The position numbers were made by a program, and so were the translations under genes. Below the pieces are notes generated by a model. It ran no database searches. It was not told where the DNA came from and was given only the letters and a program-made list of their open reading frames with translations. From contig CADDZS010000007.1 of assembly GCA_902812485.1 (NCBI GenBank), positions 1 to 35,794 of the forward strand: 35,794 nucleotides of DNA, in the 5' to 3' direction. The first letter of the stretch is position 1. Each line of letters begins with the position of its first letter. This DNA comes from an archaeon. Lineage in GTDB: Archaea > Thermoproteota > Nitrososphaeria > Nitrososphaerales > CADDZS01. This document shows positions 1 through 35,794 of the stretch, piece by piece.

Positions 1-1
1 A

Positions 2-124
2 GTGAGGGCCGATACGAGGGAACACAACAACATAGAAGACTACAATGATTACGACGATTATAGAGACTACTATAGCAATTGGAAAGGCCAATCTAGGAAG
101 AGTCTCGAATTACATCCTTATTAA
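2..124 (+). CDS. C-terminal end of an unidentified protein (partial)
   Basis: An open frame enters from the left edge and stops at 122-124, giving about 40 residues. The tail is very rich in Tyr, Asp and Asn (for example EDYNDYDDYRDYYSNW) and ends in a basic stretch, KGQSRKSLELHPY. This composition suits a disordered C-terminal tail, but no family can be named from it. A GTG at position 2 is probably internal. A run of seven T at 186-192 lies 60 nt downstream and could terminate the transcript. Whether this is a real gene end depends on sequence outside the window. Confidence 0.35.
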   Translation: MRADTREHNNIEDYNDYDDYRDYYSNWKGQSRKSLELHPY

Positions 125-379
125 ATGAAGGAATTTACGTATTGTGCGAAGGGAAAAGGTAGGGATTACATCTGACTATGCATTCTTTTTTTCGTATTAC
201 CTTCTCTCTACCATTTCTTTACTCCTCAGAGGCTCTTTGAGTGGTAGATGGTCGTAATCTTTTCCTTTTTAGCTACTAAGCTATAGGGCGCACTTCACGA
301 AGCGAAATTCTGGCATCAATTTATTTCTTAAAGGGAATAGCGTATGTTTTCCATTCCTTTTTTTCCTTTCTCTTACTCA
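125..379. other. Intergenic region, no gene seen
   Basis: It separates the partial plus-strand frame from the minus-strand BNR-repeat gene, so it holds the 3' ends of both. Seen: a T7 run at 186-192 and other T-rich plus-strand stretches (about 260-275 and 355-367). No RNA gene or repeat was recognised. Confidence 0.4.
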
Positions 380-1819
380 TCAACCAGTCGCGTTCGCAGA
401 GAACACGTCAGTCCTTATCTTGAGGCTCTTCACAGTCTGCACCCAGAAGGGCTGAAAGCCCGCTCCGATATTACCTACGGCAGAGTAGTCTCCGAGGAAG
501 TACCCTCCTGCGTCCGGGGCGTTCTCAATATTGAATGGCTTTGAAACGCGCCTCTCAGTCCAGTTCGAACTGTTCGTGCAACCGGATTTGCATTCGACCA
601 TCCACAGAACGGTGGGCGTGGTGGTGTCTCCAGATTTGTACTTACGAAAGTCATAGTAGGTGACCGCAACTTTTCCATTTGAGTCGACCTGAACTGTCGG
701 GGTGAAAGCGTCGACTCCAGGAGGCGTCTTGTTTATTTGGATTGGAGCAGACCAAGTCTTTCCTCCATCCTTTGACATTGAAAAAGCGACTTCCTCGTTC
801 TTGAAATTGTTGAATCTAGCATCTTCCCAAACAGCGTATAGATATCCAGTTTTCTCGTCCACCGCGACGGAGGCGAGTCCAGCCCCGCTTCTTATTGGAT
901 ATCCATTTCTTGGGTCTGTGGCTCCTATAGGCTCCATCGTAGCGACAACATGCTCGGTCGTAGACCAAGTAGAACCGTGATCGCTCGAAGTGATGAAAGC
1001 CAAGTCTCCAGTGTTGTCATCGGAGAAAGTGTCAAGCAGCTCTCCGTTCGGGAGCACGACTACGATGTTGTTGACTGTTGCGGCGCTGAATATCTGGCGC
1101 CCAGTGCTCCAAGTCTTCCCTCCATCGGTCGTCCTAGAGAAATACACCTGAGCGCCGGTCCCAAAGAGATCCCAAACCACGTATGCGTAGCTAGAGTTTG
1201 TGGGATCTGCTGTGACTGAATCCTTGTCACTCAAAGAGTTTGAAAGTATGAGCTGAGCCGGCTTGCTCCAAGTCTTTCCCCCATCCTTTGAAGTGCTTAC
1301 CTCGACTGCGCTTGCAGAATTGTATGAGGCGTTGAATGTGAGCGCACTGAAGTACGCAACGCCGTTTGGCGAAAAGCTTACCCATGGATCCGATGCCCTC
1401 TCGAAATCTCCATTGTTATTCGCGTTCCCTCCTTCGCAATGAGTGAAGGTTGGCCAGTCAACAGTCCAGTTAGCTCCACCGTTCATAGTGTACGCCGCAA
1501 CCACCCCATCGGCTCCGCCGTTTGAGAATCTATCCTGCTGGTAGACCCCAATGATATTCTTTGGATTGGTCGGATTGACTGCGACTTCGGGTTCGACCTT
1601 AGAATTGAAGTAAAGCGTCCCGCCGGCGAGTCCGCCGTGACACGTTGGAGAGAAGGGACTGTCATTTGGCGAGACCTTGACCACTTTGCCAACCGAGAAA
1701 TTCGGACTCGTAGCGCCCGCTACGGGGATAGCGAACGCACCGGAGAAAACGAGGAGAAATCCGCAGATTCCAGAGATCAACAAGCACTTTGTGTTCAATT
1801 TATCAGATGAGCTTAGCAT
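380..1819 (-). CDS. Secreted BNR/Asp-box repeat protein (sialidase-like beta-propeller)
   Basis: 479 residues. The N-terminus has a basic stretch followed by a hydrophobic core (about residues 11-36) ending in AGA, which fits a Sec signal peptide, so the mature protein is probably extracellular. Five Asp-box type turns are visible: TMNGGANW near 111-118, SKDGGKTW at about 177-184, TTDGGKTW at about 230-237, SSDHGSTW near 278-285 and SKDGGKTW near 349-356. These mark a six-bladed sialidase/BNR propeller. Sialidases need an Arg triad and a Tyr/Glu pair, which I cannot assign with certainty, so substrate and even enzymatic activity are open. The start ATG lies about 28 nt from a TATA box, implying a nearly leaderless mRNA. 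It stands alone, with no operon partner. Confidence 0.8.
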   Translation of the reverse strand: MLSSSDKLNTKCLLISGICGFLLVFSGAFAIPVAGATSPNFSVGKVVKVSPNDSPFSPTCHGGLAGGTLYFNSKVEPEVAVNPTNPKNIIGVYQQDRFSNGGADGVVAAYTMNGGANWTVDWPTFTHCEGGNANNNGDFERASDPWVSFSPNGVAYFSALTFNASYNSASAVEVSTSKDGGKTWSKPAQLILSNSLSDKDSVTADPTNSSYAYVVWDLFGTGAQVYFSRTTDGGKTWSTGRQIFSAATVNNIVVVLPNGELLDTFSDDNTGDLAFITSSDHGSTWSTTEHVVATMEPIGATDPRNGYPIRSGAGLASVAVDEKTGYLYAVWEDARFNNFKNEEVAFSMSKDGGKTWSAPIQINKTPPGVDAFTPTVQVDSNGKVAVTYYDFRKYKSGDTTTPTVLWMVECKSGCTNSSNWTERRVSKPFNIENAPDAGGYFLGDYSAVGNIGAGFQPFWVQTVKSLKIRTDVFSANATG

Positions 1820-1846
1820 GGGTGATATGCGAACGATTTCTCTTCG

Positions 1847-1853
1847 TATAAAA
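1847..1853 (-). promoter_or_regulatory. TATA box of the BNR-repeat gene
   Basis: On the minus strand the sequence reads TTTTATA, centred about 31 nt before the ATG at 1819. Archaeal initiation about 25 nt downstream would give a leader of only a few bases. No Shine-Dalgarno sequence is seen before the start, which agrees. Confidence 0.5.
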
Positions 1854-2135
1854 GATTAATTATCAGTCGAGAGCTTCAAGATTCCAAACCTAGTTTGAGA
1901 GAATGTCAATTTTCTTAGAGCATGTTAAGTTGAAACGAGTGCCATCTTGTGCAAAATAATTGATTGAATTCTGTTCAACTCTAAACAAGAGAGTTGGAGA
2001 AGGGAATCTCGTCCCATCTTTTTCACTGATCTTTTCAAAGATGTTAGTAGGGGGGAGTCGAAGGCTTTTTCTTAATCTTGCTAGCTTGTTCACTCATTTC
2101 AATGATTCCTTCCTCAAGCTGATTTTTTTCTACCT
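1854..2135. other. Intergenic region, no gene supported
   Basis: This gap between two minus-strand genes carries only short antiparallel open frames with no recognisable protein character and no good start context. It is AT-rich and presumably holds the 3' end of the S9 peptidase mRNA and the upstream promoter region of the BNR gene. No RNA gene or repeat was recognised. Confidence 0.4.
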
Positions 2136-4142
2136 TCACTTCTTGAGATATTTGTCAAACCATCGCATATAGTGATTCAACCTAGCTATCCTGTGCTTTG
2201 GCTTCCCAGCACGCGAGAGGTCGTGGTTCTCTTCAGGGAAGAGAATCAGTTCCACTTCCTTTCCAAGATATTTGAGCGCTGTGAATAGCCCGAGCCCCTC
2301 GACCATCCAGCAACGATAGTCTTCCATCGAGTGAACTATGAGCAAAGGTGTCTTGATGTTCGACGCATATCTGATCGGCGACATCTTCTCGAGCCGATCT
2401 CGCCCAGAGAACAGATCAGCTCCAATTTGATCCTTCGTAAAGCTTGGCCCAATGTCAGAAGTGCAAAAGAATGTTTCCCAGTTTGCGATGCTTCTATCTG
2501 TGATCGCGGCCTTGAAAATGTTGGTGTGGCCGACTGCCCAGTTGGTCATGAATCCGCCGTATGAGCCGCCAGCGATCGCAATGCGATCCTCGTCTATGAA
2601 CTCGAACTTGGCGCAAGCAAACTCTACCATCTCGAGCAGATCTTTGAAATCTCTCTCTCCATAGTGCCCTCTGATATCTGCGAACTCTTCAGAATAGCCA
2701 TCGCTTCCCCTGATGTTCCCGTAGAGGACTGCGTATCCTTTAGCCGCGAAAGTTTGAAACTCGTGCATGTAGCTATTTCCAAATGAAGTCTTTGGCCCGC
2801 CATGGACGTACACTATCGTCGGAACTTTCTTATTCTCCTTGGATTCTTTGCCTTTGACTATAATCCAGCCATCCACAAAAGCGCCATCGCTTGCTTTGAA
2901 CGAGAAATGCTCTGCGGTAGCGATTTCTAGTTCTTCGTAAATCGAGTCATTGAACGATGTGATTTTCTTCTCGGATCCGCCTTCCAAAAGGAAGAGCTCT
3001 TGAAGATGAGTCGAATCCATCGAAACAAACGCAACTCTTTCTCCTCTTTTTGTGCTCACATCGAATTGCTCGATGCTCCGTTCGCCTCCAACCAAGAGCT
3101 CCGGTTCTTGCTCTCCGACATTCAAGCGATAAAGATGAACGGATCCACCAGCCGCTTGGAGATAGTAAACATACTGTCCCTTCCATAGCACGACTTCGGT
3201 GCCGTGTGGACTCTGTCGCGAGTCGCTGTTTAGTGAATTTGCCTTGTTTCGATCGACGTCTTCGATTTTGGAAATTGTTGTTCCTTCCTTTTTTGGTTCG
3301 GCAAGAAAGATTCTGCTATTCGAAGCGAATCCTCTCGGAAGATAGTACGCTCCGTTCATCGCAATTTGATTGTCGTCTGGGCTCCAAGCAAAATCCGAAA
3401 TCATCATGTCTGATCTTGTGATCATCTTCGCTTGAGTCTTGGCTTTGCTGTCCACCACGAATAGATCTGTGATGTAAGGCCTCATATCATCCGTTGAAGC
3501 TACGTATCCGAGACTCTTTCCATCGTTTGACAAATGGAAAACTGATACGTCGAAATCTCCGCTTGTTAGCTGTGAGATGTTGCCAGTGTCAACGTCGATT
3601 GAGAAAACGTGCTTTCTCAGGTTGTGGACAAATCCTTCGCCGTTGAACCAAACGCCTATTCGCCTGACTATTTTGATGCCGTCCTTCTCTTCCGTATCTT
3701 GTAACTCCTGATCAAACACTTTTGATATGAAGTATATTGACTTTGAATCTGGAGACCACTCGGGGCTTTCGATCCCTTCCTTTCTTTTGAGGAGTCGCCT
3801 AGGCTCTCCCCCTGTAGCAACAGATGCAATGTAGAGTTCAGAACCCTTCTCGTCCTTCCCCATAGCTCGTCTTGAGAGGAATAATAGGTTCTTACCGTCG
3901 GGGGAGAACTTTGGGGAGTAGTCCTTTCCACCGTAGGTGAATCTGGTCACATCCCAAGAACCGTCAAGGCTCAATACTACAATGTCAGAATTGTAAATGT
4001 CTTCATCCTTGTTCGCTTGATGGACTGATATTGCAACTTTCAACCCATCAGGCGAGAAATTTGGTCTAGAAATAGTTCTGTATTTTATGAAATCACCAGG
4101 TTCAATCGGACGGGGTGCTGGTTGTTGCTGTTGCTGCTCCAT
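2136..4142 (-). CDS. S9 family serine peptidase (prolyl oligopeptidase / acylaminoacyl-peptidase type)
   Basis: 668 residues, normal for cytosolic S9 acylaminoacyl-peptidases. Residues about 20-390 hold repeated SPDG/SPDS motifs of WD40-like PD40 blades (SRPNFSPDG, SPKFSPDGK, SPEWSPDSK, FAWSPDDN). These form the propeller that restricts access to oligopeptides. Residues about 410-668 form the alpha/beta-hydrolase domain: oxyanion region HGGP, nucleophile Ser527 in GGSYGG, Asp608 in HSMEDYR and His640 in EENHDLSR. The Ser-Asp and Asp-His spacings are typical of the family. No signal peptide is seen; the N-terminus carries a run of five Gln. Probably a cytoplasmic peptidase that trims peptides after proteasome or protease action. 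A TATA-like box 33 nt upstream suggests a short leader. Confidence 0.9.
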   Translation of the reverse strand: MEQQQQQPAPRPIEPGDFIKYRTISRPNFSPDGLKVAISVHQANKDEDIYNSDIVVLSLDGSWDVTRFTYGGKDYSPKFSPDGKNLLFLSRRAMGKDEKGSELYIASVATGGEPRRLLKRKEGIESPEWSPDSKSIYFISKVFDQELQDTEEKDGIKIVRRIGVWFNGEGFVHNLRKHVFSIDVDTGNISQLTSGDFDVSVFHLSNDGKSLGYVASTDDMRPYITDLFVVDSKAKTQAKMITRSDMMISDFAWSPDDNQIAMNGAYYLPRGFASNSRIFLAEPKKEGTTISKIEDVDRNKANSLNSDSRQSPHGTEVVLWKGQYVYYLQAAGGSVHLYRLNVGEQEPELLVGGERSIEQFDVSTKRGERVAFVSMDSTHLQELFLLEGGSEKKITSFNDSIYEELEIATAEHFSFKASDGAFVDGWIIVKGKESKENKKVPTIVYVHGGPKTSFGNSYMHEFQTFAAKGYAVLYGNIRGSDGYSEEFADIRGHYGERDFKDLLEMVEFACAKFEFIDEDRIAIAGGSYGGFMTNWAVGHTNIFKAAITDRSIANWETFFCTSDIGPSFTKDQIGADLFSGRDRLEKMSPIRYASNIKTPLLIVHSMEDYRCWMVEGLGLFTALKYLGKEVELILFPEENHDLSRAGKPKHRIARLNHYMRWFDKYLKK

Positions 4143-4170
4143 GAATTATCTTTGTCATTTCACTCACACT

Positions 4171-4180
4171 TTATGTATTA
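4171..4180 (-). promoter_or_regulatory. TATA-like box of the S9 peptidase gene
   Basis: The minus strand reads TAATACATAA about 29-38 nt upstream of the ATG at 4142. Spacing again predicts a very short or absent 5' leader. Confidence 0.4.
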
Positions 4181-4337
4181 CCGAGAGTCTCGAACTTTCG
4201 AGTAAAGAAGGGCACGGAATGCAATGACACAAAGAAGGGAGTATCAGGGCTCAAAACTCCTTCCCGCCCCCTTTGTCCCGAATGAACCCCTACTAGCTCG
4301 GCTCCATACACCAGTAGTGGGGGGGAGAAACATTTTT

Positions 4338-5009
4338 TCATTCAGCGCTCGTTTGCGAGCAGAACTTCTGGATGAGCTCTTTGGAAGTATTCCTAGCCTC
4401 TTCGAGTTTCTCGTGGGGGACTCCTGGAACTCCACACATCATCAAAAGAACGTCTCTACTTTCGCGAGTGACTTTCGTGTTATCCGAATCCCTGTATGGA
4501 TACACTGCTATGAGACGGCTTGTCTTGCTCTCCTCGATTACGATTTCCACTCCTCTTAATTTCATCTCTGATCCCATCCCGATCCCGAGGAAGGTCTCGC
4601 CAGCAATTGCCTTCCTCATTATGAGATCTGAGCCTGAAATTTTGTTAAGATCAAAAGCGGCAATAGCAACAGACGTTTTGATCGATGCCAGATTGTATGA
4701 ATCGACCAGAGTGTTGATCGTTGGGAGATCCTTTCCAGAGACTACACGCCTCGTTAGGGCTTCGGCCGCCGGTCTGTTCTTCGTAGGATCTATTCCGACT
4801 CGCCAGAAAAAGTCCCTGTAGCACCTAAAAATCGGATAACTTTTGATCTGGTCGAGAGTAGGAAATGATCTTCTAATCTCTTCTTGGATGGTTATTTTGA
4901 GTTTCTCGATTCTCTGATCCTTTTCCGAGATTCTGAGTCCTCTCAGCTCAAGCTCGAGAACCTCAAGTTCAGGGAATGATCTCGCTAGATCTTCTCTGAT
5001 TTTCAACAT
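4338..5009 (-). CDS. B3/B4 tRNA-binding-domain protein
   Basis: About 223 residues. The central part (about 75-200) matches the B3/B4 domain known from phenylalanyl-tRNA synthetase beta and from free-standing proteins (COG3382): WRVGIDPTKNRPAAEALTRR, then LPTINTLVDSYNLAS and FLGIGMGSEMKLRG. The free-standing family is thought to act on or sense misacylated tRNA or amino acids, but its activity is not settled. I prefer the ATG at 5009 over a TTG one codon earlier. The gene is transcribed alone. It is separated by about 200 nt from the divergent ABC transporter operon and followed by about 195 nt of non-coding sequence before the S9 peptidase promoter. Confidence 0.8.
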   Translation of the reverse strand: MLKIREDLARSFPELEVLELELRGLRISEKDQRIEKLKITIQEEIRRSFPTLDQIKSYPIFRCYRDFFWRVGIDPTKNRPAAEALTRRVVSGKDLPTINTLVDSYNLASIKTSVAIAAFDLNKISGSDLIMRKAIAGETFLGIGMGSEMKLRGVEIVIEESKTSRLIAVYPYRDSDNTKVTRESRDVLLMMCGVPGVPHEKLEEARNTSKELIQKFCSQTSAE

Positions 5010-5208
5010 CAAAATGTCTTCTCACTTCTTATTCTACTATTCTGCTTGGAAAGCAATATCAAAATTCTGGCTTCGATGGAAATGGAAATTTATTTGGCTT
5101 ATATGCACCTTTGGAAAGATATAGGCAAAGCAAAGCAAAACACGTAATAGAACTCGCCATCGCATCCTAGTAGTCGTCTTTCCTTCTTATTACTCGTGAT
5201 ACTAGAGT

Positions 5209-6201
5209 GTGACTTGGAGTAAAAGAATTGGAGAGAAAGAGAGAGGGGAGGAGTCGTTTTTCAAGGTGGTGGCCGAGCAAACGTCGAATGATCAAACAAT
5301 TTCTTGCGTAGAGTTGACTAAGATTTACAGTGGAAAACGCGAGAGCAAGGCCCTTGATTCAGTAAGCTTTTCAATTCCCTCAAATGGAATCTTTGTGCTT
5401 ATAGGTCGAAACGGCTCTGGGAAGACTACTCTTGTAAGGATCCTTTCGACCGAGCTTGAACCAACCTCGGGAGAAGTTTTCATAAACGGAATCGATGTGA
5501 AGAACGAGTCGGATAAGCTTCGAGAAAGGATCGCAATAGTCCCTCAAGAGGCGCGTGCTATCCCTTGGATGACTCCGGCTCAGACAGTCCTATCATACCT
5601 TCTTTGGAGGGGGTTCAGCTATGGAGAAGCTAAACGAAGAGCTCTTGAGACTCTTGGGAAGCTTGGTCTTGGGCGACATGCGAACAGCTTGAATCGCACT
5701 CTCTCAGGGGGAAACAAGAGAAAGGTTTTGGTCGCGACAGTGCTTGCATCTGAAGCCGAGATCATCTTTCTTGACGAGCCGACGACTGGACTCGACCCGA
5801 TCTCAAGGAGGGAGTTTTGGAGTCTTTTGAAGGAAATAGGACAGAGGAGATTCACCTTTCTCACCACGCATTATCTTGAAGAAGCAGAAGAGCTCGGAGA
5901 TAGAATAGGAGTTTTGGATCGGGGAAGACTTGTGGGTCTGGGGACACTAGATGAGCTAAGACAAAGAGTGAATTACAATTACAGCATGAAACTTTCTCGC
6001 GGGGTTCCTCTTCCACACGTAACTAGAGGCGAAGTCGTCGAAGGTAGAGACGGCACTAGAGTTCTAACAACCGAAGAGGAGGCTTTCGCAATTTCAAGAG
6101 AGCTTTCGAGAGGAGGGTACAAATTCACTATCAATCCAATATCTCTTGATGATATCTTCTTTTATCTAGCAAATCGTGGCGCAGATCAAGTTGGGAACTA
6201 G
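5209..6201 (+). CDS. ABC transporter ATP-binding protein (ABC-2 exporter type)
   Basis: 330 residues when started at the GTG at 5209. An in-frame GTG at 5266 (residue 20), preceded by the purine-rich GAGGGGAGGAG, is an equally good start and would remove a charged N-terminal tail without harming the fold. Nucleotide-binding-domain motifs are all present: Walker A GRNGSGKT at about 66-73, Q-loop Gln113, signature LSGG at 165-168, Walker B IIFLDE at 185-190, D-loop GLDP and switch His221. The C-terminal about 90 residues resemble the regulatory tail of DrrA/NatA-type exporter ATPases. It energises the permease encoded by the next gene, which it overlaps by 26 nt. The substrate (lipid, drug or surface polymer) cannot be told. 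Confidence 0.88.
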   Translation: MTWSKRIGEKERGEESFFKVVAEQTSNDQTISCVELTKIYSGKRESKALDSVSFSIPSNGIFVLIGRNGSGKTTLVRILSTELEPTSGEVFINGIDVKNESDKLRERIAIVPQEARAIPWMTPAQTVLSYLLWRGFSYGEAKRRALETLGKLGLGRHANSLNRTLSGGNKRKVLVATVLASEAEIIFLDEPTTGLDPISRREFWSLLKEIGQRRFTFLTTHYLEEAEELGDRIGVLDRGRLVGLGTLDELRQRVNYNYSMKLSRGVPLPHVTRGEVVEGRDGTRVLTTEEEAFAISRELSRGGYKFTINPISLDDIFFYLANRGADQVGN

Positions 6202-7015
6202 GGCAGAGGAGGAAGAGGAAGAAGCAGGGGGTAGTCTGGAGGAGAAAATCGAGATTTCTCCCCTCCATGTCAGGAAACGGAGCATGCTGAGCCAGATCCT
6301 TGCAGGCATACTAGTGAATTCTGTCTATGAAATGCGCAATTATCCAATAGTATTAGTCAATACAGTTCTCTCTCCTCTTTCCTTTCTCTTACTTATCACA
6401 TTCGTAAGCAGAGGTGCTTTGTTGGGGGAAGCAGTTGAAGGCGGGCTCATAATGAGCATGTTCTCGGCGGGAATGTCACTCCAAGCCGACCTGTCTCACC
6501 TCAAAAATGATTTCAAGTTGCAAGACATGGTCGTGAGTTCTCCGACTCCTTGGTTTTCATATGTAACAGGAATCGCCGTGTCCGAGATTGTATATTCCCT
6601 CCCCGCACTAGTCGTGTTGGGGATCCTAGCTGCTTATTTCGTCCACACTACTGAGTTCGGGGTGGTGGAGCTTTTGCTTGTGTTGTTTTTGATGTTTCTT
6701 ACTTCGATTGCACTCGGTTACACGTTTGCGACTCTGTCGAGTGATATTGTCCAGAGTTTCGCGTTTTCAAGGCTTCTATCGACTCTGTTTTCCACAATAC
6801 CTCCAGTATATTACCCGATAACTTACATCCCGCTTCCTTTCAGATATCTTGCATACCTTTCACCAACAACTTACGCGGCAGAGCTCGCCCAAAACGCGAC
6901 AGGGTATTTGAGTCTCCAACGCTTTATGATCTTGTTCGATTGGGTAGTTCTGATCGGAGTCACTGCTGTTTTGCTTGGGATCGCTACCAAAAAAGCGCGG
7001 TGGAGAGAGGCATGA
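6176..7015 (+). CDS. ABC-2 type transporter permease
   Basis: 279 residues with about six hydrophobic segments after a charged N-terminus (EEEEEEAGG) that lies in the cytoplasm. The late sequence IPPVYYPITYIPLPFRYLAY followed by SPTTYAAE is the typical C-terminal signature of ABC-2 permeases of the DrrB/NodJ type. The GTG start at 6176 lies inside the ATPase gene, so translation is probably coupled. An in-frame ATG in RKRSMLSQ would give a shorter protein that still keeps all membrane segments. With the upstream ATPase it would form a homodimeric exporter in the cytoplasmic membrane. Confidence 0.85.
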   Translation: MAQIKLGTRAEEEEEEAGGSLEEKIEISPLHVRKRSMLSQILAGILVNSVYEMRNYPIVLVNTVLSPLSFLLLITFVSRGALLGEAVEGGLIMSMFSAGMSLQADLSHLKNDFKLQDMVVSSPTPWFSYVTGIAVSEIVYSLPALVVLGILAAYFVHTTEFGVVELLLVLFLMFLTSIALGYTFATLSSDIVQSFAFSRLLSTLFSTIPPVYYPITYIPLPFRYLAYLSPTTYAAELAQNATGYLSLQRFMILFDWVVLIGVTAVLLGIATKKARWREA

Positions 7016-7065
7016 TAAGTTTTTAGGTACGATAAGCCCTGCGAAGAAGAAGAAGGCTCTCAGAC

Positions 7066-7524
7066 TTACTTCGCGCGAGCGGTTTTTCTCCGGATACACA
7101 TGGTATAAGCCAAGAAACTGAAAAGGGGAATGACTATAGACATCAGAGCACCAAGAGGGAATTCTGGAGTGATGCTCTGCATTTGCTGCTGAGTGCACGA
7201 CGACAGATCATTATCATAATTTTCTCCAGACGGACATGATTTGTTCTGTGGTGTTGATGATAATGATGAAGTAGTAGAAGAGGAAGAAGAAAACTGCGAA
7301 TCTGCGTTAGAATTAGAATGAGTTCTATTCGGAGATGTTGATGTTGTCGTGGACGACGAAGAGTTGTTGGCAAGCGTCGGGATATTAGATGTTTGTGGGC
7401 TATGCATTGCCAAAAAGAGGATCAAAAACAGAATCAGTAAAGCTGCTCCTATGCTTCCAAGGGTCGTTAGTTGTCTGCGCTTTTTCTTGTTTTCTCTCCC
7501 CTCTTCTTCGCCCTCATTTGACAA
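7066..7524 (-). CDS. Ser/Thr-rich surface protein with PEF-type C-terminal sorting/anchor segment
   Basis: 152 residues from a TTG start. Order of parts: a charged cytoplasmic head (EEEGRENKKKRRQ), a hydrophobic helix at about 23-40, a low-complexity linker at about 42-95 (runs of Ser, Thr, Asn with N-glycosylation sequons), a short Cys-containing piece (KSCPSGEN, SSCTQQQ), and then a PEFPLGAL motif followed by a hydrophobic helix and the basic end RRKTARAK. Pro-Glu-Phe plus helix plus basic tail is the layout of archaeal PEF-CTERM signals handled by archaeosortases. The protein would sit on the outer face of the membrane as a stalk. It overlaps the preceding small gene by 11 nt and is the last gene of the S-component cluster. 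No enzymatic domain is visible. Confidence 0.6.
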   Translation of the reverse strand: MSNEGEEEGRENKKKRRQLTTLGSIGAALLILFLILFLAMHSPQTSNIPTLANNSSSSTTTSTSPNRTHSNSNADSQFSSSSSTTSSLSSTPQNKSCPSGENYDNDLSSCTQQQMQSITPEFPLGALMSIVIPLFSFLAYTMCIRRKTARAK

Positions 7525-7759
7525 ATTCCAGATTCACAGTACTGATTTGGAAGCTATTTTCTCGTATTTGAGGAGAGCGAGAAAGATTCCAACATCTCTC
7601 ACATCGATATCTATCCATTATCGATGTATGAACACGATAAGTGAGATTAGAGCAATCGTAAATGCTCTGATCTGAGCTTGACGCCGTCTCTTTTTTTCCA
7701 AAGAGCATACTCAATTCTTTCGCATGATGGGCAACGAAATATTTCTTATGTTGATGCAC
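7514..7759 (-). CDS. Small uncharacterised protein with one CxxC pair
   Basis: 81 residues from a GTG placed three bases after the stop of the DUF4430-like gene; it overlaps the next gene by 11 nt. This packing is the main reason to accept it. The sequence includes HHAKELSMLFGKKE and DRYRCERCWN. Cys at 36, 54 and 57 together with nearby His residues could bind a metal, but no known zinc-ribbon pattern is complete. No membrane segment is seen. No family was recognised, and it could still be a non-coding spacer. Confidence 0.35.
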   Translation of the reverse strand: MHQHKKYFVAHHAKELSMLFGKKETASSSDQSIYDCSNLTYRVHTSIMDRYRCERCWNLSRSPQIRENSFQISTVNLEFVK

Positions 7760-7762
7760 GAG

Positions 7763-8275
7763 TTAAGGGGGCGTGCATTCTGGCATATAGTTCGCTGTGT
7801 TTTCAGCGCAGTAGGTCCAACCATAGACCGATCCGTTGTACATCATGAGATCATCTGCACCAACCTGAGCAACTTGCCAAGAAGACGTTGAGTTCCATGT
7901 CCATAAGAACCAGTATTCGTTTCTCGCGTTATTGTTTACAACGCCGTCGATTCCAAAGATGTAATGTTCGCCACCTCCGATTGACGGATAGTAAGTTGCG
8001 TTGACATCTCCGTTCGTGACTACTAGAGTAGCGATGTAGAAATTCCACCCAGGTTGTATCGCAGTATCGTTGAACCAGCGATAAGTTCCGTTACCGAAAT
8101 CGATCAATATGTTTGATAACAACTTTGGTTCGGCGTTTCGGAGTTCGTTTTGTAGTTGTCCGTTATCTTTCTTCAACTGCTGAGTTTGATATGAGTAGAA
8201 TAATGCTAGACTTGATGTAAGTACAAGGAGTGCTATCAAAATGACTATTATCCCGTAAAGAGCTCTTGTTTGCAT
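7763..8275 (-). CDS. Membrane-anchored DUF4430-like (transcobalamin C-terminal fold) protein
   Basis: 170 residues. One hydrophobic helix at about 8-28 is followed by a short coiled stretch (QTQQLKKDNGQLQNELRN) and an extracellular domain. The pattern HYIFGIDGV, YWFLWTWN, ADDLMMYNGS and YGWTYC follows the DUF4430 / intrinsic-factor-transcobalamin C-terminal fold, in which a Trp-rich strand pair and a late W-x-Y stretch cradle a ligand. No Cys-containing lipobox is present, so it is held by its helix. It lies 20 nt after an ECF-type S component, which suggests it captures or positions the ligand for that transporter. Family assignment is by pattern only. Confidence 0.6.
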   Translation of the reverse strand: MQTRALYGIIVILIALLVLTSSLALFYSYQTQQLKKDNGQLQNELRNAEPKLLSNILIDFGNGTYRWFNDTAIQPGWNFYIATLVVTNGDVNATYYPSIGGGEHYIFGIDGVVNNNARNEYWFLWTWNSTSSWQVAQVGADDLMMYNGSVYGWTYCAENTANYMPECTPP

Positions 8276-8295
8276 CAGAGTATCCCTCTTTTCTG

Positions 8296-8865
8296 CTACG
8301 TCGCGATTCTTTGCGCAATTTCCAAATCTGCGAATGCTCTCGAAAAATATAGTATTAGAATGGGAGCAAGAGCAGAACCGATCACAAAGTCTCCGACCTC
8401 ATGGAAGACCATGAACACCGCGCCTGTGAGTTCGTAGCCTATCAATCCGAGCAAATGTACATGGGGCCACATCATAATCAAACCGGTCGCGATGTTGGTC
8501 TCAGTGTCCCAGAGGAATGCGCAGATCGCTAAAAGAGCTCCGAAGAAGATGTTCTCATATTGGAACCCTTTTTGGGGCTTTGGCCAAAGTTTAGATGCAA
8601 AGAACCCTGCAAAAACGTAGAGAAGCTCTCCGGCAACGAGAAATGGAATTATGATTCCGCCGAAACCATACGGGCTCAGGATTCCCCATATCAACTCTGA
8701 AGCTATTGCCACGTAAGCCCCAATCTTCAGACCAAATGAATAAGCGGAAGCAAAGACAAGAGTGTCTTCAAGTTTCACATTCGGGAGCTCGACAAGAGCG
8801 TAGTTAGTAACAATCACAAGGGATGTAAAGAGCGCGATAATTGATATCGTCCGACTAGTGTTCAT
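8296..8865 (-). CDS. ECF-type transporter S component (vitamin/cofactor uptake), ligand unknown
   Basis: 189 residues with five or six hydrophobic helices. VELPNVKLEDTLVFASAYSF followed by GLKIGAYVAIASELIWG, a Pro/Gly-rich turn (LSPYGFGG) and GELLYVFAGFFASKLW follows the layout of small substrate-binding S components. These proteins capture vitamins or metals and partner with a shared EcfT-EcfA-EcfA' energising unit. No such unit is in the window: the ABC pair at 5.2-7.0 kb is of the ABC-2 export type and is unlikely to serve here. It heads a four-gene minus-strand cluster with the DUF4430-like protein. The fold partner hints at a corrinoid or similar cofactor, which is inference. Expression is probably controlled at the palindrome 10 nt upstream of the start. 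Confidence 0.7.
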   Translation of the reverse strand: MNTSRTISIIALFTSLVIVTNYALVELPNVKLEDTLVFASAYSFGLKIGAYVAIASELIWGILSPYGFGGIIIPFLVAGELLYVFAGFFASKLWPKPQKGFQYENIFFGALLAICAFLWDTETNIATGLIMMWPHVHLLGLIGYELTGAVFMVFHEVGDFVIGSALAPILILYFSRAFADLEIAQRIAT

Positions 8866-8874
8866 ATAGATATC

Positions 8875-8893
8875 TGGCTGGATTATCCAGCCA
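8875..8893 (-). promoter_or_regulatory. Perfect 19-nt palindrome in the 5' leader of the S-component gene (operator candidate)
   Basis: TGGCTGGATTATCCAGCCA: two 9-nt arms that are exact inverted repeats around one central T. It lies 10-28 nt upstream of the ATG at 8865 and just downstream of the transcription start predicted from the TATA box at 8922-8930. It could be a repressor site or form a hairpin in the short 5' leader. Confidence 0.6.
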
Positions 8894-8921
8894 AGCAGCT
8901 TTTAAGAGTTTTCAAATCATG

Positions 8922-8930
8922 TATAAAAAG
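8922..8930 (-). promoter_or_regulatory. TATA box of the S-component cluster
   Basis: The minus strand reads CTTTTTATA, about 57-65 nt upstream of the start codon. The predicted transcript start near 8900 leaves a leader of roughly 35 nt, longer than for most genes here. That leader contains the palindrome. Confidence 0.5.
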
Positions 8931-9069
8931 AAACATACGGGCCTTTGGAGTCTCGGTGTGGTGCTTGATTGATGGGGACTTTTAGCTAGTAGGTACCATC
9001 AGACTTGTTTCTAATTTCGATCTCCGATGGCTGCCACTCTATTTCGTCTAAAGTGCGTTCCAGCCAGTC

Positions 9070-11097
9070 TCAGGGCGATGTTGCTTTTCTGAGCTCTTGT
9101 TCAAATTCGAGAACTGCTCTTCTTACTTCTTCCACTGATGTTTCATCTTCCAGAGTCGTGATGTCCCCAATATTTTCCATCCCATTTGCAACTGCTTTCA
9201 CAACTCTTCGCATGATCTTTCCAGAGCGCGTTTTAGGCAAGGATTTTACAAAATGGATTTCTGACGGAGTCGCAATTGGACCTATCATCTCTCTTACGTG
9301 GTTCGTGAGCTCAATTGCAAGTTCACGAGTGGGAAGATTTCCAGCTCTTAAGACGACGAACGCTGCGATCGTCTCGCCCTTTATTTCATCCGGCTTTCCA
9401 GCGACTGCAGACTCTGCCACTGCAGGATGTGAGCCGAGCGCGTCTTCTATCTCTATAGTGCCCAGCCTGTGTCCTGCAACCTTCAGCACTTCATCTGCCC
9501 TTCCAAGCAACCAGAAATAACCATCTTCGTCTCGAAGGCAGTAGTCTCCGGCATAATACACTCCTTTGAATTTTGACCAGTATACCTGTCTGTATCTTTC
9601 GTCGTCTCCCCAAAGGCTGAGGAGCATCCCAGGCCAAGGCTTCCTAATTACAATGTATCCCTTTTCACCGACCTTCGCTGGAACTCCATTCTCATCGTAG
9701 ACTTCTGCATCAATTCCTGGAAGTGGATAAGTCGCAGAGCCTGGCTTGAGCGGAACAAGACCAAGCTTAGGAGACGGTGAAACCATTATCCCGCCAGTCT
9801 CGGTTTGCCACCAAGTATCAACGATAGGGCACCTCCCACCTCCAACCTTCTCATAATACCACTTCCAGACGTGTGGATTGATCGGCTCCCCCACAGTTCC
9901 TAGGACTCGGAGCGATGAGAGCTCGTGCCTTTCGACCGGCTCGTCCCCGTATTTCATCAATCCACGTAGAGCCGTAGGAGACGTGTAAAGTATATTCACC
10001 TTGTAGTTTTCGACGATCTTCCACAATTGGTCGTTCGTAGGAAAGTCGAACGCCCCCTCATACAAAATCGATGTGAGCCCAAGACTCAGTGGTCCAAATA
10101 CGATGTAGCTGTGCCCAGTCACCCATCCAACATCAGCGGCGCACCAGTAGATATCTGAAGGTGATGGATCGAAGACCCATTTGCACGTCGCTGTCACGTA
10201 TGTTAGGTATCCTCCTGTTCCATGGACTATTGCTTTCGGTTTCCCAGTAGTTCCAGAACTGTATAGAAGGTAAAGTGGATGGTTCGATTCCATTGGTTGT
10301 GGTTCCACGATTGGTGGCGAGAATATGTCTTTGCATTTTGCAATTTCCTCGTCCCAGAGGAAATCTCTCCCCTTTTTCATCTCGACATTTTCTTGCCTTC
10401 TCTTCAAAACAAGGACGGCTCTTACCCCCGGCGCGTTTTCAAGAGCCTCGTCAGCGATCTTCTTGAGTGGAATCGTTTTTCCTCTTCTAAATCCGACATC
10501 GGCCGTCAGGAGCAGGTCAGATCGGGAGTCGTTGATGCGCCCGGAAAGAGATTGACTTGAAAAACCGGAGAAGACGACAGTGAATGGAACTCCAAGCCTT
10601 GCGCAAGCGAGCATAGCTATTGGAAGCTCGGGAACCATTGGAAGGTATATCGTCACGCAACTTGTCTCGCTCGAGACTTTGAACTCATTCTTCAAAAGCC
10701 AAGCAAGTTTGTTTACTTCGAAGTACATGTCTTGATAGCTTAGAACTCTTCTTTCTCCATGCTCATTCTCCCAATAGTAGGCCACCTTGTTTCTAGTGGA
10801 TGTTTGCAAGTGCCTGTCAAGGCAGTTGAAACAAGCGTTGAGTTTCCCTCCTACGAACCATTTTGCAAATGGTGGATTCCACTCTAGTGTGTGATCCCAG
10901 TGTTTGAACCAATCGATTTCTTCTTGTGCAATTTTGGACCAGAACGATTCGATGTTCACAAGCGAGTTTCTGTGGAGTTGCAGATATCTTTGTGTGACGG
11001 GGATGATTTTCGCGGATGTGGGAAGTGTTTCGAATTTTGTTCCTATCTCGGTGCTCGAATTGGGTGGTGAAGAAGTTGTGTTAGTCTTCTGTTCCAT
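9070..11097 (-). CDS. acs: Acetyl-CoA synthetase, AMP-forming
   Basis: 675 residues, close to the usual 640-670. It activates acetate with ATP to acetyl-AMP and then to acetyl-CoA in the cytoplasm. Visible: N-terminal ACAS motif region (FWSKIAQEEIDWFKHW), P-loop-like YSSGTTGKPK at 279-288, GVGWVTGHS-like substrate region (DVGWVTGHSY), DTWWQTETGG at 427-436 whose Trp shapes a small acyl pocket and so favours acetate over longer acids, hinge/A8 motif GRADEVLKVAGHRLG from 532, and catalytic Lys627 in KTRSGKIMRR, the lysine that is acetylated for control in bacteria. The first 25 residues are a Ser/Thr-rich extension absent from many homologues. A single gene with its own TATA-like box about 30 nt upstream. 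Propionyl-CoA synthetase activity is possible but less likely. Confidence 0.93.
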   Translation of the reverse strand: MEQKTNTTSSPPNSSTEIGTKFETLPTSAKIIPVTQRYLQLHRNSLVNIESFWSKIAQEEIDWFKHWDHTLEWNPPFAKWFVGGKLNACFNCLDRHLQTSTRNKVAYYWENEHGERRVLSYQDMYFEVNKLAWLLKNEFKVSSETSCVTIYLPMVPELPIAMLACARLGVPFTVVFSGFSSQSLSGRINDSRSDLLLTADVGFRRGKTIPLKKIADEALENAPGVRAVLVLKRRQENVEMKKGRDFLWDEEIAKCKDIFSPPIVEPQPMESNHPLYLLYSSGTTGKPKAIVHGTGGYLTYVTATCKWVFDPSPSDIYWCAADVGWVTGHSYIVFGPLSLGLTSILYEGAFDFPTNDQLWKIVENYKVNILYTSPTALRGLMKYGDEPVERHELSSLRVLGTVGEPINPHVWKWYYEKVGGGRCPIVDTWWQTETGGIMVSPSPKLGLVPLKPGSATYPLPGIDAEVYDENGVPAKVGEKGYIVIRKPWPGMLLSLWGDDERYRQVYWSKFKGVYYAGDYCLRDEDGYFWLLGRADEVLKVAGHRLGTIEIEDALGSHPAVAESAVAGKPDEIKGETIAAFVVLRAGNLPTRELAIELTNHVREMIGPIATPSEIHFVKSLPKTRSGKIMRRVVKAVANGMENIGDITTLEDETSVEEVRRAVLEFEQELRKATSP

Positions 11098-11122
11098 CGT
11101 CTGAACTCTTCTTCCTCTCTTT

Positions 11123-11131
11123 GCATTTATG
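11123..11131 (-). promoter_or_regulatory. TATA-like box of acs
   Basis: CATAAATGC on the minus strand, centred 30 nt before the ATG at 11097. It predicts initiation within a few bases of the start codon. Confidence 0.4.
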
Positions 11132-11162
11132 TTGATAATCGTTGCTTACTTTGTTGTTCTTT

Positions 11163-11363
11163 TCAGCCTGGGTGTGTGAACTCCTTTGCTTGCTCTCTAT
11201 CTTGATACGCAGTTTTGTAAGAAAAGTTGCATTTCGTGCATACTCCAGCAATCATCGGCGAGTCGCATTTGGGGCAGATTGCAGTTTCATCATTGTTGCT
11301 GTTACGTTGTTGTTCCCTTTTCTCATCATCATCATCCTTTTCCCGAACAGCAGGAACTGCCAT
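11163..11363 (-). CDS. Small acidic zinc-ribbon protein (start uncertain)
   Basis: 66 residues from the ATG at 11363. An acidic, disordered head (EKDDDDEKREQQ) leads to a zinc ribbon CPKC-x10-CTKC (about residues 30-45) and a basic-polar tail. Single zinc ribbons of this kind are common in archaeal transcription or translation accessory proteins, but no specific function can be given. The same frame stays open far upstream, to a stop just before 11555. Its translation there looks protein-like (ERTIEEYHRAQLTRYREIK, then KEEDPGELEDK) yet contains no ATG, GTG or TTG. Either the true product is longer and starts at an unusual codon such as CTG at 11510, or the upstream frame is chance. Confidence 0.6.
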   Translation of the reverse strand: MAVPAVREKDDDDEKREQQRNSNNDETAICPKCDSPMIAGVCTKCNFSYKTAYQDREQAKEFTHPG

Positions 11364-11523
11364 TTTGTCTTCCAGCTCACCCGGATCCTCTTCTTTACCT
11401 ATTTGTGTTGGTGGGGGCAGAATGTAATAAATGCTTTTTATTTCCCGGTATCGCGTTAGTTGTGCTCTGTGATACTCCTCGATGGTACGTTCTCCCTTCG
11501 TAGTTGTCAGTTTTGGGGAAAGG

Positions 11524-11530
11524 TTATAGA
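11524..11530 (+). promoter_or_regulatory. TATA box between divergent small zinc-ribbon genes
   Basis: TTATAGA, about 65-70 nt upstream of the plus-strand ATG at 11595. Transcription would begin near 11555 and give a 40-nt leader that contains the clear ribosome-binding sequence AAGGAG at 11578-11583. The complementary strand reads TCTATAA and could serve the divergent zinc-ribbon gene. Confidence 0.4.
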
Positions 11531-11594
11531 CACTTGCTCGCCCTCCTTTTCATAGTACTCTCAGAAAGGATAGTTAGAAGGAGTTGATCTCAAA

Positions 11595-11837
11595 ATGTCA
11601 GATCAAAAGCAGTCACTAATCCAACGCGAAGAGTCAAAGAATGTAGGAGAATCCGCGGGTGCAAGCAAGGTCCTATTTCATTTTGCAGAATGCACAAATT
11701 GCAAGCATATCTTGCCTCTTTCGACCACTACGGAGAAGTATTTCGCAATATTGAGCAAGGATCCAACTAAGACGATGGGGTTGGGGGAGAAATGCATGAG
11801 GTGCGGAGCAGACAGCTGGGTCCTTGTTGTGGGTTGA
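11595..11837 (+). CDS. Small zinc-ribbon protein
   Basis: 80 residues. After a polar head come ECTNCKHILPLS (Cys pair at about 33 and 36) and KCMRCGADSWVLVVG (Cys pair at about 67 and 70). Together they form a CxxC-x30-CxxC zinc ribbon that ends almost at the C-terminus. The start is supported by AAGGAG eleven bases upstream of the ATG, one of the few strong Shine-Dalgarno sites in the window. No partner domain or known family was recognised. A role in nucleic-acid or protein contacts is likely from the fold alone. Confidence 0.7.
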   Translation: MSDQKQSLIQREESKNVGESAGASKVLFHFAECTNCKHILPLSTTTEKYFAILSKDPTKTMGLGEKCMRCGADSWVLVVG

Positions 11838-11999
11838 AAGCAGAGCAAATGGTGTTATTTCGTTTCTCTTCTTCCTTTCTCCCTATAAGGCGGCAAGTAG
11901 AACTCGTATCTTGAGCAGGAATACATAACGGAAAAAATTCCTCAAGGCCGATGAAATAGTAATGCTTCAAGTCTCTCTTGGTGATGGTGTTCAAAGTCA
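11838..11999. other. Intergenic region
   Basis: Non-coding spacer between two plus-strand genes. ATACATAA near 11919-11926 could be the TATA element of the downstream membrane-protein gene, and GGTGATGG at about 11980-11987 could be its ribosome-binding site. Nothing else was recognised. Confidence 0.35.
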
Positions 12000-12479
12000 A
12001 TGTCGGACAAGAGTGCACTAACTCCGTTTCAAGCGCTTAATCTTGAGCAAAGGAGGAAGGCTATGTTTTTGAGAGCTGCAGGGATTGTCGGGATTATCTC
12101 AGGAGTAATACTAGTCGTGAGTGGATACATTACTCATCCAATTCTCCTAACGATGCTTTCTTTCATTGATGAGCATTACGCTTCTTCAATGTCAGCAATG
12201 GAACTATATTTCTTAAAACTCGCGATTTCGATTTTGACTTCGTTGACCGCCTTAGGTGGCATAGTATTCATCTGTAGTGGGGTGGTGCTTCTTTTGAAGC
12301 ACCGCACCTTTGGAAGAATTTTGATGTGGTTGGGTGGTGGAGTCGGAATCTTTGGGTTGCTTTTCACTGCTGGGGAAGCTTTCTACTACTCGCATTTTTC
12401 CCTCGCCTCGTTTCATGCCGAGTATTGGTTAGGGCTCGTGCTCTCTGCCGTGGCGATCTGGCTCAGTAAGAAAGGATAA
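12000..12479 (+). CDS. Small integral membrane protein, function unknown
   Basis: 159 residues with four predicted membrane helices at about 25-45, 68-98, 104-122 and 138-154. A basic 20-residue N-terminal region precedes them (LNLEQRRKAMFLRAAG). No catalytic or transport motif is visible. The ATG at 12000 is the first good start. The gene lies alone between a zinc-ribbon gene and a PPOX-fold gene on the same strand, with its own probable promoter. Confidence 0.65.
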   Translation: MSDKSALTPFQALNLEQRRKAMFLRAAGIVGIISGVILVVSGYITHPILLTMLSFIDEHYASSMSAMELYFLKLAISILTSLTALGGIVFICSGVVLLLKHRTFGRILMWLGGGVGIFGLLFTAGEAFYYSHFSLASFHAEYWLGLVLSAVAIWLSKKG

Positions 12480-12565
12480 AATTGCTCCAGCTCGCGAAAC
12501 CGTCGAAGTTTGGTCAGCTCTAGCAACGAATTGTTTGAGCAAGACAAAGGCAATGCAGAACTGCG

Positions 12566-12574
12566 ATATTATAA
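12566..12574 (+). promoter_or_regulatory. TATA box that decides the start of the PPOX-fold gene
   Basis: TATTATAAA at 12566-12574. Initiation about 25-28 nt downstream falls near 12597, after the longer frame's start at 12510 but before the ATG at 12624. This argues for the shorter protein. Confidence 0.55.
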
Positions 12575-12623
12575 AGCGAGTAGCTCCATCCCTGTATTGC
12601 TGTTGGGTGACGTAGGAAGGAAA

Positions 12624-13019
12624 ATGAGCTCACTACTACCAGAGAAGGCAAGAAAGCTCTTGGAAGAGAAAAATTTTGCGTTCATCGGAACTATTGCAAA
12701 TGATGGGTCTCCTCATGTTACTCAAACATGGGTTGACACGGATGGAGAGTATGTCTTGATCAACACGGCAATAGGTCGTGCCAAGGAGAAAAATACAAGG
12801 CGAGATCCTCGTGTTTGGGTAGCCGTAGCTGATCACAGTAACCCATACAACCAAGCGATGATAAAAGGTAGTGTGGTCGAACGAATCACTGGTGAAGTGG
12901 CAGAGAGTCATATTGACAAGTTAGCGAAGAAATACACTGGTCTTGACAAGTATGGATCTCGCCGCCCCGGAGAAAGGCGAATAATACTCAAGATAAAGGC
13001 GCAGAGAGTGTTTTTCTAA
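12624..13019 (+). CDS. PPOX-class (pyridoxamine 5'-phosphate oxidase fold) F420/flavin-dependent oxidoreductase
   Basis: 131 residues from the ATG at 12624, preceded by GGAAGG eight bases upstream. The same frame opens at 12510, but the TATA box at 12566 lies inside that extension, so I reject it. The sequence matches split-beta-barrel PPOX proteins: KNFAFIGTIANDGSPHVTQ, TWVDTDGEYVLINTA, IGRAKEKNTRRDPRVWVAV, and then NPYNQAMIKGSVVE with the C-terminal basic RRIILKIKAQRVFF. In archaea and actinobacteria this group (FDOR-B) usually binds F420, sometimes FMN or heme. The physiological substrate is unknown. Cytoplasmic, probably a dimer. Confidence 0.82.
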   Translation: MSSLLPEKARKLLEEKNFAFIGTIANDGSPHVTQTWVDTDGEYVLINTAIGRAKEKNTRRDPRVWVAVADHSNPYNQAMIKGSVVERITGEVAESHIDKLAKKYTGLDKYGSRRPGERRIILKIKAQRVFF

Positions 13020-13176
13020 GATCCCGCTCAAGGTGTGAGTCTTGGGCTATCCCATTTGTGCTGTGTCTGCTCCGAGCAAGATGCTGTGCTATTTCCCTCG
13101 CTATTTTTCTCACAGACTTCTAAGGAGAAAAAACCCTTAGCGAAGGGGAAAGCATTTACTTGCAAGAGAGCCGAGT

Positions 13177-13521
13177 TTGGAGATTACACCTAGCGACGTT
13201 GATAGCATTCGGCGACTTTCGAGGAAAAGAGCCGTAAAGAGAATTTCTTCTACTCTACTCAAGAAGTTGAACCCAGAGATGCTTGCGCGCCTGATGGCTG
13301 CTTATATTGTTCTTAAAAGCAATGGGCATCCCGATTCGGACTTTATCAAATATCTAGTTGCCAAAGAGTCTCGTAGTATATTTTTGGGCATTGGGTTCAA
13401 TTTACTCGTTGCACTTTCGTCTTCTTTACTCTCTGATTCGGAGTTTCGTAAGTTGTGTTACTCCCTTGTTGCGAAGAACAGAGGTGCAGGAGGGGGAGAT
13501 CGAGTACGTATTCAAAGTTAG
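13177..13521 (+). CDS. Uncharacterised small basic protein
   Basis: 114 residues from a TTG start. It begins with a polar stretch and continues as probable alpha helices: SIRRLSRKRAVKRISSTLLKK, LNPEMLARLMAAYIVLKS and IFLGIGFNLLVALSSSLLS. The last is hydrophobic enough to be a buried or membrane-associated helix. The C-terminal end is glycine- and arginine-rich. No known family was recognised. Its stop overlaps the convergent PolD large-subunit gene by 4 nt. Confidence 0.5.
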   Translation: MEITPSDVDSIRRLSRKRAVKRISSTLLKKLNPEMLARLMAAYIVLKSNGHPDSDFIKYLVAKESRSIFLGIGFNLLVALSSSLLSDSEFRKLCYSLVAKNRGAGGGDRVRIQS

Positions 13522-16500
13522 ATGAGTGTAGTTTGGTAGTCTTGCTCCTCTTTTCTCTCAGTTCTCGACCTTGACCGTTGTTCTTGGCCCTCGACTGATT
13601 CGGAGAATTGGTCATCGTCTATGGTAGTTTGCAACCCTTCAAAGTTCGAAAGTCTAGGAGTTTTCTGGGTATCAGCAGCAACAAGTGTAGTGTTTTCGTT
13701 ACGCCTCGAAAGGACAGTGTCTGTGGACTCGGATTCACTAACTGAGGTCTTGGGAATTTGGGCCTTTTCTTCAGCAACTGTGCCTATAGTTTCGAACTCT
13801 TCAAGACCTTTTTGGAGTGCCTCTGGTTTGAAGAGAGTTGCGAGCTCCTCAGCAGCTAAAACAAATCTGCTCCGAAGGTAGTCTCCAACATCGTATTTTG
13901 ATGCAAGGCGTAATCCGAGCTGGAGATATTTCTGCACTGAGCCGCGCGTCACATTTGATTGCAATTCGCCTCCGCACATAAGGCAAACACCCTTGATCGT
14001 AGCCCTCCTATATTTTGTGCCGCATTTCTTGCAGCGAAATCTCTGTGCTGTAAAGGCTTTCGTGTTTCCGATTATATCTGGGAGAAGATGAGTTTTGAGT
14101 ACGGATTTGACCACTTCGTCAACGTTCACAGCCCTGATTTTGTTGGCGAGTTCTATCTGCCTGTCGAGCTTTTCGGTTAGGCTGTTCAGCGTCGAATAGC
14201 TTGCCCTTGCTCGGGCCACGGTTATTGAGCTAGTGTCGTGAGTGAATGAGAAATTCATGTATTGGTTTGGTGTGTCAAGCCTCTTTCCTATTGTTTCGAT
14301 AGATTGCTCCACTTCTGTTGGCGAAGCTTCTCGTAGACTCGCCTCGTAGAATTCTCTTGGGTACGTCGTCGATACGTCCATATGATGTGCTTGTCTTTGG
14401 ACCTCTTTTGGTAAAACCAGAGGCTGGACCAGCAATGGAGCATCCATGAGTCCCCCGATCATGGCTGGCAGAAATCGTTTCGAGAAATTGAGCAAAGCGT
14501 CAAGAAGGAGAATTATACTATCGCCGTCCCCGTCGCAATCTCTTCTCTTCGCAGAGTGCCAATACGGGCTAGCGAAACAAGCCTGGGCGTTAGTGAATCC
14601 TATGATCCGGCCGACGATTCCGACGGACGTATGTGGTGCCAGGCCTACTACAAGTTCACCTAATAATTGGTTTGGGTCTGTTATTTTGTAGTAAGGCTCC
14701 ATTCCGTAGTGATGCGAAAGCAAGTCGTCGAGATACCTTGCCACGGATACGAAGAACGTGCCAGCTTCGACAGGGATCACGATATCTTGGCTAAAGAGCT
14801 CAAGAAGTTGATTGTCAGATTCGAGGGGCTTACCGTTGGCATCTTTAGTGTATCCAAGTTCCTTGAGTTTTTCTACGCTTGGGCCAAGGATCTGACAAGG
14901 TCTGAAATGTGTCAATGGAAGGTTTGTAGCATCGTATCTTATTGTTCCGTCTCTGTAGACAGAGAGGCCGTATTTTTGCCTTAAGAGAGCCTTCTCCAAT
15001 CGCTCTGGGATTTTTAGAAGACTCGAAAGGCCGAGGACACCTCTCAGTGGAGGTATTGGTTTGTACTTAGTTTTTGATGATGCAGATGCGAGTTCTGTTC
15101 TTATTTGATAATCTGTCTTAATCGTTGGCCTCATTCTCCCGTTACAATGCGCGCATCTTTCCGAGATCTTCCCTGAAAGTGGGATCTCTTCTACTGAGAC
15201 CTGAAATCTGTCACTGCATTGATCGCAGATGAAAAAGACTGCGGTTTTGACGTCGCAGGAGGAGCATTTTGATCCGATTATTAATTGCTGGCATTTTGGA
15301 CATCGCAGATTGGCAATTTCAATCTGCACCGTATCGCTTTTCTCCGAAGCAAGGAGAATGTCTCGTGCGGAGCGGTTATTGGAAGCTCTCCCTATCGGGA
15401 AGAGTCCGTCTACAGGAGGACGCATCCTCCTTTGCATTGCTTTTTCTGGCCGACCGACTCGCACTCCTAGAGTTACGGAGGATTTGCTTCGAATTTCAAT
15501 ACCGGAGAACAGTGAGACGAGTTGATTTGTATTGTCCCAATTACCAGACTGGATGATTCGGTCGATCTCGTCTTTGTCCTTGGAGGTAGCGAGGCATAGT
15601 TGCAATATGTGGGAATAAGGCTCACCTATGATCAGGTTTTGGCTCTCCTCGACGTTATGCTCTACACCGAGCTTCTCTAGGAGAGCTTTCTGGTCGGAGC
15701 TAGTAACTACAACACTGACTAGAGCATTATGGCTGTTGCTCCTTGGCTCAGGTAGTTTTCCGAAGAGTTTTGGTTCGAGTCGTGTGTGTTTGATGATGTT
15801 CTCTCTTAATCCAATTGCTTCTTGGGGTGATATTTTGTCCCAGAAAAGAAGATATCTCGGATGGAGTGGAATTTGGAGGAGAGTGGAGAGACGGACTGCC
15901 TCCGAAAAAGTTAGGGGCGCAGTCACTGGGTTTGTTGTAAGCTGTTGTATCCTTTCGTAGTCTAGTGAGAGACTGAGAGACGCCGTTGTGGTGCTTGCAT
16001 AGCGCGTTTTGATCGCGTCGCTCAGCTCCAAAGCCCACCACTCTTCAACGTATCCCGAAGGAGCTAGTTTGTGATTGTTCTCAAGAAAATCCCCAAAGGA
16101 GACGAGTATGTCGCCTAAGTGAATTACAGAGTGCAATTTGTGTTTGGCAGCACTGGCCTCTCGAACGGTCTTCAGGCGGATGACAGACCCATTTTGGAGC
16201 TTTACGAGAGGTGATTCTATTGTGTCTACAGGAGCAACTGTAGCAGCTTTCCCTGGCATGCTCACCTTGATCTGGGTCCCGACCACGACTGGATAGTCTA
16301 GAAGTTCAAAGAGAGCAGGATGTATTCCGATTGTGTGGAGGCCAGTATTAGGCGCTCTCCCATATCTCAGCCTGAACCCTCCTTCATGTCCAGGCATCGA
16401 AATGACCGGTCTTCCGGAGATAACGTCGTCGAAGTGTGATGTGATGGTTTTTGTTTCTTCAGAGCCCCTTTGGTTTCCCCCCGAAAGCTCTCCGAGCCAA

Positions 16501-17309
16501 TCCCATCCTTGGATGTTAAGATTTCTGAGTAGTTTCAAAAGTTTCTTTGATTTTCCTATGAGTCCGTCGTTAAGGACTCTTAGGGCACCTCCCCTGAGTT
16601 TGTTTGTCGCGATTCTTTCCATGTTCCTGTGAAGTACGACTTCGTAGTCGTCAGTCCAAACTCCATCAATCTCGACTGGCAGGTTTTCAATTGCCTTCCT
16701 CACATCTTCGTCTGTGACTTTGTACTGAAAGTTGCCAACTTCGCGCTCGTATATTCTCAATTCCTCAAGAAATCTTCCGGTTTCATCATCGAACGAGTTC
16801 GCGATGTATCTCTCCAACCCAAGAGTTTTTCTCACTCGATCGGCGATCACGAGTGTGAGGGCAGATTCGGTGCCACCTGCTGATCTCATGGGCCCTGCAA
16901 ATTCTACACTTAGATACTCGGTGTTGTTCTTGTTGCGCTTCGCTCGGACTGCTGTGATCCCTTGGATTGGAGCGACGGTCACACCATCGGTAATTATTGC
17001 AACTCCGAGTCGAACCGCCGTCTCCATGCGATCTTGGTTCTCACCGAGTGGGTACTTGCCAAGCGCGAGCCGCTCAGCCGCAATAATTGCTGCGGCTTCT
17101 GTTCTGTTCGTTTCGAGTAGTTGTCGCAGTTCATCGGCTATTGGGACATTAATGAGTTTGGAAACTCTGTCTGGCAGGTCGAAAGCAATGTCGGCTTCAA
17201 CGTTAAGTGTAGGATCCAGTCCTAAGGCTCGAGCACGACTTGCAACTGAATGTTCTTGGAGTAGTTTTGACTCTATTGTTGTCGTATAAATCCGGTATTG
17301 AGGTGGCAT
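13518..17309 (-). CDS. polC: DNA polymerase D large (catalytic) subunit DP2
   Basis: 1263 residues from the ATG at 17309 (MPPQYRIY); a TTG twelve codons earlier (17345) is possible and sits closer to the upstream gene. DP2 is the catalytic subunit of the archaeal replicative polymerase PolD, with an RNA-polymerase-like double-psi barrel active site. In TTG-based numbering, N-terminal DP2 motifs include FAGPMRSAGGTESAL at 149-163. Cys-rich zinc modules lie at 682-734 (CPKC, CSSC, CDQC, CAHC). The catalytic DCDGDGD is at 936-942, and a zinc finger CKKC...CLMC is at 1105-1124. The last 80 residues are a polar tail with two QTT(I/L) motifs that resemble PCNA-interacting peptides. Length is normal and no intein is present. 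It is the third gene of an operon after elf1 and GGGP synthase, 7-43 nt behind the latter. Confidence 0.95.
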   Translation of the reverse strand: MPPQYRIYTTTIESKLLQEHSVASRARALGLDPTLNVEADIAFDLPDRVSKLINVPIADELRQLLETNRTEAAAIIAAERLALGKYPLGENQDRMETAVRLGVAIITDGVTVAPIQGITAVRAKRNKNNTEYLSVEFAGPMRSAGGTESALTLVIADRVRKTLGLERYIANSFDDETGRFLEELRIYEREVGNFQYKVTDEDVRKAIENLPVEIDGVWTDDYEVVLHRNMERIATNKLRGGALRVLNDGLIGKSKKLLKLLRNLNIQGWDWLGELSGGNQRGSEETKTITSHFDDVISGRPVISMPGHEGGFRLRYGRAPNTGLHTIGIHPALFELLDYPVVVGTQIKVSMPGKAATVAPVDTIESPLVKLQNGSVIRLKTVREASAAKHKLHSVIHLGDILVSFGDFLENNHKLAPSGYVEEWWALELSDAIKTRYASTTTASLSLSLDYERIQQLTTNPVTAPLTFSEAVRLSTLLQIPLHPRYLLFWDKISPQEAIGLRENIIKHTRLEPKLFGKLPEPRSNSHNALVSVVVTSSDQKALLEKLGVEHNVEESQNLIIGEPYSHILQLCLATSKDKDEIDRIIQSGNWDNTNQLVSLFSGIEIRSKSSVTLGVRVGRPEKAMQRRMRPPVDGLFPIGRASNNRSARDILLASEKSDTVQIEIANLRCPKCQQLIIGSKCSSCDVKTAVFFICDQCSDRFQVSVEEIPLSGKISERCAHCNGRMRPTIKTDYQIRTELASASSKTKYKPIPPLRGVLGLSSLLKIPERLEKALLRQKYGLSVYRDGTIRYDATNLPLTHFRPCQILGPSVEKLKELGYTKDANGKPLESDNQLLELFSQDIVIPVEAGTFFVSVARYLDDLLSHHYGMEPYYKITDPNQLLGELVVGLAPHTSVGIVGRIIGFTNAQACFASPYWHSAKRRDCDGDGDSIILLLDALLNFSKRFLPAMIGGLMDAPLLVQPLVLPKEVQRQAHHMDVSTTYPREFYEASLREASPTEVEQSIETIGKRLDTPNQYMNFSFTHDTSSITVARARASYSTLNSLTEKLDRQIELANKIRAVNVDEVVKSVLKTHLLPDIIGNTKAFTAQRFRCKKCGTKYRRATIKGVCLMCGGELQSNVTRGSVQKYLQLGLRLASKYDVGDYLRSRFVLAAEELATLFKPEALQKGLEEFETIGTVAEEKAQIPKTSVSESESTDTVLSRRNENTTLVAADTQKTPRLSNFEGLQTTIDDDQFSESVEGQEQRSRSRTERKEEQDYQTTLI

Positions 17310-17352
17310 GTTCTTGGCGTGTAATTGCGAGTCGAACTGGAGCAATGTGACG

Positions 17353-18087
17353 TCACTTATGTGATATTACTCGACTTATATCACGCAAAGTGTCTTGAAA
17401 CTTGGGTTGCTCTAGGAGGTTCCCCACAACTAGGATGTCTGCGCCGGCTTTTGCTATTTTGGAAGCGGTTTCGGCAGATTTGATACCACCTCCTACCAGG
17501 AGGATCCCTTCGTAGACATTGCGAACCGCCTCGACGATGCGAGTAGGGACCGCTCCGTCGGCGCCGGAGCCGGCTTCCAGATACAGAAAGCGCATACCAA
17601 GATATTGGGCCGCGAGAGCATACATTGATGCCAGTGAGGGCTTGTCAGGAGGAATACCTCGTGACCTTCCGATGAAACCTGCAGATCCCCCTTCTCCTAT
17701 AATCAAATAGGCCATGGGCAACGCTGGCAGCTGGTATTTCCTTACGGCAAGTGCCCCAAGGGCCTGGGCTTCCGTTATGAAGTAAGGGTCGTCAGAGTTC
17801 ATCAGGGAAGAGAAGAAAATAGCATCTGCGCTTGGCGATATTCCGGAGACATTTCCAGGAAATAATATCACGAGTGATGTGACGTCACGCTTTACAGCTC
17901 TCACTACTTTGTCTAACTCGATTTGGTCGATTGCTGTTGAGCCGCCTACGAGTATGATCTTAGCGCCTGCAGATTCTGCTTGTCGGGCTAGTTTCGAGGC
18001 TTTTTTTGGGCTGATATTCTCAGAATCGATGAGGGCCGCGCAGATTGGCCCAGTCGTTGTGAGAAGCTCGTTGATTCTAAGTTCCAC
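17353..18087 (-). CDS. Geranylgeranylglyceryl phosphate synthase
   Basis: 244 residues from GTG. It catalyses the first committed step of archaeal ether-lipid synthesis, joining sn-glycerol-1-phosphate to geranylgeranyl diphosphate. The TIM-barrel signature is complete: LIDSEN near 20, LVGGSTAID at 46-54, LFPGNVSGIS at 75-84, the phosphate loop YLEAGSGA at 169-176, VGGGIKS at 198-204 and VVGNLLE at 220-226. These follow the PcrB/GGGPS superfamily; length and Mg site (the Asp in LIDSEN) are normal. It overlaps the upstream elf1 gene by 11 nt and is followed at once by the PolD large subunit, so lipid and replication genes share one transcript. Confidence 0.93.
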   Translation of the reverse strand: MELRINELLTTTGPICAALIDSENISPKKASKLARQAESAGAKIILVGGSTAIDQIELDKVVRAVKRDVTSLVILFPGNVSGISPSADAIFFSSLMNSDDPYFITEAQALGALAVRKYQLPALPMAYLIIGEGGSAGFIGRSRGIPPDKPSLASMYALAAQYLGMRFLYLEAGSGADGAVPTRIVEAVRNVYEGILLVGGGIKSAETASKIAKAGADILVVGNLLEQPKFQDTLRDISRVISHK

Positions 18088-18349
18088 TTTGGGAAGCTGG
18101 AGTTGTCTCAGGAGTTATTACACCTGTTTGTTCTTGGTTGAAACTATCAACAAATTCGTTGTAGATGTCGATTGGTTCTTTTCCTTGGTTGGAAACTTCT
18201 TTGCTACGACCACAACTTCCACATGAGATTATGGTAGTATCCTGCTTTGCTTGGAGGCGGACGGAAACCATTCCGCAGTTCGGGCATGTGAACACCTTTG
18301 GGAGCGTCTTCTTGACAACATGGAGTACTCTTCTCCTTCTTCGGCCCAT
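18077..18349 (-). CDS. Transcription elongation factor Elf1-like zinc-ribbon protein
   Basis: 90 residues. A basic N-terminus (MGRRRRRVLHVVKKTLP) leads to the four-cysteine ribbon TCPNCG (Cys22, Cys25) and SCGSCG (Cys43, Cys46). EPIDIYNEFVDSFN follows, the helix that characterises the Elf1 family in archaea and eukaryotes, then a disordered Thr/Ser tail. In eukaryotes Elf1 binds RNA polymerase II near the downstream DNA channel; archaeal homologues are inferred to act the same way. It is the first gene of the operon with GGGP synthase and PolD large subunit and has a clear TATA box 52-60 nt upstream. Confidence 0.88.
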   Translation of the reverse strand: MGRRRRRVLHVVKKTLPKVFTCPNCGMVSVRLQAKQDTTIISCGSCGRSKEVSNQGKEPIDIYNEFVDSFNQEQTGVITPETTPASQSGT

Positions 18350-18399
18350 TTTCTATTCACTCTTCTTCGAGAATGATTGGGGGATTTGTTTGCGATTTC

Positions 18400-18408
18400 T
18401 TTTATACC
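18400..18408 (-). promoter_or_regulatory. TATA box of the elf1-GGGPS-PolD operon
   Basis: The minus strand reads GGTATAAAA. Initiation near 18375 leaves a leader of about 25 nt. The 180-nt gap to the divergent gene at 18533 shows no other clear promoter element. Confidence 0.55.
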
Positions 18409-18532
18409 ATTTGCCTTTGAGGACGTATCCTCTAGGGTAAGAGAGAAGAACAGGTTGCGTTTTTGTACGATTGGTGTTTGTGATACTTTTTTGTATGACG
18501 GCTGGTGTTTTTAGCTGGGCGTAAGCATTCCT

Positions 18533-18910
18533 TTGGATCCTCTGCTAGAGTTTCTTTTGAAGAGGGCGTCTGTTACACAGATTCAATTCGAGACGATGGT
18601 TCTATCAAAGGGGGAGGGGAGACTAGGGAAAAAAGCATCGTTGCGGAAAGGAGGCCCAGTGTCGAAGGGCTCTTTTTGGAGGACCCTTCGACAAGCAAGA
18701 AGCAATGTGGAGTCTTCTGTTTATACGGTATTGTTGATGAGTTATGCTGGGTTGATTCCTAGTGGAAAGTTGAATCAGCTTGCCAGAGTAGCTAGTCTTG
18801 TGCAGGAAATTCGTAAGCAAGACCTCGGGAAGGAAGATCTGGCAAGAGTGGAGAGGGCTGCAGAAGAATTTGTCCAGGAATTTAGTGGTAGGGCAAAAGG
18901 TTATTTGTGA
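18533..18910 (+). CDS. Conserved-looking helical protein near the origin, function unknown
   Basis: 125 residues from TTG. It reads as well-folded alpha-helical sequence: PLLEFLLKRASVTQIQFETM, a basic loop, then SFWRTLRQARSNVESSVYTV and LNQLARVASLVQEIR. The C-terminal region is acidic and basic in alternation, ending in FSGRAKGYL. No membrane helix or metal motif is seen. I do not recognise the family. The gene lies 36 nt before a membrane-tethered winged-helix gene on the same strand, so they may be co-transcribed. Confidence 0.6.
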   Translation: MDPLLEFLLKRASVTQIQFETMVLSKGEGRLGKKASLRKGGPVSKGSFWRTLRQARSNVESSVYTVLLMSYAGLIPSGKLNQLARVASLVQEIRKQDLGKEDLARVERAAEEFVQEFSGRAKGYL

Positions 18911-18946
18911 TACGTTGTGATTACGATAACGTGATTTGATGTCACG

Positions 18947-19570
18947 TTGGATTTGCTGACTTTTCTGTTGCTGCTGAGCGTGTTATGTGTAGGAGCTATC
19001 TTGGTAGTCTTGTTTGTGATTTCTAGGAAATCACTTCGGTTGGGGGAAGGTTGGAAGGTCGATCTTTTGGGGATTGTGCAGGAATTTGATAAGAGGGTTA
19101 GACAGCTGCAGGAACGTTTGGTGGAACAAGATGTAGCGTTGGAGCTTCAGAAGTTAAGGCTGTCTCGGCTTGAAGAGAGCATTGGTCGTGAATCAACTTG
19201 GAGAGAGAAAGAGAGGCCAGTGGAGGTAAGCGCTGATATTCGGGAAGGGTCTGATCTTTATCGACGAAGGGAGGAAGTCTCGGTTGGGAAAAGGTTTGAG
19301 AGGCGTTCAGGGCGGTCAGAGGGTTTGAAAGAGATGGCATTGGGGTCGCAGCTTGAATTTCTCAAGGCTGTTGCGGAGCTTGGTGGTGTTGCGACGTCTA
19401 GGGAGGTTCAGCTAAAGCTCGGAAAATCGCGTGAGCATACTGCCAGGATGATGAGTTCTTTGTTCATGGATGGGTTTGTTTCTAGGGATGATAAATCGCG
19501 GCCGTTCAAGTATGCTCTGTCGTCTAAAGGTCGGGAGATGCTTGCAGATTTTGTGGGCAAGGACGACTAG
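18947..19570 (+). CDS. Membrane-tethered winged-helix DNA-binding protein
   Basis: 207 residues from TTG. One N-terminal membrane helix (about 4-26) is followed by a predicted coiled coil (about 44-80, FDKRVRQLQERLVEQDVAL and onward), a charged linker, and a C-terminal winged-helix domain from about 133. In that domain QLEFLKAVAELGG, VATSREVQLKLGKSREHTAR and DGFVSRDDKSRPFKYALS have the helix-turn-helix-wing order of MarR/ArsR-type domains. The layout places a DNA-binding domain under the membrane close to the replication origin. Target and signal are unknown. It ends in a 4-nt overlap with the convergent gene at 19567. Confidence 0.65.
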   Translation: MDLLTFLLLLSVLCVGAILVVLFVISRKSLRLGEGWKVDLLGIVQEFDKRVRQLQERLVEQDVALELQKLRLSRLEESIGRESTWREKERPVEVSADIREGSDLYRRREEVSVGKRFERRSGRSEGLKEMALGSQLEFLKAVAELGGVATSREVQLKLGKSREHTARMMSSLFMDGFVSRDDKSRPFKYALSSKGREMLADFVGKDD

Positions 19571-20064
19571 GTTGTGATGATGTCAGGAGCTGGTGTGAAG
19601 GATAGGGAAAGATCTGTGCTTCGAGAACTATCGTCGGGGTTGTCCCGTAGGAGTCTGTATAGCCAACTGGATCCATTTCTGGTTCGGCTGAGTATTCGTC
19701 GCTGGAAAAGGCGTGTTAAGTAAGCAGACACGGTGGGAAGACTGAGGTCAAGTCCCATTTCTTCGCGTAATGCCTGAAGAATGTCTTTCGAACTGAAGGT
19801 GCCGAATTTGAATTTTTTTGTTATTAGGAGGTACACTCTTGAGAAGTTCGTGTCAGCGAGTGGCTCATTTATGGATGGTTGTTCGTGTGACAAGGACGGT
19901 TGTTGCGGCGTCGGAGGAGATGGTATGTCGAGAAGGCGGATTGTCTTAATGAGTTCTTCTTTTCTTGCTCCCTCAACCGTCAAAGTGTATCTGGCGCCGT
20001 ACTGATCTGTAAATTCGATCTTGACTCTTGGGGAGTTTTTTTGTGTGGATGAGAAGCTTGGCAT
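19567..20064 (-). CDS. Predicted winged-helix protein next to the origin
   Basis: 165 residues. The N-terminal part (about 12-48, VKIEFTDQYGARYTLTVEG) looks like a small beta domain, followed by a Pro/Ser-rich linker (about 49-70). The second half, FSRVYLLITKKFKFGTFSSK, DILQALREEMG, LSLPTVSAYLTRLFQRRILS and SSWLYRLL, has the pattern of a winged helix-turn-helix. The tail is disordered and Ser/Asp-rich. No family can be named with certainty. It is the nearest gene left of the ORB repeats and faces away from them, so its promoter lies within the origin flank. Its plus strand is strongly G-rich although the gene reads minus. Confidence 0.6.
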   Translation of the reverse strand: MPSFSSTQKNSPRVKIEFTDQYGARYTLTVEGARKEELIKTIRLLDIPSPPTPQQPSLSHEQPSINEPLADTNFSRVYLLITKKFKFGTFSSKDILQALREEMGLDLSLPTVSAYLTRLFQRRILSRTRNGSSWLYRLLRDNPDDSSRSTDLSLSFTPAPDIITT

Positions 20065-20266
20065 TTTGAATTCGCCAGGTGCAGAATGGCATTAAGCGAT
20101 AGATTGTTGTGGTAGGCTATGTGGGATTTCGGTTCTAATAACTTGTCAAGGTGTAAAGTTGTAAACATTGAGTCTAGGACATTTCCCTAACATTTTGGAT
20201 ATTATGAGAGGTTTGTATGTTGAACGCGACTTGGTAGGTGAGTTGATAGTATTTTCGGAGCCAAGT

Positions 20267-20280
20267 CTCCAGTGGAAAGG
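20267..20280 (+). repeat. ORB repeat 1 (Orc1/Cdc6-binding site)
   Basis: CTCCAGTGGAAAGG followed by TACGGGTGG, giving core plus G-rich arm. It is the leftmost copy. Confidence 0.8.
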
Positions 20281-20326
20281 TACGGGTGGTGTTGATGTCT
20301 TTGCTTGTCAACCGTTGCAAACTGGA

Positions 20327-20338
20327 CTCCAGTGGAAG
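20327..20338 (+). repeat. ORB repeat 2
   Basis: CTCCAGTGGAAG followed by TATAGGGGTG. It lies exactly 60 nt from repeat 1 and has the same orientation. Confidence 0.8.
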
Positions 20339-20427
20339 TATAGGGGTGTTAGCGGCTTTTACCGGCTTTTCGTTCTTAATTGGTGGTTGACGTTGGGCGG
20401 GTGGGGGTTTCCCCGTGCTCCCATTGG

Positions 20428-20440
20428 TTTCCAGTGGAAG
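20428..20440 (+). repeat. ORB repeat 3
   Basis: TTTCCAGTGGAAG, 102 nt from repeat 2, same orientation. The G-rich arm is weak here (TGAAGTG), so this is the most degenerate copy. Confidence 0.72.
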
Positions 20441-20479
20441 TGAAGTGATCTCGCTTTGTTGTAGCGTTATGGAGTAAGC

Positions 20480-20530
20480 GTTAGTTGATATTGATATTAG
20501 CTATAATTCACACTATGGTTTTTATTGCTC
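20480..20530. other. AT-rich element in oriC, candidate unwinding site
   Basis: About 50 nt dominated by A and T, with repeated GATATT and a TATAATT, located between ORB repeats 3 and 4. The strand skew changes sign within or just after it. Role inferred from position and composition. Confidence 0.5.
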
Positions 20531-20596
20531 AAATAGAGTCCCATGAATTTGACTTCACAACCAGAACCTCTTAGCTAACCCACAAAATAAAATGGT

Positions 20597-20610
20597 CTCC
20601 AGTGGAAAAA
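20597..20610 (+). repeat. ORB repeat 4, at the orc1 promoter
   Basis: CTCCAGTGGAAAAA followed by CAGGTCAGTGGG. It lies 168 nt from repeat 3 and ends 24 nt before the orc1 ATG, directly behind the TATA-like AAATAAAA at 20585-20592. Bound initiator would cover the transcription start, so autorepression is likely. Confidence 0.78.
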
Positions 20611-20634
20611 CAGGTCAGTGGGTCATGAATAAGA

Positions 20635-21891
20635 ATGAAAAGTTCACTTCAAGAACAACCCGATCAACTCGAATCCATTTTCACAAAAGCTCTCACCTCA
20701 AACAGACTGATTACCCAAGACGCTGTCTTGAGATCTGACTACTTACCTAACAAACTTCCATTCAGGGGCCTCCAAATCGCTTCCCTAGGTGAGATACTAG
20801 CACCGACGTTACACTACTCAAAACCCTCGAATGTCCTAATCTATGGCAAGACAGGGACCGGAAAAACTGCTGTCACCAAATACACAATGAACAAACTCAA
20901 AGAAACCTCCATAGCAAACCAGATACCCTTAGCCTTCATCTACACGAATGCTCGTCTCTGCGGCACCGAATACAGGCTGCTTGCCGAAATGGCCGCAGCC
21001 ACAAACCTCCAGATCCCATTCACAGGTCTCGCGCTAACAGAAGTTCTCTCTCGACTCGAAAACCACATCCGAAGGCAAAGATCACCCATCATCTTGGTGA
21101 TCGATGAGGTGGACTACCTCGTAAAAACATACAACGATGACTTACTGTACAATCTAACAACACTCTCAGAACGAATCACCCCTTCTTTCATATCCATCAT
21201 TGGAATTTCAAACGACCTCCAATTCAAGGATCAGCTAGGAGCAAGAGTACAGAGCCGCCTCTCAGAAGAAGAGATAGTCTTTCCACCTTACACTGTTCCA
21301 GAGCTAGCAAGCATACTCAAAGAACGGGCCACAATGGCCCTCCGCCAAGGTTCGTACACTGAAGCAGCCATCAACCTATGCGCTGCACTATCCGCCTCCG
21401 AGCACGGAGACGCAAGGCGAGCGGTCGATCTGCTCCGGGTTGGAGCAGAGACCGCGGAAAGAGAAGGGAGCGAGATCCTCGAAGAAAAACACATTCGATT
21501 AGCATTACAAAAAATAGACCAAGACAGAGTAAACGAAGCCCTCAAAACACTACCCCTACACGCCAAGCTTCTCCTACTAGGGGCCGCCACAGCGTCCCAC
21601 CCCACTCAAAACTACGTGTCAACCGGAGCCCTTTATGAAACCTATAGCAATCTCGCAAAGGCCTGCGACATCGAACCACTGACTACAAGAAGAGCCTCCT
21701 CCATACTCACTGAGCTCCACACCTTGGGTCTGCTCTCAGCACACCTAGTCAACTATGGGAGATATGGCCGAACCAAGCAAATAAGGCCACAAATATCACT
21801 AGATACAATCCAAAAAGCCTTTTCAGAAGACCCAATAATCGGAACCATAACAACAAAGAAAACCCAATCCCCACAAACCCCAACCAACTAG
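20635..21891 (+). CDS. cdc6: Orc1/Cdc6 replication initiator
   Basis: 418 residues. It is an AAA+ ATPase that recognises ORB elements and loads the MCM helicase. Walker A GKTGTGKT is at 71-78, Walker B VIDEVD at 155-160, sensor 1 with Asn193 in GISND, and sensor 2 Arg pair in DARRAVDLLR (259-268). The C-terminal winged-helix DNA-binding domain spans about 300-400, with a Pro/Thr tail after it. All key residues are intact. The gene is extremely C- and A-rich on its coding strand compared with genes further away, matching the skew on the right of the origin. It is expressed from the origin region, with an ORB overlapping its promoter, and converges on the PolD small-subunit gene. Confidence 0.95.
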   Translation: MKSSLQEQPDQLESIFTKALTSNRLITQDAVLRSDYLPNKLPFRGLQIASLGEILAPTLHYSKPSNVLIYGKTGTGKTAVTKYTMNKLKETSIANQIPLAFIYTNARLCGTEYRLLAEMAAATNLQIPFTGLALTEVLSRLENHIRRQRSPIILVIDEVDYLVKTYNDDLLYNLTTLSERITPSFISIIGISNDLQFKDQLGARVQSRLSEEEIVFPPYTVPELASILKERATMALRQGSYTEAAINLCAALSASEHGDARRAVDLLRVGAETAEREGSEILEEKHIRLALQKIDQDRVNEALKTLPLHAKLLLLGAATASHPTQNYVSTGALYETYSNLAKACDIEPLTTRRASSILTELHTLGLLSAHLVNYGRYGRTKQIRPQISLDTIQKAFSEDPIIGTITTKKTQSPQTPTN

Positions 21892-22018
21892 CGACACTCA
21901 CACCCAACATAACCAAGACCCAATGCTCTCTTCTCCTTTACCCATTTCCGCCCACGACACTCGCAAAAAGACCCCATCATCAATCCTCGAAGCCCCTTAT
22001 GATACCAAAACTTTCCAC

Positions 22019-23644
22019 TCAACCACTTGTCACAAAGTCCAAGACAGAAACCTCCAGGGTAGAAAGATTAACCACCGGAACAACACCCGGCGTTGGTATA
22101 ATGCCAAGATTCGCTTGGTAAACAGTCTGCCCTTGCCATGTTCCTGAATTGATCAACAATGTCCCCCTGTATATATCACACCCAACCGTGTGAACATGAC
22201 CAGCATGGAAAATATCCGGCACCTCCCCAATGACAAGCAGGTCTTTTTTCATCGGCGCCACCGGGGTACGCAGTCCGAAAGAAGGTGCGAGATGCCTGGC
22301 CCTCAACAACACTTTCATAGCCTCTGTAGGCCGCTCATATGAAGTACCAGAAACCGATGCAAACACATCATCAAGACTTCTTCCATGAAACACCAAAACT
22401 CTCACCCCGCTTAATCTAAGAAAACAAGGATCCCCAACCATACAGATATTCTCCAACTCGTACAAACTTGAGGCATACTCGACCGGAATCTTGGGTTGGG
22501 GAAGAGCTTGTCTCGTACAATCGTGATTGCCTGGCGCTATTATCACTTGAACTGAACGCGGTATCTTCGCAAACTTCTCCAACACCATATCATACTGCTT
22601 CTTAACATCCATCTCCACCAGCTCTTCCTCCTGACCAGGAAAAACACCAACGCCATCGACTAGATCCCCTCCAACCACCAAGTATTTTACACGACGAGCT
22701 ATCTCCTCATAGGAAATATCTCCGGACATCTTTCCTTGAAAGCGTCCGTTCAACCATGAAACAAATCTATCAAAGGCCCCTTCTAAGAATCTCCTGCTCC
22801 CCATGTGCAAATCCGAACTAAAAACAGCAAACTCCGTTTTCTTTGACGTTGACACTGCCTTGCTAGGGACATCAGGATAGATCAGCTTCTTCGCCACTAC
22901 TGTCCCTTCCGTCGAAACCTCCCCTTCTACCGAAACGCAACTATCCAATAGCACATCCTCAACATTTCTACAAAACTCTTCGCCAAATCCTACTACTACT
23001 AACTGCCCCGTGTCATCTTCCAACACAACACGCGCTTGTCGCCCCTCAGATTTCTTCGACAAAACAAGCCCCACAACACCTACTTTTTCGCCTGCGCCGA
23101 GCGATGAAACTTCAGACACCTTCACGAGACGACTGTCCCTTGTTCGCGCCGAAAGAATTCGTCCCAGCTTCTCGTAACGATCCTTGAAGAGTGCCGAGAA
23201 TCCATCGCCGAGACTAGATTGAACTTCCTCAGACGAATCCATCACAACCTCAAAACTTCCAATCTCTTGACCGCCTTCTATGCTGGACCATTCCCCCGAA
23301 CCGTCAGTTATATCACCGCTCTTTTGTATCTTGGGATTCTCCAATTCGTCGTAAAGCTCAGGGAACTCCTCAATAAGATCCTTGACTGAGATCCTACTCC
23401 TATTCTTGCTGAAACCGCCTTCAATAACGGGGCCCTTGGAAGTCGACTTTACACCGATGAGACGATCCACGATACGCTCCACCAGCTTTCGGCCACTGTA
23501 TGACTCTCCAACTGTTCCTACGCGAACCCCTATATTCGACTCCGCCACTTTGCCTAGCATCACTACGACCTCCGGGTCCACCTCAAATCCCTCCTCTAGG
23601 AGTCTCCTCAACAATCCGGATAGAGCCTCATCACGTGCAACCAT
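22019..23644 (-). CDS. polB: DNA polymerase D small subunit DP1 (3'-5' exonuclease)
   Basis: 541 residues, within the normal range. DP1 provides proofreading and contacts DP2. After an N-terminal helical domain and a polar linker (about 70-150), an OB-fold region covers about 175-255 (VGVVGLVLSKKS, RVVLEDDTGQLVVVGFG). The Mre11-like phosphoesterase domain follows: SDLHMGS with Asp278 and His280, GGDLVDG at 325-331, PGNHD at 371-375, His420 in LVFHGRS, and GHVH at 482-485. All metal ligands expected for an active exonuclease are visible. Transcription runs toward the origin. The gene converges with orc1 across a 127-nt spacer and lies 56 nt after the phosphohexomutase gene, so those two may share a transcript. 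Confidence 0.95.
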   Translation of the reverse strand: MVARDEALSGLLRRLLEEGFEVDPEVVVMLGKVAESNIGVRVGTVGESYSGRKLVERIVDRLIGVKSTSKGPVIEGGFSKNRSRISVKDLIEEFPELYDELENPKIQKSGDITDGSGEWSSIEGGQEIGSFEVVMDSSEEVQSSLGDGFSALFKDRYEKLGRILSARTRDSRLVKVSEVSSLGAGEKVGVVGLVLSKKSEGRQARVVLEDDTGQLVVVGFGEEFCRNVEDVLLDSCVSVEGEVSTEGTVVAKKLIYPDVPSKAVSTSKKTEFAVFSSDLHMGSRRFLEGAFDRFVSWLNGRFQGKMSGDISYEEIARRVKYLVVGGDLVDGVGVFPGQEEELVEMDVKKQYDMVLEKFAKIPRSVQVIIAPGNHDCTRQALPQPKIPVEYASSLYELENICMVGDPCFLRLSGVRVLVFHGRSLDDVFASVSGTSYERPTEAMKVLLRARHLAPSFGLRTPVAPMKKDLLVIGEVPDIFHAGHVHTVGCDIYRGTLLINSGTWQGQTVYQANLGIIPTPGVVPVVNLSTLEVSVLDFVTSG

Positions 23645-23700
23645 TTCGAACTCTACGCACCATCAGTACCAACATCCCTCAATTTGCATCCCAAAAAACT

Positions 23701-25083
23701 CTAGACATCGACCGCCTTCCAAGCTAACACACTTCTCCCTAATGCAAGCAACTCATGCGCTTTTCCCTTTTCCCTAGACTCAACATACACCCTTGCCTTC
23801 TTCTCAGTACCAGAACGACGTAGCATAAGCCACGATCCATCTTTCAAAGAGACTTTAACCCCGTCACGCAGGTCAATTGATCCCACCGACTCTCTTAGAT
23901 GCTCTTGTAGCCTCGAAGCAACTTCTGAATATTCTAGTAAGCCCTCCATTGAAACATTTTCTTGAAGATTGTAGTACCGTGGAAAGGAGGAGACTACTTC
24001 ACCTAGATTTCTCCCATCCTCGGACAAATACTGAGTTACCAACACTGCGGCATAGATCCCATCCTCCCAGTATCCCCAACGTGGATCAACAGCCTTACTC
24101 GGCTCCGTTGCAAAGATGCCTCTTTGTTTGTAAAGTTCTTCAAATGTCTTACCGAGCCGCGACCTGTAAATTCTGCAACCATGATCCTTCGCTACTTCCT
24201 CTAATGCGTTCGAGCTATTCATCGATAGTATCACGGTGCCTTTCCTCCCACTTTCAAGAATTATTTTCAGCAACAAACAAGAAACAACATAATCCGGAAG
24301 AACCGCTCCACCACCATCTATCATAACCAGCCTATCTGCATCCCCATCATGCGCAAGAGCGAAATCCACTCCCATCCTTCTACAAAGTTCGGCAGTCTCT
24401 CCCAAGCTTTCTGGAGTTGGCTCCGGGGGCCTCCCAGGAAACACGCTACTTTGATGTGAATTCACTGTAACAACCTTGTGTCCAAGAGCAGACAGAATCC
24501 GTGGTGTCACATCAGTCGCGGTTCCATTAGCACAATCAACCAAAATCTTAAGCTCCTTCTTTGTGCCACGAACACTTTTACAAAGGGAATCAACATACTT
24601 AGAAGGTGACTCTTCGTTGTCGTAAGTTGATCCGAATCCTAGTTCTTCACCAGCACTTCTCTTCGTGTACTCACTACTCTCCTGAATAAGCTCTTCCAGC
24701 TTGTGCTCGGCTTCCAAAGAAAATTCTATGCCATCTGTTCCGTACACCTTTATCCCTGCATACTCCGGCGGGTTATGAGAAGCGGTCACAGAGAATCCTG
24801 CATGCAGTTTGTTGTTTTTGATGCTAAAGGCGAGAACAGGCGTCGGTATTATACCATAACTCTCCACATCGCTACCATACCAATTCATAGCAGAACAGAC
24901 AAGCAAAGCAAGTATAGCTGAACTCCGCCTGGTATCATACCCAACCCCAAACCGACCTTGTCCGAGCATCTTCTGAACCCCGAAACACACAGCTAGAGTC
25001 TCCCTTAGGAACACTTCTTGGCCGTACAGTCCTCGAATTCCCGCGGTCCCGAACTTCACTCGGATTCTCGAATTTCCTAACAT
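23701..25083 (-). CDS. Phosphohexomutase (phosphomannomutase / phosphoglucosamine mutase family)
   Basis: 460 residues with all four alpha-D-phosphohexomutase signatures: N-terminal KFGTAGIRG, phosphoserine loop TASHNPP with Ser102, metal loop DGDADR at 246-251, a sugar-binding motif in the degenerate form ATEPSKAVD (instead of GE(K/M)SGH), and phosphate-binding RRSGTEKKARVYVES near the C-terminus. Such enzymes interconvert hexose 1- and 6-phosphates for glycan, N-glycan and UDP-sugar synthesis. The altered sugar loop makes the exact substrate (Man, Glc or GlcN phosphate) uncertain. The gene lies directly upstream of the PolD small subunit on the same strand, and 137 nt beyond the end of glyA. 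Confidence 0.88.
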   Translation of the reverse strand: MLGNSRIRVKFGTAGIRGLYGQEVFLRETLAVCFGVQKMLGQGRFGVGYDTRRSSAILALLVCSAMNWYGSDVESYGIIPTPVLAFSIKNNKLHAGFSVTASHNPPEYAGIKVYGTDGIEFSLEAEHKLEELIQESSEYTKRSAGEELGFGSTYDNEESPSKYVDSLCKSVRGTKKELKILVDCANGTATDVTPRILSALGHKVVTVNSHQSSVFPGRPPEPTPESLGETAELCRRMGVDFALAHDGDADRLVMIDGGGAVLPDYVVSCLLLKIILESGRKGTVILSMNSSNALEEVAKDHGCRIYRSRLGKTFEELYKQRGIFATEPSKAVDPRWGYWEDGIYAAVLVTQYLSEDGRNLGEVVSSFPRYYNLQENVSMEGLLEYSEVASRLQEHLRESVGSIDLRDGVKVSLKDGSWLMLRRSGTEKKARVYVESREKGKAHELLALGRSVLAWKAVDV

Positions 25084-25204
25084 TGTTTGAACCTTCTTTC
25101 AACCTCTAACGACGAGAATTCAAATCCTTCGCATTGTAAAATATCTTCTTTACTTGTCACGGAACGCCATCAGGGCCCGCGAAGAAACTCCCGCCTAAGT
25201 ACAC

Positions 25205-25210
25205 AAAAAA
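25205..25210 (-). terminator. T-run downstream of glyA
   Basis: Six consecutive T on the minus strand, about 12 nt after the glyA stop. Archaeal RNA polymerase terminates at such runs. Confidence 0.4.
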
Positions 25211-25221
25211 GATCGGGACTC

Positions 25222-26589
25222 TCAGGAGCGAACTTTCACGTATTTATACGCGGGGAGAGCCGTTTCAAACGCATACTGCACCTTTTGAAAAGCACGCCTT
25301 AACTCTATCACGTCCTCTCTTACTTCAGTTGTCGAGCTTTTCTTCATAATTACGCGAGCCATAAGCCTTGCAATCTCCTTCATCTCGCTCGGCCCCATCC
25401 CAAGCCTGGTTACTTCGCTCGTTCCAACACGCAATCCTCCTGGGTGCATGTAATGCCTTCCAGCCTTCACGTCCCCCGGAATCAGCTGCCTGTTTACTAT
25501 GATATTTGCTCTCTCGAGCTCCTTTTCCAACGTTCCTCCATCCCCATACTTTGTGACATCTATTGCAACCTGATGAGACTTTGTGAAGCCCAAATTGGAA
25601 GCAAGAACATCAACCCCCTCCTCAGATAGGGCATCCGCTAATGCGCGCGCGTTTGCGATCACTTGACTCGCATATCTTTCTCCAAACTCTAAAAACTCTG
25701 CGAAGGCAATCGCCTTCCCTGCTACATTTTGTAGATGATGATTGCTCGCTGTGCCAGGGAACGCTGCTGCTTTGATCTTTTCCGAGTATTTTTCCCATGA
25801 GATAACAGCCCCCCCTTGAGGGCCGAAGAGAGTCTTGTGAGTAGAGAGAGTCATCGCGTCCGCTCCTTCAGAAAGAGGCTTTTGAAATTGCTTCCCCGCG
25901 ATGAGGCCAGCAACATGGGCTGCGTCATAGCACACGAAAATATTTTCGCTTTTCAGGAAATCAGACAGCTCTCTTACTGGATGAGGGAAGAGAAACAAAC
26001 TTCCCCCGAACATCACCAATTTCGGTCGCTTGTTTTCGCTAATGAGCTTCTTGATCTTCTCTTTTGTCTTATCAACGTCGATATTCCAATTGTCCCTGTC
26101 GAAGGCAAAATACTCAACGTTTAGCCCGTGAACCAGACCTGCTGTCCCATTGAATTCCTTGCGGCCAGTAGAGATATGACCGCCGTTTGGTATAGCGAGC
26201 GCCATCATCGTATCGCCTGGGTCCGTGAAAGCCGAGTATACTGTGAGATTTGCACACACACCAGAAACTGGCCTGACATCCACGAACTGTGCTTCAAACA
26301 GTTGCCTTGCTAGATCCATGCAAAGAAGCTCGACTTTGTCGATGTAAACGCAACCCGCGTAGACTCGCTCTCCAGCCCAACCATGCGTAAGCTAGAAACC
26401 CTTTGTCAAGTTTCAAGCTTTCTCCGCGTACCTGTTCCCGAAATCTGATATTATCGCTTCGCGAACAGCTGGGCTGGGAACGTTCTCAGATGCGATCAGT
26501 GGGATGCTGTTGCTGAGCCACTCGTGGTGATCCTGAAGTGCTTGAAACACTTCGTCATATGCAGCTTTTGGATTCAATTCCAAGACCAT
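25222..26589 (-). CDS. glyA: Serine hydroxymethyltransferase, split by a probable 39-nt BHB-type intron
   Basis: The gene is best read as two exons: 26589-26422 (56 codons, ATG start MVLELNPKAA) and 26382-25222 (386 codons plus stop), giving 442 residues, the normal size. SHMT makes glycine and a methylene-pterin from serine with PLP. Exon 1 has IASENVPSPAVREAIISDFG and ends NRYAE; exon 2 continues GWAGERVYAGC. The joined NRYAEGWAGERVYAG matches the family consensus, with Glu56 equivalent to the E. coli folate-site Glu57. The PLP lysine lies in TLSTHKTLFGP (about Lys239), and YDAAHVAG carries the ring-nitrogen Asp. Unspliced, translation would stop after 58 residues. An internal ATG at 26319 gives a 365-residue frame that lacks the folate and dimer region and is probably not a true start. 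A TATA box sits 25-33 nt upstream of exon 1. Confidence 0.85.
26383..26421 (-). other. Probable archaeal protein-coding intron (BHB type) in glyA
   Basis: 39 nt containing in-frame TGA and TAG. Numbered on the minus strand, nucleotides 2-6 and 8-12 (AAGCT, GAAAC) pair with 29-33 and 23-27 (AGCTT, GTTTC), with one U-U mismatch between the two 5-bp blocks and a 10-nt loop. Outside this stem, exon GCGG faces intron ACGC (three pairs and one G-A). This leaves 3-nt bulges AG|A at the 5' junction and AT|G at the 3' junction. Cutting after the second base of each bulge, as the tRNA-splicing endonuclease does, gives GAG-GGT and exactly the expected SHMT sequence. The outer helix is weak (two pairs), so this is a relaxed motif. 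Confidence 0.8.
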
Positions 26590-26590
26590 C

Positions 26591-26598
26591 GGTTAACC
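26591..26598. promoter_or_regulatory. GGTTAACC palindrome between glyA TATA box and start
   Basis: Perfect 8-nt palindrome immediately before the glyA ATG, where transcription should begin. It may be an operator. Its short length makes chance occurrence possible. Confidence 0.25.
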
Positions 26599-26613
26599 AA
26601 TTCAAACGCCGTT

Positions 26614-26622
26614 GATAATAAA
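26614..26622 (-). promoter_or_regulatory. TATA box of glyA
   Basis: TTTATTATC on the minus strand, 25-33 nt upstream of the ATG at 26589. It supports that ATG, at the head of exon 1, as the real start and predicts an almost leaderless mRNA. Confidence 0.5.
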
Positions 26623-26788
26623 GAGTTCTTGACTAGTGCAGCTCCAAAAGAGTGTTTTCTGATGCTTGCTTTGAAGAAGCGGAAGATGATGCACCTTATT
26701 CTCCTCCTCAATCCGTCGATGAGGAGTAATCGTTTTATCCCGAATTCGCGTCCAAAACCGCCACGCCAGGGCAAGCCAGAAGCGAGAT

Positions 26789-27502
26789 TTGGCAATCAGT
26801 TTAAACCTAATTCTGATAATCGTAGAGCTGATTCTCCTAGTCCCAACTCTCTTATTACTTGTTCTCGGTCAGAGAGAAGAGAGAGGAAGACAAACACTCC
26901 TTCGGGAAATGGCCAAGACAGCTAGAATTGTGGCGAGAGAAGAATACTTCGGCTCCGTCAGATCTAGCATGCAAAGCGCCACGAGCACGATCAAGGGCTC
27001 GATCACCGGCTCGCAGCCGAAGACACCCGAGCAGGAAGAACAGGTTGCGAAGATCGTCGAAGAGATAAATAGGGCGAAAGCAAGAGGAGTCAGCATCCAA
27101 TATCTACTGCCTAAATCCCAAGACAGACTTGCTCTTGCTTCTAGCTACAAAATGGCCGGAGCAGAAATAAGATTTCATCCTGGCCTCTTAATAAGCGATA
27201 TCAGATACGTCGTGTTTGACCACAGACTCACTGTCATAGGTTTGCCGAGCAGGGTTGGTGAGAACGAGCCGACAAGAGAAGGGTATATGATCCCCTCTGA
27301 GGGCTTGGCGGAGATATTCCTACAACAATTCGATAGCAAATGGGCACAAGCCATCAATTACGACGACTATCTTAAGGAGCTCTTGGTTGAAATTCGCAAT
27401 CACAATCCCAATGTCTCGACCCAACTGCTCGCTTCCGAGCTCAAGGTTCCGGAGCCAGAAGTGAAGCGTGTTCTGGGGCTACAAGGGGCCAAGATCTCAT
27501 AA
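26789..27502 (+). CDS. Membrane-anchored PLD-like domain protein with C-terminal helix-turn-helix-like end
   Basis: 237 residues from TTG. A membrane helix at about 4-26 is followed by a charged helix, then a domain with the alpha/beta pattern of the phospholipase D superfamily. Key pieces are RAKARGVSIQYLLPKSQDRLA, MAGAEIRFHPGLLISDIRYVVFD, LTVIGLPSRVGE and IFLQQFDSKWAQA. The catalytic HxK of active PLD enzymes is absent at the expected place (SDIRYVVFD). The domain therefore probably binds a ligand, as in TrmB-type sugar-sensing regulators. The C-terminal HNPNVSTQLLASELKVPEPEV looks like a small helix-turn-helix. A membrane-held sensor or regulator is a reasonable guess. It is divergent from glyA with about 200 nt between. 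Confidence 0.6.
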   Translation: MAISLNLILIIVELILLVPTLLLLVLGQREERGRQTLLREMAKTARIVAREEYFGSVRSSMQSATSTIKGSITGSQPKTPEQEEQVAKIVEEINRAKARGVSIQYLLPKSQDRLALASSYKMAGAEIRFHPGLLISDIRYVVFDHRLTVIGLPSRVGENEPTREGYMIPSEGLAEIFLQQFDSKWAQAINYDDYLKELLVEIRNHNPNVSTQLLASELKVPEPEVKRVLGLQGAKIS

Positions 27503-27552
27503 AAACACTCGTCTTGTCAAGGCCGGCTCTTGAAAGATGTAAGCTTCAAGAA

Positions 27553-28719
27553 CTACGCAAAGAATGCGAAAATGAATGCCAACACTCCCCAGATAGCAAC
27601 ACCAACACACGCAATTGAGTATGCAATCAATAGCAATCTACCTCCTCCCAATCTTGAAGACGAATAACCGTAAAATATTGGGAATGCCGGCAGAACAAGA
27701 CGAGGAATCGAAACTGCGGGAGTTCCTTCGACGAATAAGAGAGGAAACAGAATCGCAAGCGAGCAAGCAACAAAGAACCATTTCCTCGGATGCTTAGACC
27801 GAGCCAAAAGATAAGCACCTGCGAACATGAACGCCTCAAACAAAATATTCACAACAAGCCAATAGCTCGGCGTCAGAGGTATTCCCAGCACACCCCAATT
27901 CTGCCTTGTGAACCATCCTTGCCCATTGGTATTCAATAACCACATCGCTTGACCCACCGGACTCACAACATTTACCCCCCAAATGCTCTGCTCCAGACTG
28001 AAGTAGGTGAACGCATTATAAGTGTCTAATATGTAAAAGAAGACAATTGACAAAGCTGCTACAACAACTGGTGTTGAAAATGCAATGGCCCTCTTCAATG
28101 CTATGATTAGACTACTATTTCCCTTCCTCCTTGATACGTGAGAGAGGAAAAGTGGAGCTATGATTGCAACACTGTACAAATCAAACAAAGCGAGGGCAAA
28201 ACAGAGCCCTGAAAGTAAATAATCGTCTTTCGAGACGAAAAAGAACGCCAATGCAATAAACACAAGAGCGATGCTATCCGAGTACGCGACCGTCGAGTAA
28301 ACCAAGAAACTTGGAAACAATTCAGCTAGTAGTGCAGTTTTGAGGTCAAATAAGAACAAAATTACAATTGGAAATATGAAGCCAAAAAGATTAGAAATAA
28401 CGAGCGCAGAAATCCAATACGACCCTATGATTGACGCAAGAGCGCGTATCAACAATGGATAAAACGGAGAAAAGGCGTACAAATACGATACATTGCTCGG
28501 CGTAGATTGCGGGTAACCGCTCTTCGATATTGTCTGATAATTCGTTCCGTCCCAAGCCAAGCTCATCTCTTGAGCGAAGTTTGGACTCCCATGCCATGTT
28601 ATGTAGACGCTTGCAAAGATGATTCCTTTGGCTATGGCCAAAGGGAGAAGAAGTCGACCAACTAATTTGAAAGTGGATTTCCCATCAAACGAGTTGCCAA
28701 AGGAAATATCCACGATCAC
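27553..28719 (-). CDS. PIG-V-like GT-C family mannosyltransferase
   Basis: 388 residues from GTG with about nine or ten membrane helices. The first loop carries AWDGTNYQTISKSGYP, the WD-(G/S)-x-(H/N/W)-Y signature of the PIG-V / GT76-related GT-C transferases. In these an Asp outside the first helix serves dolichyl-phosphate-sugar-dependent transfer. FSPFYPLLIRAL, another common early motif, follows. Later sequence includes NTNGQGWFTRQNWG and PRLVLPAFPIFYG, matching the typical late R-(Y/L)-x-x-P-x-FP region. It probably adds a hexose to lipid-linked or surface glycans outside the membrane. It is 85 nt downstream of the thermopsin-like gene's stop on the same strand. Confidence 0.75.
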   Translation of the reverse strand: MIVDISFGNSFDGKSTFKLVGRLLLPLAIAKGIIFASVYITWHGSPNFAQEMSLAWDGTNYQTISKSGYPQSTPSNVSYLYAFSPFYPLLIRALASIIGSYWISALVISNLFGFIFPIVILFLFDLKTALLAELFPSFLVYSTVAYSDSIALVFIALAFFFVSKDDYLLSGLCFALALFDLYSVAIIAPLFLSHVSRRKGNSSLIIALKRAIAFSTPVVVAALSIVFFYILDTYNAFTYFSLEQSIWGVNVVSPVGQAMWLLNTNGQGWFTRQNWGVLGIPLTPSYWLVVNILFEAFMFAGAYLLARSKHPRKWFFVACSLAILFPLLFVEGTPAVSIPRLVLPAFPIFYGYSSSRLGGGRLLLIAYSIACVGVAIWGVLAFIFAFFA

Positions 28720-28748
28720 CTACACCTGCCATTTCCCCGTCATTCGCG

Positions 28749-28774
28749 AATACGACTATCTGTCAAAATACGAC
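28749..28774. repeat. Direct repeat AATACGAC x2 upstream of the glycosyltransferase
   Basis: Two identical 8-mers at 28749-28756 and 28767-28774, starts 18 nt apart, within the gap between the thermopsin-like and glycosyltransferase genes. They may be regulatory or chance. Confidence 0.25.
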
Positions 28775-28804
28775 GATTTCTTGTGCAGATCTGTCATGGA
28801 GGCT

Positions 28805-30955
28805 TTATTTGATTTCACTTTCGTAAGGGACTCCAACAGACGATCCTCTTCCAACCTTATGGTACTTCCACAAAAGATATCCTATCAATAATCCGACGAT
28901 AAATAGTGTAGTCGGGATGACAATGAAAACCAAAAGCGTTCCAACGAAAGACGAGTATTCTGCGACTATAGAAATTGATGAGTTCACTTTAATCGAAGCA
29001 TCGTTGTTTGTGCTCGCTAGTTTACCATTCACAAACCAGCCACTAAATGTCATGATTTGACCAGAGCTCAAGATTAGCGAAGGGGCGCTTAGCTTTAGTG
29101 GCTCTGAGGCGTTGACCCATACGACAGAATCCGTGCCAACGTACGGATTTGAAATAGACACAAAAAACTGAGTAACAAACCTCACATTGATAAATTGAGC
29201 AGAAGAAGATCCGTTCAAGACAATCAAGTTTGCTAGCCTAGCTGGAGTTTGGAGCGAAGAACCTTGCTCAGCGTTGATAGAGCGAAATACTCCGACCAAG
29301 ATCGTGCTAGACAGCCCCTCGTTACTCGTGGAGTTGGCAAAGGAAACAGAAACAGAGCTTCCACTTTGAACTGGCACGAGAATGCGGCTCGTATTGAAAA
29401 GAGCCACGTGAACAGTGTCATTGAATATAGCATCCAATCCACTGTTGTACGATGTGCCTGTGATATTGAGCAAGGAGACTACGAAGGTTGCTTGGTTCTG
29501 TCGTTCAAGCAACGCGACGGATCCAGGATAAATTACAGAAAGCAAATAGATCCCAGGGCTACTCGGCTTGAAAGTTAGGGCAAATCCTCCACCCTCATCA
29601 GTAGTTGTATTCGCGACTAGCGAATCATTGATGCTCTCCTCGATTCGAGCGCCAGCGATCGCCACCAATCTAGAGTTAGAAGAATCAACTGAGTACATCA
29701 GCCTCCCGCTCAAATCTACCGATCCGCTTTCATAGTTCTCAACTGAGATGGTACTCAAAATCGGGGGCTCTGGCCACACCTCATAAGCAGAAACGTACCC
29801 TGAGTTGAGGGAAGCGCCAGGAAAGCTCAAATCATTGAAATTCCTAGAAACTGTGATTCCGAACGCTTGTTCTCCTGTGACGGAACCGGTCGAGAAAGCG
29901 TCGGTCGTTGGGACGAAGGCCCCCTGATTGTCTTCGTAGAGCAGCTCTTCTGATGCCATTATCGAATTTACAAAAACGCTCGAACCACCTCCTGGCCCGC
30001 CTATCACATATTCGAAATCACTTGGGAACGCGAAACTCGTTCCTCCTGGCAAGGAGATGCCAAGCGGAGTATCCCCACCAATCTGGAAGTAGGAGCTTAG
30101 TGGCGGGCTACCAGGAAGAAAAATCACACTGTCATAGACTCCAGAAACGTTTTGCGACTGGCTTTCGATTAGATACTCAAAGTTGACTGTTGCAGCTCCA
30201 GTAGCACTCTGAGCCGCTGTCATCGTGAGGGTAATCGAAAACGGTATAGTTACAGAAAATATGTTTGGATCGACGTAGATGTACGGGCATGATTTTTGAT
30301 TATTCAAAACGATGCATTGTGGCGAGCCGTTTCCTTGTACTCCACCACTCTCTATGCTATTGGTCACAGTAGAAAAATTCCAAATATTGTTGACGAGTTG
30401 GAGTTCGTATTGATACCCTAAGGTTTGGTTTATGAGAACAACATTTTGCACCCAGTACACTCCTGCGAGACCCTCTCCCAACCAGAGAAAAGAGTTCTCT
30501 TGTAGAGAAGCACTCCCCGTACCACTGAATTGAACAACGTTCGAGTTATTCAACAAAGTCGATGAAAAATAACCGATGTCTAACTGATTGAAAGACATTA
30601 CCCCTCTCACTCCCTGAGTGTAAGTCGTTGTCAAGCTTCCATAAGATGAGAGTCCGGTGGGCGCAAAACCAGAGATTGGTTGCTGCCCTTGTTCCCTGGT
30701 ATCCAAAAATCTTTGTTCTCTGGGGAACATAATGTAACGAAGCGGCACATCTCCCCTAGATACACCCAAAGTTCTCAAAGATGAGGAACTGATCTGTCGC
30801 TCTGCACCCACGCTAGCACGTAGCGAAGAGGAAGAGGAGGAAGACAATGACGCAAACCATGCGGAGGAATACACAAGAGAGCTCGGAAACAAAATTACAA
30901 AACACAAACACAGGGTGCAGAAAACAACACCCTTCTCTTTCTTGCCGATCTTCAT
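28805..30955 (-). CDS. Thermopsin-like (peptidase A5) surface protein with C-terminal membrane anchor
   Basis: 716 residues. Signal peptide about 8-31, then a Ser-rich stretch. Residues about 75-395 show the thermopsin pattern: RYIMFPREQRF, FAPTGLSSYG (compare PMGIxDYG in thermopsins), YTQGVRGVMSFNQLDIG, LGEGLAGVYWVQNVVLINQ and then alternating strands. Thermopsins are acid-active secreted proteases; their catalytic residues are not firmly established, so activity is likely but not shown. About 410-490 is a carboxypeptidase-regulatory-like or Ig fold (DLSGRLMYS, TTTDEGGGFALTF), followed by further beta repeats. A helix at 671-695 and a basic tail (KYHKVGRG) anchor it in the membrane. Many Asn-x-Ser/Thr sites suggest glycosylation. 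The family is typical of acidophiles. Confidence 0.75.
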   Translation of the reverse strand: MKIGKKEKGVVFCTLCLCFVILFPSSLVYSSAWFASLSSSSSSSLRASVGAERQISSSSLRTLGVSRGDVPLRYIMFPREQRFLDTREQGQQPISGFAPTGLSSYGSLTTTYTQGVRGVMSFNQLDIGYFSSTLLNNSNVVQFSGTGSASLQENSFLWLGEGLAGVYWVQNVVLINQTLGYQYELQLVNNIWNFSTVTNSIESGGVQGNGSPQCIVLNNQKSCPYIYVDPNIFSVTIPFSITLTMTAAQSATGAATVNFEYLIESQSQNVSGVYDSVIFLPGSPPLSSYFQIGGDTPLGISLPGGTSFAFPSDFEYVIGGPGGGSSVFVNSIMASEELLYEDNQGAFVPTTDAFSTGSVTGEQAFGITVSRNFNDLSFPGASLNSGYVSAYEVWPEPPILSTISVENYESGSVDLSGRLMYSVDSSNSRLVAIAGARIEESINDSLVANTTTDEGGGFALTFKPSSPGIYLLSVIYPGSVALLERQNQATFVVSLLNITGTSYNSGLDAIFNDTVHVALFNTSRILVPVQSGSSVSVSFANSTSNEGLSSTILVGVFRSINAEQGSSLQTPARLANLIVLNGSSSAQFINVRFVTQFFVSISNPYVGTDSVVWVNASEPLKLSAPSLILSSGQIMTFSGWFVNGKLASTNNDASIKVNSSISIVAEYSSFVGTLLVFIVIPTTLFIVGLLIGYLLWKYHKVGRGSSVGVPYESEIK

Positions 30956-30987
30956 GCTCGAAGATTCAACTCTGTAAACGCACCAGC

Positions 30988-31371
30988 TCAGATAACAATC
31001 AGTTTCACGCTCTTCATCCTCTCTTCCCTTTGAAAGGCCTTTGTCATTGCACTGATCTTCTTTCCTTCTCCTTCAAGCAAAAACAGCTCGACGCAGTTGC
31101 TGTGGCTTATCTTGCTGTGAATGTGCGTCTTAACAATGCTCTCAAACTGATGCTTGAGCCTAGTGATTGGCTCTTCGTTGAACTCGTCATGAGTCACGAC
31201 GATTATTGCATTCACATGTCCGTTTAGAGAATCCTTCTCCTTGAGATCCTCTAGCATGAGCCTGATTGCAGCTCTTACAAGCTCCGATCTTCCTGTGTAA
31301 CCTCCAGCCTTCCTTATCGCCTCCATTTCTCCGATCATTTCTTCAGGAAAGGAGAGGCTTACTATTGTCAT
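30988..31371 (-). CDS. NikR-like ribbon-helix-helix metalloregulator
   Basis: 127 residues. The N-terminal ribbon-helix-helix (TIVSLSFPEEMIGEMEAIRK, GGYTGRSELVRAAIRLML) is followed by an ACT-like metal domain (NGHVNAIIVVTHDE, LKHQFESIVKTHIHSK, NCVELFLLEGEGKKI). In E. coli NikR the nickel ligands are His76, His87, His89 and Cys95. With a constant offset of two, this protein has His74, His85, Lys87 and Cys93, so one ligand is replaced by lysine. The regulator may bind a different metal or none. Immediate neighbours are not nickel genes. A near-palindrome lies over its predicted transcription start, fitting autoregulation. Confidence 0.85.
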   Translation of the reverse strand: MTIVSLSFPEEMIGEMEAIRKAGGYTGRSELVRAAIRLMLEDLKEKDSLNGHVNAIIVVTHDEFNEEPITRLKHQFESIVKTHIHSKISHSNCVELFLLEGEGKKISAMTKAFQREERMKSVKLIVI

Positions 31372-31380
31372 TGCGTTCTA

Positions 31381-31395
31381 ATCACTCACAATGAT
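31381..31395. promoter_or_regulatory. Imperfect inverted repeat before the NikR-like gene
   Basis: ATCACT-CAC-AATGAT, five of six positions paired. It sits 10-24 nt upstream of the start and over the transcription start predicted from the TATA box at 31413-31421. Plausible autoregulatory operator. Confidence 0.4.
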
Positions 31396-31412
31396 ACGAA
31401 ATTAATAATGAT

Positions 31413-31421
31413 GATATAAGG
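31413..31421 (-). promoter_or_regulatory. TATA box of the NikR-like gene
   Basis: CCTTATATC on the minus strand, centred 46 nt upstream of the ATG. A leader of about 20 nt is predicted. Confidence 0.45.
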
Positions 31422-31597
31422 AATTTTGGCTTTGATATTATTGATTAGAGGAAGAAGGAGAAGAGGAGGAACAAAAACAACTACCCTCGCGGATTCCTCA
31501 AACATACATTCGCAAACTGAAGCGATCAGCTAATACGTAACATACATCCTCTCCTATGAGGTGAGAAAGGGACAACATAGAGAGGTTTGCAATCGCC

Positions 31598-31798
31598 TTG
31601 TCAGTGAAAGATCCATATGCTGCAAGAAGAATGAAAAGAAACAGAGCGCCACACGCAATTGAAGACGAACAAGGGACAAGCAATCGCGAAAAGGATTTAG
31701 AAATAGATAACAGAGCAGGGCTCGAAGACATCATACCCGAGTCCCAACGAGCTGCTGTGCTTAGAGCTCGCTCGAAACGAAAAGCTTCTCCACCATAG
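31598..31798 (+). CDS. Small charged protein of unknown function (start uncertain)
   Basis: 66 residues from TTG. Highly hydrophilic, with a basic start (YAARRMKRNRAPH), an acidic middle (IEDEQGTSNREKDLEIDN) and a basic end (LRARSKRKASPP). It stops 1 nt short of the convergent gene at 31800. The frame remains open for ten more codons upstream and reads ERDNIERFAIALSV, which also looks coding but has no start codon, so the true N-terminus may be longer. The opposite strand holds a 101-codon frame rich in Ser and Leu, which I regard as its shadow. No family was recognised. Confidence 0.4.
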   Translation: MSVKDPYAARRMKRNRAPHAIEDEQGTSNREKDLEIDNRAGLEDIIPESQRAAVLRARSKRKASPP

Positions 31799-31799
31799 T

Positions 31800-32510
31800 T
31801 CATTCTTTGAAATGTGGCGGAAGCTTTCTCACTTTTGCGCAGTGGAACTCATCAACAAGCTTTGGAAGCGGCTTCCAGCCACGCTGGTAGAATACCCCGC
31901 GTAGAGCCTTTGGAGTGACCTGAGTTTCAGTTAGAACATCAACTATCTCCTTTTGAGAGATCTCCAAGAATTTGTAATAATCTTGGTCGTAGACACTCAA
32001 ACCGTAATGCTCCCTGACGTCGTTGTCCCAAGGAACGAATAGATCTGGAGAAAGCACGTGGAGAATCCTTGTGGCGCACACATGGCCGACTCTATCCTTC
32101 AGAAAGTTGAAAGCTTCAAAGACTGCGGTTTTGTGCTTGACTGATTCCATCTCTTCGATCTTCACGCCCCGAAGAGGCTCCACAACTCGTAAAGCTGGGT
32201 TCACTATTCCTCCCAGCTCACTGGGCTTGCTTATTCGAAAGCTTTCGAGAAGGGGTCGGGGCATCATGCCAACTTCACAGAGATAGCCGAAGATCTCTAT
32301 TGCGCCCTTGCTTTCAAGCGCGGATCTATACTCGGGTTCGTCGTAGTCGTCTGAGAGTGGGAAAGAATCAACACAGAGACATTTTTCGTTCGAGACGGCG
32401 TGTCTTTTCTGCGCCGCATTTGACTCGAGATTGTTGTAGCTGCATATCCCCAAGCGCAGAAGCATCATGCTAAGCTCAGGAGACGAAACCGAGACAGAAG
32501 ATGAGGACAA
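31800..32510 (-). CDS. Uncharacterised protein with a base-excision-like 'RILH...PDLFVPWD' motif
   Basis: 236 residues from TTG at 32510, or 222 from an ATG at 32468 (MMLLRLG). The middle has ATRILHVLSPDLFVPWDNDV followed by REHYGLSVYDQDYYKFLEIS. The order K/R-x-LH...P-x-LF-x-x-WD...Y is seen in a group of uncharacterised archaeal and bacterial proteins. Some of these are suspected relatives of helix-hairpin-helix DNA glycosylases, but I see no complete HhH-GPD motif. Cysteines in the first part (CSYNN, CLCVDS) and GYLCEVGMM are not in a metal pattern. A TATA box at 32551-32558 favours the longer start; another at about 32514-32521 favours the shorter. Confidence 0.6.
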   Translation of the reverse strand: MSSSSVSVSSPELSMMLLRLGICSYNNLESNAAQKRHAVSNEKCLCVDSFPLSDDYDEPEYRSALESKGAIEIFGYLCEVGMMPRPLLESFRISKPSELGGIVNPALRVVEPLRGVKIEEMESVKHKTAVFEAFNFLKDRVGHVCATRILHVLSPDLFVPWDNDVREHYGLSVYDQDYYKFLEISQKEIVDVLTETQVTPKALRGVFYQRGWKPLPKLVDEFHCAKVRKLPPHFKE

Positions 32511-32700
32511 TTTGATAAATGCTTCTCATTCTGGCCGTTTCTAGGCCCTCTATATAATTACCTATTTTCATAGTTGAGATTGATGGGCATGGAAAGCTAT
32601 AGGATCTCTAGCACGCACCAGTCGTGCTATGAGGACGGAACGCCTAAAACTTCACATCGTAATTCATTCCGATCTTGTCTCAAAAAATCTGTCTTCCTGT
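32511..32700. other. Intergenic region with a hairpin
   Basis: The TATA-like TATATAATTA at 32551-32560 can be read on both strands. About 50 nt further on the plus strand, TAGCACG at 32609-32615 and CGTGCTA at 32623-32629 form a perfect 7-bp stem with a 7-nt loop. A plus transcript starting near 32580 could contain this hairpin. No tRNA, C/D-box or other known RNA class was recognised. Confidence 0.3.
32551..32558 (-). promoter_or_regulatory. TATA box of the uncharacterised 236-residue protein
   Basis: The minus strand reads ATTATATA, about 41-48 nt upstream of the TTG start. Confidence 0.45.
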
Positions 32701-33048
32701 TCACAATTTTCCCTGTCTGATTACAATCTCAACATTGCGTTGCAAGAGCAAAATCATTCTCTCCCTGAAATGCTCTTCACAATCACTATACTCAGTTCTC
32801 GCGGGCCTTGCTCTATCAACCTTGAGCATTTGACACGTCTTGCACAAATGCGGGTCGTATCTAAGATTCCTCCTACTTCTAGGTGCCGCGATAACTCTCT
32901 CTTGCCATTTTACTCTTCCGTGAGACAATAAAAAGACTCGTCTTTCCTTCTTGCCATCCAAAAGAATCACTGCCTGAGAAGAGGAAGAATGAGCCGTCCA
33001 AATCAAAGTTTGATTCACTTGAACCCGTTTAAGAAGAAGAAAAAGCAT
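32701..33048 (-). CDS. Uncharacterised small protein with a CxxC motif
   Basis: 115 residues from ATG. Reads as a beta-rich, basic protein: VNQTLIWTAHSSSSQAVILL, DGKKERRVFLLSHGRVKWQE, RRNLRYDPHLCKTCQMLKV and SDCEEHFRERMILLLQRN. Cys in CKTC plus a later Cys-x5-like CEEH could hold a zinc ion. GTG at 33018 is an alternative start. The plus-strand frame over the same interval is poorer in protein character, so I favour this one. No family was recognised. Confidence 0.45.
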   Translation of the reverse strand: MLFLLLKRVQVNQTLIWTAHSSSSQAVILLDGKKERRVFLLSHGRVKWQERVIAAPRSRRNLRYDPHLCKTCQMLKVDRARPARTEYSDCEEHFRERMILLLQRNVEIVIRQGKL

Positions 33049-33098
33049 ATCCTTTGATTTATCCTTGAGAGCTCGAATCCCTCACTAGAGTTTTCTTA

Positions 33099-33114
33099 CT
33101 CTTTTGGAAAAGAG
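33099..33114. repeat. 16-nt inverted repeat
   Basis: CTCTTTTGGAAAAGAG: 7-bp arms with a 2-nt centre, about 50 nt after the stop of the amidohydrolase gene. It could be a terminator-associated hairpin or a site upstream of the small gene that ends at 32701. Confidence 0.3.
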
Positions 33115-33160
33115 CAAGGTTGATTGCGGATTCGGATACGTTGACTATCGCTAGTGTTCA

Positions 33161-33910
33161 TCACAAGCGCAAAACTTCCTTCGCGTTCGAGTAAAACACA
33201 CGCTCTAGCTCGCTTGAGTTCAAATCTGCCGAGCATATCCTTTGGATTTCCACGGCTGGCTCATGGAACGGAGTATCAGAGCCGTACATCACCCTGTTGT
33301 CACCCAAGAGTCTTATCGCTTCTTTGATTTTGGTGTGCATTGGCATCCCCGAAGTTTCAAGATATATATTATCTAGGCGCCTTGCAGTGTTGATCGCGGC
33401 TTGGATGTATACTCCATGCCCATGACCCATGTGTAGCATAATTATAGTCACGTCCCTGAAGTTCTCCGCGAGCTCGCCTATACTCCAGGGAAGTGAAAAA
33501 GGAGGATGCCCAGAGTGAATGGCGACTGGAACCTTAGCCCTCCTCGCCTCTTCCATTATCGGGTGCACGATCTCATCGTTGGGGAGGAATGCGTGGATCA
33601 GCGGATGAAGCTTTATTCCCTTGAACTTCCATTCGTTCAATGCTCTTTTCACCAGATCTAGTGCTTTTTCACCTTCGTTTGGATTCGGCCACACATATCC
33701 AACTAGTTCCCGGGGATACTTCTCGACGGCCCTCTTGACTTCATCGTTTTGGAAGTAAAAGAGAACAGATTTCGAAACATTGTAGAGGCGCATCTGTTCT
33801 ATGAGCTCATCAGCCGTAGATTCTAGGCCAGCCCAGCTCCCAAATCTACCTATGTGAGAATGAGCATCAATCTTTGGGCCTTCGTACGTTGGTGGGATTG
33901 AGACTTTCAT
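33161..33910 (-). CDS. Amidohydrolase-family metal hydrolase (PF04909-like)
   Basis: 249 residues, a compact TIM barrel. Metal-site residues typical of the amidohydrolase-2 group are visible: DAHSHIG with His17 and His19, KLHPLIH with His102, AIHSGHP with His132, LHMGHGHG with His160, and Asp212 in GSDTPF. Members are decarboxylases or hydrolases of small cyclic or carboxylic compounds; the exact substrate is not evident. It starts 22 nt after the stop of the amino-acid permease gene and is probably co-transcribed with it, so it may act on the compound the permease imports. Confidence 0.82.
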   Translation of the reverse strand: MKVSIPPTYEGPKIDAHSHIGRFGSWAGLESTADELIEQMRLYNVSKSVLFYFQNDEVKRAVEKYPRELVGYVWPNPNEGEKALDLVKRALNEWKFKGIKLHPLIHAFLPNDEIVHPIMEEARRAKVPVAIHSGHPPFSLPWSIGELAENFRDVTIIMLHMGHGHGVYIQAAINTARRLDNIYLETSGMPMHTKIKEAIRLLGDNRVMYGSDTPFHEPAVEIQRICSADLNSSELERVFYSNAKEVLRL

Positions 33911-33931
33911 GCAAGAGAAGACCAGCTGCTT

Positions 33932-35527
33932 CTACTCTGGAGGGAGTTCGTTGAAAATCACGCTCAGATCAAGGCCTCTTTTCTTCTTGTTGTAGTACTG
34001 AGAGACCGAATAAATTCCAAGCGCCGCAAGCAAGATCCCGCCAAGAAAAGCTTGTGCCCCACTTGAGAATGGCCCGACCGCAGGGTTAGTGATCGAATAG
34101 TATGCGAGATAGCCGAAAACGGCTAGCCCGATCGCCCCAAGTATAGAAACAAGAGGGATTCCAGAGATTACGAGTTTCTCGGAAGAGCTTTCGTAGATCT
34201 TCCTTCTACGAAAGGGGAGAACTATAGCTGATATCGAGGTGAGAATCCAAATCACTCCCAATATGAATATCGAATTGACCTGCGTTGCGATGAACGAAGT
34301 GAAAAATTCGAGGTACATAGGAACTATTGCGACGACAGCCGCCAAAGCAACGGCGAAAGTGGGAGTGTGAAATCTTGGACTGACATCGGCAAATTTGGCT
34401 GGTATCAAACCATCAAAGGACCAAGACATTACCATCCTGCTCACAAAGACGAATCCGAGCCAGCTCCATCCGATGTTTGAGACAAAAAGCCCGCCAAAGA
34501 TGAGCCAAGCTAGGAAAGGGTTGGGGGCGATCACGCTCGTGAATATCGTTGGAACCGGAGGATATCCTCCGCCTGCCGAGGGGGCTATTGTCCAAGCTTC
34601 TACGAAAGAGATTCCAACGACTCGATCAAAGAGATAAGTTAGGGCAAACCAGATGACTATTGAGAGTATCTCGGCTCCAACGAGGCCGTAAAGCAAGCTC
34701 CTTCTAGGATTTTTGATTTCTCCTCCGACCATTTGCATCACCGGGTACGGCCCTATGCTCACAAAGAGAAGTGGAATCACAGCCGAGAGATTCGCAAGGC
34801 TTGGGCCAGGAGAATAGCCCTTCGAAGCAGCTTGAGTGAATATGTCTGGGACTGAAGCAGTGAAAGAGGATGCGTGATTGTTGTAAGCGTCCACAAATGC
34901 CGCATGAGAGGTTGAAAGGAATATCCCAACAACCACTAGAAGAGTGAGAAAAGCGTAGCCGAAGAAGAAATAGATCACCCCCCTAAGAAATCTTCCGCCT
35001 ATGAGCACAGTGGTTGCTCCAAGCGCTAGGAGAACGAGTCCGATTCCAAACATGAGAATTCTGTCTGGAGAAGCTCCAAAGGGATTCATTGAGCTCCCAA
35101 GATTTGCCATGAAACTGTTTTTGAGTACCTCGCCTGCAAACCCCATTTGGCTGCCGGCTTCGCCGAAGGCCCAGTAAGCTCCTGAGCCAGCCGACACGAC
35201 ATAGGCTACGAAGAAAAGAAAGCCGGCCACAAAGCCAACAAGCGGAGTAAGAGTCCTAGAGATGAAAACGTAATCTCCTCCAGATCTGGGCATGATTACT
35301 GTCATCTGCCAGTATAGCAAAACGATGACCATCGCGATTACTGCCCAGACTGCAAGACTTGCGTAGTAGTTGACGTTGTGATAGTACCCAGGCGTAACCC
35401 AGAAGATGCCGGCCCAACTGCTAAGCCAGGGAAAATAAACGACCACCCAAGAGAAGACGGCAAATGCAGAAAGCTCTCTCACGAGCCCAGTTGAATTTCG
35501 AGTAAAGATAGGAGGTTTCGAGGCCAA
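33932..35527 (-). CDS. APC-superfamily amino-acid permease
   Basis: 531 residues from TTG with about twelve membrane helices. The early MPRSGGDYVFISRTL is the helix-2/3 signature of APC (amino acid-polyamine-organocation) transporters, with the GGDY bend often followed by R. MVGGEIKNPRRSLLYG is the conserved loop before the central helices. The substrate cannot be told: amino acid, amine or related. Length and topology are normal, with a short cytoplasmic tail (KKRGLDLSVIFNELPPE). It is the first gene of a pair with the amidohydrolase. A TATA box at 35567-35576 lies 40-49 nt upstream of the TTG. Confidence 0.85.
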   Translation of the reverse strand: MASKPPIFTRNSTGLVRELSAFAVFSWVVVYFPWLSSWAGIFWVTPGYYHNVNYYASLAVWAVIAMVIVLLYWQMTVIMPRSGGDYVFISRTLTPLVGFVAGFLFFVAYVVSAGSGAYWAFGEAGSQMGFAGEVLKNSFMANLGSSMNPFGASPDRILMFGIGLVLLALGATTVLIGGRFLRGVIYFFFGYAFLTLLVVVGIFLSTSHAAFVDAYNNHASSFTASVPDIFTQAASKGYSPGPSLANLSAVIPLLFVSIGPYPVMQMVGGEIKNPRRSLLYGLVGAEILSIVIWFALTYLFDRVVGISFVEAWTIAPSAGGGYPPVPTIFTSVIAPNPFLAWLIFGGLFVSNIGWSWLGFVFVSRMVMSWSFDGLIPAKFADVSPRFHTPTFAVALAAVVAIVPMYLEFFTSFIATQVNSIFILGVIWILTSISAIVLPFRRRKIYESSSEKLVISGIPLVSILGAIGLAVFGYLAYYSITNPAVGPFSSGAQAFLGGILLAALGIYSVSQYYNKKKRGLDLSVIFNELPPE

Positions 35528-35794
35528 GATGGGAATTTCTGTCAGTATTTCGGGGAGGCGATTTTTGTATTTATGCGTTCCACCTGCTAGTTCAAAGGAA
35601 TTTTTGGAAAAGAGTTACCCCTAGTTCAGACCGTCTTTTCCGTCATTTTCTTGTGTTGTGGAAGCTCTTTCTCCCACGGCCGTCCTCCTTTATTTCAAGG
35701 ATGGAAAGAAAGTATCGTATAGAAAAAGGAAGAAGGAAAATGCGAGTTTGCTTCCTTAGATTGTTGGCTTTGTTAGAGCGTAGTAGAAGTTTAG
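35528..35794. other. Right-hand intergenic end; possible partial plus-strand gene
   Basis: It contains the permease promoter near 35567. A plus-strand frame beginning at ATG 35701 (MERKYRIEKGRRKMRVCFLR) stays open to the edge. Its composition is basic and it is too short to judge. Nothing else was recognised. Confidence 0.25.
35567..35576 (-). promoter_or_regulatory. TATA box of the permease-amidohydrolase pair
   Basis: GCATAAATAC on the minus strand, centred about 44 nt upstream of the TTG start. It predicts a leader of roughly 15-20 nt. Confidence 0.5.

Follow-up and report, generated by a model that had tools for sequence, protein, structure and literature searches.

The window, by which we mean the whole stretch of DNA analysed (35,794 nucleotides of contig CADDZS010000007.1, from an archaeon of the Nitrososphaerales), contains a predicted replication origin, which is listed in Table 1 together with the genes and compositional arms around it. 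The orc1/cdc6 gene was the only match to an Orc1/Cdc6 protein detected in the genome, and the arrangement is that of an archaeal Orc1/Cdc6-type origin, with the initiator gene adjacent and ORB repeats, four in number, on both sides of an AT-rich element. The TCCAGTGGAA boxes were also found in six relatives of the same family, with AGGGGT trailing them. In the thaumarchaeon Nitrosopumilus maritimus, a single origin was mapped (reviewed in PMC4010727), and it is located next to ORB repeats and cdc6 (PMC5797428).

Table 1. Features around the predicted origin (positions in the window; GC skew refers to 4-fold sites)
Feature	Position	Strand	Remarks
PolD large subunit DP2	13518..17345	-	left arm; GC skew +0.24
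Left arm	13518..20500	+	plus strand G+T-rich at silent sites
PcrB-family gene	17353..18087	-	left arm; GC skew +0.28
125-aa conserved gene	18533..18910	+	without family match; GC skew +0.48
207-aa conserved gene	18947..19570	+	without family match; G-rich side; GC skew +0.67
165-aa gene	19567..20064	-	weak Penicillinase_R-like match, below Pfam cut-off; kept next to origin
ORB-like box TCCAGTGGAA	20268..20277	+	exact match
ORB-like box TCCAGTGGAA	20328..20337	+	exact match; AGGGGTG directly after
ORB-like box TCCAGTGGAA	20430..20439	+	exact match
AT-rich element, probable duplex unwinding element	20480..20559		68-72% AT in 40-nt steps; holds switch point
Switch point	20500..20527		maxima of cumulative GC skew (20,500) and cumulative G+T excess (20,527)
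Right arm	20527..28719	+	plus strand C+A-rich at silent sites
ORB-like box TCCAGTGGAA	20598..20607	+	exact match; cdc6 side of AT-rich element
Orc1/Cdc6 initiator	20635..21891	+	Cdc6_C 4e-23, Cdc6_lid 1.3e-21, both above cut-off
PolD small subunit DP1	22019..23644	-	G+T-rich coding strand; amino acids shifted toward G/V/C/W/F types
Phosphoglucomutase/phosphomannomutase (PMM)-like gene	23701..25083	-	right arm
Serine hydroxymethyltransferase (SHMT)-like gene	25222..26319	-	right arm

The GC skew in 1-kb windows changed from +0.43 (at 18.6 kb) to -0.41 (at 22.9 kb), and both cumulative measures peaked inside the AT-rich element, between the origin recognition boxes and upstream of orc1/cdc6. A preliminary description of this DNA had placed the sign flip at about 20.5 kb in the AT-rich element, where the maxima now put it, and the eight G and C counts that it quoted were all exact on recounting (left arm, lines 19021, G22/C7; 19441, G19/C7; 19861, G24/C8; right arm, lines 20881, G5/C19; 22561, G3/C22; 23701, G8/C23; within the origin, lines 20461, G14/C6; 20521, G7/C16). 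It had also taken the site as an origin; the switch is indeed centred on the predicted one (Orc1/Cdc6, four boxes and AT-rich element), and the boxes, the initiator, the synteny and the origin of N. maritimus suggest that replication probably starts there.

For comparison, 748,593 bases (approximately one third of the genome) were sampled on contigs other than that of the window. The GC swing within 2 kb on either side of the switch was 600, against a maximum of 260 elsewhere in the sampled genome, and the G+T swing within 4 kb on either side was 1604, against a maximum of 454 (z = 13.4). The left-minus-right contrast at silent sites, corrected for gene direction, was 0.76 for GC (null mean 0.00, sd 0.09, maximum 0.32, n = 167) and 0.43 for T/A (null sd 0.08), and the silent-site jump was approximately 1.0 at 1-2 kb on either side of the origin. 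No second comparable switch was found in the approximately 749 kb sampled; the same skew blocks lying elsewhere without origins, which the earlier account had named as evidence against itself, were absent from this third of the genome.

At 4-fold sites, the GC skew of the left arm peaked at 18.5-20.5 kb (+0.46 to +0.67) and was approximately +0.24 to +0.28 at 13.5-18 kb, and that of the right arm ran outward from -0.55 (cdc6) through -0.33 and -0.38 to -0.24 and then -0.17 to -0.33, being approximately zero beyond 28.8 kb. The decay length of the silent-site skew was 4.66 kb (3.0-6.0), in agreement with the earlier remark that the bias fades beyond a few kilobases; it reached approximately 5 kb from the origin, was detectable to approximately 8 kb and was approximately zero beyond 8-9 kb (in the window, at positions below approximately 11.5 kb and above approximately 29 kb). 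The sign was set by the side and not by the strand (two plus genes and one minus gene on the left, one plus gene and minus genes on the right), so that the independence of gene direction claimed before held for all genes; the fitted gene-strand effect was -0.01 (-0.13 to 0.07), and intergenic DNA also matched its side (+0.43 left, -0.40 right). The 4-fold composition of cdc6, to the right of the origin, was A.36, C.38, G.11 and T.14 (genome: A.28, C.22, G.20 and T.30), and the shifts on the leading strand are of both the G-to-A and the T-to-C type. No 6- or 8-mer exceeded the Markov expectation as an oriented repeat motif in the skewed arms. A strand-asymmetric substitution pressure, which ignores gene direction and depends on distance, is shown within approximately 5 kb on both sides.

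The proteins encoded near the origin were also affected. The coding strand of cdc6 is strongly C+A-rich, and that of the 165-aa gene, a minus gene on the G-rich side, is C-rich. The C+A-codon index was 0.47 for Cdc6 (0.18-0.29 in family relatives), -0.22 for DP1 (0.00 to 0.16) and -0.25 for the 207-aa protein (-0.07 to 0.33). Because adjoining proteins drift oppositely according to their coding strand, the bias near the origin is mutational rather than selective. In a search for a repair defect, UDG (two copies) and endonuclease V were found in the genome, so that no such defect accounts for the amplitude. Note that the NucS match was below the cut-off in the window genome and equally so in G006, and is uninformative.

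The window genome is the only one in its genus, and its family relatives are approximately 60% identical in Cdc6. The polarity was common to six family genomes at the orthologous origin, where the flip adjoins the boxes upstream of cdc6. The GC contrasts corrected for gene direction were 0.90 (G003), 0.62 (G006), 0.50 (G008) and 0.34 (G007), and the GC skew at the G002 origin was almost nil. Across the order, the GC polarity was mostly as in the window, but weaker; in G174 and G020 (other families of the order) the weaker skew reached over tens of kilobases. The A/T component was strong only in the window, and in G007 and G008 only the GC component was clear. The silent GC skew of the DP2-PcrB-orf125-orf207 block was +0.30 ± 0.09 in the window, at 1.3-5 kb from the origin, and +0.04 ± 0.10 in G003, where the block is now at 9-13 kb; the G003 DNA now at 1-6 kb from the origin had +0.29 to +0.35. 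Because the displaced block of G003 is without skew and the newly adjacent DNA has it, the bias is set by the distance to the origin and not by gene identity. In G006 and G007, the DP2 block near the origin has approximately zero skew, and the decay is thus shorter there (decay length in G007, approximately 2 kb). As read from composition and not from mutation rate, altered bases and protein drift occurred only near the origin, and genes that had moved were without them.

If replication starts here, it follows from the fork geometry that the strand made as the leading strand becomes C+A-rich and that the leading-strand template, which is itself made as the lagging strand, becomes G+T-rich. We consider the switch to be a mutational footprint left where replication is initiated, at the single Orc1/Cdc6 origin of the chromosome (probability, roughly 0.68), and an origin-centred, replication-linked mutational cause of whatever kind is highly probable. 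The data suggest strand-specific mutation from starting replication, not merely from continuing it. Points against the footprint reading are that the A/T component is strong in the window alone, that the DP2 blocks of G006 and G007 are unskewed near the origin, that the G002 origin has hardly any GC skew and that UDG and endonuclease V are present. Helicases would leave the origin, and leading-strand synthesis would begin late or from the primers of the opposing fork; the leading-strand template may then stay single-stranded for the first kilobases, whereas short Okazaki fragments would soon cover the lagging template. The skew would accumulate either by C-to-T and A-to-G deamination of the exposed template or by synthesis errors over the first kilobases, up to the point at which the polymerase has closed the gap to the helicase. 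Exposure of the leading-strand template as the specific step is tentative, at somewhat less than even odds; the 4-fold composition of the window fits an excess of C-to-T and A-to-G changes on the exposed strand, and that of G008 fits it poorly. At the G008 origin, C was up and G down with A and T nearly constant, a pattern not expected from the two deamination transitions by themselves. That initiation regularly leaves kilobases of the leading-strand template single-stranded, the origin-side sequence being a fossil record of a late or cross-origin leading-strand start, is possible but doubtful; if template exposure is true, the decay length would be the distance covered by the helicase until leading-strand synthesis draws level with it.

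A somewhat unlikely rival is that the first kilobases are copied by different or less accurate enzymes (e.g., PolB on the lagging strand, or an early error-prone PolD/primase mode), the skew then being polymerase errors and not single-strand damage. Human origins show local error-prone synthesis with a polymerase-delta signature in 2-kb domains (PMC9645720), Pol delta helps the leading-strand start in yeast (PMC5829166), Thermococcus PolB acts on the lagging strand (PMC13136892), G-T mispairs at template G or T of the lagging template would yield the same skew, and the mixed spectrum in the relatives suits such errors at least as well as deamination; however, a decay length of 5 kb is long compared with the human domain. 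Improbable is a chromosome-wide leading-strand bias that is seen only near the origin, where alone fork direction would be reproducible, with recombination-dependent or scattered initiation elsewhere. In Thermococcus, replication can proceed with a marker-frequency profile that is flat (PMC13136892), and the tens of kilobases in G174 and G020 indicate that the reach varies among lineages; but the average meeting point of forks would have to be no farther than approximately 5-8 kb from the only origin, a situation that requires dense initiation nearby, no further skew switch was seen in the 749 kb sampled, and the displaced block of G003 lost the bias in the same orientation and on the same side. 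A chromosome-wide bias erased by inversions and surviving only in a long-conserved block around cdc6 would agree with the family gene order, kept only within approximately 6 kb on either side of cdc6 and thus close to the reach of the skew. However, the skew drops with distance even inside the conserved block, identical genes are with or without skew by distance, and non-conserved DNA in G003 has gained it; such erasure was largely rejected by the synteny comparison and is very unlikely.

We give equally little credence to a local site property other than a fork effect, such as a segregation or centromere-like element. The amplitude and the reach recall the centromeres of Candida albicans, where a 74% GC-skew jump, judged unrelated to replication, fades within approximately 3 kb (PMC3459929), but these are not next to an archaeal-type Orc1/Cdc6 origin, whereas the window has its flip amid origin boxes, next to the single orc1/cdc6 gene detected, and the Candida jump was inferred in that study to be opposite in polarity to the replication skew of the species. 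Transcription, coding or R-loop effects would account for most right-arm genes (DP1, PMM and SHMT), whose G+T-rich coding strands are as expected from non-template deamination; they are refuted by cdc6, which has the strongest skew of the right-arm genes, and by the 165-aa gene, both of opposite sign, by the intergenic DNA and by the zero gene-strand effect, and are hardly credible. The same negligible weight is given to a replication terminus whose leading strands are G-rich as usual: the cumulative GC skew maximum marks the terminus in bacteria, but here Orc1/Cdc6 and the boxes are at the flip, the skew is gone within 8 kb with no outward extension, and the mapped single origin of N. maritimus is from a related thaumarchaeon.

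According to a large 2026 survey, which used 4-kb windows over complete genomes, strand-specific mutation is much weaker in archaea than in bacteria (PMC12999951). With such windows, a bias limited to a few kilobases at one origin would easily be overlooked; no earlier description of a local origin skew in Thaumarchaeota was found in the open-access literature. The bias described here is strong enough to change which amino acids are used by the initiator and the replicative polymerase encoded beside the origin. A footprint of initiation would offer a sequence-only handle on how archaeal leading-strand synthesis begins and a sharp in silico origin marker for uncultured Nitrososphaerales.

The bacterial leading strand is G-rich, and its skew is replichore-wide and flips at the origin. 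The window shares with it a strand-asymmetric mutation flipping at the origin, but has a C-rich leading strand and a skew of approximately zero beyond about 8-9 kb from the origin. The preliminary description had called the polarity opposite to the usual; this is right for most bacteria, but the polarity is not unique, since it is already known from budding yeasts (Saccharomyces, Kluyveromyces and Candida; PMC3459929) and from ori3 of Haloferax volcanii, where the cumulative GC skew of third positions and non-coding DNA has a maximum (PMC12999951). The Haloferax pattern is of chromosome scale (4,096-base windows), and kilobase-scale confinement is not reported in the available text. The origins of S. 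cerevisiae and K. lactis are alike in the leading strand, which in the window too is enriched in A and C by both GC and AT skew, in the jump at the origin, the fading and the silent sites; they differ in an average jump of approximately 9% that fades over approximately 20 kb to fork meeting points among many origins (PMC3459929), against approximately 1.0, 4.7 kb and one detected initiator gene here. The skew of the window fades outward, with neither another origin nor a place where forks meet known close by. The G-to-A and T-to-C shifts on the leading strand of the window match the pattern of mitochondrial DNA strands left single in strand-displacement replication (PMC3269012); the G+T-rich strand, the heavy strand in mitochondria, is the proposed single-stranded one in both, with C-to-T and A-to-G changes, whereas the window has a chromosomal origin with kilobase decay on both sides and a putative exposure. 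Human constitutive origins are a precedent for local mutation pressure linked to initiation and base skews centred on origins (PMC9645720), but with multiple signatures, central breaks and a domain of 2 kb, against the longer reach in the window, read from composition only. What is unusual in the window is the kilobase-scale confinement and the amplitude, not the polarity.

Cumulative GC skew peaked at 20,500 and cumulative G+T excess at 20,527, both within a stretch of 68-72% AT (see the table) that comes after the third of four exact TCCAGTGGAA boxes and before the fourth, directly upstream of orc1/cdc6, of which the protein had its sole match in the genome in the window copy. The switch that the preliminary description had centred on the predicted origin is confirmed there; its hand counts of G and C were all exact on recount (8/8). 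Note that an inverted repeat of the GGGGTTTCCCC type lies between the second and third boxes. The window is one entire contig (35,794 bases) of a MAG of 2.36 Mb (211 contigs, 94% complete); the closest named relatives found by Cdc6 are Nitrososphaerales MAGs. Cdc6 genes near this archaeal group were also found in public records titled Omnitrophota, Thermococcus, and Proteobacteria (cdc6 loci L076, L086, and L094), which suggests mislabelled or contaminated bins.

Features around the predicted origin (window coordinates)
Feature	Position	Strand
DP2 (PolD large subunit)	13518-17345	-
PcrB-family gene	17353-18087	-
125-aa gene (orf125)	18533-18910	+
207-aa gene (orf207)	18947-19570	+
165-aa gene	19567-20064	-
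Inverted repeat	20404-20415	
AT-rich stretch	20,480-20,559	
cdc6	20635-21891	+
DP1 (PolD small subunit)	22019-23644	-

As the comparison set, 748,593 bases were sampled from the other contigs of the same genome. The G+T swing (4 kb either side) was 1604 at the origin versus a maximum of 454 in the sample (z 13.4), and the GC swing (2 kb either side) was 600 versus 260 (z 7.5); similar skew blocks elsewhere, which would have spoken against a link to the origin, were thus absent from the sampled bases. The silent-site contrast corrected for gene direction was 0.76 for G/C (null sd, 0.09) and 0.43 for T/A (null sd, 0.08).

The plus-strand GC skew at 4-fold sites followed the side of the origin and not the gene: on the left, +0.48 and +0.67 (two plus genes) and +0.46 (minus gene); on the right, -0.55 (cdc6, plus) and -0.33 and -0.38 (minus genes). 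Intergenic GC skew was +0.43 on the left and -0.40 on the right. In the fitted model, the gene-strand effect was -0.01 [-0.13, 0.07] and the decay length was 4.66 kb [3.0, 6.0], in agreement with the earlier proposals that the bias does not depend on gene direction and fades beyond a few kb. Residues with C/A-rich codons were commoner than in most relatives in Cdc6 and the 165-aa protein (C+A-rich coding strand), and rarer than in every relative compared in DP1 and the 207-aa protein (G+T-rich coding strand). Adjacent genes of opposite direction thus drift oppositely, a pattern not expected from selection on protein function. The skew at the origin is mutational and gene-independent.

The genome collection contained no second genome of the window's genus and eight further genomes of its family, with matching Cdc6 in six (6/8). 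At the orthologous origin, all six showed the window's sign, with the flip adjoining the boxes. Corrected GC contrasts were 0.90 (G003), 0.62 (G006), 0.50 (G008), and 0.34 (G007); in G002 the T/A part alone was seen (0.31), and G005, of which the contig was too short, was left out of the corrected test. Fitted decay lengths were 5.4 kb (G003), 2.9 kb (G008), and 2.0 kb (G007). In G002 and G003 (both genus g2), the region about 1-9 kb left of cdc6 (L028, L030), adjoining the origin, carries about 6-8 kb of extra DNA, with the 207-aa gene on one side and the 165-aa gene on the other; this insertion pushed the DP2-PcrB-orf125-orf207 block about 6-8 kb away from the origin. Silent GC skew of the block was +0.30 ± 0.09 in the window (1.3-5 kb from the origin) and +0.04 ± 0.10 in G003 (9-13 kb); the DNA presently 1.1-6 kb from the G003 origin showed +0.29 to +0.35. 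The bias recurs in the family and follows distance from the origin, a reading limited by the block near the origin in G006 and G007, of which the skew was about zero; for G007, this is consistent with its shorter decay length.

In the other sampled families of the order, the corrected GC contrast was mostly positive (inverted polarity) and smaller than in the family of the window, with values close to zero in family f4; G174 and G020 showed weak skew extending tens of kb. The T/A contrast was non-uniform, being reversed in families f4, f6, and f12, the one genome of f11, most Bathyarchaeota-labelled loci, and one Njordarchaeum locus, all these contrasts being single-locus estimates with limited baselines. 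In L095 (Njordarchaeum) and L075, L084, L100, L105, and other Bathyarchaeota-labelled loci, the cdc6 T/A silent-site contrast was large (-0.2 to -0.7, T-rich on the leading side) and had the opposite sign to the window's, and the GC contrast was small. Origin-centred skews with lineage-specific chemistry may occur across archaea. As for gene order, the 125-, 207-, and 165-aa genes, which lack a confident family match, remain next to the origin in much of the order; most of the genomes sampled have the latter two, and the 125-aa gene is less widespread (16 matches). DP1 lies right of cdc6 and convergent with it in most of the order; family f7 differs (G014, G040, G046, G066, G128), in that DP1 is on the left, about 7.2 kb from cdc6, and oppositely oriented.

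The pressure is origin-centred, strand-specific, distance-limited, and untied to genes. If forks start at the window's origin, fork geometry makes the C+A-rich strand the leading one. The 4-fold composition of cdc6 in the window (A.36, C.38, G.11, T.14, against A.28, C.22, G.20, T.30 genome-wide) suggests both G-to-A and T-to-C changes on that strand, equivalent to C-to-T and A-to-G on its template; the latter changes occur in mitochondrial strands left single (PMC3269012). The asymmetry may come from exposure of the leading-strand template over the first kilobases, possibly when leading strands are begun from primers of the opposing fork; yeast Pol delta helps start leading strands (PMC5829166). 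UDG and endonuclease V are both present. Different chemistry or polymerase errors may instead be the source: in G008, G is down and C up with A and T nearly constant, and error-prone synthesis near the start is known at human origins (PMC9645720).

The feature amounts to a very strong mutational asymmetry in Nitrososphaerales that is centred on the origin, inverted in polarity, and kilobase-scale in reach. The origin-linked, inverted-polarity interpretation of the preliminary description is supported, but the polarity is not new: budding yeasts have an A+C-rich leading strand (PMC3459929), and ori3 of H. volcanii lies at a maximum of third-position and non-coding cumulative GC skew (PMC12999951). 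Both are alike in polarity and differ from the window in amplitude and reach. In N. maritimus, a single origin was mapped (reviewed in PMC4010727), placed using ORB repeats adjoining cdc (PMC5797428). Nearest in shape to the skew at the window's predicted replication origin is that at the Candida centromere, a 74% jump that vanished within 3 kb and was judged unrelated to replication (PMC3459929).
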